DNA of 49,617 nucleotides from a virus. Shown here piece after piece: positions 1-49,617 of the stretch. Location: positions 1 through 49,617 of IMG/VR virus record IMGVR_UViG_3300013772_000010, one strand, 5' to 3'. How positions within the stretch are numbered: position 1 is the stretch's first letter; each line of letters opens with the position of its first letter. The position numbers and the translations under genes were made by a program. The notes below the pieces were generated by a model, which saw nothing but the letters and a program-made list of their open reading frames with translations, made no database searches and was not told where the DNA came from.

Positions 1-3000
1 CAGGAAAAGTATTTGCACCAGTAAAAGGTGACCCAACCATAGAGGAAGAAAAAGGAGGTACTTTTATTGATTTTGGCGGAGTTAAACATATTAGAATAGA
101 ACGTCCGGTTTTTTCACAAAAATTAGCAGCAAACCTTACCTCTATTTTGTTAGATGATTTGCAGGTAGAAACAACTAATGGTAAGCGTCCTATCTTGGCG
201 CAAGAGCGTATTGATTTATTTAAGCATTACGTACTTACAGCAGGAAATCGTATTGATGTGTACCCCGGCGTTGGGGAGACAGTTAACATAAACCTTTTTG
301 GGGTTAGACGTGAAGGCAGCAAAGAAGACAAAGCAAAAGTTGTTTTACAGTACTTAACGCGCATACAAGAAACGAAGCAAATTTCTAAAAAAACTGCGGA
401 TAAACTTACGACTATTGAACGCAAATCCGAGTACACCGAGAAGGATATTAATAAGGTAGTGGTTGTGGGAAAGAAGCGTTACTTGATTGAACCTGCAAAA
501 CAAAACGTAGTTTTTAAACTATTAAATAAAGATAAAAACGATAAAGACGGGTTTAAGTTATTTGACATCGTTGACGGGACTGTTGTTAAAACAGGTAAAG
601 CATACAATGATTACTTAAAAGAAAACTTTGTGATATTTCATCCTGTTGCAGACGGCAAGATTGTTACTACCAGTCCTACGTTACAGTTTGTTCCGAGCAA
701 AGGAGAAGCGAAAAAGCTAACGAAGCAGGAGACTGCGCCTATTATCGAAAAAGCAAAAGTTGAATCAGAGAAGAAGGAAGTTAAAGAAACTAAAGTCGTA
801 CCGATAGCAGAGCAAATTAAAGACTTTAAAGCGGCTGCTTTAGCACGTAAGGAAAATAAAAACAAGTTCAGCAAAATACTATCGCAAAAAACCGGTAACT
901 TAAAAGCAACCGATGCTCAAATTGCGGAAGCACATGATTGGTATATGGATCACCCTATGAGTGTTCATGTTCCGTTCTTTCAAATGTTTTCTTTTATTAA
1001 TAAAGAGCGTCCCAATTCAATTGCTACTTGGGAAATGAGCGGTATTACACTATACAAAGGTTCGGACTACTCTGATTTGTACCACGAAGCATGGCACGGA
1101 TTTACACAAGGATTTTTAAGCAAAGAAGATAAAACTAATTTATACAATGAAGCTCGTAAAAAAACAGGAACCTTTACGGATTACGCAGGAAGAAAAACTC
1201 AGTTCTCTAAAGCAACGGCTCTGCAAATTGAAGAATACCTTGCGGAAGATTTCCGGGGGTACATGTTGTCCGGAGGGGAGGTAGTTGCAGGCTCTCCTGT
1301 ACGTAACAACATATTCAGAAAGATTTGGAATTTCCTGAGAGCATTGTTTGGAACTGTAAACACAAGTGAAGTCGCTCTGGATGCTCAAGCTAATTCTACA
1401 ATACACGAATTGTACAAAAAGCTACGTGTAGGAGATTTAGCTGGGTATACTTTCTCGGAAGCAAATACAAATTTCGACATCCTGAATAAAGGACTTGAAG
1501 CAAGTAATAAGGATGAAGAGCAAAAAACACTTAACCACGAAAATTCTCGTTTAATAGCGGAGACAGTGGATTCACTGTTTTCGGAATATTCTGATTTTTT
1601 AAATGAAGGATTGAGTGACGAGCAAAAGTTAGAGAAAGCTCGTTTGGAAATACTTTCAAACAAAACTCCTGAACAAGTTGAACAACTAAATAAATTAAGG
1701 GGGAAACAAACTTATCAATACGCAACAGAATTATTTTCAACTGATGAAGGACTAAAAGAATGCTATGAGTACGTACAACTACGCTTATCTGACCTTCGCA
1801 ATGAGATTGCGGAGCAGGCAACAACGGAAACCAATTCGAGCATCCAAAATGATTTACAACGTAGACTTGATACCATTGATTATGCACTTCGTAATTTTGG
1901 CGATACCGATAATATAAGGGCTAACAAACCCGGAGTAGGTGTTGTAGGATACCACTTGTTTAAATCCGAACTTGTAAACTCAGATGTTTTGCGTGATATT
2001 CAGGAAGAACAGGACCTTGCTGCTGCAGAGAATGATGGGTTCAAGTTTTTTGATAAATCTGGTAACGAAGTATCTGTTTATGATTTAGCAAAACAGGAAG
2101 TACGCTATATGATTACCGGCTTGTATGAAACAAACAAAGACGGAGAAGTTCAATATAATTCTTTAGGTGTTCCAAAACTTGCTCCATACAGAAAAAGTTT
2201 CAATCGTATTTTAGCTGCCGCAAGCGGATTAAGCACTCGTCAGAAAATGTACGAAGCGTTACAGGCGGAGGTAGATAATTACCCTCCGATCAAACAACTT
2301 CTTGAAAAATTAGGACCACCGTCCTATCCCGGACAATCAGAGACCGAAGTAGACAACTGGAACAAGTTTTATCAGACAATGAACAAGTACCGCATCAATT
2401 TAAAACAGATGACGGTAAATGAGGTTACGAAGGATAAGAATGGTAAGAAATTACCTAAGACTCGTTTTGATGCAACCATAGGAGCAGCAAGCGATGGGTT
2501 TCGAGCTATTCAACGCAACTGGGCAGCAGGGGTACAACAACCCTCTGCAAGCAAGTTTATTGTTCAAAGTATAAAGGGAAACTACCTTGACATGGATGCT
2601 ATCCTGCATGAGTATCCTACCACAGAAAGCGTTAAAGGAAATGAGTTTGAGTTTTTAGCTGCACTTGGGATTAAACTAACAGATGATAAGGGAGCAAGAA
2701 AAGCGTTACAGAAAGCTATTGACGACAGGGAGCTTCACATTGATAGGTATGTGGGACGCGTAAAGGCTTTCAAAGAGAACGGATATACAATAGAAAGTCC
2801 CGGTATGTTTTTAGGAGAGCATCCGAAGTTAGACCTGTTCGGTAGGATGGATGATTTTAAAATATTAGCTCAGATTGAAGAGAAGTTTTCCGGTTCAGGA
2901 GATGCTTCTGTAAGTAACGCGGTCGGAGATAAACAATACGAGTATTCTCAGAATACTTCTGTTACGCAGATTGTAAAAGCAGTTAATGAAGCAAATAGTT

Positions 3001-6000
3001 TTGCTGAATTAGTTAAGATACCACACATGGCTTATCTTGCTGTTACGGTTGATGGGGCTGCATACAACGCATTTTCTAAGAACTCGCAGTGGTTGAATAC
3101 TATTTTCGATATGAACGCTTACGGAGCGCCTAAACGTCCGGGAGCCGTGTTAAATATCGAGAACCTTAGTGGAGTTGCTTTAACCAAAGACGGGAAGTCG
3201 ACAGATACCGGTGTAATTTCAGCAAGTGCGGATGCAGCAACAAAATTGATTTATGACCTGCATTTACAACTAATGGCTGGTACCCCTGAATTGGTACGTG
3301 CTGCGGATAAGAAGACTTCACTATCACTTTGGATAAGCGGAAAAAAACTCTACGTAGAGACTGCTAATTTCTTCAACGCAAAGGGGTATGACGATGGATT
3401 CGATATAGTATTTCCTTATATCAAATCTGAGTTAGATAGGGTACGCCGTTGTAAGGAGCTTTTAGCTTCTGATACTACGGGATTTGATTTCAACTACCTT
3501 AAACGGGGTAGTCAATTTGTGATGTTTGAAGGAGTGCTTACAGATGAAACAAAAGACGAGTTGTATGATGTAGCTGACCTGCTTTCTGATATGGAGCTTA
3601 ATGGCGTGAAGCTAAATGATTACTTTAAAAAAGGAGAAGGAACAGTATTAGTAACAAAGATTCGTAACGAAGTAGATAACTATTTTACAAAACAAACGCA
3701 GGGAGTAACGAACAAGCTGAATGAAACTCGTTTTCCGGACGGGCGGCTTGGTACAACAATGCCATTATTTCCTGCACTATTGGAAAGTATTAAAAAGGAA
3801 GCAGCAGGAAGCGTTGCTAAAGCGGAAATCACTGACAAAGCTGCGGAAGAAGCTGCGGTTAAATCCTATGTGTATAATAATTGGATTCATCATTTTGAAG
3901 AAAGTATTTTATTGTTCGGTGATCCCGCTCAGTACAACATGAGCAAAGAGGAATACCAAAAACGTATTGCCTCTGCAAACTCAACCGGTGATTTATTAGT
4001 TACGGATGATGCGTTTATTGCTCATATAAATGAAAAAGTAAAACGTCCTTATGCGGCTTCAAAAGGTATAGAACAGAAAGCGTATGATGGTACAATAGGT
4101 ACTGCGGTATTTGCGGACGTAAAGATTCAATCGCAATATTACGATGAATATGTAAAAGCATTAGGTGGAGAAGAAGCTGCGAATAAATACGGAGCTAAGG
4201 GTGTGAACGTAGGAGATGCACAAGGATGGATTACCTTTGACTTCTATCGTATTGTAGCGAAATCATTGGGAGATTGGACAAAGACTCAGGAAGAATTGTA
4301 TCAAAAGATTGTGAAGAACGAAATATCTCCTGACGAAAAAGTTATGGAGTTTTTCCCGGTACGTAAGATGTCCTACTTTGGAGCAATGCAAGGGGGCGCA
4401 ATGCCTTTGACAGCGTTGCATAAGTTTTCTTTATTCCCGTTAATTCCAAATGCAATCAAAGGAACCAATCTTGAAAAGTTGCATGACAAAATGATGAAGG
4501 AGGGGGTTGATTATTCCTTATTTGAATCCGGTTCTAAAATTTCAACTATTACTAAGGACGGTAAAGTTGACAAAATTTCTCAGGACACTCCGTTTACTAA
4601 GAATACTGTTTTCGCAGCGTACTTGAAAAACCAAATTGAAGTAGCTCCGAAGTACAAGAAGAGCATTACCTTCTTCACACAGCTTCGTAAACTCGTTGAT
4701 TTGGGATTAATGGAGAACGGTGTACCCACAGATTACACTAAAGGAAAAGAAGCGTGGGACAAATTAAAAGAAGCTGAGAAGCGTGATGCATCCGCTCGTT
4801 ATAGTTATCGTCAAGCATTCTTAGATGATGTGTTTAAACTCGGGGAAATCAAGAAGAAAGAACTTCTTGATGAGATGGGTTGGACACTTGATAAGGATGG
4901 TAAGCCAACAGGGGATATGAAATCTTTGGCTCGCTTTGTTGAAAAGGAACTTGAACGCGGGGAACTTGGAGACCATGAAAGGGAGTTTTTACAGATAAAT
5001 GCCGCTGGACAATTAAAGCATGACTTGTCTTTTTCATTAAGTGCGAATCCAATAGAAAAAATATTAGTTGCCCTTGTGAACAAGCGCCTTGTACGTTACA
5101 AGGTGAACGGAGAGTGGTTAGTGCAGGTATCTTCTGCCGGGTTTGAGAAAGCAACACCGGAGCAGAATGCTGAATATGGAGCAAGTGATTTATCTTTTTA
5201 TCATAAAGGTGCGGATGGAAAGACCAAAGCAGCTAAATGTAAGATTTCATTACAGGGAGAGTTCAGGAAATTACTCAAACATCCTGATGTAGTAGCGAAG
5301 TCTAACGTAGACAAGATAAGTAAACTCGATGCGTTAAATGCGCTCCTAAAGGATGAGAAGTGGCTGGACAAGGAAGATAACCGTAAGATGGTTACAATGA
5401 TCGGGGCACGTATCCCAACGCAGGGATTGAACTCTATGGAGTTTGTAGAGGTATTAGAGTTTTTACCTGAAAACAGCGCGAATATTATTGTACTTGCTCC
5501 TGAGATAACTTCTAAGTCAGGAACGGATTATGATTTTGATAAACTGCCCATGATGATGCCTCATTTACATATTGTAAACGGTAAGGTAGGGTTATTGCGT
5601 AAGTATAAAAATTCAGAAATAGCGACGTTATATGAAATATATAAAGACCTCAAAGTTGAAAAGAGTGATAAAGTGGTATCACCGAAAGCGGCTGTTACAC
5701 AAGGCTTAGAGGATCTTACGCCTTTTACCAAGTTCGCAGAAGCAATAGCTCACCGTGTAGGAGGGGATGTTTCAAGTGTGAATGAGGATTTAGTAGAACA
5801 ATTGCTGGAAGAAGGTAAGATAAAAACGTTAGCGGAGTTTACTAAGGGATTTGATAAGCAATCCAAAATAGTAGAAAACAATATTATTCAGCATGCAAAA
5901 GATATGTTGGAGCTTCCTGAAAACTTTGCTAACCTTATCCGTCCGAACGACACTAACCTCGTAGAACCTCTTGCAAAGGAAATGGCGAAGTATGTGGAGG

Positions 6001-8264
6001 AAGGATATACCGGTAAAAAAGGCGTGCAAGGAAATCAGATATTCGAGATACTGTACAACTTAAACAAGCATCAGTACAATTCAGTTGGTAAGGAAATCGT
6101 GGGAATTACCGCAGTGAATAATGCATACAACCCTATCCTGAATGCAATAGGCGCTCATCTGAATGCAGAACGTTCAGAGATGGCTTTTGGAAAGAAGAAT
6201 TATGATGCTCGTCAGGAAATATTGATGCCGCATAATAGCGTAGAGGTTAACGGTAAAAAAGTTATTTCATTAGCAGGACTAAAGGACGCAAACAATGTGA
6301 ATGATGTTGCAGAGGTTATTTCACAGGTGCTTAACGGAGGACTTGATGTTGCTAAGGATGCGTGGGTATTCTTCTTGCAAGCAAACAAGGAAATAACCGG
6401 TACGTTATTGTTTATGGTGGAAGCGGGTGTTCCAATAAAGAACGCTGTGTATTTAGTATCACAGCCTTTGGTGCGCGAATACGTAAGACAGAGACAATTA
6501 TTCAACAGTACCTTTGCTCCGGCATTAGGTAAGAGCTATTCCTTCTCAGCAAAATCGTCAGCATTAGCTGAAATATTAGAAGATCCTAAGTATGGTTTTT
6601 TAATGGGTAACGCAAGTAAAAAAGAAATCTACTACAAAACTTTGGATATGACAAAAGCTCATCCAAAAGCTCTTGAAGAAGAAACGCTGCTTAAAAACGT
6701 TGCAGATAAGCATAAAGGGTACACGGACGAAGAACGTGCTGCATTCTTACATTTCATCGAGATTGAGAACATGGCGCAGAGTTTAACCGCTACCACCACT
6801 ACAACAAACATTGATACCACTCCAACAGCGAACCTTTTTGAAGCAGAGGACAAAACAGGTGCTATACAGGAATTGCAGCAGAGTGACGCTATGCCTGCAT
6901 CCGTAGTAGATGGTATTTTAGGTAACACTACGATAGGCGCTTACGCAATACAGGATTTTACTTTAGGTATGTTCCAAGATTTATTTAAGTTAAGAAATAA
7001 TCCAGTTTTAACTGAGTTTGTTCGTAGTATTTACAATAAGAATGATGCTATCAGTAAGACCTATAATGAGAACGGTAAACCTTCTGAGGCTAAATTTAAC
7101 GAAGCGTTCAAGAGTGATTTGGTGAACTACATTTTCCAAAACTCAGTACGTGCTTTTGATGTAAATACTATTTCTTACAAAGGGAGTAAAGTAACTGATA
7201 AAGTTCCGGTACAGGAAGTTGAGAATTTAAAGTTTGGTGTGTTTATTAAGGGAGATATTTTGTACGTAGATAAATCTCAACTACATAAAGACTTTGAGAG
7301 TAGGAACTATTCTGAATATAAGGATGGAGAAAAGATCGTTTCTGAATACCAAAAACAAGGTTTAGCACCGGTAGGAGAAAACGCTTTTAAACTCGAAAAG
7401 GAGTACGTACATTTTGTTTATGAACGTGAATCGTTACGTGCATTATATCCGTACAGCGATGTTCAAAAGGATGGAGATTTCCTTTCTAAAGTGCAGAAGA
7501 ACCTGAAATTAACTGACTACAAGAAAGAAGGAGAAACTACGGGAGCATTTGAAAAGCGTATGAAGCGCCGTTCTTATGAGGAATTTATCCGGGACAAAGC
7601 ACTGGACAATATCCTGAATCCTTACAAACTATTAAAGAGTCAGAACAGTTATGCAGATCAGTTTAAGCAGATACGTGACCAATATCCTGAACTGTTGGAT
7701 AAATACTACCTATTGCAGAACTTACAGATTGATGCTTCACTTGGGTATCGTAACTTGAAGTTAAACGACAGTCGTGTAGACAAAAACCAAATCAATTTGT
7801 TCCATGAGAACTTGGTGAATCTTGCTAATAACTCTGTGGTTAAAGTGGAGGATGCACAGGAGAACGAACGTATTAGTAATTTCTTCGCAAGATTTCCTTT
7901 GGTTGCTTTTATGCAATCAGGAATGAATACCAAGTCTGCATTTTCTATGACACGAATTGTCCCTCTGGAAACATATATCTCGCTCATAGAGAAGTCTGCG
8001 AAAGAGTGGCAGGAGAAAATGAGTCCTGAGATTCTGCAGGATTACTACGATAAATTTGTGATGAATAATTTGAATCCCGGAGGACGAGTTAGAAGTAAGG
8101 ATTATTTAAGTAATGCGACTTTGGATAAACCAACCACAGAGAAAGCGGAGCCGGTTGTTGAAGAGACTGCTGCGGCAGAAGGTAGTGTCCCAACGGAAAT
8201 AAAACCACAACCAATCAACGACGAGGAAATCCAAGAAATACTAAATTCCTGTTTTATTAAATAA
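1..8264 (+). CDS. Giant virion RNA polymerase of crAss-like phage (5' end outside window)
   Basis: The frame is open from base 3 to TAA at 8264, so the gene starts left of the window; 2753 residues are visible. A TTG at 147 could pass for a start, but coding continues unbroken upstream of it. The RNAP signature is a DxDxD loop, GTDYDFDKL, with Asp at visible residues 1842, 1844 and 1846, preceded by an RIPTQGLNSMEF segment like the second double-psi beta-barrel of beta'-type polymerases. Around 4380-4560 a segment with HKFSLFPLIP and later lysines resembles the first barrel. In crAss-like phages such single-chain enzymes are packaged and injected to transcribe early genes. An HEAWH (HExxH) zincin-like motif lies at visible residues 361-365. 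The C-terminal tail is acidic and low-complexity. RNAP assignment is strong from the motif; barrel boundaries are inferred. Confidence 0.85.
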   Translation, partial: GKVFAPVKGDPTIEEEKGGTFIDFGGVKHIRIERPVFSQKLAANLTSILLDDLQVETTNGKRPILAQERIDLFKHYVLTAGNRIDVYPGVGETVNINLFGVRREGSKEDKAKVVLQYLTRIQETKQISKKTADKLTTIERKSEYTEKDINKVVVVGKKRYLIEPAKQNVVFKLLNKDKNDKDGFKLFDIVDGTVVKTGKAYNDYLKENFVIFHPVADGKIVTTSPTLQFVPSKGEAKKLTKQETAPIIEKAKVESEKKEVKETKVVPIAEQIKDFKAAALARKENKNKFSKILSQKTGNLKATDAQIAEAHDWYMDHPMSVHVPFFQMFSFINKERPNSIATWEMSGITLYKGSDYSDLYHEAWHGFTQGFLSKEDKTNLYNEARKKTGTFTDYAGRKTQFSKATALQIEEYLAEDFRGYMLSGGEVVAGSPVRNNIFRKIWNFLRALFGTVNTSEVALDAQANSTIHELYKKLRVGDLAGYTFSEANTNFDILNKGLEASNKDEEQKTLNHENSRLIAETVDSLFSEYSDFLNEGLSDEQKLEKARLEILSNKTPEQVEQLNKLRGKQTYQYATELFSTDEGLKECYEYVQLRLSDLRNEIAEQATTETNSSIQNDLQRRLDTIDYALRNFGDTDNIRANKPGVGVVGYHLFKSELVNSDVLRDIQEEQDLAAAENDGFKFFDKSGNEVSVYDLAKQEVRYMITGLYETNKDGEVQYNSLGVPKLAPYRKSFNRILAAASGLSTRQKMYEALQAEVDNYPPIKQLLEKLGPPSYPGQSETEVDNWNKFYQTMNKYRINLKQMTVNEVTKDKNGKKLPKTRFDATIGAASDGFRAIQRNWAAGVQQPSASKFIVQSIKGNYLDMDAILHEYPTTESVKGNEFEFLAALGIKLTDDKGARKALQKAIDDRELHIDRYVGRVKAFKENGYTIESPGMFLGEHPKLDLFGRMDDFKILAQIEEKFSGSGDASVSNAVGDKQYEYSQNTSVTQIVKAVNEANSFAELVKIPHMAYLAVTVDGAAYNAFSKNSQWLNTIFDMNAYGAPKRPGAVLNIENLSGVALTKDGKSTDTGVISASADAATKLIYDLHLQLMAGTPELVRAADKKTSLSLWISGKKLYVETANFFNAKGYDDGFDIVFPYIKSELDRVRRCKELLASDTTGFDFNYLKRGSQFVMFEGVLTDETKDELYDVADLLSDMELNGVKLNDYFKKGEGTVLVTKIRNEVDNYFTKQTQGVTNKLNETRFPDGRLGTTMPLFPALLESIKKEAAGSVAKAEITDKAAEEAAVKSYVYNNWIHHFEESILLFGDPAQYNMSKEEYQKRIASANSTGDLLVTDDAFIAHINEKVKRPYAASKGIEQKAYDGTIGTAVFADVKIQSQYYDEYVKALGGEEAANKYGAKGVNVGDAQGWITFDFYRIVAKSLGDWTKTQEELYQKIVKNEISPDEKVMEFFPVRKMSYFGAMQGGAMPLTALHKFSLFPLIPNAIKGTNLEKLHDKMMKEGVDYSLFESGSKISTITKDGKVDKISQDTPFTKNTVFAAYLKNQIEVAPKYKKSITFFTQLRKLVDLGLMENGVPTDYTKGKEAWDKLKEAEKRDASARYSYRQAFLDDVFKLGEIKKKELLDEMGWTLDKDGKPTGDMKSLARFVEKELERGELGDHEREFLQINAAGQLKHDLSFSLSANPIEKILVALVNKRLVRYKVNGEWLVQVSSAGFEKATPEQNAEYGASDLSFYHKGADGKTKAAKCKISLQGEFRKLLKHPDVVAKSNVDKISKLDALNALLKDEKWLDKEDNRKMVTMIGARIPTQGLNSMEFVEVLEFLPENSANIIVLAPEITSKSGTDYDFDKLPMMMPHLHIVNGKVGLLRKYKNSEIATLYEIYKDLKVEKSDKVVSPKAAVTQGLEDLTPFTKFAEAIAHRVGGDVSSVNEDLVEQLLEEGKIKTLAEFTKGFDKQSKIVENNIIQHAKDMLELPENFANLIRPNDTNLVEPLAKEMAKYVEEGYTGKKGVQGNQIFEILYNLNKHQYNSVGKEIVGITAVNNAYNPILNAIGAHLNAERSEMAFGKKNYDARQEILMPHNSVEVNGKKVISLAGLKDANNVNDVAEVISQVLNGGLDVAKDAWVFFLQANKEITGTLLFMVEAGVPIKNAVYLVSQPLVREYVRQRQLFNSTFAPALGKSYSFSAKSSALAEILEDPKYGFLMGNASKKEIYYKTLDMTKAHPKALEEETLLKNVADKHKGYTDEERAAFLHFIEIENMAQSLTATTTTTNIDTTPTANLFEAEDKTGAIQELQQSDAMPASVVDGILGNTTIGAYAIQDFTLGMFQDLFKLRNNPVLTEFVRSIYNKNDAISKTYNENGKPSEAKFNEAFKSDLVNYIFQNSVRAFDVNTISYKGSKVTDKVPVQEVENLKFGVFIKGDILYVDKSQLHKDFESRNYSEYKDGEKIVSEYQKQGLAPVGENAFKLEKEYVHFVYERESLRALYPYSDVQKDGDFLSKVQKNLKLTDYKKEGETTGAFEKRMKRRSYEEFIRDKALDNILNPYKLLKSQNSYADQFKQIRDQYPELLDKYYLLQNLQIDASLGYRNLKLNDSRVDKNQINLFHENLVNLANNSVVKVEDAQENERISNFFARFPLVAFMQSGMNTKSAFSMTRIVPLETYISLIEKSAKEWQEKMSPEILQDYYDKFVMNNLNPGGRVRSKDYLSNATLDKPTTEKAEPVVEETAAAEGSVPTEIKPQPINDEEIQEILNSCFIK

Positions 8265-8282
8265 TTTTATTATTTTAGCGAT

Positions 8283-11200
8283 ATGGCAATAAGCATTTGT
8301 GATTTAAGAAAGTTCCCTGAATTTCAATCTTTGGTAGAAAACTTAAAAGGAATTACTGGAGATAGAGCAGAGTGGGAAGCAGTAAAAGACTTTTTAGAGT
8401 ACCATAATACGGTACGTACCCCAAAAGAAGTGATAGAGAAGTTACGTCAAGATAAAACATTTAATCCTTATGCAAATGCGCTGGAAGGGTCGAGAGGACA
8501 AACGCCTTCCGAATCAAGGTCGGTAACACTTATGCACCTACAATCGTTAGGATTAATTTCTAAAAATCGCTTTCATAAAGGAGAAGATGTTTATAGTATT
8601 CCTAAAAAAGATACTACCGTAAATGCAGGAGGTACTCAGCCCGGAATTGTTCGTGAAACAATGGGTAAGGATAAAACTAAATTCAACAAATTAACTAAGT
8701 ATTTACAAGAAAATAATATTGATTGGATACGCATACGTGAGACTGCTAACGCGTATATGGTGGAAGTTAATAATCCTAAAGACGAAGGAGCTGCATACTA
8801 CCGTCCCGAAGCGGAAGAATTATCTCTTGAAAACAGCGAAGGAGACCGAGCCGCAGAAATATTGCGTAAACTATCAGCACAAGTGGGAATCGACGCAGAA
8901 GAGTCAACAGAGGAAGCATCTAAAGAAAGATTAAAAGATACCGCAGCACCGTATAATGGAGAGCCTGCTTATTTCTTTGGAGGAAAAGTTTATTATGTAA
9001 AGGAAAAGCTAAACACCAAAATTGCGTTACATGAATTTTCCCATCCATTACTCCGTAGTATTTCCGTAGATAATCCAAAACTTTTTGATAAGTTATATAC
9101 AGACCTTTTAAACACACCGGAAGGAGTAGAGGTGATTGACAGCGTAAGGCAGCGCTATCCTGAATTAGAAGAAGGCAGTGATAGATTTAAGGAGGAGGTT
9201 TTAGTACATGCATTAACAACGGCGACACAGAGACAACTACAATCTCTTGCTGAACCAAAAGGATTTGCAAAAGTTATCAAAGATATTTTGGTTGCGTTCC
9301 GTCAGTTGTTACGTAAGATTTTTAAAGTTGATGTATCAAAATTAGGATTAGAAACAACTCTCGACAACCTTGCAGAGATGCTTGCTAAAGGAGACAGCTT
9401 TAAAATAAATACCGAAGCGGTTAGTGCGAGTGATGTGGCTGCGTTTATCCGGGACAATAAAAAGTTCTTGGAGGATATGAGTAAAGTTGGTACTGTGGAT
9501 AGGCAGAAGTTAGTAGATAACTTTTATGATAAAGTCTTGAAGCAGATCAATCAAATTAAAAACTCAGATAATATTGAAGCAAAATTCGGAGCGTTAGTCA
9601 ATAAGTACAATGCTGGCGAGTTGCAGGAAATACGTAAGAATTTAAAAAGCTATCAAAGTAAGATCAACACAGATCTCGATTTAATGTTGGATGATGTAGA
9701 GTTTGAACGTCAGCAAACCTCAGCTTTAGTGAAAAGTTTAGAGACACTTAAAAATGTAACAGAACACATCCGAGAGGGATTATTGAACATTTCTTCTGAC
9801 GTTAACAGTAAAGATAACATACAAAGGGCTTCTTACTATAGGGGACTTCTGCGTCCTTGGGAAGATTTCATGGGAAATTTTAAAGAAGTATTGAAGGATA
9901 AAGGTTCTGCTTTGTATGATTTAGTTAGGGATGTAAATGCAAATCTTTCAGGGGCGAAAGACTCTTTGAATGACATTGCTAAAAAGGGAGCTACAGATGC
10001 GGTAGTAGAGATTCTAACTCCAAACATGGAGAAGATGAAGAGTGCTTATGAAGCGCAGTTAAAAGTATTACAAACCGCTCTATCCAAAGCAACCACAGAG
10101 GGAAGTCGTAAAGCGGGACAGGAAGCAATAGACAAGTGGACTAAAAATTATAAAAATTCAGAAGTTACTCCGGAAACAATTCGACAAGCGTTAAGCGGTT
10201 TACTTACTGATGAAAATGGCAGAGTTAAGGATGCAAGTATGTTAAACTCCTTTTTTGAAGGGTATGGACATAATACGGATCAAATTGTCGGGGCGCTTCA
10301 CCTTTACGTAAAAAATAATGTAACAGATGTTACCATCAAGGCGCAGGCACAAGCGAATGTTTTTGGTAACACATTAAAACCTTTGTTAGAAGCACTTGGC
10401 AGTAGGTATGATAAGAAAAATCTATCCTTTTTGGGAGACTTGCTTTCTACTAATGAAAAGCGAATCAATAAAGAGGGAAAAGAGGTTACGGTACGTGTTT
10501 TTACCAATGAACGTACCGGTGCAGCAGAGGCAGAAGATAAATTCAGATATGATATTAAAGTAGCTGCCGCTAAGTACGAAGAAACTCATACAAAAGAGGA
10601 TCGTGAAGCATTAGCGTTAGCGCAAGCTAATTGGCAAAAGCACAACAGGGATTACTGGCACAACGAATACCTTCCTGAATACTATGCAGCACAGGATTTA
10701 CTTACTAAAGATGCAATTGGTAGAGAAGGAAACCTTCGTAGGGAACTTTTAAAGAACCAAATTAAACAGTTGCAGGTAGGCATTAAAAGTGATATAGAAG
10801 AGGTTTTAAGAAATGAAGAATCCATTGCTGAGATTTGGAGACAAATAGGAAGATTATCTTCGCTTACGGACGACGGGGGGCGTAAAAAAACAGGGGAAGA
10901 ACTTTTGATAGCTGAGAGATTAAAGGAGTACTCTGACACCATGAGGAAGTTTGGGTATCAGGAAGAGATTCCCGGTCAGATACAAAAAGCATATACTGAT
11001 TTTCAGCAACAACTTGTAGAAAGAGGTTTTGTTCCGGGAAGCGATTCGTATAACTTTAACGTACAACGATGGAAGGACGTTAATTTTCGAGAAGTAGTTA
11101 AACCTTCTTTTTATGAAAAACTAAAGGCGATTTATGTCGAAATAGAAGGTATTCAAGCGCACATTCCTAATGAGGTTCTTGCTAAGATGAATATCAAGAA

Positions 11201-14054
11201 GCTTGAAGAAGAACGCACCCTTCTCCTGAGAGGACACCGAGATCAGGATGGACATCCAATCGGAAGCGAAATGACTGCGGAAAAAATAGCTAAAGTAAAA
11301 GAACTTACCGAGCAAATTGATAAGGCACGTTGGGAATTATTACAAGCTAATGGATTGAGTAAGGTTGAGGGCAAAGAACTTGATGATGTTTTTGATGCTT
11401 TACGTGAAGGGGACGCAACCCCTCAGATGCAGGCGCGTATGTCGCAACTTATGGACAAGAAGAGTAGTTTGGGACTTGATTGGGTTAGCAAGCTCCGTCT
11501 GTTTGAATTATATGCACAGCTAAACGATTTGCAGAAAAAAATGCCTACGGATTATTACGTAGACACTGTGAATAATTGGTTATCCACAATGGATATGGAA
11601 AGATTGCGAGGACAATTAAGTTCTCCTGTGATCACCCGGGAGTCTGCTTACACCCTTCAAAAGAATGAAGTGCTTGCTGAATTATTTGAACAGTCCAAGG
11701 AATTTGAAACTTGGTTTAAAGCAAATCACCTGCAAAAAACAGGAACTAATCCGGAAACATTCGAGGAAGAAACTAAGTGGGAACGTGTACCGGTGTGGAA
11801 CGTCACTCGTCCTATACTTGACAAGCACTATGAAACTACTACTATAACCAATATTAACGGAGAACAGGAAACCGTAAGGGGATTACCTGCGATGAAGTAT
11901 TTCAGGACATTAGTTAAGGACGGAGTTGGGAAAAATCCTGATGGAACTCAGATGGAAAACTATCGTACTTCCAAAATTGTAGGAAAGACTGTGGACAATC
12001 GCGGAGAGTGGTTGCCTAAGTTGGGTAAAGCGGAAGGCGCTCCTGATGACAGATATGTAAATCAAGAATACTTCCGTATTAAAAAGGAAGATCCTGCGTT
12101 ATTTGCTGTGCTGGAAAAGATGAAGGAATTCCATCTAAAGCATCAAGAAGGTATGCACCGGGATAGTCGCATGTGGTATGATATGCCTCGTTTTCCTAAA
12201 CACATAGTAGAACTTGCTCAAAGTAAAAATCTTCTACAAAGATTGATTGACCGTATCAAAGAGTTTTTCATGGGCATGAAAGCAAACGGTATTGGACTCA
12301 ATAATGATATAAACAATAACCTAATACGTTTAGATATATTGGACGACGAAAGTGCACAGACTCCTATATTGGGATTTGCTAACCTCGATTTAGATGAGGC
12401 AAGCGGAGATATAGGATACACTATGCTTCGTTACATGATGTCCGGGGAAATACAGAACAAACTCATACAGATGCTTCCTGTTGCTAATGCGATTCAGGAT
12501 ACGGTTAATGAGGGAGGTAACGCAGCACTTTTGGAGAAACTTTCCGGAAACAACATTCTACAATTTACGGGGAGGAAGAAAGATGATTACATTAGAAAGA
12601 AAGCAGTAAACAATTTCATTGAAAGAGAGTTTCAGGGCGTTGTGAACAAGGGTATTGGTTCTGATTCTGTATGGGCTCAGAACGTATCAGGTGCTTTGTT
12701 TAAGCAATCCTCTTTAGTATACCTTGCTATGAACATACCGGGGGCTATCCGTAACGCGGTCTCAGCTAAATTTCAGGGAATGATCATTGCTGTAGCGGGG
12801 GAACACATGACTTGGAAATCCTTTCTTGGGGCAGAGAAAACGTCCAGTGTAGCGATGTCACAGATTATGTCAGGAATATATACACAAGGCTCTAAACCGG
12901 TTCTTGTGCAGATGATGGAGATTTATGATCCAGCAGGAAAGACACAATCTCAATTAGGAGAATCTATGTCTCGTACTTTGGTAAATGACATAAAACAGTT
13001 TAAGTGGTTAAATGATTTTCGTAGAGGAACTGAACTGCAAGCTACGTTGCAGATATTTTATGGAACATTAGCGCATAAGAGGGTTTTACAAAATGGGAAA
13101 TACATTTCCATGCAGGACGCATGGGAAGTCAATAAGGATGGAAACATTCAGTTGAAGGAGGGTATAGATCCAAGTGAAGGCATCACATACGATAAGGAGG
13201 GGAATCAAAAAGTCGGGGAAAAGTTTTTAGCAAATAAGAACGAAATTCAACAGGTAATAAGTAACGCAAACGGGGCGATGAGAAAAGAGGAATCTCCTGA
13301 AGCAAAGAAATATCTTTGGTATCGGTTTGCGAGCTTCTTGAAGACTTGGTTGCCTGCTATGTTACTAAACCGCTTTGGACACTCAGGGAACATGTTTAAA
13401 GGCACTTCGAGGGGTCGGGTAGACTTCATGCTTGGGGACACAAAAGAGGGCTATTACATCACTTTTTTAAAGACTTTGGGAAATACTATCAAAAATTTGG
13501 GAAAGAACCTCCCCTTTATGACACAGAAGGAAAAGACTGCTGCAATAATGATGGGAGCGGAGGGGATTCAGATTGCTTTAATAAGCCTGTTAATATCACT
13601 TCTGTTCGATTGGGATGAAGATGACCCGGACCGTTATAAGAAGTTACGTGCAAAAAGCGGAGCTGTGGGTGCAGAAGACTTCCATCTTGCGGGGTACCTC
13701 GAACAGCACATGTTAATGCTTTTAGTAAAGACACACCAAGAGAATGCTCAGTTTGCGTTTTATCTTCCTTCTGGAATGAAGCAATATACAAGCTATGTGA
13801 CTGATATTCAGTCCGCTGCCTTCGGATCGAACTTAAAAACGTTTTCTAAAGTAGTGCAGGATTTAACTTATCTCGCAACCGGTGATGATCGCGCATATTA
13901 TAAACGTAAGGTTAGTGATGCTTATGATTGGCAAGACGAAGGGCACGCTAAGATTATTAACCATCTTATCAGTAGTACCGGACTTACGGGCAAGGACATG
14001 GACCCTGTAACAGCGTTTAAAACGTTTATGTCTATGCAACAGACGGTTAAGTAA
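8283..14054 (+). CDS. Giant virion-associated (cargo-type) protein with HExxH motif
   Basis: A 1923-residue protein begins at ATG 8283, 18 bases after the RNAP stop, so the two are probably one late transcript. An HEFSH (HExxH) motif sits at residues 250-254 in the context ALHEFSHPLLRS, typical of zinc metallopeptidases, though no clear third zinc ligand could be assigned. The middle is highly charged and helical with long coiled-coil stretches. Near the C-terminus is one hydrophobic segment (around 13570-13605, IQIALISLLISLLF) followed by an acidic DWDEDDPD loop. crAss-like phages carry very large cargo proteins next to their polymerase that are packaged and ejected; gene position, size and co-orientation suggest this role. 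Exact function is not recognised; peptidase activity is inferred from the motif alone. Confidence 0.75.
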   Translation: MAISICDLRKFPEFQSLVENLKGITGDRAEWEAVKDFLEYHNTVRTPKEVIEKLRQDKTFNPYANALEGSRGQTPSESRSVTLMHLQSLGLISKNRFHKGEDVYSIPKKDTTVNAGGTQPGIVRETMGKDKTKFNKLTKYLQENNIDWIRIRETANAYMVEVNNPKDEGAAYYRPEAEELSLENSEGDRAAEILRKLSAQVGIDAEESTEEASKERLKDTAAPYNGEPAYFFGGKVYYVKEKLNTKIALHEFSHPLLRSISVDNPKLFDKLYTDLLNTPEGVEVIDSVRQRYPELEEGSDRFKEEVLVHALTTATQRQLQSLAEPKGFAKVIKDILVAFRQLLRKIFKVDVSKLGLETTLDNLAEMLAKGDSFKINTEAVSASDVAAFIRDNKKFLEDMSKVGTVDRQKLVDNFYDKVLKQINQIKNSDNIEAKFGALVNKYNAGELQEIRKNLKSYQSKINTDLDLMLDDVEFERQQTSALVKSLETLKNVTEHIREGLLNISSDVNSKDNIQRASYYRGLLRPWEDFMGNFKEVLKDKGSALYDLVRDVNANLSGAKDSLNDIAKKGATDAVVEILTPNMEKMKSAYEAQLKVLQTALSKATTEGSRKAGQEAIDKWTKNYKNSEVTPETIRQALSGLLTDENGRVKDASMLNSFFEGYGHNTDQIVGALHLYVKNNVTDVTIKAQAQANVFGNTLKPLLEALGSRYDKKNLSFLGDLLSTNEKRINKEGKEVTVRVFTNERTGAAEAEDKFRYDIKVAAAKYEETHTKEDREALALAQANWQKHNRDYWHNEYLPEYYAAQDLLTKDAIGREGNLRRELLKNQIKQLQVGIKSDIEEVLRNEESIAEIWRQIGRLSSLTDDGGRKKTGEELLIAERLKEYSDTMRKFGYQEEIPGQIQKAYTDFQQQLVERGFVPGSDSYNFNVQRWKDVNFREVVKPSFYEKLKAIYVEIEGIQAHIPNEVLAKMNIKKLEEERTLLLRGHRDQDGHPIGSEMTAEKIAKVKELTEQIDKARWELLQANGLSKVEGKELDDVFDALREGDATPQMQARMSQLMDKKSSLGLDWVSKLRLFELYAQLNDLQKKMPTDYYVDTVNNWLSTMDMERLRGQLSSPVITRESAYTLQKNEVLAELFEQSKEFETWFKANHLQKTGTNPETFEEETKWERVPVWNVTRPILDKHYETTTITNINGEQETVRGLPAMKYFRTLVKDGVGKNPDGTQMENYRTSKIVGKTVDNRGEWLPKLGKAEGAPDDRYVNQEYFRIKKEDPALFAVLEKMKEFHLKHQEGMHRDSRMWYDMPRFPKHIVELAQSKNLLQRLIDRIKEFFMGMKANGIGLNNDINNNLIRLDILDDESAQTPILGFANLDLDEASGDIGYTMLRYMMSGEIQNKLIQMLPVANAIQDTVNEGGNAALLEKLSGNNILQFTGRKKDDYIRKKAVNNFIEREFQGVVNKGIGSDSVWAQNVSGALFKQSSLVYLAMNIPGAIRNAVSAKFQGMIIAVAGEHMTWKSFLGAEKTSSVAMSQIMSGIYTQGSKPVLVQMMEIYDPAGKTQSQLGESMSRTLVNDIKQFKWLNDFRRGTELQATLQIFYGTLAHKRVLQNGKYISMQDAWEVNKDGNIQLKEGIDPSEGITYDKEGNQKVGEKFLANKNEIQQVISNANGAMRKEESPEAKKYLWYRFASFLKTWLPAMLLNRFGHSGNMFKGTSRGRVDFMLGDTKEGYYITFLKTLGNTIKNLGKNLPFMTQKEKTAAIMMGAEGIQIALISLLISLLFDWDEDDPDRYKKLRAKSGAVGAEDFHLAGYLEQHMLMLLVKTHQENAQFAFYLPSGMKQYTSYVTDIQSAAFGSNLKTFSKVVQDLTYLATGDDRAYYKRKVSDAYDWQDEGHAKIINHLISSTGLTGKDMDPVTAFKTFMSMQQTVK

Positions 14055-14061
14055 CGCGTGT

Positions 14062-14093
14062 AAAAAGGGGGGGAACCCAAATTAATGGATTCC
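14062..14093. terminator. Candidate bidirectional terminator at convergent junction
   Basis: Between the stop of the giant protein (14054) and the stop of the opposing gene (14108) lies an imperfect hairpin: GGAACCC (14072-14078) pairs with GGATTCC (14087-14093) with one mismatch and an 8-base loop. Read on the minus strand the stem is followed by a C-run and TTTTT (14066-14062); on the plus strand a T-rich CTTGATTTTAG follows. The position between convergent operons supports termination in both directions. The stem is short, so the call is tentative. Confidence 0.4.
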
Positions 14094-14107
14094 TCTTGAT
14101 TTTAGTC

Positions 14108-15061
14108 TTATTTACCCTCTTCTTCAGAACATAGTGTAAAAGAATAACCTTTAAGTCTTCCTTTTCCGTTTACATAACGGGATACGTTCCCATTAGTTAG
14201 TCCTAATTTTCTTGCAGCGTCTCGTATAGAATTAAATTCTAATTTACTTCCCTCTTTCTCAGCAATCACTTTTTTAGGGTAAGGCGCATATTTGCTCGTT
14301 GATTTCTTTATTATCATTTTGTTTATATCAAATCCATATCTATAAAATCTTGACAGCATAACGCTCTCTTTAATATTATGTCGCTTAGACAATATTTTAC
14401 AAATTTCGTGGGGGAGGAGTTGCTTTTCTTCAAATAAATATAACTTTCGCACATAATCTCGGCAATGTTTAATTGCATCTTCAAGCTCTAATTTTTTGGA
14501 ACTTACTTTGAGTGCTAAGAATGTGTAGGGCACACCTTCTTCTTTTGCTATTTCTATTAATGATGAATATTTCCCGTTCCGAAACCATTTTCTTAATCTG
14601 TTATTTTTCATAAAAGGAGATTCTCCTTTTGACATTCTGGAGGATATAACCTGTATGCCGCTTATAGGGATTCCTTTTTTCTTTAAAATGTTTAAAACAT
14701 CTCTTGTTCCCAATACTTTTTTATCAAGCATTATTTTTCTTGATGTTTTATGAAATTTCATTCTGTCAGATGCCGAGGTAAAGCAGGTGTTTTTCTTTGT
14801 AAACCCTAAACCGGGCACTTTTCTGATAAAAATGATGTGTGTCATTTTATATTTGACTGTGTTGTTGACAGGAGTTATTCGTTGATAATTTTTCCATTTT
14901 GTTTTCGCTCTGTAATAGCGGGAAACATTGTCTTCATAAAATCCTTCAAAAGTTTTCCAACTCTCTTCTATAGGCACATCTTCAAAGTGTAGATTGCCTC
15001 TTTGTATTGCTTTTGCTGCAACAGTTTTCCAAACTATGTATAAGCTTTCTCTTGTTGTCAT
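14108..15061 (-). CDS. NUMOD1-type DNA-binding protein, probable decayed homing endonuclease
   Basis: 317 residues. The C-terminal ~45 residues (FNSIRDAARKLGLTNGNVS, then a GYSF end) match the NUMOD1 helix-turn-helix repeat found at the DNA-binding end of homing nucleases. The N-terminal region has SWKTFEGFYED, which resembles the W-x-x-F-x-x-F-Y segment common in small phage HNH/AP2 proteins, but no HNH, GIY-YIG or LAGLIDADG residues can be recognised. It is the last gene of the leftward block, beside the junction with the late genes, a typical place for a mobile gene. The family is clear for the C-terminus; nuclease activity is doubtful. Homing-like DNA binding or regulation are both possible. 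Confidence 0.55.
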   Translation of the reverse strand: MTTRESLYIVWKTVAAKAIQRGNLHFEDVPIEESWKTFEGFYEDNVSRYYRAKTKWKNYQRITPVNNTVKYKMTHIIFIRKVPGLGFTKKNTCFTSASDRMKFHKTSRKIMLDKKVLGTRDVLNILKKKGIPISGIQVISSRMSKGESPFMKNNRLRKWFRNGKYSSLIEIAKEEGVPYTFLALKVSSKKLELEDAIKHCRDYVRKLYLFEEKQLLPHEICKILSKRHNIKESVMLSRFYRYGFDINKMIIKKSTSKYAPYPKKVIAEKEGSKLEFNSIRDAARKLGLTNGNVSRYVNGKGRLKGYSFTLCSEEEGK

Positions 15062-15072
15062 TCAGTTATTTT

Positions 15073-15543
15073 TTACAATAATAAATCCACACCGGACTTG
15101 TCCTCAGTTAATTTTTTAAAATCCATTTCTAATTTAGCAGAGTTAATAATAACCTGTGCTACTTGCGCCATTGTTTTAGCGTCTTCGTTTTTCATTGACC
15201 CTCCTTCGAGTTTTCTAATTGCATCAAATAGGTGTTTGCGTAATCCTTTTAAGTTGTTTTCTGTTTTTTCTGCCATTTGTAGTGGATGTTTTTGGTGTAT
15301 GATTCCGTGTTCTTTACCTTTTACTATTGGATACTTTTTAAGCAAGTACCATAAATCCTTGAATGTAGTTTTTTCTGTTTTCCTTTCTTCCACTGCTCCA
15401 AATCCACGTACAAATCTTATCTCTATGTCTTTATCGTTGTAATACGTATGGTTATAATAGCGCCACTTCTTTCCGTCCTCACCTAATAGAATACAGCCTT
15501 GTAACGTGTTTAGTATGTCTTCAGTACTTTGTGCTGTGCTCAT
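15073..15543 (-). CDS. Conserved-looking phage protein, unknown function
   Basis: 156 residues, start ATG 15543 inside the last codons of the upstream gene (23-base overlap). The N-terminal part carries short aromatic segments (KKWRYYNHTYY), the C-terminal half is helical with AQVAQVIINSAKLEMDF, a pattern seen in small phage regulators that end with a helix-rich segment. No catalytic motif. Probably co-transcribed with the zinc-finger gene upstream. Function not recognised. Confidence 0.6.
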   Translation of the reverse strand: MSTAQSTEDILNTLQGCILLGEDGKKWRYYNHTYYNDKDIEIRFVRGFGAVEERKTEKTTFKDLWYLLKKYPIVKGKEHGIIHQKHPLQMAEKTENNLKGLRKHLFDAIRKLEGGSMKNEDAKTMAQVAQVIINSAKLEMDFKKLTEDKSGVDLLL

Positions 15544-16000
15544 GGGAATGTGCTACCTTAAACAATTCAATTAACGAAGATAAATACTCTATACCTATTG
15601 GATATAGTATTTTTTGTTGCTGATGGCATCGTAAACAGTACATTCCTTTACTTCTGAATATTAAGTGATTTCCTATGTTGTGTTTTGCTCTGTCCTTCAG
15701 GATAAGCTGGAGTCTTTTCGTTTCCGCAATTTCTTTTGTCATTTGCGTTGTACGGAGGATCTTTTTTAATTCGTTGTCCGGACAATATTTACGACTTGCC
15801 CTATCCAATTTTCTTTTTTCTCTTCTGGCTTTATTAATACAATATTTACACTGCATTTTGAGTCTCTCCCCTTCCTTATAAGGGGGAATGATGTTTTTCC
15901 TTGGACGACTGTCTCCCCAAAAGTGTTCTTTTGTGTACGGCTTCTCTTCTCCGCATATAGTGCACTTCACTTTTACTCCTGCATGATGCCGTTTTGTCAT
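15521..16000 (-). CDS. Zinc-ribbon protein (HNH-associated type), no nuclease core seen
   Basis: 159 residues with three CxxC knuckles: CTIC near residue 13, CKYC near residue 51 and CLRC near residue 122. The first two resemble the N-terminal zinc ribbon that often precedes phage HNH nucleases (C-x-x-C-GEEKP...C-x-x-C), but the HNH core itself is not visible. The middle is strongly basic (RREKRKLDRASRK), which suits nucleic-acid binding. It overlaps the upstream gene by ATGA. A DNA- or RNA-binding role is inferred. Confidence 0.6.
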   Translation of the reverse strand: MTKRHHAGVKVKCTICGEEKPYTKEHFWGDSRPRKNIIPPYKEGERLKMQCKYCINKARREKRKLDRASRKYCPDNELKKILRTTQMTKEIAETKRLQLILKDRAKHNIGNHLIFRSKGMYCLRCHQQQKILYPIGIEYLSSLIELFKVAHSHEHSTKY

Positions 16001-16191
16001 TTTAATTCTTTTAATTCAACACTATACATCTTCTCCGCTACCTCAGTATCACTTACGATTGCGTAAAACCGAGTTTGGCTATGAACCCAAACCTGTTTAC
16101 CATTATATTCTCGTAGTATAGGTTCAGGAGATTTTGTTTTCGCCGTCAAGCTCAGCAACCACTCTTTAGCGATGTCGATTATTGGAGTCAT
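15997..16191 (-). CDS. Small hypothetical protein, 64 aa
   Basis: Starts at ATG 16191 and its stop overlaps the start of the zinc-ribbon gene by four bases (ATGA), which supports it as a real cistron. No recognisable domain; the sequence is mixed alpha/beta with NGKQVWVHSQTRFYAIVSD as a likely beta-rich part. Function unknown. Confidence 0.5.
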   Translation of the reverse strand: MTPIIDIAKEWLLSLTAKTKSPEPILREYNGKQVWVHSQTRFYAIVSDTEVAEKMYSVELKELK

Positions 16192-16195
16192 TTTG

Positions 16196-16375
16196 TTAGT
16201 AGATTATGTCAAATTTTTTATCAAGTAACCATAATGATATAAACGTCATTAATGGGGTGAAAATAGTATTTACAATTAGTAAATTTGGATTAAAAAAAGT
16301 TATAATATAGTAACCCAATATATACCATATCACAGATAAAATACCACATGTTCCAAATAGTTTTGTAGCTTTCAT
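16196..16375 (-). CDS. Small membrane protein, 59 aa
   Basis: ATG 16375 to TAA 16196. The product has two hydrophobic stretches, GILSVIWYILGYYIITFF and LIVNTIFTPLMTFISLWLL, with a short polar tail (DKKFDIIY), so a two-helix membrane protein is likely. It fills an otherwise empty gap and sits 4 bases from the next gene. No family recognised. Confidence 0.55.
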   Translation of the reverse strand: MKATKLFGTCGILSVIWYILGYYIITFFNPNLLIVNTIFTPLMTFISLWLLDKKFDIIY

Positions 16376-16405
16376 TCGTATCCGTTTTTATATTTAATAT
16401 GTTCG

Positions 16406-16615
16406 TTAATTATCTTGTTTTTGTGCGGCAGCTTTTGTGGTTTCCAAAAGCTGTTCTAAAATTAAAATTTGTTCTGAAAAAGAAATTGCAGAAACTCCTA
16501 TTATATCTTCATTTTCTTTTACGGCTACACATATAAGAGGAATGGCGTTCTTTTCGTAAAGAGCTTGTTTCATGTTTTCTACATTCTGGTCAATATACTT
16601 TTTTGCTGTTTTCAT
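16406..16615 (-). CDS. Small hypothetical protein, 69 aa
   Basis: Start ATG 16615 overlaps the stop of the upstream gene (ATGA). Predicted mostly helical with one hydrophobic beta segment (IPLICVAVK) in the middle. No known domain; probably a cytoplasmic accessory protein of the early operon. Confidence 0.5.
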   Translation of the reverse strand: MKTAKKYIDQNVENMKQALYEKNAIPLICVAVKENEDIIGVSAISFSEQILILEQLLETTKAAAQKQDN

Positions 16616-16869
16616 TTCGTTTCTTCTTTTATAATTGTTTCGATGTCAATTTGATTTGAATTTTTAATTTCATCCTGCTCAATCCGCGTATTCGCAATTA
16701 CAATTTCCTGCCTGATACGTTGCAAGGCTCTTTTAAGTACTGCTAATCGTTTCTTAGGATTGTGTTCATCTTCTTGCTCGTAAGGTCCGGGATAATGAAC
16801 CGGTACGTGAAGTACTACTACGTTTGGTTCACCGGTCTTTTCATAAAATATGTGTTTTGGGTTGCTCAT
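16612..16869 (-). CDS. Small hypothetical protein, 85 aa
   Basis: ATG 16869, overlapping the stop of the 53-residue gene upstream by ATGA. The N-terminus has a beta-like PNVVVLHVPVHYPGPYEQ, the rest is a charged helix (KKRLAVLKRALQRIRQE) suited to coiled-coil contact. No domain recognised. Confidence 0.5.
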   Translation of the reverse strand: MSNPKHIFYEKTGEPNVVVLHVPVHYPGPYEQEDEHNPKKRLAVLKRALQRIRQEIVIANTRIEQDEIKNSNQIDIETIIKEETK

Positions 16870-17027
16870 TCTATTATAACTTTAATCATTTGTATTCCTG
16901 ACTCCATGTATTCCTTAACAGCGGCGACTACTTCCGCTTCTGTTGTATCTACCAACCAGTCGTTGAATCCGTCTTCTGTTTGAAAAGAAATTCCTTTCTC
17001 TCGTAAAAATTGTGTTAATGTTGTCAT
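16866..17027 (-). CDS. Small hypothetical protein, 53 aa
   Basis: Runs from ATG 17027 to TGA 16866 and joins its downstream neighbour through an ATGA overlap. It begins MTTLTQFLREKGISF and is acidic and helical. It lies directly downstream of the DNA polymerase gene in the same transcript. No family recognised. Confidence 0.5.
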   Translation of the reverse strand: MTTLTQFLREKGISFQTEDGFNDWLVDTTEAEVVAAVKEYMESGIQMIKVIIE

Positions 17028-17041
17028 GTTTTTGTTTTTAA

Positions 17042-18970
17042 TTATGAAAATAATTCAAGTTGTGCTTTCTCCTTTGGATTTATAGTTTCCAATTCCTTGT
17101 AAATCTGTTCAAGATAGTATTTATCATCAATACCATACTCTTCCCACTCTTTCTTCTGATACAAATTAAATTCAACACACTTGGTTAAACCGGCTTCGAT
17201 ATTAATTTCTCTACCGTCGGTTTTATTGACTTTAATTATCTTCTTACCGTTTTTACTAATGTAGTAACGAAGCGTTTTTTGAAGAGGTCGTAGCACAAGT
17301 CCGTCTGCTCCTGTGTTGTATTCTGTTAGTTGCCACTGACCTTTAGCGCGGACATACCCACAGTAATCAAAAATGTTCCTATTATCACGTAGGAATTGTT
17401 CCGGTTCTATACCGTTAATCAGGTAGTGGTATATTGCTTTAGGTACTATCAGAAAGGACTTGTTTTTGTGTAGTGATGCGATTTCATACTTATCATGTGG
17501 CTCAAATTCAAAACGTCCTTTACATTTGGTTTTACCGTTGGTGAACTCGTTGATAAAATTGTTGCAATCGTAACTGTGCATCTTTTTGTATTGGTCATGC
17601 TCTAAGGATAGCTGCGTTATCTTCTCCCATTCTGCACACACCCTCATATAAGTTTCTTTAGTCCCCTCTGGAATCATCAACTCTAATCCATCCGTGTTAG
17701 CAACAAGAGGTTGTGCTTCCGGTATTGCTTCGCAAAGCATCTCTAATAACATGCTTAATGAAAGTTGACCGTTAACAACAATGGATACCCCTAATTGCGA
17801 ATCCCCCAAAAAGTTATTTGGTTCAAGAGACAACCCGTATACCGAATTGAGTGCAATCTTAAAAACGTAGTTCTTAGGATTCTTCTTTGGTATTTTTTTT
17901 CGTTCTTCAAACATCCATTCGTACACACTGCAAAATACTTCTTTTGGTAGATGCGCGGGAGACCACTTATTCCTGATTACAAGATTTGGGTAGTAGCTGA
18001 CGACATCCGAAGACATGATAATCATTCCATCTTTTGCTTCATATATTCCCGGTTTACCTAAACCATGTAAACCACCCATCCCGTACTCAATCGACATTCC
18101 ACGATACTTAACTGTATACTTAAATGCTCCACGAAGTTTAGCACCATCAATAACAAGATTTTTAAAATTGTTCATCAGCATTTTAAATTCATGCTTTTGA
18201 AAATTGATATAGGGCAGTAGAACACTATCCACTTTTATTTTATCTCGCTTGGTGCTAATCTTTTTTAGTTCATGCTTTTTCTGTCCGGTCTTCTCGCTAA
18301 TAAAATGCAGGAACAGTTCTTTACTGATACGGGGTTCGGATGCGCTATATAAGTCGATACCATATTCCTGACTTAACGCCCCCCGTAGATTGATTTGGTC
18401 TTTACACAACTGCATTATACGTTTCGTAGAGGACACGTCGTTCTTACAGTATGAAACTACCGTATCAAGCTCTTCCTGCGTTTTAATGAAGGTTGTGTGA
18501 TGAATCGGCATATCTTGAACGTTCAACCAATCCATTCCGCATTGCGCCCATTTAAGCGAGGTCATTTTGCTCGGATTATTCCAGTTGTTTTGAGCAAACA
18601 CATCTACGTTTTTGATAGATAATTCCCAAGCAGGAAATTCTTGAAATTGTTTGGTGTTTGACCGCGTGATAACATCTTGAGCTTTCTGATAGATGGTATC
18701 TGCAATCCGGTGTGGAGGCATTTTCAATAACACCTCTTTGTTTCGCAGGATGTATTCGCTAATTTGAGAATCGAATCCTAACCCGTTAAAGGATACGTGC
18801 CATTGTCCGTTTTTCCAACACTCAACAAGGAAGTCTACAAGAGCAGGAAAATCATTTTGTAATTCGTGTACTACAAATACTTTTACTTCGTCTGTTTTAT
18901 AATGTTCTGCGACCAAAATTGTAAGGTTTGGTAGCGTTTCGTAATCTATAATTTGATGATTTTTAACCAT
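17042..18970 (-). CDS. Family B DNA polymerase with 3'-5' exonuclease
   Basis: 642 residues, the replicative polymerase. Exonuclease motifs are intact: Exo I DYE (D9, E11), Exo II NGLGFD (62-67), Exo III YCKND (174-178). Polymerase motifs are A, DVVSYYPNLV (322-331); B, KIALNSVYG (371-379); and C, NTDG (425-428). Motif C has Asn where most enzymes have the first Asp of DTD; the second, metal-binding Asp is kept, so activity is expected. The enzyme is short for PolB. A primase and helicase lie in the same block, so ordinary RNA-primed replication is more likely than protein priming. It sits between small genes in one leftward operon. Confidence 0.93.
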   Translation of the reverse strand: MVKNHQIIDYETLPNLTILVAEHYKTDEVKVFVVHELQNDFPALVDFLVECWKNGQWHVSFNGLGFDSQISEYILRNKEVLLKMPPHRIADTIYQKAQDVITRSNTKQFQEFPAWELSIKNVDVFAQNNWNNPSKMTSLKWAQCGMDWLNVQDMPIHHTTFIKTQEELDTVVSYCKNDVSSTKRIMQLCKDQINLRGALSQEYGIDLYSASEPRISKELFLHFISEKTGQKKHELKKISTKRDKIKVDSVLLPYINFQKHEFKMLMNNFKNLVIDGAKLRGAFKYTVKYRGMSIEYGMGGLHGLGKPGIYEAKDGMIIMSSDVVSYYPNLVIRNKWSPAHLPKEVFCSVYEWMFEERKKIPKKNPKNYVFKIALNSVYGLSLEPNNFLGDSQLGVSIVVNGQLSLSMLLEMLCEAIPEAQPLVANTDGLELMIPEGTKETYMRVCAEWEKITQLSLEHDQYKKMHSYDCNNFINEFTNGKTKCKGRFEFEPHDKYEIASLHKNKSFLIVPKAIYHYLINGIEPEQFLRDNRNIFDYCGYVRAKGQWQLTEYNTGADGLVLRPLQKTLRYYISKNGKKIIKVNKTDGREINIEAGLTKCVEFNLYQKKEWEEYGIDDKYYLEQIYKELETINPKEKAQLELFS

Positions 18971-18983
18971 AGTTCCACGTAGA

Positions 18984-19292
18984 TTATTTGTATTCTATTT
19001 CAACGGTAGCAGCAAAAGTCTGTCCATTATTTATATAAGCGCCTTTAGGTAATCCCGGGTTTTTGAAGGAGATGATTAATACACCTTCCTCTGTTCCGTT
19101 GTCTGCGTACCAATGTTCGTAGTCAGAATGTTTCTCTACAACTATTCGTTTAAATCTGCGTGTGGGGGAATCAGATAAAATATGCTCGAAACCTTTTTCT
19201 ATCAGACGTTCTTTAATCAGTTCGTCTTTTTTGTCCGCAAGTTGTTTGCCAAGTTTTGCGGTGTATTCTTCTGTAAATGTAAAGTCTTCCAT
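18984..19292 (-). CDS. Hypothetical protein upstream of DNA polymerase, 102 aa
   Basis: ATG 19292. The N-terminal third is a charged helix (KLGKQLADKKDELIKERLI), the rest beta-rich with several aromatic residues (HSDYEHWYADNGTEEG). It directly precedes polB with a 13-base gap, so it is co-expressed and may be a replication accessory protein, but no fold is recognised. Confidence 0.55.
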   Translation of the reverse strand: MEDFTFTEEYTAKLGKQLADKKDELIKERLIEKGFEHILSDSPTRRFKRIVVEKHSDYEHWYADNGTEEGVLIISFKNPGLPKGAYINNGQTFAATVEIEYK

Positions 19293-19312
19293 ACTTCAAA
19301 TTATTTTAGATG

Positions 19313-19339
19313 AAGAAGGGGCTATTACACCCCCTCCTT
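19313..19339 (-). other. Intercistronic hairpin burying a Shine-Dalgarno-like sequence
   Basis: On the minus strand AAGGAGGGG (19339-19331) pairs with CCCCTTCTT (19321-19313): nine pairs including one G-U, with a 9-base loop. There is no U-run after it, so it is unlikely to be an intrinsic terminator. The 5' arm is a strong SD-like sequence that lies about 40 bases upstream of the ATG at 19292. It could stabilise or process the mRNA, or gate ribosome loading. Confidence 0.4.
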
Positions 19340-19362
19340 ATTAATTAACACTCAAAAATTGT

Positions 19363-19890
19363 TTACTCTTGTACTACCGATAATTTCTTACCACTCTCCG
19401 CTGCTATTTGGTCAGGAGATAGGATGGTAGATTCTTTTGCTGGTTCTGCTTTTACAATCGCCGGCGCATCCAGATATTTTTTATAATCAAACCTGTCTGC
19501 ATTTTCCGCAACACGCAAAATAAACTCTTCTATTTCGGAAGGCTTAGTGAGGTAGTACTCATTAACTCCTTTAATGGACACTCGTTCCTTAACGTAAGGA
19601 TATACACCACTTTCTTTTGCCCAAGCTAATGCTTTGTTTTCGTTCCCCAGTTTAGCAATAACCTTTTTAAAATCTTGGGTGTAAACGCCGTTTCCATCCT
19701 TGTCAATTTTTTGCATCATTGTGAAGGCGTCTTTAATGAAATTTCCCATAATAGCAAGAACCTTGGATTCTCCGTCGTAAATACACTCTATTAAGTTCGC
19801 TTCTTTGTTTATAGGAAAAAGCTTAAACGTTTCATATTTTTCTTGTCCCCACGTACTTGAATAAATTCGCATTGTTTTTTCTGTGCTCAT
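19363..19890 (-). CDS. Hypothetical replication-block protein, 175 aa
   Basis: ATG 19890. No known domain; mixed alpha/beta N-terminal ~130 residues followed by an Ala/Pro/Glu-rich flexible tail (APAIVKAEPAKES). A weak promoter-like TAAATTTG lies on the minus strand at 19929-19922, about 35 bases upstream of the start, but no matching -33 box was seen. It is separated by the hairpin at 19313-19339 from the polB pair. Confidence 0.6.
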   Translation of the reverse strand: MSTEKTMRIYSSTWGQEKYETFKLFPINKEANLIECIYDGESKVLAIMGNFIKDAFTMMQKIDKDGNGVYTQDFKKVIAKLGNENKALAWAKESGVYPYVKERVSIKGVNEYYLTKPSEIEEFILRVAENADRFDYKKYLDAPAIVKAEPAKESTILSPDQIAAESGKKLSVVQE

Positions 19891-19930
19891 AATTTTTGTT
19901 GGTTTTAGTTTATTTGAATTTCAAATTTAA

Positions 19931-20197
19931 TTAAATCTTTTTCTTTTTTGCAGACTTTTTACTACTAAGCTGTTTTTCAACCTTTTTGAATTTATCAGCA
20001 CGAAGTCCAAACTTCGAGCAAAAGTCAAATTTAACATTATAGAAAAATCCTTCTTTGTCTGCTAATTCGTAGGATTCAAATATCACTCCAGAATATAAAA
20101 CTGGGCGATCCCCCAAATCTGCTTGATAGTACTTGGAGTTGTGGAGTGTTGCGAAGGATACCCATATTGTAGTTCCGTTTGGTATAGCTTTTTTCAT
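19931..20197 (-). CDS. Hypothetical protein, 88 aa, basic tail
   Basis: ATG 20197 overlaps the stop of the GIY-YIG gene (ATGA). The first ~65 residues look like a small beta-barrel (GTTIWVSFATLHNSKYYQ, VLYSGVIFESYEL), and the C-terminus is lysine-rich (SSKKSAKKKKI), typical for nucleic-acid contact. Function unknown. Confidence 0.55.
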   Translation of the reverse strand: MKKAIPNGTTIWVSFATLHNSKYYQADLGDRPVLYSGVIFESYELADKEGFFYNVKFDFCSKFGLRADKFKKVEKQLSSKKSAKKKKI

Positions 20198-20577
20198 AGT
20201 TTGCTTTTATATACTGTTGCTTTAATCCATCCATTGTAGCTGGGTGTAGTTAAGACTTCTAATTTTACCTGCCACCAAAGTTCATAATAGGATGCTTGGG
20301 ATTTTGAGTGTACGGTCTGCAATATTTCTTTTTTGAAGTTATGCAATCCCAGTTTTTCTATATCCTCTTTTAATTCCCTGCAACTTCCCCAATATGTTTC
20401 CCATCCACCATCCACAGACACTCTTATCACTCGCTTACGTTTGTTTTCAGGGAGCTTCTTTGCTCTCTTGGACAACTTCTTTTTTACTGTGAAGTTGATT
20501 TGCTTCTTACCTACGTAAATGCGTCCGTCCAATAGATTAGTAATAAGGTAAATGTAGGAGTGTGGAGTCTCGATCAT
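20194..20577 (-). CDS. GIY-YIG-like nuclease domain protein
   Basis: 127 residues. The opening YIYLITNLLDGRIYVGKK matches the GIY-YIG signature (first Tyr-Ile-Tyr strand, then IYVG), and ASYYELWWQ near residue 95 could supply the catalytic Glu. A lysine/arginine-rich insert follows the first motif. It could be a free-standing homing-like nuclease or a recombination/repair nuclease; its place between primase and polymerase genes favours a resident role. Start ATG 20577 is adjacent to the primase stop. Confidence 0.7.
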   Translation of the reverse strand: MIETPHSYIYLITNLLDGRIYVGKKQINFTVKKKLSKRAKKLPENKRKRVIRVSVDGGWETYWGSCRELKEDIEKLGLHNFKKEILQTVHSKSQASYYELWWQVKLEVLTTPSYNGWIKATVYKSKL

Positions 20578-21545
20578 TATTTCAACAATTTTATTAACTC
20601 TGTTCTTACTTTTTCTACTCCATGTTTTGCGACAAAGTCTGCGATGTCCTTACCCCCAGTCATGTTCAAATATACAGATTCCGTTTTATACTTTTCTTCG
20701 TATTTTTTTGTCGCTTCAATCCCCGCTGTGTCGGAATCAAATAGAACAACGATTCGAGTATACCTTTCCTGATAACGTTTCATTGTTGCTGCATCAAGGA
20801 GTACATTCTCTGAATCAGGAAATATAAATTCTACTCCCTTAATCCCAAGTTGCATAAGACATACCCCGTCTTTCATACCTGCGACAACGACAAGCGTACT
20901 TGCGTTCCCTGTAAGCTGGTCTGCCCCCCCGATGTACGATTTTACCTTAAAGTACTTGCACGTCTTGCTATGAGGCTGGTATAGCTTAAAAGGAGCTCCC
21001 TGCTTGGTAAAGAACCCATAGATTAGAGGCTGCTCAATAGTGATTGATTTATGCGTACCATCTGTTTGCTCTTTTGAAAGTACGTAGGAGGTAAGAGGGG
21101 CAATGTTATAGTACTCCAAATCTCGGCTACCTACGTGGTATCTACTCCAATAGTTTTTATCTGCACTATTCCAATTACGAAGTTCTTGTGAAGTTAATTT
21201 GTATTTGAAGAATTGCTTAAACTCTCTTTCTTCTTCAGGCTTTCCGCTGATATATGCTTTGTACTTTGAGCACAACTCTGCGTATAACTCTCCTTTAGGT
21301 TTGTCAGGAAATAGTAGTTGAGCAAGCTGCGTCGCCGAACCTCCATTTCCAGAGCTGAAACACTTATAAAAATAGCGTCCTTTGTCTTGAAATAAAGTAA
21401 AGCTCGGAGTTCTTTCGTTGGTAAGGGGGGAGCGCAATACAATCTCCTGACCTTCCAAACGTTCATTCAAGTTAAGCAGGTGTTCAAACAACCAGACTTC
21501 ATTGACATCTTTTATTCCTCCGATAATATTCTTGGTCGAAATCAT
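20577..21545 (-). CDS. DnaG-type DNA primase (Toprim)
   Basis: 322 residues. The N-terminal region (SPLTNERTPSFTLF...YFYKCFSSGNGGSATQL) corresponds to the zinc-binding domain of bacterial primases, although the zinc Cys/His are mostly lost. The Toprim core is at residues 218-275: VVVAGMKDGV is strand 1, where the usual catalytic Glu is replaced by Ala, and LFDSDTAG supplies the DxD (270, 272). A GGKDIADF segment ends the domain. It begins MISTKNIIGGIKD, a peptide shared with a short gene upstream. It overlaps the preceding gene by ATGA and forms the replication module with the helicase and polymerase. Confidence 0.85.
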   Translation of the reverse strand: MISTKNIIGGIKDVNEVWLFEHLLNLNERLEGQEIVLRSPLTNERTPSFTLFQDKGRYFYKCFSSGNGGSATQLAQLLFPDKPKGELYAELCSKYKAYISGKPEEEREFKQFFKYKLTSQELRNWNSADKNYWSRYHVGSRDLEYYNIAPLTSYVLSKEQTDGTHKSITIEQPLIYGFFTKQGAPFKLYQPHSKTCKYFKVKSYIGGADQLTGNASTLVVVAGMKDGVCLMQLGIKGVEFIFPDSENVLLDAATMKRYQERYTRIVVLFDSDTAGIEATKKYEEKYKTESVYLNMTGGKDIADFVAKHGVEKVRTELIKLLK

Positions 21546-21730
21546 ACTTCCTTTTCGTTTTCTAAAAGGGTATCGTATTCTTCATACAAGTTAGGAAGTA
21601 TGTCTTCTATACTCAAAAACACTCGTCCAGTTCGTTTTGAGGCATCCCTTCCTCCTCCAAGTTCGCTAAGGTCTAACATAAGTCTCCGTGCGGAAACAAT
21701 CAATACTATCAATTCTTCTTTTCTGGACAT
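21542..21730 (-). CDS. Small hypothetical protein, 62 aa
   Basis: ATG 21730, stop overlapping the primase start (ATGA). It begins with a helix (MSRKEELIVLIVSARRLMLDL), followed by a Gly-rich turn and an acidic C-terminal helix. Co-translated with primase, so possibly a primase partner, but nothing is recognised. Confidence 0.55.
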   Translation of the reverse strand: MSRKEELIVLIVSARRLMLDLSELGGGRDASKRTGRVFLSIEDILPNLYEEYDTLLENEKEV

Positions 21731-21731
21731 A

Positions 21732-22002
21732 TTATTTGTATATATAGGTTACTTCTTTTTCTTTTAGTTTCTTGTATGCCTCACATACCAATTCTGCCTC
21801 TTCCCGTGTTATACATTGAGCTCTTTCGTAGGAAGACCCTAAAGTACCATCTTCTGTAATAAATATCGGATACCATGAGTCGCAATTTTTTTCCCCACCA
21901 AGTTCTGTATTTTGCAAGCGCCTCCGTGCGGTACCGAACATCTCCTGATTCAAACGTAGTGCATACAATTCTTAAACTTCCCGCTTTTTTTTGTTCTGTC
22001 AT
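21732..22002 (-). CDS. Small gene split by A_AAA_AAA slippery site (-1 frameshift candidate)
   Basis: The reading frame from ATG 22002 codes sensibly to ...RTWWGKK and then meets seven adenines (plus-strand T7 at 21886-21892). Continuing in frame gives an unlikely Arg-rich tail, whereas a -1 shift on A_AAA_AAA continues with NCDSWYPIFITEDG and runs to TAA at 21732, giving a coherent product of about 90 residues. ATG 22002 is coupled by ATGA to the 32-residue gene upstream, which supports the upstream frame as the true start. It may be a programmed frameshift, a natural mutation or an assembly homopolymer error. Product function unknown. Confidence 0.55.
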
Positions 22003-22097
22003 GGTTTCTTCTTTTTAATTTGTGGTTGATGCACTAATATGCTGTCACACTTTGCATTGTCTTTTATTCCTGAAAAGATGTTCTTCGTGGAGATCAT
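21999..22097 (-). CDS. 32-aa peptide gene starting MISTKNI
   Basis: ATG 22097 to TGA 21999, joined by ATGA overlaps at both ends (22094-22097 and 21999-22002). The product begins MISTKNIFSGIKD, nearly the same as the primase N-terminus MISTKNIIGGIKD, while the codons differ mostly at third positions; this indicates selection on the peptide. The tail ends in PQIKKKKP. Function unknown; it may be a fragment or a free copy of an N-terminal tag. Confidence 0.5.
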   Translation of the reverse strand: MISTKNIFSGIKDNAKCDSILVHQPQIKKKKP

Positions 22098-22492
22098 TTT
22101 GGTAAAGTCCGAGTTGCTTCCATAATAGGAAGGTTAGCTTCTGTAGGTACGTAGATTACATTTGCTTTTTCAATCTGATCAATCCACAACCATTGTAAAT
22201 ACTCTTTGTTGTTTTTCAGGGATTGTCCAATTATTCTGTTTGATGTAGCAACTCCATGCGCTCTAATAGTATCTGCTTGTGCGAGAAGGGACGCGGATTC
22301 CATCTTAGCCTTTGCTTCTGCAACCGCTACTTCTCTGCTGCTTTGGGCGTGCGCAAGTACTGCCTCTCCACCTTTACGTGCGCTATACACACCATATTGA
22401 GGACACCCTACCATGCACAGGCAGATAGATCCTACAAGTGCTACAAAGCAGTAAAATCCTACTTTAAATAAATTTTTAGTTTCTGTTTCCAT
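22094..22492 (-). CDS. Membrane-anchored SPFH/prohibitin-like helical protein
   Basis: 132 residues. An N-terminal hydrophobic helix (residues 8-28) ends in MVGC, a possible lipobox. It is followed by an Ala/Glu-rich helix (AVAEAKAKMESASLLAQAD) and then YLQWLWIDQIEK and IYVPTEANLPI, which resemble the C-terminal half of SPFH/band-7 proteins. The full SPFH domain is absent. It is probably a membrane protein expressed with replication genes; membrane protection or scaffolding is possible. Confidence 0.6.
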   Translation of the reverse strand: METETKNLFKVGFYCFVALVGSICLCMVGCPQYGVYSARKGGEAVLAHAQSSREVAVAEAKAKMESASLLAQADTIRAHGVATSNRIIGQSLKNNKEYLQWLWIDQIEKANVIYVPTEANLPIMEATRTLPK

Positions 22493-22566
22493 GTTTTTGT
22501 TTTTAAGAACAAAGAAGAGAGCAGGGTGTGGAGGTTTCCTGCAATCTTCCTGTCTGTTGGTTTATT

Positions 22567-22818
22567 TTAGTTACACATTTCAATGCACAAGTCAAGTGCA
22601 ATTAGGCAAGAATCTACATCCCTTTCTGCTAAAAATGCAGGAGGGTTAAGCGTTCTACCTTTATCTGTGCAATATTCAAAGGGACCGCCGTTGGTTACAA
22701 GTGCAAGTTCGGGGTACCCTGCCGCTGCATATCCTCCACAAGCTCTGTGTGGTTGAGATATTTCTTTCTGGATATACCTGTAATAGGTTATCCTTTGTTT
22801 TGCTGTTTTTGGTTTCAT
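22567..22818 (-). CDS. Hypothetical protein, 83 aa
   Basis: ATG 22818. It has a basic N-terminus (MKPKTAKQRITYYRYIQKE), a Gly/Pro-rich middle (ACGGYAAAGYPELALVTNGG) and a hydrophobic C-terminal helix with two Cys. No domain recognised. A 74-base gap to the next gene holds nothing evident. Confidence 0.5.
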   Translation of the reverse strand: MKPKTAKQRITYYRYIQKEISQPHRACGGYAAAGYPELALVTNGGPFEYCTDKGRTLNPPAFLAERDVDSCLIALDLCIEMCN

Positions 22819-22843
22819 TTTATTTGGTTTAAGTGATTGATTA

Positions 22844-23743
22844 TCAATCTAATGAGAAAGGCAATTCAGAATCATCACCTCCTGTGATAATATCAATAGG
22901 ATTCTCCTCTACTTGATTCATTTCCTTAATCCAAGATGCATTGTCTTGTGCAGGAGCATGTGTTTTAGCGCCGGTTGTTTTCTCTCCATCGTCCTTCATT
23001 GAATCTGTAATAGGTGTCTTTGAAAAGTTGGTTTGCACCATTTCTACGATAGGTTGTCGTGTACTGATTCCAGTTTTAGCTGGTTCTGTTTTAGCCTCGA
23101 AACCGTTCTCTAACGTTTTTGGTTTAGGACGATAGATGTGTTTTGTATTATCAAACTTCACAACCTGAGCTAAGTCTCCAGAGAAGCTTTTAAATCCTGC
23201 TCCACCATATACAAGATTCAGGTCGAACTGGCGGTATCCCTTCTTATTTATAAACTCCTTACCTCCTACGCAGTAGTTGATGAAGATGTTTTTGTACGGG
23301 GCATCCTTTTCAAAGGCTACAACGTATTCTTCGATAGTAGCATATTTTTCATCATTAGCTGTTATCCAATTTGAGCAGCCTAATTCCTTGCAGAGTTCTA
23401 CTATGAACTTTAAGGCAAGATCTTCGATTGTTTGGTCATACCCGTTATTACTTTTCCCTGTGTAATACCCGAACGAAGCTGCGCGAACTCTTCCTACTTG
23501 ACCTTTGTATTGACCTTGATCAGCATGACCCGGGTGAATGTCAAACCCAACGAAGTTAGGAAGTGGTTCCGTTTCCAAAGTCAGCATAAGCATTACTTCG
23601 TGACGGTCAGTGATATATGCTTGTTTTTCGAGTTTAATTCCTCGTAGCGCAAGTTTGTGGTTCCCGGGAGTTAATCCCTTCTGAACAAAAGTACCTCCTC
23701 CACCATTGGAGGAAGTACTGGTTAGTGATTTAGTCGAAATCAT
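22844..23743 (-). CDS. Putative single-stranded DNA-binding protein
   Basis: 299 residues. The segment from residue ~25 (LTPGNHKLALRGIKLEKQAY... LTLETEPLPNFVGFDI... YKGQVGRVRAASFGYY) matches the general pattern of an OB-type DNA-binding protein widespread in Bacteroidota phages. The C-terminus is a flexible Pro/Thr/Asn-rich region ending in DDSELPFSLD, an acidic tip like that of SSB proteins. It starts MISTKS, related to the primase N-terminus. It lies between another OB-like gene and the primase group, fitting a replication-fork role. The family call is by pattern, not alignment. Confidence 0.6.
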   Translation of the reverse strand: MISTKSLTSTSSNGGGGTFVQKGLTPGNHKLALRGIKLEKQAYITDRHEVMLMLTLETEPLPNFVGFDIHPGHADQGQYKGQVGRVRAASFGYYTGKSNNGYDQTIEDLALKFIVELCKELGCSNWITANDEKYATIEEYVVAFEKDAPYKNIFINYCVGGKEFINKKGYRQFDLNLVYGGAGFKSFSGDLAQVVKFDNTKHIYRPKPKTLENGFEAKTEPAKTGISTRQPIVEMVQTNFSKTPITDSMKDDGEKTTGAKTHAPAQDNASWIKEMNQVEENPIDIITGGDDSELPFSLD

Positions 23744-23745
23744 TT

Positions 23746-24180
23746 TTATGGTTTAATTGGTTCTACTGGTACTTTTGACATTGCGAATGTATAAAACGCA
23801 TCTGCCGTAGCAATAACTTGTTCTACTGTTACCGCTTTCTGCAAAGAATACAATGTAGCTGCGCTTGATAAGCAAGATAATGCGGTAATAACTTCTTGTG
23901 GCTTACCTTGGAAGCTATTACCTCCACCAGCGTTCCCACCGCCGAAATTTCCTTTGTTCATTACTGGTTTGATTTTGTCAGGAAAGGTTCCATTTGCTTC
24001 CACTGTATAAGTAGCTTCTGCACCTACGGTGAACGCTTTACACTGCTCCGTTTTGCTGCTATACTCTCCTACATCACCCGCATCCGTTTCTATCGCATGT
24101 ACGAACATTTTTCCAAATTTCGAATCAAACGATCTTACATTCTGTGTGACCTTTGTCACTTTACTTGTTTTTTCACTCAT
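23746..24180 (-). CDS. OB-fold-like protein, possible SSB partner
   Basis: 144 residues, 2 bases from the next gene. The first ~75 residues alternate beta strands (KVTKVTQNVRSFDSKFGKMF, then QCKAFTVGAEATYTVEANG) as in small OB folds. A Gly/Asn linker (GNFGGGNAGGGNSF) connects to a helical C-terminal part of about 50 residues. An OB domain plus glycine-rich linker is typical of single-strand DNA-binding proteins. Probably works with the neighbouring 299-aa protein. Confidence 0.55.
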   Translation of the reverse strand: MSEKTSKVTKVTQNVRSFDSKFGKMFVHAIETDAGDVGEYSSKTEQCKAFTVGAEATYTVEANGTFPDKIKPVMNKGNFGGGNAGGGNSFQGKPQEVITALSCLSSAATLYSLQKAVTVEQVIATADAFYTFAMSKVPVEPIKP

Positions 24181-24210
24181 TTTGTTTTGTTTTTGGTTGT
24201 TAGCTAACGC

Positions 24211-24417
24211 CTATGCGTTATACTTTTTCTTGTTTTTATTTTGTTTACTTGCTACTTCTAATTGTACTTGTTCTTCGTGCGAAATAGGACGAGTATCCTG
24301 ATGGACAATAATATTCGTCGCCATCGAGAGGATTCCTAAGATTTCTATTGCACTCAGCTCTCCGTCTGAACCATCAATCTCGAGAGTTCCGGTTTCATCG
24401 TTATAGATTATGATTAT
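24211..24417 (-). CDS. 68-aa protein with apparent AUA start
   Basis: No ATG suits this frame except an internal one giving 37 residues. The frame codes convincingly from ATA 24417 (IIIIYNDETGTLEIDG...) to TAG 24211. The ATA overlaps the TAA of the upstream coiled-coil gene, exactly where an ATG would sit in the usual overlap of this operon. The product has an acidic beta-hairpin start, a hydrophobic helix (AIEILGILSMAT) and a Lys/Asn-rich tail. No family recognised. The start is uncertain. Confidence 0.5.
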   Translation of the reverse strand: MIIIYNDETGTLEIDGSDGELSAIEILGILSMATNIIVHQDTRPISHEEQVQLEVASKQNKNKKKYNA

Positions 24418-25673
24418 TTTACTCGTAACTTTTCTGCTTTAGCTCTTATATACGCAGACAGCTTTAGTACTGCGGCACTGATTTCCACTCTTGCAAGTTT
24501 TCCCGGGTCTGTACTTAATTCTGGAACAGACTGCAGTAACGCATCCACAGCATTAGCAAATAACACAAGTTTTACACGTTCAGGAGCAAGCGCGGCTTCT
24601 CTTTCTGCTTTAGCTTTTGCTGCGGTCTCTTCCGCAATGCGCTTTTCCTCTGCACGCTTTAAGTCCGCAAGTTTGGTTGCTTCTGCTTTGGCAATAGCTT
24701 CTTCTTTCAAACGTTGTGCAGTTTCCAAATCTGCGATGTCCTTTAAACGTTTAACCTCTGCTTGTGCAAGAGCCTCTTCTTTGTCTTTTTCCGCTTTAAT
24801 ACGAGCAGCTTCCTCAGCAGCCTTTATCTCAATAGCTTTTTGCTTTTCACGCTCTACTTCACGTTTTGCTTCTTCGATAGCATCTTGCTGTTTTTTAATT
24901 TCAAGAAGTTGTCTGTCCATTTCTGCTTGTTGCGCGGCAATACGAATACGCTCTTCTTCCTGAGCCTTCGCTATTGCTTCTACGCGGATTCTTTCGTCTG
25001 CTGCTGCTTGTTGCTCGGCAGCTATTCTGATTTTACTCTTTTCGTGCAAGATTTCAGCACGAAGTTGAAAGATATTAAATTGGACATCATCTAACATTTT
25101 AATATCAAGAGAAACAAATTCGAGTTTTTCCTCTCCTTCTTGTAGAACAAACGTCTGTCCGTCAAACACCATCCCAAAACCAAGAAGAACAGTTGTCCTT
25201 TCCTGCATACGAGTTTTCATGTGATTTTCACGTTCTGCAACCTGACGAGCTTTCTCTCCATCAATAATTTCACGCTGTTCTTTCAAGTAAGTTTCTACTT
25301 CTTCAATCTGTTCAGAAACTTCCTTTTCCTTTTTAATCCAAGCACGTTGTTCGGCGATTGCTGATTCACGACCTTTCTTACAAATCTTTTCAGCGAGTAC
25401 CCGGGTATTGCGACAAAGTGTTTGAGCAGACTTTACCTTTTCATATCCCTCTTTGTCATCAAGTCCATTTACAGTTAGCTTCTTGTACTCCGCAAGTTCA
25501 CGCAGTACTTGGTCTGTAATGTTTGCTTTAGTAAGCTCCTGTGTAATATTGTCGTGTTGTACGACTACTAATTCAGGGGATTCCTCGCTGTTGTTGGTTA
25601 TTTTCTTCTTACGCTCCTTTTTGAGCTTTTCCAAATCCCCTTTTTGGGAGAAAAAGTCTGTATTGTTTTCCAT
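24414..25673 (-). CDS. Long coiled-coil protein, 419 aa
   Basis: Starts at ATG 25673. Residues 1-110 are a mixed N-terminal part with a short beta motif later (LLGFGMVFDGQTFVL, about residue 165). Residues 215-380 are an almost continuous Ala/Glu/Lys/Arg heptad coiled coil, with a final helix that contains Pro-Glu-Leu-Ser. Such proteins accompany the SSB and nuclease genes in crAss-like and other Bacteroidota phages; a structural or recombination accessory role is possible. No catalytic motif seen. Confidence 0.6.
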   Translation of the reverse strand: MENNTDFFSQKGDLEKLKKERKKKITNNSEESPELVVVQHDNITQELTKANITDQVLRELAEYKKLTVNGLDDKEGYEKVKSAQTLCRNTRVLAEKICKKGRESAIAEQRAWIKKEKEVSEQIEEVETYLKEQREIIDGEKARQVAERENHMKTRMQERTTVLLGFGMVFDGQTFVLQEGEEKLEFVSLDIKMLDDVQFNIFQLRAEILHEKSKIRIAAEQQAAADERIRVEAIAKAQEEERIRIAAQQAEMDRQLLEIKKQQDAIEEAKREVEREKQKAIEIKAAEEAARIKAEKDKEEALAQAEVKRLKDIADLETAQRLKEEAIAKAEATKLADLKRAEEKRIAEETAAKAKAEREAALAPERVKLVLFANAVDALLQSVPELSTDPGKLARVEISAAVLKLSAYIRAKAEKLRVK

Positions 25674-25680
25674 AATTTTA

Positions 25681-25851
25681 TTATTTAAAGTTTAAATTGG
25701 CAAATTCTCCATGTATCCTTTTTGCTGCTGTGTCATACGCTTTAGCTGCGGCGATTTCTCCTTCAAGAGTGTAGGGGAAGTATCCCAAAAATTCTCTTTT
25801 TCCATCGTTTCTTAGTATTTGAGCAAATGGTGTCGTCAAAATCAACAGCAA
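25681..25851 (-). pseudogene. AP2 DNA-binding domain remnant, no start codon
   Basis: Minus strand, open from after TAG (25854-25852) to TAA 25681. The translation PFAQILRNDGKREFLGYF followed by AAAKAYDTAAKRIHGEF and ANLNF is an almost canonical C-terminal half of an AP2 domain as found in homing HNH proteins. There is no ATG and the N-terminal nuclease part is missing. It overlaps out of frame with the truncated HAD gene, showing that a recombination or deletion joined pieces of two genes. Confidence 0.6.
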
Positions 25852-25912
25852 CTATGATTTTACCGTACTGTAACCATTCCTGATAAAGCCTGTCATAATA
25901 CTTGTTTCCCAT
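25763..25912 (-). pseudogene. Truncated HAD-family phosphatase (N-terminal piece)
   Basis: ATG 25912 starts MGNKYYDRLYQEWLQYGKII, followed by VAVDFDDTIC, the DxDxT catalytic motif of HAD hydrolases; the frame then ends after 49 residues. HAD enzymes need at least ~130 residues, so the rest is missing. The bases after the motif belong, in another frame, to an AP2 domain remnant. The gene lies one base from the PRPP synthetase stop, consistent with nucleotide or NAD metabolism. Confidence 0.6.
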
Positions 25913-25913
25913 A

Positions 25914-26789
25914 TTAAAATACATTTTTTTGTTTAACTTTTTCAGATTCAGGACAAGATGTACCGTTTTTGTCGGTTAGATTGTTATAACTGTTGGTACA
26001 GTAAATCCCGTCAAAGTATTTATTCAGTTCGTTAAATCCCTTGGAGAATATACCGTGCGTAACAATCAGATAAATTTTAGGTTCGTCCACACCAACATAG
26101 TGCTCTTTTATCGTTTTTGCAATATTCAAGAATGTTGCACCTCCATCGCAAATATCGTCAATAATAACTAATTTTTTGTTTCCTAAATTACTTAAAGGGA
26201 TGTGCGTTTTTGTAAGCTTACCGTCGTTATCTCGAATTTTGGTGCAGGTAATCACTTCCCCTGAATACCCTATTTTTTCTGCAATTTTGTATATTTTTTT
26301 GTTCGCGCCTGCATCTGGAGATACCAAGACCACGTTGTCCAGTACATCCGTGTTTGTGTCTGCAAGAAAATACTCTACTAACAACTGATTATCGGTTTTA
26401 CGGAAATTATTTAGGCACGCTTCAAGGACATCTGAGTGCGGGTCAATAGTAGATACCCCTGCGAAATTCAAACTGTTAATTATAGGACAAATAACATCCT
26501 TTAAGTAGTTATTACCTCCCCTTTCAAACTTTCTGTCGCTCCTGCTTCCCAAGAAATAAGGGACGTAAAGAAAAATATCGTTTGGGCACTCGTTTCTAAT
26601 GGACTTAGTGGCGCATATAATTAACTCTAAATCTCGGAAATTGTTTAGTCGAGCTTTGATTATAATAGGATAATCTGACGATAGGTTCAAGTCCTCAGTA
26701 AGTGCGACTTGCTGCTGCCCGTCAGGAAACTTGCTTATTCTGTACTTTATGTCTGACTTTTCCAAGTCAACAAGGTTAAGTATTTTCAT
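25914..26789 (-). CDS. prs: Ribose-phosphate pyrophosphokinase (PRPP synthetase)
   Basis: 291 residues. Family motifs are visible: FPDGQQQV near residue 22, YVPYFLGSRSDR (the PY...RQDR-type segment), DPHSD near residue 116, VSPDAGANKK, and the PRPP-binding loop LVIIDDICDGGATF, followed by VTHGIFSKG. It makes PRPP from ribose-5-phosphate and ATP for nucleotide or NAD synthesis. Many phages pair it with a nicotinamide phosphoribosyltransferase to restore NAD+ against NAD-depleting defences; no such partner is in this window. The downstream HAD gene is broken. Confidence 0.85.
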   Translation of the reverse strand: MKILNLVDLEKSDIKYRISKFPDGQQQVALTEDLNLSSDYPIIIKARLNNFRDLELIICATKSIRNECPNDIFLYVPYFLGSRSDRKFERGGNNYLKDVICPIINSLNFAGVSTIDPHSDVLEACLNNFRKTDNQLLVEYFLADTNTDVLDNVVLVSPDAGANKKIYKIAEKIGYSGEVITCTKIRDNDGKLTKTHIPLSNLGNKKLVIIDDICDGGATFLNIAKTIKEHYVGVDEPKIYLIVTHGIFSKGFNELNKYFDGIYCTNSYNNLTDKNGTSCPESEKVKQKNVF

Positions 26790-26793
26790 TGGT

Positions 26794-27426
26794 TTAATAT
26801 TTTAACTGTTTTATAAAATTGAATACTTCCGTTAAATGTTCTCCCTGTAGTATAAACCCATGTCCAAGCGGTTTGTCTTTTGGACGGAATTGATACTCTG
26901 ACGGGACTCCGTTTTTAAACTCTACTTTATGCATAGATCCATCCTGAGATTCATACACCTCTTCTTTGTAGTGCCTCTCAGATGTTTCTTTCATCTCAAA
27001 GGTTGGTGCAGTCATTTCTTTGTTGTACGCCTCAGTTTTCAGATTTTGTTCGTGCTGTAAAGGTTTCATTTTGTCTACAAGAGACTCCGTTTTACTGCCT
27101 GTGACTACCGACAAATCAGACACAGGAACGAGGTACTGTCCAGTCTTCTCATTCAGTTCGTAGATGGTAGCACAATCCTTACGATGTTTCCATACGTACA
27201 ATCTTCTACTTGAATCGAGGGGCGTATAATCCATCTTAACCATTTCCACATATACATCGTCTCCTTTTGATATTTCGGATGGATACAGTCCGATTACTTT
27301 TACATCTCCGCCATCGTGTAAATGTGGAAATTTGGCGCAGTAATAACCACCAGCAGGAATAATTGTTTCATGTAGTTTACGTAGTTCTTTAATGAGTTCT
27401 TGTCTTTCTTCCTTAGTCATTCGCAA
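26794..27426 (-). CDS. Hypothetical protein upstream of prs, 210 aa
   Basis: ATG 27426. The middle contains a small beta-barrel-like region (GGDVKVIGLYPSEISKGDDV... VYVEMVKMDYTPLDS) and a charged linker; the end is a hydrophobic helix (HLTEVFNFIKQLKY). It overlaps the upstream gene by 14 bases and is 4 bases from prs, so the three are one unit. Function not recognised. Confidence 0.55.
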   Translation of the reverse strand: MRMTKEERQELIKELRKLHETIIPAGGYYCAKFPHLHDGGDVKVIGLYPSEISKGDDVYVEMVKMDYTPLDSSRRLYVWKHRKDCATIYELNEKTGQYLVPVSDLSVVTGSKTESLVDKMKPLQHEQNLKTEAYNKEMTAPTFEMKETSERHYKEEVYESQDGSMHKVEFKNGVPSEYQFRPKDKPLGHGFILQGEHLTEVFNFIKQLKY

Positions 27427-27817
27427 CTCCTTTCTTCAAAGTTTCTGCGTACCCAAGATTATAACGAGGAGTGGCGTTGAGGTACATCTCCTGACTGCCA
27501 TTTATTTCATGCATAGCGCATACTCCTTCATAGTGTCCGAGGTCATTCTCAGTCTCCACCACAAAGATTTGGTGATGCATATTGCTTTTCTCATTTAGGA
27601 GAGTTATTACGTGTAGTACTTTTCCTTCTCCGGAAACAAACGTAGCGATCTCGTTAGTTGGTCCCGCGACATTACGTGTAAACTTAATTACGTCTCCTTC
27701 TTTAATGTGAGCGGTATCTGCTGGGAGACCTTTAAGTTCGCACGCGGCAGCTTGCTTCTCTCGCTGATACTCGCTGTGACAAGTGTTACATGTCCATTTG
27801 ATAATTTGTGTAGGCAT
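27413..27817 (-). CDS. Zinc-knuckle hypothetical protein, 134 aa
   Basis: ATG 27817. Near the N-terminus TCNTCHSEYQREKQAAAC gives a CxxC plus a later Cys, a possible zinc knuckle. The remainder is beta-rich (GDVIKFTRNVAG, QIFVVETEND). Probably a small regulatory or RNA-binding protein; no family recognised. Confidence 0.5.
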   Translation of the reverse strand: MPTQIIKWTCNTCHSEYQREKQAAACELKGLPADTAHIKEGDVIKFTRNVAGPTNEIATFVSGEGKVLHVITLLNEKSNMHHQIFVVETENDLGHYEGVCAMHEINGSQEMYLNATPRYNLGYAETLKKGVAND

Positions 27818-27838
27818 ATTGTTGGTTTTAGATTTTGT

Positions 27839-28066
27839 TTAACAATGATTACAAGGGTTAGTTATAATTTGCGCTACTATAATAAATATACAAACGCCTA
27901 CCACAATAGGTAGTACTAAGGCGAGTATCTTTCCCACTTTTTGCTGAGTACTTCCGTACTGAGTGTTATCATAAACTGCGCTAAGTCCAAGAAAATACAA
28001 CCATACAAGTAACATCAGTATGAATATAGAAAAGATAATAATTACTGCAATTTGAGCTGCGTTCAT
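27839..28066 (-). CDS. Small two-helix membrane protein, 75 aa
   Basis: Two clear membrane helices: IAVIIIFSIFILMLLVWLYF (residues 6-25) and LALVLPIVVGVCIFIIVAQI (about 48-67), joined by a short polar loop, with a C-terminal NPCNHC. It lies 4 bases downstream of the helicase gene. A membrane role in early infection, such as holin-like or exclusion activity, is possible but unsupported. Confidence 0.55.
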   Translation of the reverse strand: MNAAQIAVIIIFSIFILMLLVWLYFLGLSAVYDNTQYGSTQQKVGKILALVLPIVVGVCIFIIVAQIITNPCNHC

Positions 28067-28069
28067 GTT

Positions 28070-29212
28070 TTATTGTGTTTGTTGGTTTGTAAAAAGGTCA
28101 TTAGGTTTTAAATCCTTCATCTTCGCTTCATGTTGTTGTGGTAATGGTGCTGGGATTCTTTTGATGTTTGATGCGCTCATAACAGGAGGTTCTATCTCTG
28201 TAATGTTCATTGTAGCTCCATCAGCCTGCATGAATGTAAGTCGAGTATCCCCATTGCGGCATTTGATGTAATGCGCTGCTAATATCCCTTCATTGTCAAT
28301 TATAAAACCATTACTCCCATAGTAGCGTATATTCTTCAGACTGGGACGGTTCAAAATAATCACTATATCCCCTGCTTGAAACAAGCTATCAGAAGCGAAG
28401 ATGTCAGAGCTGGTAGGATAGTTCCCTTGTTTCCGATCTTCGTTTCTCTCAGGACGTTCTATATCCCGATTAAGCTGACTTAACACAAAGAAGATGATGG
28501 GGTATTTACGCTTTAAATACGTAAACATCTTGCTCATGCTGCTAATCATCTCCTCTTCGGTGCGGTCAAAAGAATCCCTCTTGAACAAACGGGTATGGTC
28601 AATTCCTATAAGGGTTTTTGTGTATTCCCCTGTTTCCTTGTTTTTGTTTACCTCCATATACTCCTCAACAATATCTTTGAACTCCAACGTGGTTGGGGAA
28701 TCTTCTATGGTATCAATACCAAAAGACTTGTCCAACACCCTCTTGTTAGCATGGTTGTAGCATTTCTTTAGTACCTCCATATCCAAAGGAGCATAAGAGC
28801 TACACAAGTCTTTATAGGAGGTCTGCGTAACCGATGAAAACTCTCTTATTGCTGTAACTTTAGCTTGCATTTCCAATTGTATATCCAGTATGTTGAATCT
28901 TTCTTCTGGATTAAACTCTTTAGCCCTGTTAAAGATTAAGTCTTTAAGGGTGCTTTTATAGGAACCCGGTCGCCCCGCAATAATAACAGTTGTTCCATAC
29001 TCAATTCCTGCTGCACCTGCCTCATTCATATTAGTAAAAGGAGTTTGAAAACTTTTTATTTCCCCCCGCATTCTGCCTCGTAAATATGCTAAAGCATCCC
29101 CGTAAGCCTGTTTTTTATCTTTCCATTTATATTGCTTTCCTTCCATACTTCCTTCCCATTGGGGGAGACAATTCCACAACCGAGGTGGAGTCTCTCGGTG
29201 TGGTATTATCAA
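28070..29212 (-). CDS. Replicative SF4 (DnaB-type) DNA helicase
   Basis: 380 residues from ATG 29212; ATG 29146 (MEGKQYKWKDKK), preceded by GGAAGGAAG, is a more natural start and gives 358 residues. Walker A is GRPGSYKST after VIIA, Walker B-type LIGIDHTRLF follows, then FFVLSQLNRDIERPERN, the DnaB motif with Gln and Arg finger-like residues. Only the RecA-like core is present; no DnaB N-terminal domain. It unwinds DNA ahead of the polymerase and works with the primase. The leader (29213-29326) holds two palindromes and one copy of the 12-mer AAAGTAGTAAAA. Confidence 0.85.
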   Translation of the reverse strand: MIIPHRETPPRLWNCLPQWEGSMEGKQYKWKDKKQAYGDALAYLRGRMRGEIKSFQTPFTNMNEAGAAGIEYGTTVIIAGRPGSYKSTLKDLIFNRAKEFNPEERFNILDIQLEMQAKVTAIREFSSVTQTSYKDLCSSYAPLDMEVLKKCYNHANKRVLDKSFGIDTIEDSPTTLEFKDIVEEYMEVNKNKETGEYTKTLIGIDHTRLFKRDSFDRTEEEMISSMSKMFTYLKRKYPIIFFVLSQLNRDIERPERNEDRKQGNYPTSSDIFASDSLFQAGDIVIILNRPSLKNIRYYGSNGFIIDNEGILAAHYIKCRNGDTRLTFMQADGATMNITEIEPPVMSASNIKRIPAPLPQQHEAKMKDLKPNDLFTNQQTQ

Positions 29213-29240
29213 TAAATTGTTTTTTGTTTCTTCCGAGACG

Positions 29241-29252
29241 AAAGTAGTAAAA
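29241..29252 (-). promoter_or_regulatory. Copy 1 of 12-mer AAAGTAGTAAAA, in helicase leader
   Basis: Exact intergenic copy of the 12-mer found four times in the window. Here it lies inside an inverted repeat, GAAAGT (29240-29245) and ACTTTC (29252-29257), next to a second palindrome ACGG-ATAA-CCGT (29262-29273). It is 29 bases upstream of the ATG at 29212. Likely a promoter or operator element. Confidence 0.5.
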
Positions 29253-29326
29253 CTTTCTGTTACGGATAACCGTTGTTTAAAAATAAAACCATCAAGTTAT
29301 AAACAGGCGGTTATATTAAACAATCG

Positions 29327-29560
29327 CTACTTTCCTCTTACTATTTTTATGACAAATCGAGCAGCATCGAATAACAACTCTATCAGTACGTACTTCAAGA
29401 GGGTTATCTCCACGATGAACCGGTCTATTACCATAAATAGTAGGATTCCCAATAAGAATCTTAGCAGTAAAAATTGCAGCATCCTTGTGGTTACGAGTGG
29501 TGCATCGGGGTTGGTCTTTTTATCCAACTCCATAATTAAATTATTCCAGATTTTTTTCAT
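29327..29560 (-). CDS. Small membrane protein, 77 aa
   Basis: ATG 29560. Two hydrophobic segments, FLLLRFLLGILLFMVI (residues 30-45) and LLKYVLIELLFDAARFVI (about 54-71), follow a polar N-terminus. Located upstream of the helicase leader. A 161-codon plus-strand frame covers the same bases but lacks any coding look. Function unknown. Confidence 0.5.
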   Translation of the reverse strand: MKKIWNNLIMELDKKTNPDAPLVTTRMLQFLLLRFLLGILLFMVIDRFIVEITLLKYVLIELLFDAARFVIKIVRGK

Positions 29561-29608
29561 ATTCGTCGTTTTATACGAGGTTTACTCCCGTAAGTTACAC
29601 AATTTTTT

Positions 29609-29872
29609 TCATTTTTTCTTTTTATACGGTCTCGTCTGTTTTACACCTAACTTGTATGCCTCGATTGCCTCCTGTTTAGCTTTAAATACTCCAAGATATT
29701 GAGCTTTTCCTTGAATGGTTCCTCGTGCTAAGAACCCATGAGGTGTTTTTTTAATTCCAATGTGTTCGGACTTACGTTTTACGCTTCCTTGGTTGTTCCA
29801 ATAATGGTCTACATTTTCATTATACAACACGCTCTTGAAAGTGGTTATCGACCCTGTTTCCCAAATCCCCAT
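29609..29872 (-). CDS. AP2-domain DNA-binding protein
   Basis: 87 residues. The C-terminal half (HIGIKKTPHGFLARGTIQ, GKAQYLGVFKAKQEAIEAYK) is an AP2-type three-stranded sheet plus helix. These domains usually sit behind HNH nucleases; here the nuclease is absent, leaving only the DNA-binding part. The start ATG 29872 lies inside the preceding gene (53-base overlap), so the first residues may not be genuine. It may be a degraded mobile gene now serving as a regulator. Confidence 0.55.
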   Translation of the reverse strand: MGIWETGSITTFKSVLYNENVDHYWNNQGSVKRKSEHIGIKKTPHGFLARGTIQGKAQYLGVFKAKQEAIEAYKLGVKQTRPYKKKK

Positions 29873-30404
29873 CCAATATGCGTTGGTAATACTCTACCAG
29901 TTCTGACTCAAAAGATTTGTCCTGCATTTGTTTTCTAATTAGGTACTTGACACGGCGAGCATATTTGTAATTCTCCTGCATCATATCGTTCCAGTACATC
30001 TCCCCTGCCTGCATAATTATATCCCAGTTATTGTGTGTAGGATAGTTTTTAAAGAGCCATTGAAACGCGGACTCTACTTCTTTTATGTTGCATCGTAAAT
30101 ACTTCCCGGAGCCTCCTTTAATTGCAGGGGCGAGTGTGTTAAACTCTAACACTTTGTCAGCAGGAATATCAATCGTTATTTTCTTCTTCGCGGGCTTTGC
30201 AAATAGTGCATCTACCGCTTGTAGCATCTCTTGTTCTTGTGGAGTTAAGGGATGTCCCAAAACAAAACAATCGTATGCAAAGCGAAGATCTCGTTCTGTT
30301 ACTTTGTGTTTTTCCAACACACTATAAAGCATCAATATTCCGGTATACGATCCATTCAACTTCGTTTTTAATTCGCTGGTAAGTTTCTTTTTCTCTTCCT
30401 TCAT
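29820..30404 (-). CDS. Hypothetical helical protein, 194 aa
   Basis: ATG 30404 lies 83 bases inside the upstream gene in another frame; an internal ATG at 30332 (MLYSVLEKHKVTERDLRF) would shrink the overlap. Largely helical, with a beta segment KKITIDIPADKVLEF in the middle and KYARRVKYLIRKQMQD near the end. It is located next to the DnaA-like gene and may be a replication-initiation partner. No family recognised. Confidence 0.55.
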   Translation of the reverse strand: MKEEKKKLTSELKTKLNGSYTGILMLYSVLEKHKVTERDLRFAYDCFVLGHPLTPQEQEMLQAVDALFAKPAKKKITIDIPADKVLEFNTLAPAIKGGSGKYLRCNIKEVESAFQWLFKNYPTHNNWDIIMQAGEMYWNDMMQENYKYARRVKYLIRKQMQDKSFESELVEYYQRILDGDLGNRVDNHFQERVV

Positions 30405-30789
30405 TTTGTATTAATTTTTTTATTTTTCCTAATCCATAGCCCACACTGGGAGAGTTCTTTTTTATATAGCGAGCCACTCTACTGTTCGTATATCCCACTT
30501 CCTTTGTTAATAAATAGTAACACCATCTACACAGCAAAACGTTCTCATCAGATTGTCCTTCCGTCTTTATCCCTAATTCATACTGCAAATCCGTTAACGT
30601 GTTTAAAACGTTATTCGCAGCAGTAACATAAAAGTCAAGGGGGATTAGTTTGGTAGTTATTGCAGGAACCTCTATCTTGTATTTCGTGACAAGCTCGATC
30701 CCAAATTTTTCTCTGAACCTTTCTCTGACCCCAAGCAGATACCTGTCGATCTCTCGTTTCTTTTCTTCCTCTTCTGATAAGTCTTCCAT
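30322..30789 (-). CDS. DnaA domain IV-like putative replication initiator or regulator
   Basis: 155 residues. From residue ~88 the pattern LCRWCYYLLTKEVGYTNSRV, ARYIKKNSPSV, GYGLGKIKKLIQ follows the layout of DnaA domain IV (membrane/helix, then helix-turn-helix, basic recognition helix and the closing helix), though the exact DnaA signature is not kept. The N-terminal half is helical and charged, without an ATPase. It could bind an origin or regulate transcription. It lies at the head of the helicase group. Confidence 0.5.
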   Translation of the reverse strand: MEDLSEEEEKKREIDRYLLGVRERFREKFGIELVTKYKIEVPAITTKLIPLDFYVTAANNVLNTLTDLQYELGIKTEGQSDENVLLCRWCYYLLTKEVGYTNSRVARYIKKNSPSVGYGLGKIKKLIQNEGREKETYQRIKNEVEWIVYRNIDAL

Positions 30790-30804
30790 ACCTCCGAGTT
30801 TTTG

Positions 30805-31050
30805 TTAATGATCAAAATAATATTCGATGCTTTCTTTCGCAGTTAAACCTTCATTAAACCAGTCCCGCCAGCGTCTTTCCGGTAGATTATAGAAATAATC
30901 AGAAGCAAAACCCCTGCGGATAAATTCTGATTGCACCTCTTCTTTAAATTCGCGGAAATTTTTCGGAGGCTTTAGAGATTTGATAAACAGAATTGCTCCT
31001 ATTGCGACCCCTAAAATAAAAATTCCAAATAAAATAACTTGTAGATCCAT
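30805..31050 (-). CDS. Single-pass membrane protein, 81 aa
   Basis: N-terminal hydrophobic helix VILFGIFILGVAIGAILFI (residues 5-23) followed by a charged cytoplasmic tail with several aromatic residues (ASDYFYNLPERRWRDWF). No lipobox. Function unknown. Confidence 0.5.
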   Translation of the reverse strand: MDLQVILFGIFILGVAIGAILFIKSLKPPKNFREFKEEVQSEFIRRGFASDYFYNLPERRWRDWFNEGLTAKESIEYYFDH

Positions 31051-31062
31051 AGTTGTAGTTTT

Positions 31063-31317
31063 TTAATCGGTTCGTTCATTACTTAATTCCGTTAGCGCCA
31101 ACGCACTTACATTTAGTCTATGTCTTAGGATAATCTCCTGCGCTTCCGAGGTTCCCTGCTCGGTGCAGACTAATACAAGTTCACGGTGCATCTCCTGCAA
31201 ACGGAGACTACTGTCAGCCGCTAAGAGCGCCATTTGGTTTTTGTGGACTTGCTCTGCCCAAATGTATCCTAAGATAACACCTATTATGATTCCTATAATT
31301 CCAAAGACTATCTCCAT
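31063..31317 (-). CDS. Single-pass membrane protein, 84 aa
   Basis: N-terminal helix IVFGIIGIIIGVILGYIW (residues 3-20), then a helical polar region with one Cys (LVLVCTEQGTSEAQE). It overlaps the upstream gene by 10 bases. Together with its neighbour it forms a pair of small membrane genes next to the lysis-side promoters. Confidence 0.5.
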   Translation of the reverse strand: MEIVFGIIGIIIGVILGYIWAEQVHKNQMALLAADSSLRLQEMHRELVLVCTEQGTSEAQEIILRHRLNVSALALTELSNERTD

Positions 31318-31586
31318 TTGCTTCCTTTTTCTTCACATTGTGTAGCGAATTCGTAGTTATCCATCCACTCCGGGATTAACCGGTCGTGAGCATATCCTTC
31401 TCCTGCAATGATTCTATTCCCCTCTATGTAGCAGATCTGACGGTAGAGGGGATGACTTGCCTGTCTGTGGGCAAGAACATATTCCGTTTTTGGTACAACC
31501 AGTACGTGTTCGCCGGTTGGAGTCTTTACTCCTATGAGCACCTTGTTCTCAGGATACTCCGCTATTATCATTCTACTTTCGTCCAT
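31308..31586 (-). CDS. Hypothetical protein, 92 aa, first gene of its leftward transcript
   Basis: ATG 31586. Beta-rich start (MIIAEYPENKVLIGVKTP, HVLVVPKTEYVLAHRQ), acidic end. The promoter at 31627-31596 (minus) lies directly upstream, so this gene opens an operon reading into the DnaA-like and helicase genes. Function unknown. Confidence 0.55.
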   Translation of the reverse strand: MDESRMIIAEYPENKVLIGVKTPTGEHVLVVPKTEYVLAHRQASHPLYRQICYIEGNRIIAGEGYAHDRLIPEWMDNYEFATQCEEKGSKWR

Positions 31587-31591
31587 ACTTT

Positions 31592-31623
31592 TTTGCTAAT
31601 TTATGATTTTTCTTATATATTTA
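31592..31623 (+). promoter_or_regulatory. Rightward promoter of lysis cassette
   Basis: TTTG at 31592-31595, a 20-base spacer, then TATATTTA at 31616-31623, one base from the Bacteroidota -7 consensus TAnnTTTG. Transcription would start near 31630, about 15 bases before ATG 31645. The spacer matches the usual 19-21 bases. It overlaps a leftward promoter. Confidence 0.6.
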
Positions 31624-31627
31624 CAAC
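31596..31627 (-). promoter_or_regulatory. Leftward promoter overlapping the lysis promoter
   Basis: On the minus strand GTTG (31627-31624), 20 bases, then TAAATTAG (31603-31596), seven of eight matches to TAnnTTTG. Start point would be near 31590, only a few bases upstream of ATG 31586, so the transcript is almost leaderless. Its -33 and -7 boxes interlock with those of the rightward promoter. Confidence 0.5.
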
Positions 31628-31644
31628 ACTTTTAAAAACTCCAC

Positions 31645-31902
31645 ATGTCAAAATTAACATTCTTCATCAATAATTTCCTTGGGGCGCTCCGAGATCTTCC
31701 GGGAAGCATGTCAGTTAAGAAACTTGTCGCAATCCTTATTGGTTGGGTATATGCAATTACTTCCATCCGATTCACTACTGCGGAAAACTTAGTTGCGGTT
31801 CTTACCGTTCATGCAGGCTTGATCACGGCGTTACTTGTTACCCACGCAATCTACAAGACGAAGAACCCTACTGATCCTACTGTAACAACTCCGGCACCAT
31901 AA
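31645..31902 (+). CDS. Holin-like small membrane protein
   Basis: 85 residues with two hydrophobic segments, KKLVAILIGWVYAITSI (about 25-41) and LVAVLTVHAGLITALLVTHAI (about 49-69), and a polar C-terminus (KTKNPTDPTVTTPAP). Size, topology and its position first in a plus-strand cassette before two spanin-like genes suggest a holin. It overlaps the next start by one base (TAATG). No endolysin lies in the cassette. Confidence 0.55.
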   Translation: MSKLTFFINNFLGALRDLPGSMSVKKLVAILIGWVYAITSIRFTTAENLVAVLTVHAGLITALLVTHAIYKTKNPTDPTVTTPAP

Positions 31903-32255
31903 TGTTCCACATCATCTACGCTCTCTGGACAACACACAAACGCACCTTAATTTTAGGTGGATTGGAAACTGCTTTGATTGTAGGACTCTTTGCTTATATC
32001 ATTATCCGGGAACCGGCGCCCGTACTTAAAGTTCAGGATATTGAGAAACCTCTCCGTGACAGTATCGCCACGATTATGAAACAATACGTAGCAATCGAGC
32101 AGGATAAGGTTCGTCTTGCGCACACCAACGACTCTCTAATTGACTTAAAGACCAATATTCAAATTGTTTACACAACTAAAATAAAATACCTTGAAAAAGC
32201 CCCTCTTGACACTGTCGCTGCTTACGTCCATCGTGAGCTTGCACGCACAAACTAA
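31902..32255 (+). CDS. Inner-membrane spanin-like protein (Rz type)
   Basis: 117 residues: short cytoplasmic start, one membrane helix (LILGGLETALIVGLFAYIII, residues 15-34), then a periplasmic charged helical region with repeated polar heptads. This fits the inner-membrane component of a two-part spanin. The following gene begins inside it in another frame, like Rz/Rz1 nesting. Called from architecture, not sequence identity. Confidence 0.5.
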   Translation: MFHIIYALWTTHKRTLILGGLETALIVGLFAYIIIREPAPVLKVQDIEKPLRDSIATIMKQYVAIEQDKVRLAHTNDSLIDLKTNIQIVYTTKIKYLEKAPLDTVAAYVHRELARTN

Positions 32256-32592
32256 AGTAGTCCCTGATTCGATGCAGTGCTTTTCTCCGCAAGAAACGAG
32301 GAAAGTGGCGATCACTATCCTGCAAAACAAGGAGTGTCAATCCTTACTTGCTGTTACGAATAAGCAACTCGGAATCAAGATGGAGTTACTCGCGGACGAC
32401 GATGCACAATTAATTCTCCTGAACAAAGTCAGCAAGGATAAGGACCTAATTATCGACAATAAAAACAAAGAACTAACTGAGCAAGGCAAGCTGTTAAAAA
32501 AGGAAATCCGACATAAGAAGATGTGGAAATTCCTGACGGTCACTTCTACTGTGGTGTTTGGGGTACTTCTTGTGATTGTGGCGGTAAAATAG
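32191..32592 (+). CDS. Spanin-like / envelope protein with signal peptide and C-terminal membrane helix
   Basis: 133 residues. MKKPLLTLSLLTSIVSLHAQ is a classical signal peptide with cleavage after HA. A coiled-coil body (KVSKDKDLIIDNKNKELTEQ) follows, then a C-terminal helix LTVTSTVVFGVLLVIVAVK. It starts 65 bases inside the preceding gene in another frame. It could be the partner spanin or a unimolecular spanin. Its last 47 bases overlap the convergent gene 32546-32797. Confidence 0.55.
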   Translation: MKKPLLTLSLLTSIVSLHAQTKVVPDSMQCFSPQETRKVAITILQNKECQSLLAVTNKQLGIKMELLADDDAQLILLNKVSKDKDLIIDNKNKELTEQGKLLKKEIRHKKMWKFLTVTSTVVFGVLLVIVAVK

Positions 32593-32797
32593 AAAACCTA
32601 TTCCACTCCTCATCCGTAATAGCACGGTATCCTTGCAACGCATTATAAGGAATCCGCGTTACTCCGCTATCCAATGCTACAAAGAAATATCGCTTATAAC
32701 AATCTCTCATGCTTATATACGCTTTTCCTCCGTGCTTAACTACGCATCGGGATAGTGCAGGAGGATCTGTAAGTGTTACTTGGTTGTAATTTACCAT
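32546..32797 (-). CDS. Hypothetical protein, 83 aa, overlapping spanin gene tail
   Basis: ATG 32797. Contains MRDCYKRYFFVALDSGVTRI, a small beta-rich module, and a Pro/Gln-rich tail. The tail is antisense to the spanin-like gene for 47 bases, so convergent transcripts would form double-stranded RNA. It overlaps the UDG homologue by 7 bases. Function unknown. Confidence 0.5.
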   Translation of the reverse strand: MVNYNQVTLTDPPALSRCVVKHGGKAYISMRDCYKRYFFVALDSGVTRIPYNALQGYRAITDEEWNRFSILPPQSQEVPQTPQ

Positions 32798-33486
32798 GCG
32801 ATTGGTTTTTTATTTTTTTTAATTAGCTCCATGTTCGTTAAATTAAAGATATTGGTGCCCCAATTAGCGGGGTAATTTTTATTAGGGATTCCTACTTTAA
32901 AAATTACACTGTCAGGATGCAACCTGTCTGCCCAATGGTGTACCGACTCGCCGATGAAAACGAACACGCAGTCTTTAAGGTCATGTCGAAATACATCAAA
33001 CAGTGTATTGTTCCAACTCTTCCATAATTCCACATGCGCCCTCTTGACGTCGATAGTTGTCGTTAATTCGGAGGTAAGCAGGAGAACTCCTTGTTCTGCC
33101 CAGTGATCCAAACTATTTCGAGGCTTACTTCCGGGAATAGTTGCTACTAACTCGGTGTGAATTGCTTTTAATTGGTTGTCTGCGCGGTTCCTTCCTGAAC
33201 AGTCATAGGCTAATCCGGTATGTCTCCCCACAAAGGGCGCTAATTCCTCACAGTACCAAATTACCTTAGTCTGCTCAAACGGACATTCCAAAAAGCAACG
33301 GAACATATTCCTGAAAATAGGGGTTACGCGGTACCCGTTCTGTATGTCGTCAAGAAGGGTTTGTAGTACTTTATCGAATTCCCCGCTGCCGAGGTACATA
33401 CGTAGTTTTAACCACCACTCTGTGGACCGGAGGGGAGTCAGAATAGCCTGCTTTAGTTGCGCTACGGTAGGTGTTTTTACTTCCAT
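32791..33486 (-). CDS. Uracil-DNA glycosylase homologue lacking catalytic residues
   Basis: 231 residues from ATG 33486 (MEVKTPTVAQ); an upstream in-frame ATG at 33516 would overlap the divergent promoter. Residues 73-231 follow E. coli UDG closely: TKVIWYCEELAPF (GQDPYH position), HTGLAYD, SLDHWAEQGVLLL, ELWKSWNNTL, VFVFIGESVHHWA and a FNLTNMELIKKNKKPIAW end. Key residues differ: the GQDPYH loop is CEELAP (E81 in place of D64), the uracil-reading Asn is T138, and the HPSPLS His is I200. Normal uracil excision is therefore unlikely. It may bind modified bases, block host UDG or act as a decoy. Confidence 0.75.
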   Translation of the reverse strand: MEVKTPTVAQLKQAILTPLRSTEWWLKLRMYLGSGEFDKVLQTLLDDIQNGYRVTPIFRNMFRCFLECPFEQTKVIWYCEELAPFVGRHTGLAYDCSGRNRADNQLKAIHTELVATIPGSKPRNSLDHWAEQGVLLLTSELTTTIDVKRAHVELWKSWNNTLFDVFRHDLKDCVFVFIGESVHHWADRLHPDSVIFKVGIPNKNYPANWGTNIFNLTNMELIKKNKKPIAW

Positions 33487-33495
33487 ATTATTTAT

Positions 33496-33503
33496 TAAAT
33501 TTG
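33496..33503 (+). promoter_or_regulatory. -7 box TAAATTTG, near-leaderless
   Basis: TAAATTTG is a perfect match to the Bacteroidota -7 consensus TAnnTTTG and ends 5 bases before ATG 33509, so the transcript would be leaderless or nearly so. No convincing TTTG -33 box is present 19-21 bases upstream; only a T-run. It lies in the 22-base gap between divergent starts. Confidence 0.4.
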
Positions 33504-33508
33504 TAACC

Positions 33509-33823
33509 ATGAGCAACGAAGTTAAAAAACCAAATCAGATAGAAATTTTTCCAATCGAAAATATTTGCAGCCTCGAAATCAGCGGCGGAATGTCAGCAAG
33601 GTTAATCCAATTATTCAATTACCATGCGTCCATTCATCAGATAATCGCAGGAATGTCCCAAGAGGAAAGTCTTAAAAAGTTCGCTGAGGCAGGTGAAGAA
33701 ATAAAGAACAAGGACGTTAAATCCAGCTATGCCTACCACCTCGAAACTCTTCTTGTGCTTATTAAGAGTACGGAGGATTCTGCGAGAAGTCAAGGAAAAT
33801 TGTCATTCGTAGACCCCCCCTAA
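33509..33823 (+). CDS. Lone plus-strand hypothetical protein, 104 aa
   Basis: ATG 33509 (MSNEVKKPNQIEIFPIENI); an upstream in-frame ATG at 33344 lies within the antisense UDG gene and is unlikely. Mixed alpha/beta, with SSYAYHLETLLVLIKSTED near the end. It is the only single rightward gene inside the leftward block, has its own -7 box and ends 4 bases into the opposing gene. Function unknown. Confidence 0.55.
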   Translation: MSNEVKKPNQIEIFPIENICSLEISGGMSARLIQLFNYHASIHQIIAGMSQEESLKKFAEAGEEIKNKDVKSSYAYHLETLLVLIKSTEDSARSQGKLSFVDPP

Positions 33824-34008
33824 TCAGACTCCTCCTGTAAATTCTTAATCACCTTGTCCACAGTATAAACCGGATCTGTTTCGCTCCTACTCCAATCCCA
33901 AGGAATTTCTACGGGCACTCTTTTTCCTGCCTTTGTTGTGTACATCAACACTTCCTCCTTTTTTACAGGACGTGTAATCCTTTTACGTTTTTTCTTTGGT
34001 TCCATCAT
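33820..34008 (-). CDS. Small basic protein, 62 aa
   Basis: Start ATG 34008 or 34005 (MMEPKKKRKRITRPVKKEE); a longer frame reaching 34131 only overlaps the upstream gene. Very basic N-terminus, then EIPWDWSRSETDPVYTVD. Possibly a nucleic-acid-binding peptide. The stop overlaps that of the convergent gene. Confidence 0.45.
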   Translation of the reverse strand: MMEPKKKRKRITRPVKKEEVLMYTTKAGKRVPVEIPWDWSRSETDPVYTVDKVIKNLQEESD

Positions 34009-34237
34009 ATAGTTTTTCAATTTCCCGCACTGTCCTCTCAATAACAGTGCACAGTTCAAATAGTTTCTGGTACTCCGGTGAATCCGCTTCAAAGTTTGCC
34101 TGCATACCGTGATGCGTTTCCCAAGGAGCACAATAAAGTATTCCTAATTCGTCAGACTCAATCTCAATCATTCCTTTCAGATGTTTGTGGTTGTGAATCT
34201 TAATTTTTATTTCGCTTATAAAAGGCAGTTTGCTCAT
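33983..34237 (-). CDS. Hypothetical protein, 84 aa
   Basis: ATG 34237, ATGA overlap with the upstream gene. Beta-rich N-terminal half (KIKIHNHKHLKGMIEIESDE) and a helical C-terminus (LFELCTVIERTVREIEKLY). No family recognised. Confidence 0.5.
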   Translation of the reverse strand: MSKLPFISEIKIKIHNHKHLKGMIEIESDELGILYCAPWETHHGMQANFEADSPEYQKLFELCTVIERTVREIEKLYDGTKEKT

Positions 34238-34740
34238 TCCTTTTCTTTTAAAGCTGCTTCCAGCGTTGGTACTTCATATATTATTTTCGCCCACTCTCCT
34301 TTACGGTATACAAGAACCCCGTTGAATGTAAAGGAATCCGTCATACAGTAGTAATAAGTTTGCTCCGCCTTCTCACTAAAAGGAGGGAATTCTTCTACTT
34401 GATTGTAAGCGGCGGTTTCCCAAGGAAAAAATATTTTTACTCCCGGTTTAAAATCCATCTCTACGGCACAGGATAATAAGTAATGGTTTATTTGCGCCTC
34501 TGTTGCAAAAACATAGTGGTTTGAACGTCCATCCAAACGAGACACCTGTTCCTTTGTGGTAACACGCATAGTTTGCGCTGTACTTGGAAAATGAATCCAA
34601 CTACCTATTCCTACTTTTTCCTCATAAAAAATCTCAGGAAACAACTTTTCTAAGTATTGTACATAATTGGGAGCAGTATCCACCGCAAATTGGAGGGCAG
34701 CGTAAGATAGTGTTGCTCCTGATTTTAGTTTTTGATTCAT
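34234..34740 (-). CDS. Early protein, paralogue of 37299-37826
   Basis: 168 residues, starting MNQKLKSGATLSY. It shares PNYVQYLEKLFPEIF, STAQTMR, SCAVEM and GVLVYRKGEWA with the gene at 37299-37826, so the two arose by duplication. Conserved Trp/Tyr and Pro positions suggest a compact alpha/beta fold. No motif assigns a function. ATGA overlaps at both ends show it is part of the coupled operon. Confidence 0.55.
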   Translation of the reverse strand: MNQKLKSGATLSYAALQFAVDTAPNYVQYLEKLFPEIFYEEKVGIGSWIHFPSTAQTMRVTTKEQVSRLDGRSNHYVFATEAQINHYLLSCAVEMDFKPGVKIFFPWETAAYNQVEEFPPFSEKAEQTYYYCMTDSFTFNGVLVYRKGEWAKIIYEVPTLEAALKEKE

Positions 34741-35120
34741 ATTTTATTTTTTAAAGCATCCTCCAGCGTGATTATTCCTGCTGCTATTTTTAGTGCTGTT
34801 GATATGTTTTCCGGAGTGTGCCACTGTTCATAAGCATTTTGTTCGTCCACCATACACTTCACATCATCACTCTCCTCACAATAGGCAAGATACCTCTCAG
34901 CATCTGCGAGGTTTTGTTTATTCTTGTCTAATAAATCCCCAACCAATTTTTGATAATACTCTTTTGAACTGTTTTCCATTTTTGTAGTTGTTCTTATTGT
35001 AACATCCGGGTCGCGGACACGGTCTTCTGTGTACATTTTAGACAGCATTGCAAGATATTTCTTATTATCTTCTATAGCTCGCTTTTCGTGTTCTTCTATC
35101 CAAGTTTTTTCTTTGCTCAT
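34737..35120 (-). CDS. Hypothetical helical protein, 127 aa
   Basis: ATG 35120, ATGA overlaps with both neighbours. Charged and helical throughout, with WHTPENISTALKIAAGIITL near the end as the only hydrophobic stretch. Several Tyr/Asp/Glu-rich segments. Function unknown. Confidence 0.5.
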   Translation of the reverse strand: MSKEKTWIEEHEKRAIEDNKKYLAMLSKMYTEDRVRDPDVTIRTTTKMENSSKEYYQKLVGDLLDKNKQNLADAERYLAYCEESDDVKCMVDEQNAYEQWHTPENISTALKIAAGIITLEDALKNKI

Positions 35121-35815
35121 GGTTTTTGGTTTAAAAGATGAATGTCTTCCTCAGACAAGGTGTAACCAAAATTTAGTTGGTATTTGAAGTTTGCAAATAA
35201 ATCCTTCTCTGACATAAACCAAGTAAAATTTATCTTGTAGTAGTCTATACCCAGTTTTGAGGGAATAATTCTGTTTAATCTTACTATATTATTGAAAGAC
35301 TCTGTATACTGTCGTTTTGGGATAGCAAGTAACTGGGAAAGTTCAGCGAAAAAATCATCTTTGACCTCAATCTCCCCTTCTTTGTTGGCTTTGTTAAAAA
35401 TAAATTTAAGTAAGAACCCTTCTTCAAAAGTTAATAGTTTTATACAGACCTCTAATTCGATAAGTTTCAGTAAAAATTCTTTTAGAGTCTTGAACTCTGT
35501 AAGAGTTGTTCCGTGTGTGTACAATTCATTAACGATTACCTCGTTTTCTTCTTTATTTTCTTCAGTGTGTCGAGTTATTATTTGGGTGATGTCCTCTTTC
35601 TTAGGAACTCCCATTTCAAACCACTCTCCTTCCCTACGGAACTCTTTAAAATGATTGTGTAATAACTTTTCGTGATTTCCCTCTACAAAGAAATGAAGAG
35701 TCCCTTTAACAAAATTGAAAGAGCCTCCTAAAGTTTTGACTCTTTTTTCAGGAGTTGCTGAAACCCCAATTTTTACCAGATTGTTTACGCTGTTTGTTGC
35801 GATGTATGTTTTCAT
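35117..35815 (-). CDS. T5orf172/MUG113-type (GIY-YIG superfamily) protein
   Basis: 232 residues. The first ~75 match the T5orf172/MUG113 pattern: YIATNSVNNLVKIGVS, then TPEKRVKTLGGS, NHEKLLHNHF and EGEWFEM. The C-terminal 150 residues are helical with no known domain. Such proteins are GIY-YIG-fold nucleases; in phages they may degrade DNA or be mobile. The leader (35816-35950) has a well-formed promoter and a 13-codon ORF. Confidence 0.65.
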   Translation of the reverse strand: MKTYIATNSVNNLVKIGVSATPEKRVKTLGGSFNFVKGTLHFFVEGNHEKLLHNHFKEFRREGEWFEMGVPKKEDITQIITRHTEENKEENEVIVNELYTHGTTLTEFKTLKEFLLKLIELEVCIKLLTFEEGFLLKFIFNKANKEGEIEVKDDFFAELSQLLAIPKRQYTESFNNIVRLNRIIPSKLGIDYYKINFTWFMSEKDLFANFKYQLNFGYTLSEEDIHLLNQKP

Positions 35816-35864
35816 GTTTAAAAAGTAACCCTACCGAATGCGGCTTCCCAACCGAACTGAAAGT

Positions 35865-35906
35865 TCAAATGGCACAAACGGTAAGGTATATTTTAAATGT
35901 TTTCAT
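35865..35906 (-). CDS. 13-codon leader ORF upstream of 35815
   Basis: ATG 35906 to TGA 35865 encodes MKTFKIYLTVCAI. It is the first ATG of the transcript from the promoter at 35950-35921. A 50-base GC-richer stretch separates it from the ATG at 35815. It may be a regulatory upstream ORF; it is too short to call with confidence. Confidence 0.3.
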   Translation of the reverse strand: MKTFKIYLTVCAI

Positions 35907-35920
35907 GTTGAGAAGCACAG

Positions 35921-35950
35921 CAAATGTACAACTTATTTTAAAACTACCAA
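35921..35950 (-). promoter_or_regulatory. Leftward Bacteroidota-type promoter
   Basis: Minus strand: TTGG at 35950-35947, about 19 bases, then TACATTTG (35928-35921), a perfect TAnnTTTG box. The start site would be near 35915, giving a ~100-base leader before ATG 35815. It is one of the best host-like promoters in the window and starts the group 35815-32546. Confidence 0.55.
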
Positions 35951-36060
35951 GATTCTTTCAGGATATTGTATGTCCTCTGCGTTCTTGCTTGGGTATTCAG
36001 GATGATGTGTGGTGTCTGCGCGTCCGTACAAGACTTCTCCTGCACAAACTCTAAGGTCAA
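35944..36060 (-). CDS. Possible 38-aa protein with TTG start
   Basis: TTG 36060 overlaps the TGA of the upstream gene (TTGA), and the frame reads TLEFVQEKSCTDAQTPHIIL and on to TAG 35944. A second frame over the same bases, in frame with the upstream gene's stop, is also open for 40 codons, so either could be real. Confidence 0.35.
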   Translation of the reverse strand: MTLEFVQEKSCTDAQTPHIILNTQARTQRTYNILKESW

Positions 36061-36443
36061 CGCACGTTTGTACCCACAAAATCACCCACCTCGCACACAG
36101 TTTGAAATACCTGTTGTAGGCGTTTTAAAGACATATCTCCGAAAGAAAGGTAGTCAGCACCACTCATGTACCCTCCCTGTCTCTTGACTTGCTTTTTAAG
36201 CTCCTCTTTAGTCACTCCGGTTTCGTTGGCTATAACACCGATCGCTGCGTGAATCCTTGCTAACATGGTAAGTGTGCCTTCCTCTTCCGCAGCCATATAA
36301 TGCAGCTCGACGGATTGGTTTTTAGCGAGATCCTTCTGAAATTCCTCAAACTGAGCCTTCTGCTGCTTATTCCTGAAACAAAGTTTTGTTCCATCGTAGT
36401 ATAGTTGAGCCGTGTGTACACGTTGTTTATGCTGTTTGCTCAT
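36057..36443 (-). CDS. Hypothetical protein, 128 aa
   Basis: Start probably ATG 36443 (MSKQHKQRVHTAQ); ATG 36479 would add 12 residues and overlap the upstream gene more. Basic N-terminus, helical middle (AAEEEGTLTMLARIHAAIG), then ETGVTKEELKKQVKRQGGYM, a pattern that could be a small HTH. Function unknown. Confidence 0.5.
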   Translation of the reverse strand: MSKQHKQRVHTAQLYYDGTKLCFRNKQQKAQFEEFQKDLAKNQSVELHYMAAEEEGTLTMLARIHAAIGVIANETGVTKEELKKQVKRQGGYMSGADYLSFGDMSLKRLQQVFQTVCEVGDFVGTNVR

Positions 36444-36642
36444 TCCAAAGTTTTTTACGTGATTGTTGCGCGGCATCATTACGGCACTGCATGTGGAATA
36501 GTCCGACCTCTTTACTCATTCCTCCAAAGTCCTTTACGTGGATTGGTTTGTTGCAGTAACCACACAAAACATGCATACCTTCTGAGACATGCTCTATTGC
36601 AGTTAGTTTTTTTAAGACCTTGACTTTCTTCCGCCCTCTCAT
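36427..36642 (-). CDS. Zinc-ribbon small protein, 71 aa
   Basis: ATG 36642, ATGA overlap with the YopX gene. A CGYC pair near residue 32 and HMQC near residue 50 suggest a four-ligand zinc ribbon; the flanks are basic (MRGRKKVKVLKK, QQSRKKLW). Probably binds nucleic acid. Confidence 0.5.
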   Translation of the reverse strand: MRGRKKVKVLKKLTAIEHVSEGMHVLCGYCNKPIHVKDFGGMSKEVGLFHMQCRNDAAQQSRKKLWNEQTA

Positions 36643-37061
36643 TTGAAAAGTTCTGGATTTTCATAAATGTTTCCTACAATAGTGTAGTCTTCCTCGCACC
36701 AACACCCTCCCTCATCTACCATAGAGAGACAATGTAAATGAGACGGAAATTCAAAATCGTAAGCCCCCATTCCCGGGTTAAATATGACTCTGCAAATTTC
36801 CGTATACGGTTCAGGGTCGGTGTCCTCATGGAGGTTGACTATGTCCCCTTCGTATATATCCTTTCCCAGCCTGTCTTTAAACCCAGTGTATTGCATCACC
36901 ACAATATCATTCAGTCTTTCAAGAGTAGTACCGGATTCGCGAGTTTCCTGACAATGCACCTCGATCATGTTGAACATTGTGGTTTCGCCTATTACATGAA
37001 ATCCAGTTGCAATCATTTTCTTTGTCTTGGTGTCCCAAGCCCTAAACATTAATTTTCTCAT
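36639..37061 (-). CDS. YopX family protein
   Basis: 140 residues. The start MRKLMFRAWDTKTKKM is diagnostic of the YopX family, together with MQYTGFKDRLGKDIYEGDIV in the middle and IVGNIYENPELF at the end. ATG 37061 overlaps the upstream stop by ATGA; ATG 37070 is in frame but not needed. YopX proteins are common phage and prophage accessory proteins without a firm function. Confidence 0.85.
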   Translation of the reverse strand: MRKLMFRAWDTKTKKMIATGFHVIGETTMFNMIEVHCQETRESGTTLERLNDIVVMQYTGFKDRLGKDIYEGDIVNLHEDTDPEPYTEICRVIFNPGMGAYDFEFPSHLHCLSMVDEGGCWCEEDYTIVGNIYENPELFK

Positions 37062-37213
37062 GCTGCCCATATATTATTTTTGTTTAAATTAAGTATGCAC
37101 GGATTTCTGTGCCACAGACTATCGCAGTGTTTGCAATAACACCCGTTTAATCCTACGGACTTCATACGTTTTCCACATTTGATGTGTACCATAAATTTAC
37201 CTACTTCTTTCAT
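37058..37213 (-). CDS. Small zinc-finger-like protein, 51 aa
   Basis: ATG 37213 to TGA 37058, overlapping both neighbours by ATGA. Cys at HIKCGKRMK, CYCKHC and RNPC could bind zinc. Its sequence, KFMVHIKCGKRMKSVGLNG, resembles short phage zinc ribbons. Likely nucleic-acid binding. Confidence 0.5.
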   Translation of the reverse strand: MKEVGKFMVHIKCGKRMKSVGLNGCYCKHCDSLWHRNPCILNLNKNNIWAA

Positions 37214-37302
37214 CTATTTCTATGTTTAAATCCTAAATAACTCTGATGACATACAAACAATGTCAGAAGCAAGATAAAGGATGCTGTGTGTATGTTCATC
37301 AT
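37210..37302 (-). CDS. 30-aa hydrophobic peptide
   Basis: ATG 37302 or 37299 to TGA 37210. Product MMNIHTASFILLLTLFVCHQ then a basic end, a single membrane helix. Start and stop overlap both neighbours (ATGATG and ATGA), so it is translated if the operon is. Possible toxin-like or membrane micropeptide. Confidence 0.45.
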   Translation of the reverse strand: MMNIHTASFILLLTLFVCHQSYLGFKHRNR

Positions 37303-37826
37303 TTCCTTACAAGTTTATATTCAACTCCTTTAATAGTTACTGTTGTAGTTTCTGCGGTTATTTCCGGAACTATGCTCGCCCACACACCTTTGCGGTACAC
37401 AACGACTCCTTGAAATTCAAAGTAATCACCGTTCTTGTGGTACAAAGTCTCTCCGTTAAATTCAGGATATTCAATCTTTCGTTCAGGCGCGCCAGTACTC
37501 CAAGGATAATCTATACCTAATCCTTTTTTGTATCCCATCTCTACTGCACAGGAAGTCAAGTAGTGTCTTATTTGGGAAGCAGATGCGTGCCCGTACGCAG
37601 CAGCCCCCCGCTCTGCTAAACGTTTTACCTGATCTGTATCAGCAAGTCGCATGGTTTGTGCTGTGGACGAAAAGTATATCCAATCTCCTACCTCTAACGA
37701 AGCCTTTTCAAATATCTCAGGAAACAGGTGTTCCAAATATTGCACGTAATTAGGATTATTAGCAACAGCTATTCGCAAATCTGCATGAGATAGCGATGCG
37801 TTGTCTTTTAGTTTTGTTTCTCTCAT
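37299..37826 (-). CDS. Early protein, paralogue of 34234-34740
   Basis: 175 residues. Shares PNYVQYLEHLFPEIF, STAQTMR, SCAVEM, YPW and GVVVYRKGVWAS with the gene at 34234-34740, with a different C-terminus (TTTVTIKGVEYKL). The two paralogues are 2.6 kb apart within the same operon direction. Function not recognised. Confidence 0.55.
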   Translation of the reverse strand: MRETKLKDNASLSHADLRIAVANNPNYVQYLEHLFPEIFEKASLEVGDWIYFSSTAQTMRLADTDQVKRLAERGAAAYGHASASQIRHYLTSCAVEMGYKKGLGIDYPWSTGAPERKIEYPEFNGETLYHKNGDYFEFQGVVVYRKGVWASIVPEITAETTTVTIKGVEYKLVRK

Positions 37827-38062
37827 ATCTCTCCGCGTTCTTGTTTCATACGGTCAGATGCGTCCTGTAAATCGAGAAAATAAAAAAATCCTTCTTCCCG
37901 GATTTGATAGTCCGTTTTCCAAGATTCGGTTTGAAACCCCATCAAGCGTACCGGTTTATTCTCATCATCTTCGTAATTTCCGAATATGAGTTCAGCAGTA
38001 TCTCCGTTGCGAATAACTGTTTTGTACATGAACTCTGTAAGAGTCATTTGTTTTCTTTCCAT
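37823..38062 (-). CDS. Hypothetical protein, 79 aa
   Basis: ATG 38062 with ATGA overlap downstream. Acidic, aromatic-rich (GFQTESWKTDYQIREEGFFY). No family recognised. Confidence 0.5.
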   Translation of the reverse strand: MERKQMTLTEFMYKTVIRNGDTAELIFGNYEDDENKPVRLMGFQTESWKTDYQIREEGFFYFLDLQDASDRMKQERGEI

Positions 38063-38081
38063 CTTCTAAATTTTAAATTGT

Positions 38082-38315
38082 TTAATTATTAAACCAAAAA
38101 GTCTCGTACCCGACTACTTTTATAAAAGGAGCTTCATGTCTTTCCTCCGCATTTAATACTTCTAATACAGCATATCTGACTGCGGAATTAAAAATCCAAT
38201 TTTCCTTATAAGTGTCTGGAGCGGTTCCTAAGAAGCAACCTTCTACAATAACAGCCGTGACTCTGTTAGGAAATGGTTGCACTGCGTGGATGAGTTCTTC
38301 ATGTTTGATTATCAT
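38082..38315 (-). CDS. Hypothetical protein, 77 aa
   Basis: ATG 38315, 10 bases after the pyruvyl transferase gene. Contains NRVTAVIVEGCFLGTAP, a hydrophobic beta segment, and AVRYAVLEVLNAEERHE. It could belong to the glycan group, but no motif supports this. Confidence 0.45.
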   Translation of the reverse strand: MIIKHEELIHAVQPFPNRVTAVIVEGCFLGTAPDTYKENWIFNSAVRYAVLEVLNAEERHEAPFIKVVGYETFWFNN

Positions 38316-38325
38316 GGTGTTTGTT

Positions 38326-39087
38326 TTAAACCCTAAAAGGGCAACTTTCCAAAAGTTTATCCAAATTTAAGTTAATTTCCTTTTGTTTCGGTATCCAATC
38401 TATTAATTGTTGTGTAGAGTATTCCTCAACCGAGTAATCCAAAGGAGAATAAAGTTCATGCCCCACACTAAGTAAATAGTCCTTATATTTTGTACCATCT
38501 CCAATTATTTTATCTGAGAATGTTACATACCCGCAAGATTTTCCGTATGCGTGAGCAACAATTATACCATGCAAAGAGGAACTAATAAAAACATCACAAG
38601 ATAAAACCATATCAACCACCTGCTCTATCCCACTAAGTAAATCTACAACCAAAACGTCGGGGTTATTCTTATACCGTTCCGATACTTCGATATAATCTAT
38701 GAAATGAGGAATGATTCCTAACTTATAAGACATAGGCAACGCTTTTCCTGTATAAAAACGGGGGAGCAGTAGGCAAGGATCTCCAAAGGTTTCAGGGCAG
38801 TCTAACCCTCCGTCTACAAGAGATTTTCGTGTTAATGGTCCACGTACGGCACAGATCTCCAAAGGATTTCTAACATACACATCTGCCCAAGCTAATCCTG
38901 TTCCCCACACTACACAAGTATCAGCAACCGGTTCGTTCAGGATACTTCCTGTTACCATGTATTTAGGCAACGTGTGGTTATCTGTCCAAACCGCTTTCTT
39001 ACCTGTTATTTTTTCTATCAGATAGGGGGTTAAAGCATCTCCAAAGTTGGAATGATTCATCCAATATGCAGGAATATAATTAAGCAT
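38326..39087 (-). CDS. Polysaccharide pyruvyl transferase family protein
   Basis: 253 residues. Typical features are NFGDALTPYLIEKITG near the start, VVWGTGLAW, EICAVRGPLTRKSL, the GDPCLLLP loop, and VFISSSLHGIIVAHAYGK, the CsaB/PssM-type donor-binding segment. Members add ketal-linked pyruvate from PEP to surface sugars. It overlaps the methyltransferase-like gene by 8 bases and belongs to a five-gene glycan cassette. Confidence 0.8.
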   Translation of the reverse strand: MLNYIPAYWMNHSNFGDALTPYLIEKITGKKAVWTDNHTLPKYMVTGSILNEPVADTCVVWGTGLAWADVYVRNPLEICAVRGPLTRKSLVDGGLDCPETFGDPCLLLPRFYTGKALPMSYKLGIIPHFIDYIEVSERYKNNPDVLVVDLLSGIEQVVDMVLSCDVFISSSLHGIIVAHAYGKSCGYVTFSDKIIGDGTKYKDYLLSVGHELYSPLDYSVEEYSTQQLIDWIPKQKEINLNLDKLLESCPFRV

Positions 39088-39664
39088 GTTTAGGTATTAT
39101 AAATACACAACCTCTTTTAGCTCCCGTGGCTTCTGAGTTATAGTAATATCTATAACCCCCAACACCGTAAATAGCATCAACTTTTTCGGAAATCCAATTC
39201 CACTCATAGACAATGCCTTGTTCAGGGTATGTGTCATACCCAAGCTCAGGGTGATCAGGAACTTTAAAATCGTGTATAACCAAAATGGGTTTTATCCCTG
39301 ATTCTTTTATCTGATCGAGTTCTCGAAGTACCGGATTTGCGGACCAATGTGCGTCTAAGAACACCAACAGCGGAACATCGTTCCAATCCCTTATAGCAGT
39401 AATCAAATGCTCTGCGGAACTACATTGGAGTGTAAGTACATTTTCTTTTTTTCCAATTTGAGGGTACGTTAGTTTTAAATACTCAGGATTGATTTCAAGT
39501 GTCCTCACTTGTTTAAAGTTATCAGCTAACCAAGAGGTTGTATATCCGTGATGTGTTCCAGTCTCAATTACATGCGTAATTTTGTACTTATCTTTCAAAG
39601 AAAGAAACTCTTTCTCCATAAAAATATCCCCGTTAAAAGGAACCCCATTGCCCAACATTTCCAT
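39080..39664 (-). CDS. SAM-dependent methyltransferase, sugar-modifying type
   Basis: 194 residues. Motif I VIETGTHHGYTTSWLAD, acidic motif VRTLEINPEYL, then LLVFLDAHWSANP and LVIHDFKVPDHPELG, matching class I methyltransferases found in O-antigen clusters. It lies between the pyruvyl transferase and a glycosyltransferase. Substrate is probably a sugar of the same glycan (inferred). Confidence 0.7.
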   Translation of the reverse strand: MEMLGNGVPFNGDIFMEKEFLSLKDKYKITHVIETGTHHGYTTSWLADNFKQVRTLEINPEYLKLTYPQIGKKENVLTLQCSSAEHLITAIRDWNDVPLLVFLDAHWSANPVLRELDQIKESGIKPILVIHDFKVPDHPELGYDTYPEQGIVYEWNWISEKVDAIYGVGGYRYYYNSEATGAKRGCVFIIPKHA

Positions 39665-39673
39665 ATATGCGTT

Positions 39674-40618
39674 TTAGTTAATAATTTTTGTCAAGTCGTC
39701 TAATCGGGTTTCCCAAGTATGTTTGGTGGACACTAAGTACTGCCCTGCTTCTGCTATACCTCGTCTTTCTGCTTGGTTTTGTGGTGCAAGATAATAATCT
39801 ACCATTGAACTGAGTTCTTCAAAAGTTTTCCACACTCGAAGATGTACACCATCTATGAAGTCTTCTTCTATTTTAGGATACCATTTTGTAAGACAGAAGG
39901 CGCCAGTACCCATCATCCTAAAGATTCGATCAGAACTATACTTGTCGTAATCAAAATGAGAAAGGTTAACCGCAATTTTACAACCCCTGTAACAATCAAC
40001 CTCTTTGTTTAAGTCTCCCATTAAAGACCCGTTTCCAGAATTCCAATTGTTTCCATATACACCAAACCTATTCTTATACTTTTCTTTTAAGTATTGTACC
40101 ATCTGCTCTCGTAGGGGGGAAAGTGGAAAAGTATTACGGTAATTGTTCCCCAAAAAAACAATTTCCTGCCACGTAGAAATGCTTTGTCCGGGTCTGAACA
40201 CTTCTTGGTCATAACCTATCTGCAAATAATCTGCCTTCACCCCCTGCTCACAGACTGTTCTTACATCATTTTCGTTAGAAAACAAGGTCACATCAATCAC
40301 TTTTCCAAGAGTTACGAACCAAGACGGAGTTGGGGATCTGACATCTCCGGACCAATTAACAATAATTGTTTTATGCTCAGGATGAAGCGCTCGTATCTGA
40401 GAAATTAAGGCAGGAGTAATTATGTCCGCAGTTTGTATCTGCATAAAAACAAGGTCGTATTTAATGTCTTTATAATAATCTAATATTTGTTTGTACAATT
40501 CACTTAGATTGTTTTGGTATTTTGTCCACTCAATAAACGTATAAACAGAGTATTTGTTCTTGAACGCACGTTCCAAAGGAATTTGAGAGAAGCCTATGTG
40601 CAGTACACTTTGTATCAT
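39674..40618 (-). CDS. CgeB-like GT-B glycosyltransferase
   Basis: 314 residues. N-terminal Rossmann-like part with LVFMQIQTADIITP and IVNWSGDVRSPTPSW, C-terminal part with IVFLGNNYRNTFPLS, GCKIAVNLSHFDYD, SSDRIFRMMGTGAF and a late GVHLRVWKTFEE, the pattern of the CgeB/GT group 1 family. Transfers a sugar from an NDP donor. Overlaps the next gene by ATGA. Confidence 0.75.
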   Translation of the reverse strand: MIQSVLHIGFSQIPLERAFKNKYSVYTFIEWTKYQNNLSELYKQILDYYKDIKYDLVFMQIQTADIITPALISQIRALHPEHKTIIVNWSGDVRSPTPSWFVTLGKVIDVTLFSNENDVRTVCEQGVKADYLQIGYDQEVFRPGQSISTWQEIVFLGNNYRNTFPLSPLREQMVQYLKEKYKNRFGVYGNNWNSGNGSLMGDLNKEVDCYRGCKIAVNLSHFDYDKYSSDRIFRMMGTGAFCLTKWYPKIEEDFIDGVHLRVWKTFEELSSMVDYYLAPQNQAERRGIAEAGQYLVSTKHTWETRLDDLTKIIN

Positions 40619-41367
40619 ATCAATTCTTTATGGAAGTTTGGATGAGATTTTAAATAGTCAGGGAGGGTGTTTTTGTCGAAAGCAACGGGGCGTTCCCAAA
40701 TTCTGTCTGAGATCGGATGTAAGAATGTTATTTCCTCAATCTTTTTAGGAGTCCATTTATAAAAGATGTGGTCAAGATATTGCTTTCGTACTTGCCAAGC
40801 GTGTCCGTACACCCGTAGTTTATAGCGCATGACACTTTCTTTCTGTGCGCTTCCGAAATGTAGAATACCTAAATTACTTCCGGTTCCTCTAATGGGGTTA
40901 TGTACATGAAGGTTCTCTAATCTGAATGGTTTAAACTCATCGTACATCGCCCAGTCAAAAGAGCGAAATAGGTGTATAAATCCTCCTGTCCCCTGAATAC
41001 GCTCTTTACTTTCAAGGGTGTGTTTTATTGCTTCTTCTATTGTGTTCTCAATAAGCACTTCGTCAGAGTCTAAAGAAAGTGCAATATCCATACCATGAGT
41101 GTGTTTATGAACCATAAACCGGTGACTTGGTTCGTTGGGAAATGTTTTGTGTGTTTCCCATATTAATTTATTTCCAAGTACGTCTTCTGCGATAGTCCTC
41201 AGTTCTTCCTCTGTATCGGGACAAGGTTGGTCAAACTGAAATCCATGACTGTGATTTTTACTATAACAAACATAGTGTTTGTCTACATGGTCTCTAATTG
41301 AAAGTAGGGACTCACGAAAATATTCGCAGCCATAATGAAGCGGAGTGAATCCTAATATTTTTGTCAT
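40615..41367 (-). CDS. GT-A glycosyltransferase-like protein
   Basis: 250 residues. MTKILGFTPLHYGCEYF start, then ALSLDSDEVLIENTI, where DSDE acts as the DxD metal/NDP-sugar motif. The rest is aromatic and His-rich. Overlaps its neighbours by ATGA. Donor and acceptor unknown. Confidence 0.65.
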   Translation of the reverse strand: MTKILGFTPLHYGCEYFRESLLSIRDHVDKHYVCYSKNHSHGFQFDQPCPDTEEELRTIAEDVLGNKLIWETHKTFPNEPSHRFMVHKHTHGMDIALSLDSDEVLIENTIEEAIKHTLESKERIQGTGGFIHLFRSFDWAMYDEFKPFRLENLHVHNPIRGTGSNLGILHFGSAQKESVMRYKLRVYGHAWQVRKQYLDHIFYKWTPKKIEEITFLHPISDRIWERPVAFDKNTLPDYLKSHPNFHKELI

Positions 41368-41987
41368 TGCACAAGAAGGGATGTAGGTTCAACCATAAGA
41401 TAAGGAGCCGGAATAGAATCCCTTCCTGAAACATAGTTCCGTACACCTGTCAAATGCAGATGACAGAATTTTACATCTTTAGAGGGATTGCTAACTTCGT
41501 ACCCTGCTTGTTGTAGTCTGTACGCAAAAGCGTTATCACATCCGGGAATCGCAAGGTAAAAGTTACTACTCACTTTTTTAATGGGGGCTCGAAAGCACCA
41601 AGTGTCAGCAGTATCCTTTCTACAAAAATGAACAAGGCTTCCGTCTGCTTGTACATCCCACCTACTAAGCGCCCATGCTTGGTTAGGTTGTATTCTCTCC
41701 AACTGTGTTCGAGTCTTAGGGGCAGGAAAAATATCAATGTTATTTATTAGTACTACGTCTCCCGCCTCACTCACGGCGTTTGCTAACAGAATAAAATCAT
41801 CGTAAGTGACGCGAGTAGAAACCGGTATCTCCTTTAATTTTTCGTGCATGATCGGCGCGGGAGCCTCACACAATAAATACACAAAATCAATATCCTGACT
41901 ATCACAACATTTTTGTATGCAGGTTATAAGTTCAGCACGTCTTGCGTCGTTAGGTTCGTTGTACCAACTTGTGAAATACCTTATCAT
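41364..41987 (-). CDS. Glycosyltransferase-like protein of the glycan cassette
   Basis: 207 residues. N-terminal MIRYFTSWYNEPNDARR, then VVLINNIDIFP (a DxD-like place), ALSRWDV and PGCDNAFAYRLQQAGYEV, a layout typical of short GT-A-like transferases encoded by phages and capsule clusters. No metal motif is fully canonical. Co-translated with the next gene by an ATGA overlap. Confidence 0.6.
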   Translation of the reverse strand: MIRYFTSWYNEPNDARRAELITCIQKCCDSQDIDFVYLLCEAPAPIMHEKLKEIPVSTRVTYDDFILLANAVSEAGDVVLINNIDIFPAPKTRTQLERIQPNQAWALSRWDVQADGSLVHFCRKDTADTWCFRAPIKKVSSNFYLAIPGCDNAFAYRLQQAGYEVSNPSKDVKFCHLHLTGVRNYVSGRDSIPAPYLMVEPTSLLVQ

Positions 41988-42136
41988 ACTTTTAACGCTT
42001 TAGCAATTAAACCTTCAATAAAAGCCTGAATAGGCATACCTGTTTTCTCTTTGTCTTTACGTACCGCCTCTACAAACGGAGCTCCTATTTTAATAGAAAC
42101 AGTGTTGTATGAGTATTTCTTTTTAGCTTTTTTCAT
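41984..42136 (-). CDS. Ribbon-helix-helix small protein, 50 aa
   Basis: Start ATG 42136 (MKKAKKKYSYNTVSIKIGAP); a longer frame to 42226 only reads through the 12-mer region. The strand SYNTVSIKIG followed by a helix and TGMPIQAFIEGLIAKAL fits the ribbon-helix-helix fold of Arc/CopG repressors. It lies first in the glycan transcript, 11 bases from the 12-mer, so it may autoregulate. Confidence 0.55.
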   Translation of the reverse strand: MKKAKKKYSYNTVSIKIGAPFVEAVRKDKEKTGMPIQAFIEGLIAKALKV

Positions 42137-42146
42137 ATTGAGGGTA

Positions 42147-42158
42147 AAAGTAGTAAAA
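42147..42158 (-). promoter_or_regulatory. Copy 2 of 12-mer AAAGTAGTAAAA
   Basis: Exact copy, 10 bases upstream of ATG 42136 at the head of the glycan cassette. A partial second copy, GTGGTAAAAG, follows at 42165-42174. The RHH protein encoded just downstream is a candidate binder. Confidence 0.5.
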
Positions 42159-42192
42159 TAGGTGTGGTAAAAGTCAGATGTTGAAAACTTAC

Positions 42193-42420
42193 TTATTCTA
42201 TTTCCTTGTTTAAAATATCGAGGCACTCGGATAGCTTGGTGCGCGTTGGGTTGGGCGCAGGGTCATAAACATACGGACATCTTTCGCACACCTGCAAAGC
42301 AAGTTCAACCGCTATTTTGACGCAAGCGGTCGCGTCCTTCCAATATGTGTCGTCAAACTTAGCAAATTTTAATATCAACTCCTCCACTATTTCGGGTGCT
42401 GTTTTTGTCAGATCTATCAT
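42193..42420 (-). CDS. Hypothetical protein, 75 aa
   Basis: ATG 42420, with TAAATTTA, a near -7 box, 5 bases upstream on the minus strand. Helical, with several Cys in CERCPYVYDPAPNPTRTK. Small Bacteroidota phage protein of unknown function. Confidence 0.5.
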   Translation of the reverse strand: MIDLTKTAPEIVEELILKFAKFDDTYWKDATACVKIAVELALQVCERCPYVYDPAPNPTRTKLSECLDILNKEIE

Positions 42421-42468
42421 GTTTGTAAATTTAGATTATTATTTCTCTTTGTCCCATCTTGAAGGGGG

Positions 42469-42682
42469 TTAATATTCTTTAATTATCTCTCTTTTTTCGG
42501 TTAAATCGCCTCTGTGTTTTAATATTTCATGTTCCGCTTCGCTCTCGGATGGGTACATAAATCCTGTTAAATTTGACCAATATTTATTCCACAGAAAACT
42601 ACGCTGTATCATTGGAGCATAAAAAACCGAACCTTCTTCCGTAGTAACTTTTTCAATCCCATACTTCTTCTACTACTAACAT
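42469..42682 (-). pseudogene. Frameshifted small early gene
   Basis: ATG 42682 overlaps the upstream stop (TAATG) and codes MLVVEEVWD before TGA. A +1 shift gives KYGIEKVTTEEGSVFYAPMI, RSFLWNKYWSNLTGFMYPSE and an end in KEY with TAA at 42469, which looks like the rest of the protein. So a one-base indel broke the gene, or it restarts at ATG 42612 (47 residues). Confidence 0.5.
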
Positions 42683-42852
42683 TATTTTTCTGGATAAAAA
42701 ACTACAATTCCGCATAATACTAAAGTGGAAATCATAAAACTAAAGAACAAAAATTTAGCTAAAGATTCATACCCTAAATATGATGCGATTACCATACTTA
42801 CCATAATGACAAGCATTGCGTAAAGTGTTTTGCCTATTAAATTATATTTCAT
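42682..42852 (-). CDS. Small two-helix membrane protein, 56 aa
   Basis: ATG 42852 to TAA 42682. Hydrophobic segments LYAMLVIMVSMVIASYL and FLFFSFMISTLVLCGIVVFY; ends PEK. Its leader is the same 25 bases as that at 43559-43583. Unknown function. Confidence 0.5.
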   Translation of the reverse strand: MKYNLIGKTLYAMLVIMVSMVIASYLGYESLAKFLFFSFMISTLVLCGIVVFYPEK

Positions 42853-42874
42853 CGTTTTATGTTTTAAGGTTTAA
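42850..42874 (-). repeat. 25-base leader repeat, copy A
   Basis: Contains the start codon of the gene at 42852 and 22 bases upstream. All 25 bases are identical to 43559-43583. A degenerate copy lies at 43386-43410. The A-rich sequence on the minus strand is probably a copied translation-initiation leader. Confidence 0.6.
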
Positions 42875-43388
42875 CTTCTGGCTTATCGGATTGGAATAAT
42901 TTGGCATCAAGCCATTTATCAAATTCTTCTTTGGTGTAAATAGTAAGATAATCATATCCTTCATTAAACAAATCTCTTACGGCTGATATTGATAGTTTAC
43001 CTTCAACCTCCTCCTCCGAAATATCTGATTTGGGTTGGAACTTAATAAGCCTTCCTTCGATAGCATCGTCAAACATTTTAATTAACTTATTTGCTTTGGC
43101 AGTAGTTTTTGCTTTTTCAATCTCTCCCTTACTAACATCTCTTTCCTCCTGCTTTGGTAACTCTTGGGTGTATTTATTGAACTCAATAGCCTCCTTCTCC
43201 GCTTCTATTGGTTGCATTGCCAACATGGATTGATAGTAATTTTCAAAAGAGGGTTGTGCGGGACAGCTTTTAGTGCCCCCATCCAACAACCTGTCAATTT
43301 CCTTGTTTCGTTCGGAGGCTCTTTCGCCTGCCTGATAAGCATCTTGTAAGATTGCTTTAAACTCTTGCTCCGTTAATGCTGTTTTCAT
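42864..43388 (-). CDS. Modular helical early protein, 174 aa
   Basis: ATG 43388. Contains TQELPKQEERDVSKG and SDISEEEVEGKLSIS, segments shared with the gene at 43831-44391, set in otherwise different sequence. N-terminal helix (MKTALTEQEFKAILQDAYQA) and C-terminal helical part. Looks like a mosaic early protein built from shared blocks. Unknown function. Confidence 0.55.
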   Translation of the reverse strand: MKTALTEQEFKAILQDAYQAGERASERNKEIDRLLDGGTKSCPAQPSFENYYQSMLAMQPIEAEKEAIEFNKYTQELPKQEERDVSKGEIEKAKTTAKANKLIKMFDDAIEGRLIKFQPKSDISEEEVEGKLSISAVRDLFNEGYDYLTIYTKEEFDKWLDAKLFQSDKPEVKP

Positions 43389-43405
43389 CGTTTATATTTT
43401 TAAGT

Positions 43406-43561
43406 TTAATTTAATGATTCTATTAACGCCTCACATTCACTCATAGTTCCTCTATATATTTCGTAATGATTAGAGTAAAGAGAATTAAATGTTATAACCT
43501 TATATAAAACAACTTGTGTTGTTTGAGCATTAATATCATAAACAGGTTGTATGCTATACAT
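43406..43561 (-). CDS. Small hypothetical protein, 51 aa
   Basis: ATG 43561 to TAA 43406, MYSIQPVYDINAQTTQVVLY then a strand and a short helix with SECEALIESLN. Its leader is the 25-base repeat copy B. Unknown function. Confidence 0.45.
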   Translation of the reverse strand: MYSIQPVYDINAQTTQVVLYKVITFNSLYSNHYEIYRGTMSECEALIESLN

Positions 43562-43583
43562 CGTTTTATGTTTTAAGGTTTAA
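43559..43583 (-). repeat. 25-base leader repeat, copy B
   Basis: Identical over 25 bases to 42850-42874, including the ATG of the gene at 43561. The genes behind the two copies are unrelated, so only the leader was copied. Confidence 0.6.
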
Positions 43584-43590
43584 ATTTTAA

Positions 43591-43824
43591 TTAAATAACG
43601 TAAGGCAATTCGTCTGTCCAACCGAGTGGCTTTATTTTATATGAGGCAATTTTTTGTCTGTATAAATCCCGCCTTCTTTTTGGTAATTCATCTACGGCTG
43701 AATCTAAAAAGCCTAACAAAGCAGCTTTAGTTAAAGTCAAATTATTCACCTCTTTTTTGAGCTTGATAATAATATCATCATTTGTTTCAAACTCTTTAAT
43801 GCAATATTTTATTTCGTCTTCCAT
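43591..43824 (-). CDS. Coiled-coil small protein, 77 aa
   Basis: ATG 43824. Helical heptads (NDDIIIKLKKEVNNLTLTKA) and a basic second half (RRRDLYRQKIASYKI). Possibly a dimeric regulator. No family recognised. Confidence 0.45.
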   Translation of the reverse strand: MEDEIKYCIKEFETNDDIIIKLKKEVNNLTLTKAALLGFLDSAVDELPKRRRDLYRQKIASYKIKPLGWTDELPYVI

Positions 43825-43830
43825 CCTGTT

Positions 43831-44391
43831 TTATTTTGTGCCCGCCTTTGAGTGTTGGAGAAGATAGTCGCGTCCTGTTAATTCCAAAACATACCCCGCC
43901 ATTTCCATACAAGATTTCATTGGTTCTTCCGTAAACTCACTCGTAAAGCCTTTAGTTAATTCAAATACGCAGGTTGCTTGGCTTCTGATATATTTTCTTC
44001 TATCAATCTTCTCCTCCGAAATATCTGGTTTGGGTGTGATAAGTTTTGCAAGCTCTATGCAAAATTTGTGTTTATCAAAAGTTCCATTAAACAAATATTT
44101 GTCTAATAAAATCATAATATTGTCTTCTATCTCATCGTTTGCTAAACGTGCGTTTAGGAGCTGAATTTTCTTTAAGCAGTCAATACAAATTTCGTGTGTT
44201 TCTTTTTCTTCGTCACAATTTACACAAACTGGCTTATCCCCCGCCCTACCCTCTCTTTCCTCCTGCTTTGGTAACTCTTGGGCGTACTCGGTTAATAAAC
44301 TTTCAAGCGATTCAAATAAATCTAATCCTCCGTTGAAAGACTTATAACTTGAATATCCTTTGTCGATTAAAAATTGTTTAGGTGTTTTCAT
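43831..44391 (-). CDS. Modular early protein with zinc-knuckle, 186 aa
   Basis: ATG 44391. The start TPKQFLIDKGYSSYKS is followed by AQELPKQEEREGRAG (shared with 42864-43388), then CVNCDEEKETHEICIDCLKK, a CxxC...CxxC zinc site, and KPDISEEKIDRRKY (second shared block). Unknown role; a zinc-dependent scaffold or RNA-binding protein is possible. Confidence 0.55.
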   Translation of the reverse strand: MKTPKQFLIDKGYSSYKSFNGGLDLFESLESLLTEYAQELPKQEEREGRAGDKPVCVNCDEEKETHEICIDCLKKIQLLNARLANDEIEDNIMILLDKYLFNGTFDKHKFCIELAKLITPKPDISEEKIDRRKYIRSQATCVFELTKGFTSEFTEEPMKSCMEMAGYVLELTGRDYLLQHSKAGTK

Positions 44392-44398
44392 GTAGTTG

Positions 44399-44632
44399 TT
44401 ATTTGGTTATACGATTAAATTTATACTCCCGTTTTGCATCCTCTTTAAGTTTATCTATCTCGGCTTTAAGTTCTTTTATCTCCTTCGCCTGTTCTTCGAG
44501 TATTTTAGCAATGTCATGAGCCGAATGAATATTTGCTTCATTAACTCCTCTAAATTGTTCCTGATATTTATTTAAAATATCAATTATCGTTTCCTCTCTT
44601 GTCATAGTTAGTGTTTTAAAGGTTGTTTTCAT
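44399..44632 (-). CDS. Coiled-coil small protein, 77 aa
   Basis: ATG 44632 or ATG 44605 (MTREETIIDILNKYQEQF). The C-terminal half is a coiled coil (EIKELKAEIDKLKEDAKRE). It begins in the tail of the upstream gene. Unknown function. Confidence 0.45.
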   Translation of the reverse strand: MKTTFKTLTMTREETIIDILNKYQEQFRGVNEANIHSAHDIAKILEEQAKEIKELKAEIDKLKEDAKREYKFNRITK

Positions 44633-44831
44633 TCAGGAAATTGCAAATTGCTATCATTCTTTTGTTATTCGCCGCGATCCACGCCTTTTCATGTTTCTTA
44701 CTCATCTTTTCTACTTCCTCATCATCAGGAAGAAATGCTTCTATCACTCCTTTTGTGTATCCCGGAATATCTGTTTCCTCCGCGATTTGTAGAATTATTG
44801 TACTTACTACCACTGTTACGTATTTACTCAT
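44616..44831 (-). CDS. Small hypothetical protein, 71 aa
   Basis: Start taken as ATG 44831 (MSKYVTVVVSTIILQIAEE); an in-frame ATG at 44861 lies in the upstream gene's tail. A hydrophobic beta strand, then acidic EAFLPDDEEVEKMSKKHEK and a helical end. Unknown function. Confidence 0.45.
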   Translation of the reverse strand: MSKYVTVVVSTIILQIAEETDIPGYTKGVIEAFLPDDEEVEKMSKKHEKAWIAANNKRMIAICNFLNENNL

Positions 44832-44842
44832 TGTGAATATTT

Positions 44843-45442
44843 TTAGTGTGTTCCGTCCCAAATGGGGTACCGGCGGTGAATTTCTTTATTATATGCAGTT
44901 ACCATACCTGTATTGTCACTTTTTCCATCATGTTGGAGCGCAATAAAAGGAAAAGAAGTGTAGCACTTGGCGTTTGTTAAGTCTTCCGCAGTTAAAAAGT
45001 GGTCAATATTGTATCTTTCGTCGGCGGCAAGAAAAGTATCGTAGAACCTTTCCTGCACTATGTAGCAAAAGAACCCTGCATGTTTTCCTTTTCCCACAGC
45101 AAGTCGTGGAGTTATAGGGGTAAATTCTCCGCTATATCCGCCCCCCAGATACAGATCGGCATCAGAGGGTACTTCGGTAACGAATATATCTAAAAACCGC
45201 TTAAAAGCACCTTTCTGTGGGAACCAAACATCGTTTTCTAATATGCACACCCAAGGCTCTCCCCGCTCTTTCGCAATACGCACGCAACCTTTATGGGATA
45301 AACTGATGCCTTTTCTCGCGAAGGATGGAATCATTATAGCAGGAAATACCTCGTACTCCTGAATATTTTGCTCGGCGAATTCCTTTTTGAAGGACAACTC
45401 CCGCGTCTTGTTTGCTATATCGTGTATAACAAATGTCAACAT
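44843..45442 (-). CDS. GT25-type glycosyltransferase
   Basis: 199 residues. ISLSHKGCVRIAKERGEPWV and CILENDVWF correspond to the G-x-x-x-SH and EDD-like motifs of glycosyltransferase family 25 (LPS biosynthesis). Also PSDADLYLGGGYSGEF and YNIDHFLTAEDLTN. It lies apart from the main glycan cassette, 2.9 kb upstream in the same direction. It may act on the same glycan. Confidence 0.7.
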   Translation of the reverse strand: MLTFVIHDIANKTRELSFKKEFAEQNIQEYEVFPAIMIPSFARKGISLSHKGCVRIAKERGEPWVCILENDVWFPQKGAFKRFLDIFVTEVPSDADLYLGGGYSGEFTPITPRLAVGKGKHAGFFCYIVQERFYDTFLAADERYNIDHFLTAEDLTNAKCYTSFPFIALQHDGKSDNTGMVTAYNKEIHRRYPIWDGTH

Positions 45443-45798
45443 CGCTTCAATCTTTTTATAAGCTCATCCGCCCCTTCTACACAGTAATCTGCTAACAGTT
45501 CCATATTCATAGCTGCATGTGGTGCATGTTTTACCATAATGGATGTTGCTATCTTTGTTCTGAGTTGTTCGTCAGGAGATTGTATGGGGATGAGGGGTGA
45601 GGCTTTCATTTTGGATAACGCCGCTTCAACCTCTTCGTTTGAATAGATCTTACGTTCTAAGGTCGCGACGGGGATTATCCTGCTTTGGATGTACTTCTCT
45701 AACTTATCAGGAAGCTCCTGTTCGAATTTCTTTGGTGTTCTTTTGATGTACGCAACCAGTTCGGTTATTGACATCTCTAATTTAAAATGGTCACTCAT
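45436..45798 (-). CDS. Hypothetical protein, 120 aa
   Basis: ATG 45798, overlapping both neighbours. Helical; MSITELVAYIKRTPKKFEQE near the start and AAMNMELLADYCVEGADELI near the end. The pattern SNEEVEAALSKMKASP resembles small accessory proteins in Bacteroidota phages. Unknown function. Confidence 0.5.
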   Translation of the reverse strand: MSDHFKLEMSITELVAYIKRTPKKFEQELPDKLEKYIQSRIIPVATLERKIYSNEEVEAALSKMKASPLIPIQSPDEQLRTKIATSIMVKHAPHAAMNMELLADYCVEGADELIKRLKRC

Positions 45799-45989
45799 AG
45801 TTCTTTTGTTTTTCTTGTTACACGAAGTTCATGCATAAACCGCGCTAAATCTTCGTCTGTTAAATGTGTCCGTCCTTCTTTGTAATCTCTTTGTAGGCGT
45901 TTCCACAGTCCGTTGTCTCCCGCAATTGCTTTAGCTTCCTCTTCAGAGAACGGAATATCCGGTTTAAATTCTTCTTCGTTATTTTCCAT
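45795..45989 (-). CDS. Small acidic protein, 64 aa
   Basis: ATG 45989. Begins with an acidic block (MENNEEEFKPDIPFSEEEAK) and ends basic (RVTRKTKEL). ATGA overlap with the downstream gene. Unknown function. Confidence 0.45.
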   Translation of the reverse strand: MENNEEEFKPDIPFSEEEAKAIAGDNGLWKRLQRDYKEGRTHLTDEDLARFMHELRVTRKTKEL

Positions 45990-46482
45990 CTTCGTAGTTT
46001 TTTAAACGTAATTCAGAGAATCCCATCTCGTAACTTTGCTCAGGGTGGGTTTCAATCCAATGATGGCAGTTATCCTCCACTGCGAGGAACGTCGTTTCAT
46101 CAAGAAGGTACTTGTTACGCCCCCGGCGATGGTGGACCTGATTTGAAGGTTGTCTTGAACAAATTCCTACAATCGCGGCTTCGCATTGGGGATGCTTTTT
46201 AAGATATGCGTCCCTTAGTATCTTGTACAGAGCATTCTCCTTTGTTTTTTTGTCAGAAAATTGCTTAATCGGTTGACGCGGGCGAGCAGATACTTGTCCT
46301 GCTGCTTTAGATTTACTCTTAGGATGTTTCGCCCAACAAGATTTACACGCCTTCTTTCCTTCGACATTTTTCCAGATGAATTGTTCCGTAGAACAAAAAA
46401 AACATATTTTCTTCTTTGCAATCATTTGTTCATTTGCTTTCCTCGGCTCTTCTTCAACTACCAGCGCCTCTTTGTGCTTTAT
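45979..46482 (-). CDS. HNH endonuclease with zinc ribbon; likely AUA start
   Basis: The domain part is IAKKKICFFCSTEQFIW with CKSC (zinc ribbon) and CEAAIVGICSRQPSNQVHHR, then CHHWIETHPEQ, the HNH core with its HH, Asn and His. From ATG 46425 it is 148 residues, but the frame codes sensibly upstream for 19 codons (KHKEALVVEEEPRKANEQ) to ATA 46482, only 7 bases after the preceding stop. No other start fits. Possibly a NinG-like or homing nuclease. Confidence 0.65.
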   Translation of the reverse strand: MKHKEALVVEEEPRKANEQMIAKKKICFFCSTEQFIWKNVEGKKACKSCWAKHPKSKSKAAGQVSARPRQPIKQFSDKKTKENALYKILRDAYLKKHPQCEAAIVGICSRQPSNQVHHRRGRNKYLLDETTFLAVEDNCHHWIETHPEQSYEMGFSELRLKNYEDGK

Positions 46483-46489
46483 TTATTTT

Positions 46490-46660
46490 TTACTTTTCAG
46501 TAGGGTTTATATCGCACTGTTTATTAAATGAGCAATTTGAAGAACTAACTGAATTGTAGTTATCATTATCATAGTTCCAATTGTTGTAGACATAGCCTGA
46601 AGGGGCTATGCTACTAACAATGGTGATATTAGTTCGGCGATATACAACCTGTTTAATCAT
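46490..46660 (-). CDS. Small paralogue of the following gene's C-terminus, 56 aa
   Basis: ATG 46660 overlaps the upstream TAA (TAATG). The segment APSGYVYNNWNYDNDNYNSV and SSSNCSF parallels TPSGCVYDDCGFGIGCYGSV and SSLVLENS of the gene at 46660-47169; the DNA around the PSG is nearly identical. Derived by partial duplication. Function unknown. Confidence 0.5.
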   Translation of the reverse strand: MIKQVVYRRTNITIVSSIAPSGYVYNNWNYDNDNYNSVSSSNCSFNKQCDINPTEK

Positions 46661-47169
46661 TATTTTACATTGTAATATTCAGTGTATTCAGCTTCAAAAG
46701 TTTTACCTACATATTCAGCATCCGCTGAATTTTCTAAAACGAGGGAAGAACCAACCGAACCGTAGCAACCAATACCAAAGCCACAATCGTCGTAGACACA
46801 GCCTGAAGGGGTGCGTTTGTGATAAGGATAATACCAATTATTGCCTAAAGCAGGAATCCAATTACTTCTAACATCCTTAATAATAAGTTTTAGCTTTTTG
46901 TATCCGCTTTCATCTCTTGGTAGTTTAGCGCACTCTGCTAAAAAGTCTCCATACTCTACTCCTTGATTAATACACGCTTCTTTTAACGTAGTTGGTTTCT
47001 CCTTTTTATCTGGAGCTTCTAAAATTGCTCGGAGCCTCTTTTGTTCAACCTCTATTGCTGTTAATCGCTCTAAGGCTTCTTGTTTTGATGTTGTCATTTT
47101 TGTTTTGTTTTTAGTATTGTTTCTAAAAGTATCTACCCAGTCCTGTATTGGTTTTAAGTCGAGTATCAT
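46660..47169 (-). CDS. Hypothetical protein with fibre-like aromatic C-terminus, 169 aa
   Basis: ATG 47169 (ATGA overlap) or ATG 47097 (MTTSKQEALERLTAIEVEQK). N-terminal coiled coil, then GDFLAECAKLPRDESGYKKL and an end NSADAEYVGKTFEAEYTEYY. The last part is a module often seen at the C-terminus of Bacteroidota phage proteins with VGSSLVLEN and AEYVGK. Unknown function. Confidence 0.5.
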   Translation of the reverse strand: MILDLKPIQDWVDTFRNNTKNKTKMTTSKQEALERLTAIEVEQKRLRAILEAPDKKEKPTTLKEACINQGVEYGDFLAECAKLPRDESGYKKLKLIIKDVRSNWIPALGNNWYYPYHKRTPSGCVYDDCGFGIGCYGSVGSSLVLENSADAEYVGKTFEAEYTEYYNVK

Positions 47170-47609
47170 GCTGCTATATTAAATATGTTTTCAGGAAGTA
47201 TGTGTTCCGCCACCAACCTACGAATTAACGCTTCTTTAGGTACATGTAGAGGAACTCTTGTGGTCATACGAGGTTCCGTAATGTTCTGCATTAACAGCGA
47301 GAGAGAATTTCCTCGCGCCGCCGGGAACAACTTTCCAAATAAAGTGCTGATAGTATTCGTAACCATAACCTGACGCATTTCGTTTAAGATTTGCTTTGTG
47401 CGCCCGTAGCGATACATAATCGTCTTACGGTCTGAGGTACTCATACAAGCTACTTCATGCGTTGTATAAGCTTGAAATCCTTTTAAGCAGCTATTGAATA
47501 ACTGCTTTTGATAAGGAGACATCTCCTGACTTTGTTGTGATTGATATTTTCCTGCGAATAATTGCTCGGCTGCTGACAGTGATCCACTGCAAATGACTTT
47601 CTTTTCCAT
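47166..47609 (-). CDS. Hypothetical protein, 147 aa
   Basis: ATG 47609 with GGAGAAG upstream. Contains SLSAAEQLFAGKYQSQQSQE, SPYQKQLFNSCLKGF and KQILNEMRQVMVTNTISTLF. Helical, no family recognised. A copy of the 12-mer is 57 bases upstream. Confidence 0.5.
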   Translation of the reverse strand: MEKKVICSGSLSAAEQLFAGKYQSQQSQEMSPYQKQLFNSCLKGFQAYTTHEVACMSTSDRKTIMYRYGRTKQILNEMRQVMVTNTISTLFGKLFPAARGNSLSLLMQNITEPRMTTRVPLHVPKEALIRRLVAEHILPENIFNIAA

Positions 47610-47665
47610 ACTTCTCCGGTATAAAATTATTAATAAATTTGAATTAAAAATTGATTGTTTAAAAC

Positions 47666-47678
47666 TTTTACTACTTTT
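47666..47678 (+). promoter_or_regulatory. Copy 3 of the 12-mer, inverted
   Basis: Plus strand reads TTTTACTACTTTT, so AAAGTAGTAAAA lies on the minus strand here while the other three copies lie on the plus strand. It sits just past the stop of the gene at 47679 and upstream of the start at 47609. Confidence 0.45.
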
Positions 47679-47918
47679 CTAATCTTCAAACTCGCGCAAT
47701 ACAATCTCCTGAATCTCGGCAAAATCCTTTGTGTTTAAATGCTCAGTCACATCTGTTCCGTCATCTGCAAGTACTACTTTGGTTATCCAGAATGAAGGAG
47801 CGGAACCTTCGTACCCGGGAGACCCGTCGCTTAGTGTCCTTTTTTCAGGCTCCCCAGCATCAAAATCCCCCTCTACTATGTATTCAATTTCTTTGTAAAC
47901 TATCTCAATTTTTTCCAT
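47679..47918 (-). CDS. Hypothetical protein, 79 aa
   Basis: Start taken as ATG 47918 (MEKIEIVYKEIEYIVEGDF), overlapping the upstream gene by 14 bases; ATG 47963 would overlap more. Acidic, beta-rich; GAPSFWITKVVLADDGTDVT-like middle. A small DUF-like phage protein, function unknown. Confidence 0.45.
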   Translation of the reverse strand: MEKIEIVYKEIEYIVEGDFDAGEPEKRTLSDGSPGYEGSAPSFWITKVVLADDGTDVTEHLNTKDFAEIQEIVLREFED

Positions 47919-48099
47919 CTTCTGTAAGTTTAATTTTATCAATGTGTACTCTGTTTGTATCACCCATTATGGTTAGATACCAATACCCGTCTCTATCATA
48001 AGCGTAAACAGTGGCTATTTTACCAAAGGGGATAGCATATACCTCTTGTCCAAATTTAAGCAAAGGCATCTGCTCTAAGTATTCTTGTTCTGTCTTCAT
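47905..48099 (-). CDS. Small beta-rich protein, 64 aa
   Basis: ATG 48099, ATGA overlap with the upstream gene. KFGQEVYAIPFGKIATVYAY and GYWYLTIMGD suggest a small barrel. Unknown function. Confidence 0.45.
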   Translation of the reverse strand: MKTEQEYLEQMPLLKFGQEVYAIPFGKIATVYAYDRDGYWYLTIMGDTNRVHIDKIKLTEDGKN

Positions 48100-48266
48100 C
48101 TGTGCGCTCCTGTTTTTACGTGTCCTTTTTCGTCCATATCAATGCGGGTGTCGTTGAAAAACTCAACAATTCTTCGAATGTTAACTTCTTGCACTCTCAA
48201 TTGGTTGTGGAGATTCTCTATTTCTTTCTCTGCGGCTTCAAGCCGACTTTCCGGTGTTGCTATCAT
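48096..48266 (-). CDS. Small coiled-coil protein, 56 aa
   Basis: ATG 48266 to TGA 48096. Helical heptads from RLEAAEKEIENLHNQL, then RRIVEFFNDTRIDMD. ATGA overlap with the downstream gene. The leader is the structured stretch at 48286-48352. Confidence 0.5.
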   Translation of the reverse strand: MIATPESRLEAAEKEIENLHNQLRVQEVNIRRIVEFFNDTRIDMDEKGHVKTGAHR

Positions 48267-48285
48267 GTGTTTTGTTTTTAGTTAA

Positions 48286-48352
48286 GCCCCGAAGGGGGAC
48301 GTCTTTCCGTCGGTCAGCCCGGACTCCATTAGCGTTGTCATTTCAACGTCCC
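48286..48352 (-). ncRNA. GC-rich structured leader or small RNA candidate
   Basis: Minus strand: CGTTG (48348-48344) pairs with CAACG (48337-48333) over a 6-base loop, and CCCC-TTC-GGGG (48297-48287) makes a second hairpin. A competing long-range stem, GGGACGT (48352-48346) with ACGTCCC (48302-48296), excludes both. It lies 20 bases upstream of ATG 48266. A 19-codon ORF (48341-48282) crosses it. Confidence 0.4.
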
Positions 48353-48384
48353 GATTATTTGCGTATTCTCGGCGTCCTAATGTA

Positions 48385-48483
48385 TCAGTAGATGTTCAAA
48401 ACAACGATTACTTTTGGGTTTTCATCGTCTTCCCTACCCTCGCGGAATAAGGCATCTACCAATATTTTAAAGAACTTATGTAT
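48385..48483 (-). CDS. 32-aa peptide gene with apparent AUA start
   Basis: The frame HKFFKILVDALFREGRED then DENPKVIVVLNIY ends at TGA 48385. It has no ATG; the only plausible start is ATA 48483, overlapping the tail of the upstream gene by 8 bases. Composition is clearly protein-like. Unknown function. Confidence 0.4.
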   Translation of the reverse strand: MHKFFKILVDALFREGREDDENPKVIVVLNIY

Positions 48484-48601
48484 ACTGATCCACTATCCAT
48501 ACCAACAAGCATATAGCTATACCGCATACTGTCAGGAATAATACGGTAGCTCCACGCGCTTCCTTCCGCAATTTGGAAACAATATCGTCATCAAGTCGCA
48601 T
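48476..48601 (-). CDS. Small membrane protein, 41 aa
   Basis: ATG 48601 (or 48604) to TAA 48476; TGATG overlap with the lipoprotein gene. MRLDDDIVSKLRKEARGA followed by a membrane helix TVLFLTVCGIAICLLVWIV. Co-translated with the lipoprotein, so possibly its membrane partner. Confidence 0.5.
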   Translation of the reverse strand: MRLDDDIVSKLRKEARGATVLFLTVCGIAICLLVWIVDQYT

Positions 48602-49113
48602 CATTTATGAAAGAAATAAACTTGATTTTGCATCACAGCCCCGTAAGAACCTGATACCACAAGAGAGTGCGCGGTTAGTGCTAATATGTACTCGCTCATA
48701 ACTCCATTTGTGCTTTCTAAAAACAATCTGCCTGTTAATGCATAATAAATATCAGATACATACCAAAAACCTGCGGTTTGAGCGTTTCCCACAGTTCCCG
48801 AGCTTTCCTGCATTTCAGGTTGAGATGCGGCACCATAAGGAGTGCTTACCAAAGTATATATTGGTTGAGCGGTCGCGGTAGGAACTGTCTTCATGGATTG
48901 GTTGGACACTCCGTTTTGGAAATAACACGAGCTATCAAGATACCAAGTCCCGATTAAACACGCCTGAGCGCTTGCTACGTTATTTGTAGTGCTTGCTGTA
49001 CTTGTTGGAGTAGATGTTCGTGCAGCAGGAGTTGTTGTAGCTGGCTTTTTGCACTCGCTGAATATCAGCAATGCAGGAATCATTAATGTCCAAAAGTTAA
49101 ATTTAATTTTCAT
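48601..49113 (-). CDS. Lipocalin-like lipoprotein
   Basis: 170 residues. A signal sequence (FWTLMIPALLIFSEC) ends in a Cys followed by KK, a loose lipobox. A Thr/Ala/Ser-rich linker leads to LIGTWYLDSSCYFQNG and YALTGRLFLESTNG, ending in beta strands (YILALTAHSLVVSGSYG). This matches lipocalin-like domains of Bacteroidota lipoproteins: the GTW start and repeated strands. Such a surface lipoprotein could block phage receptors (superinfection exclusion). It has its own 12-mer 45 bases upstream. Confidence 0.6.
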   Translation of the reverse strand: MKIKFNFWTLMIPALLIFSECKKPATTTPAARTSTPTSTASTTNNVASAQACLIGTWYLDSSCYFQNGVSNQSMKTVPTATAQPIYTLVSTPYGAASQPEMQESSGTVGNAQTAGFWYVSDIYYALTGRLFLESTNGVMSEYILALTAHSLVVSGSYGAVMQNQVYFFHK

Positions 49114-49157
49114 TTTGTTTTATTTTTAATTTGGTTATAAAGGTAAACAATATTTTG

Positions 49158-49169
49158 AAAGTAGTAAAA
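49158..49169 (-). promoter_or_regulatory. Copy 4 of 12-mer AAAGTAGTAAAA, lipoprotein leader
   Basis: Exact copy in the same orientation as copies 1 and 2. It is 45 bases upstream of ATG 49113, between that start and the stop of the gene at 49178. Confidence 0.5.
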
Positions 49170-49177
49170 TGCAGGAG

Positions 49178-49417
49178 TTACTCTGCATCCCACGAAACGT
49201 ACCGTCCAAATAACGACCATAACTCTATGTAAACTCCCCAAGTAACTATTTTGGTAGAATTATTTACCCAGTCATTAATGGACGCCTGTCCTATACGGAT
49301 CTCATTTACCTTAGCTATTATAGCATTCATGGTTTTAGGTTTGTACTTTGTGTCTACTCTTCGGGCAAAATGCTTGCGAAGGTTTTGTTCTTCTTCTTGT
49401 GTCAGAATAGTATTCAT
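49178..49417 (-). CDS. Hypothetical protein, 79 aa
   Basis: Start taken as ATG 49417 (MNTILTQEEEQNLRKHFARR); upstream in-frame codons fall in the hairpin region. Basic helix, then IIAKVNEIRIGQASINDWVN and an aromatic end. Possibly a DNA-binding regulator. Unknown family. Confidence 0.5.
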   Translation of the reverse strand: MNTILTQEEEQNLRKHFARRVDTKYKPKTMNAIIAKVNEIRIGQASINDWVNNSTKIVTWGVYIELWSLFGRYVSWDAE

Positions 49418-49472
49418 TACAATGCGCATGTGGTGTATATTAAAATGTGAATAATAATTTGGGGGAGTATTC

Positions 49473-49534
49473 AGCAGACGCAACGCTAAGTTACGCCTGC
49501 TTATACCTGATGCGATAACCCTATCAACGCATCA
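49473..49534 (-). ncRNA. Tandem hairpins in intergenic region
   Basis: Hairpin 1: bases 49501-49490 pair with 49484-49473 over a 5-base loop, 12 continuous pairs including two G-U. Hairpin 2: TGATGCG (49508-49514) with CGCATCA (49528-49534), 7 pairs, loop 13 bases; on the plus strand it is followed by ATTTTTT, as in an intrinsic terminator. On the minus strand neither hairpin has a U-run. Confidence 0.45.
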
Positions 49535-49539
49535 ATTTT

Positions 49540-49617
49540 TTAATTAAGGAACCATTCTCCAAACATCTCGTCTTCCATTTCCTTACCGTTGTCCTGCACA
49601 TAAGTAACTACTATATC
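49540..49617 (-). CDS. C-terminal end of a gene cut by the right window edge
   Basis: Minus-strand frame open from 49617 to TAA 49540; visible end YVQDNGKEMEDEMFGEWFLN. Acidic, protein-like. Only 25 residues are visible, so no function can be given. Confidence 0.4.
   Translation of the reverse strand, partial: DIVVTYVQDNGKEMEDEMFGEWFLN

What the first reader, a model, noticed from the sequence alone, without database searches (positions are those of the whole stretch)
38326..42136. Phage-encoded surface-glycan cassette
Five overlapping or nearly touching genes encode a polysaccharide pyruvyl transferase, a methyltransferase, and three glycosyltransferase-like proteins, with an RHH protein and a 12-mer at the head. 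A GT25-type gene lies 2.9 kb upstream. This is a full modification pathway rather than a single enzyme. It could remodel the host capsule to block other phages, or decorate phage particles or DNA.
Basis: partly seen in the sequence, partly recalled or inferred. Interest (0 to 1): 0.62.

Follow-up and report, generated by a model that had tools for sequence, protein, structure and literature searches.

The report
Phage-borne glycan-building gene cassette
A crAss-like environmental phage carries a tightly packed set of sugar-transferring and sugar-capping genes; close relatives of three of them sit beside the capsid genes of many unrelated freshwater phages and were almost never found in bacteria, so they may coat virus particles with sugars rather than only remodel the host surface.

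Summary
Five overlapping or touching minus-strand genes (38326-41987) encode a polysaccharide pyruvyl transferase, a SAM-methyltransferase and three glycosyltransferases (GT): one GT-B (PF13524) and two GT-A folds with no Pfam family. The window is a fragment of a crAss-like phage. The 50-aa RHH gene and the 12-mer are real but not conserved with the cassette. A 'full pathway' is not supported: no nucleotide-sugar epimerase in the window or in the one complete cassette-bearing relative (126.6 kb).

That relative keeps four of the five genes (42-52% identity) at a different genomic position; 29 other related phages and the 19 records searched earlier lack the cassette. It is a patchy, mobile module.

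New evidence: the GT trio recurs in >100 environmental viral loci. In 29 of 35 non-redundant loci with the 250-aa GT it lies inside head-gene operons of two different types, beside the major capsid or virion protein. The only bacterial-genome hit is itself a viral contig. This favours virion decoration; host-surface remodelling stays a serious rival because here the cassette lies on the replication-gene strand and carries the capping enzymes. DNA modification is unlikely. The acceptor is untested.

The parts
41364..41987 (-). 207-aa GT-A-fold glycosyltransferase ('GT207'); conserved N-x-D-I, ALSRWD, QDxWxF and GxxGxDN motifs
   Evidence: 196 viral homologues; AF2 pLDDT 95.5, PDB fold hits ppGalNAc-T2 and chondroitin polymerase; fused to the GT-B in L061/G025 and L140 and to the GT25-like domain in L181
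40615..41367 (-). 250-aa GT-A-fold glycosyltransferase ('GT250') with invariant DxDE; no Pfam family
   Evidence: 154 viral homologues, alignment A3, AF2 pLDDT 85, best PDB folds SunS/ThuS S-glycosyltransferases; one hit in bacterial genomes, itself viral
39674..40618 (-). 314-aa GT-B glycosyltransferase, Glyco_trans_1_2 (PF13524)
   Evidence: E 1.2e-19, over cut-off; sister to the G025 copy, 51% identity
39080..39664 (-). 194-aa SAM-dependent methyltransferase, probably a sugar O-methyltransferase
   Evidence: weak RMNT_CmcI / Methyltransf_24 and catechol O-methyltransferase matches; 52% identical copy in G025
38326..39087 (-). 253-aa polysaccharide pyruvyl transferase (PF04230), SSSLHG motif
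   Evidence: E 9.1e-10, over cut-off; 279 viral homologues; 50% identical copy in G025
44843..45442 (-). 199-aa GT25-like glycosyltransferase, probably in the same pathway
   Evidence: Pfam GT25 below cut-off; homologue in G025 (38%); GT25-GT207 fused ORF in L181
41984..42136 (-). 50-aa ribbon-helix-helix protein overlapping the first GT gene; probable local regulator, not conserved with the cassette
   Evidence: CopG_antitoxin 21.9 bits, below cut-off; no homologue in any cassette locus
42147..42158 (-). 12-mer TTTTACTACTTT upstream of the RHH start
   Evidence: 4 exact copies in the window, all intergenic; none in five related phages

Best explanation
The genes form a virus-adapted glycosylation module in a crAss-like phage. 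Three cytosolic glycosyltransferases (207-aa and 250-aa GT-A, 314-aa GT-B), probably with the nearby GT25-like enzyme, build a short oligosaccharide from the host's sugar nucleotides. The methyltransferase and the pyruvyl transferase then cap it, adding O-methyl and acidic ketal-pyruvate groups. The most likely acceptor is a phage virion protein (head or head-attached), so that particles carry a methylated, negatively charged sugar coat. SHOWN: the genes, their families or folds, the conserved compact order, fusions between the enzymes, patchy distribution with changed position, and residence of the homologous GT trio in head-gene operons of other phages. INFERRED: order of action, acceptor, chemistry, and benefit (shielding, stability, binding).
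For: The GT trio recurs in viruses: of 125 loci with the 250-aa GT, 96 carry genes of one head operon type (in 53 of 53 with both sides in view the GT lies between major capsid protein and head-tail connector) and 21 carry genes of a second, different head operon (17 of 17 between virion protein and portal); 29 of 35 non-redundant loci. The 250-aa GT is virus-restricted as far as searched: 154 IMG/VR hits, 1 hit in 84,980 bacterial and archaeal species, a contig with terminase and phage genes, and nothing else in 398 genomes of that phylum by profile search. Fusions GT207-GTB and GT25-GT207 tie the enzymes to one pathway. No nucleotide-sugar epimerase. Nearest folds include enzymes that glycosylate proteins, SunS/ThuS and ppGalNAc-T.
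Against: In the window and in G025 the cassette is not in a head operon: it lies on the strand of the replication genes, away from the plus-strand block. None of the 125 loci with the 250-aa GT carries the pyruvyl transferase or the window-type methyltransferase, so the capping enzymes cannot be tied to head operons. GT-A fold matches do not identify the acceptor. No glycan has been measured. The head-operon loci were collected by homology to the 207- and 250-aa GTs, and many are close kin.
Confidence: 0.48

Rival explanations
1. Host-surface remodelling. Expressed from the replication-gene strand, the enzymes extend and cap LPS or capsule precursors with methyl and pyruvyl groups, so that the infected cell no longer binds rival phages (superinfection exclusion) or released progeny are not lost on debris.
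For: Cassette on the replication-gene strand. A homologous pyruvyl transferase in a 462-kb phage sits in a cluster with a DAHP/KDO-type synthase, a CTP-transferase, a SIS-domain protein, Capsule_synth, sulfotransferase and GTs, i.e. surface polysaccharide genes. Precedent: LPS-type clusters in jumbo cyanophages, read as host-surface modification (PMC7824862). crAss-like isolates infect Bacteroidota (hosts), where phase variation of capsules is tied to crAss001 persistence (PMC8375218, abstract).
Against: The 250-aa GT is essentially absent from bacterial genomes, unexpected for a captured LPS or capsule gene. No epimerase; no convincing membrane segment in any of the proteins, so no flippase or priming enzyme in the cassette. 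The same trio lies in head operons elsewhere.
Confidence: 0.37
2. DNA hypermodification. The enzymes glycosylate modified bases of phage DNA to block restriction.
For: Phage GTs can glycosylate DNA (known for T-even phages; general knowledge, also cited in PMC12619734), and the strand is that of the replication genes.
Against: No thymidylate-synthase-family (hydroxymethylase) gene in the window or in complete G025. Pyruvyl transferase and an O-methyltransferase point to a polysaccharide-type glycan. Homologues sit in head operons.
Confidence: 0.05
3. Neutral or non-functional cargo, acquired by chance and without a role.
For: Patchy distribution: one of 30 larger relatives.
Against: All frames intact, catalytic motifs conserved at 42-52% identity between two phages, G+C matches the phage, same compact order retained.
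Confidence: 0.05

Closest known systems
Virion glycosylation in mycobacteriophages (Freeman et al. 2023, cited in PMC12619734; original not held)
   Same: Phage-encoded glycosyltransferases and glycans on capsid and tail-tube proteins
   Different: Different host group and GT set; here methyl and pyruvyl capping enzymes are added, and the 250-aa GT family has no match among cultured phages in INPHARED
LPS/capsule-modification clusters of jumbo cyanophages (PMC7824862)
   Same: Several GTs with O-methyltransferases in one phage cluster
   Different: Those have full sugar-production sets (epimerases, isomerases, kinases); no epimerase found here
Pyruvyl-transferase loci of Lak megaphages, the 462-kb phage LR756500 and Cobetia phage Carin-5
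   Same: Homologous pyruvyl transferase, 31-37% identity, beside other glycan enzymes in LR756500 and fused to a GT-like domain in Lak-A1
   Different: The 207-aa/250-aa/GT-B trio was not found there with the window's proteins; LR756500 is KDO/capsule-like
GT207-GTB-GT250-DUF5672 block of freshwater phages (L140-L290, found here)
   Same: Three of five enzymes homologous at about 33-46% identity, compact order
   Different: Located in head operons, nearly always with DUF5672; no pyruvyl transferase or window-type methyltransferase
Cassette of crAss-like phage G025 (IMGVR_UViG_3300009157_000001)
   Same: GT207-GTB, methyltransferase and pyruvyl transferase at 42-52% identity in the same order, plus the GT25-like gene at 38%
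   Different: The two GTs are fused, a 223-aa FkbM-like protein is present and GT250 is missing, and the position relative to the HNH gene differs

Membership tests
Polysaccharide pyruvyl transferase (PF04230) | Match above the curated cut-off and conserved Ser-x-x-His region | tested here: met
   39.3 bits vs 25.3, covering residues 74-185; SLHG conserved in the 5-sequence alignment
Polysaccharide pyruvyl transferase (PF04230) | Transfers pyruvate from PEP to a sugar | not testable with these tools
   needs an enzyme assay
GT-B, Glyco_trans_1_2 (PF13524) | Match above the curated cut-off | tested here: met
   71.1 bits vs 25
Glycosyltransferase family 25 (PF01755), gene 44843-45442 | Match above the curated cut-off | tested here: not met
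   17.4 bits vs 24; works-like claim rests on fusion and homologues only
SAM-dependent sugar O-methyltransferase | Curated family match | tested here: inconclusive
   RMNT_CmcI 17.3 (cut-off 23.2) and Methyltransf_24 16.4 (26.3), both below
GT-A fold glycosyltransferases (207 and 250 aa) | GT-A fold with DxD-type metal motif | tested here: met
   Foldseek prob 1.00 to many GT-A enzymes, TMq mostly 0.35-0.64; invariant D-x-D-E and N-x-D
crAss-like phages (Crassvirales) | Giant RNA polymerase protein and replication-gene set | tested here: met
   RNAP match to Cellulophaga phi14:2 g066 and crAssphage RNAPs; the listed records are crAss-like; DYDFD motif; UDG-like, SNF2 and helicase synteny with relatives
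crAss-like phages (Crassvirales) | Crass-type major capsid protein, portal, terminase | not tested
   not in this 49.6-kb fragment and not examined in G025
Virion glycosylation system | Glycan on virion proteins, lost on GT deletion | not testable with these tools
   only genomic context available
Virion glycosylation system | GT genes in the structural operon (supporting, not strictly defining) | tested here: not met
   not met in the window or G025; met in 29 of 35 non-redundant homologous loci
Jumbo-cyanophage LPS cluster | NAD-dependent epimerase/dehydratase genes | tested here: not met
   PF01370 absent from window and G025
DNA glucosylation system | Base hydroxymethylase of the thymidylate synthase family | tested here: not met
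   PF00303 absent from window and G025

The most novel reading that the evidence does not exclude
A virus-restricted capsid-glycosylation system, with a glycosyltransferase family found only in viruses in these searches, moves as a module between unrelated environmental phages (two different head-module types and crAss-like phages) and coats virions with oligosaccharides that, in the crAss-like lineage, are capped with methyl and pyruvyl groups.
Probability: 0.42. Interest if true: 0.75.

Novelty: new variant of a known kind. Interest (0 to 1): 0.55.

Why it matters
Phage glycosyltransferases are usually read as host-surface or DNA modifiers. A GT family seen only in viruses here, repeatedly placed beside capsid genes in two different head modules in over 100 environmental loci, makes virion glycosylation in freshwater phages directly testable and gives a sequence marker for it. 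In crAss-like phages, whose persistence is linked to host capsules, a phage-made acidic, methylated glycan would be a new element of the virus-host interface.

Tried and rejected
Exact-peptide viral scans with single cassette proteins found nothing; alignments were needed. Megablast of the 12-kb region against phages: no match. tblastn of the GT-B, methyltransferase and 250-aa GT against cultured phages: no match. PDB sequence searches of the pyruvyl transferase, GT-B and 250-aa GT gave nothing usable; only weak catechol O-methyltransferase matches for the methyltransferase; NCBIfam gave nothing. The idea that the cassette is unique to this contig was rejected. Vertical inheritance within the crAss-like clade is not supported: window and G025 are not sisters in the polymerase tree (89/94, long branches), and the 29 other larger relatives searched lack the GTs. 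The RHH and 12-mer as conserved parts were rejected. DNA modification was rejected as leading explanation. Paper searches found no description of this trio or its capsid-gene linkage, but most subscription journals are not held.

Full report
OBSERVATION. The pyruvyl transferase and the GT-B enzyme pass Pfam's curated cut-offs; the methyltransferase and the upstream GT25-like gene are below theirs; the 250-aa and 207-aa proteins have no Pfam family. AlphaFold2 models built from window plus viral homologues (mean pLDDT 85.2 and 95.5) match GT-A glycosyltransferases throughout the top hits, with invariant D-x-D-E and N-x-D motifs. So all three 'GT-like' genes are glycosyltransferases by family or fold. 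Base composition of the block equals that of the phage.

WHAT THE WINDOW IS. It is a 49.6-kb fragment in IMG/VR. The giant plus-strand ORF matches the catalytic RNA polymerase subunit of Cellulophaga phage phi14:2 and crAssphage RNAPs and carries a DYDFD motif. The polymerase, primase, helicase and a UDG-like gene are syntenic with related 65-115 kb contigs. It is therefore a crAss-like phage; its capsid genes lie outside the fragment. Cultured crAss-like phages infect Bacteroidota (hosts listed); the host here is unknown.

POSITION IN THE GENOME. In three relatives the interval between the UDG-like gene and the HNH gene is 2.2-3.4 kb and holds an SNF2-type helicase; in the window it is 12.5 kb, holds the cassette, and no SNF2 homologue was found (the helicase naming is by eye, supported by a Pfam ResIII/Helicase_C match of the G025 gene at 57281-58366). 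No pyruvyl transferase in 24 relatives' records, and no PF13524 or PF00535 match in 19 relatives. One relative has the cassette: G025 (126,634 b, 123-b terminal repeat, so apparently complete). It keeps GT207-GTB (fused, 532 aa), methyltransferase and pyruvyl transferase at 42-52% identity in the same order; an FkbM-like protein is present and GT250 is missing. The cassette lies on the other side of the HNH gene there. Of 29 further relatives of 60-123 kb none has GT207 or PF13524, and window and G025 are not sisters in the polymerase tree (the support is 89/94 and both branches are long). The block therefore behaves as a mobile unit, gained more than once or lost often.

RECURRENCE IN OTHER VIRUSES. 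Profile-based scans of IMG/VR gave 279 pyruvyl-transferase, 196 GT207 and 154 GT250 relatives. Co-occurrence is strong: GTB with GT207 in most loci, GTB-GT250 adjacent in dozens; L084/L140 and L095/L180 have GT207-GTB-PST-methyltransferase. Fusions GT207-GTB (L061, L140) and GT25-GT207 (L181) argue for one pathway. In 125 loci with GT250, 96 contain genes of a head operon with PHROG-confirmed head morphogenesis protein, prohead protease, major head protein, head-tail adaptor, Hc1, Neck1, major tail protein and tape measure protein; whenever both flanks are visible (53 loci) GT250 lies between the major capsid protein and the adaptor. Another 21 lie in a different head operon with another protease family, a virion structural protein and a portal; between virion protein and portal in 17 of 17. 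After removing GT250 sequences over 90% identical, 19 and 10 of 35 loci remain in the two classes. In bacterial and archaeal genomes one GT250 hit was found, and its contig carries a terminase large subunit and further phage genes; a profile search of 398 genomes of that phylum added none. The genome scan used patterns one residue longer than the viral scan, so the contrast is approximate.

INTERPRETATION. The enzymes found are transfer and capping enzymes; no nucleotide-sugar epimerase is present in the window or in G025 and no convincing transmembrane segment in the cassette proteins. Hence, by inference, a short, methylated and pyruvylated oligosaccharide made from host sugar nucleotides. 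The head-operon residence of the homologous trio, and its near absence from cells, make a virion protein the most likely acceptor overall. Against this, the cassette in the crAss-like pair lies on the replication-gene strand, and no GT250 locus elsewhere carries the pyruvyl transferase or window-type methyltransferase, so host-surface remodelling, as proposed for jumbo phages (PMC7824862; LR756500 cluster), remains a serious rival. DNA modification lacks the expected hydroxymethylase.

LIMITS. The acceptor and product are not observed. Loci were gathered by homology to two of the cassette proteins, many are near-identical, and contigs are fragments. The 12-mer (4 intergenic copies, about 0.04 expected) may be a promoter element of this phage, but it is not found in relatives.

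Noticed in passing
window 34234-34740 and 37299-37826 (-): Two paralogous proteins of unknown function, 51% identical over 155 residues, lie 2.6 kb apart in the interval that is expanded relative to other crAss-like phages.
   Followed up: no
window 25914-26789 (-), with 24414-25673 next to it: Ribose-phosphate pyrophosphokinase homologue (phrog_619, also a weaker nicotinamide phosphoribosyltransferase match) beside a 419-aa protein without a family: possible NAD or PRPP salvage pair.
   Followed up: no
window 14108-15061, 20194-20577, 35117-35815 (-): Three mobile-endonuclease-like genes: I-HmuI/NUMOD type, SegE GIY-YIG type, and T5orf172/MUG113 type.
   Followed up: no
window 29241, 42147, 49158 (-) and 47666 (+): Four exact copies of TTTTACTACTTT, all intergenic, three of them just upstream of a gene on the same strand (one near the DnaB helicase start); absent from five related phages.
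   Followed up: partly
window 33516-45979: No homologue of the SNF2-type helicase that relatives carry in this interval was found in the window.
   Followed up: partly
window 46539-46605/46745-46811 and 43123-43172/44237-44286: Local direct repeats of 50-67 bases at 76-86% identity, suggesting small gene duplications in the upstream region; the proteins at 42864-43388 and 43831-44391 are weakly similar.
   Followed up: no
L220 (CAIPPE010000042.1): Contig in a Methylococcaceae MAG that carries a phage terminase, other phage genes and a large glycan-gene block: viral sequence binned into a bacterial genome.
   Followed up: partly
L030 (LR756501, 735-kb phage), 6273-9641: Single 1122-aa ORF that contains a GT207-like domain, with a GT25-like stretch seen by eye, among many other GT genes.
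   Followed up: no
L026 (LR756500, 462-kb phage): Cluster with DAHP/KDO-type synthase, cytidylyltransferase, SIS-domain protein, Capsule_synth, sulfotransferase, GT2 and pyruvyl transferase.
   Followed up: partly
L028 (Lak-A1), 7431-9629, genetic code 15: Pyruvyl transferase homologue inside a 732-aa ORF followed by a GT-like domain, read through recoded TAG codons.
   Followed up: no
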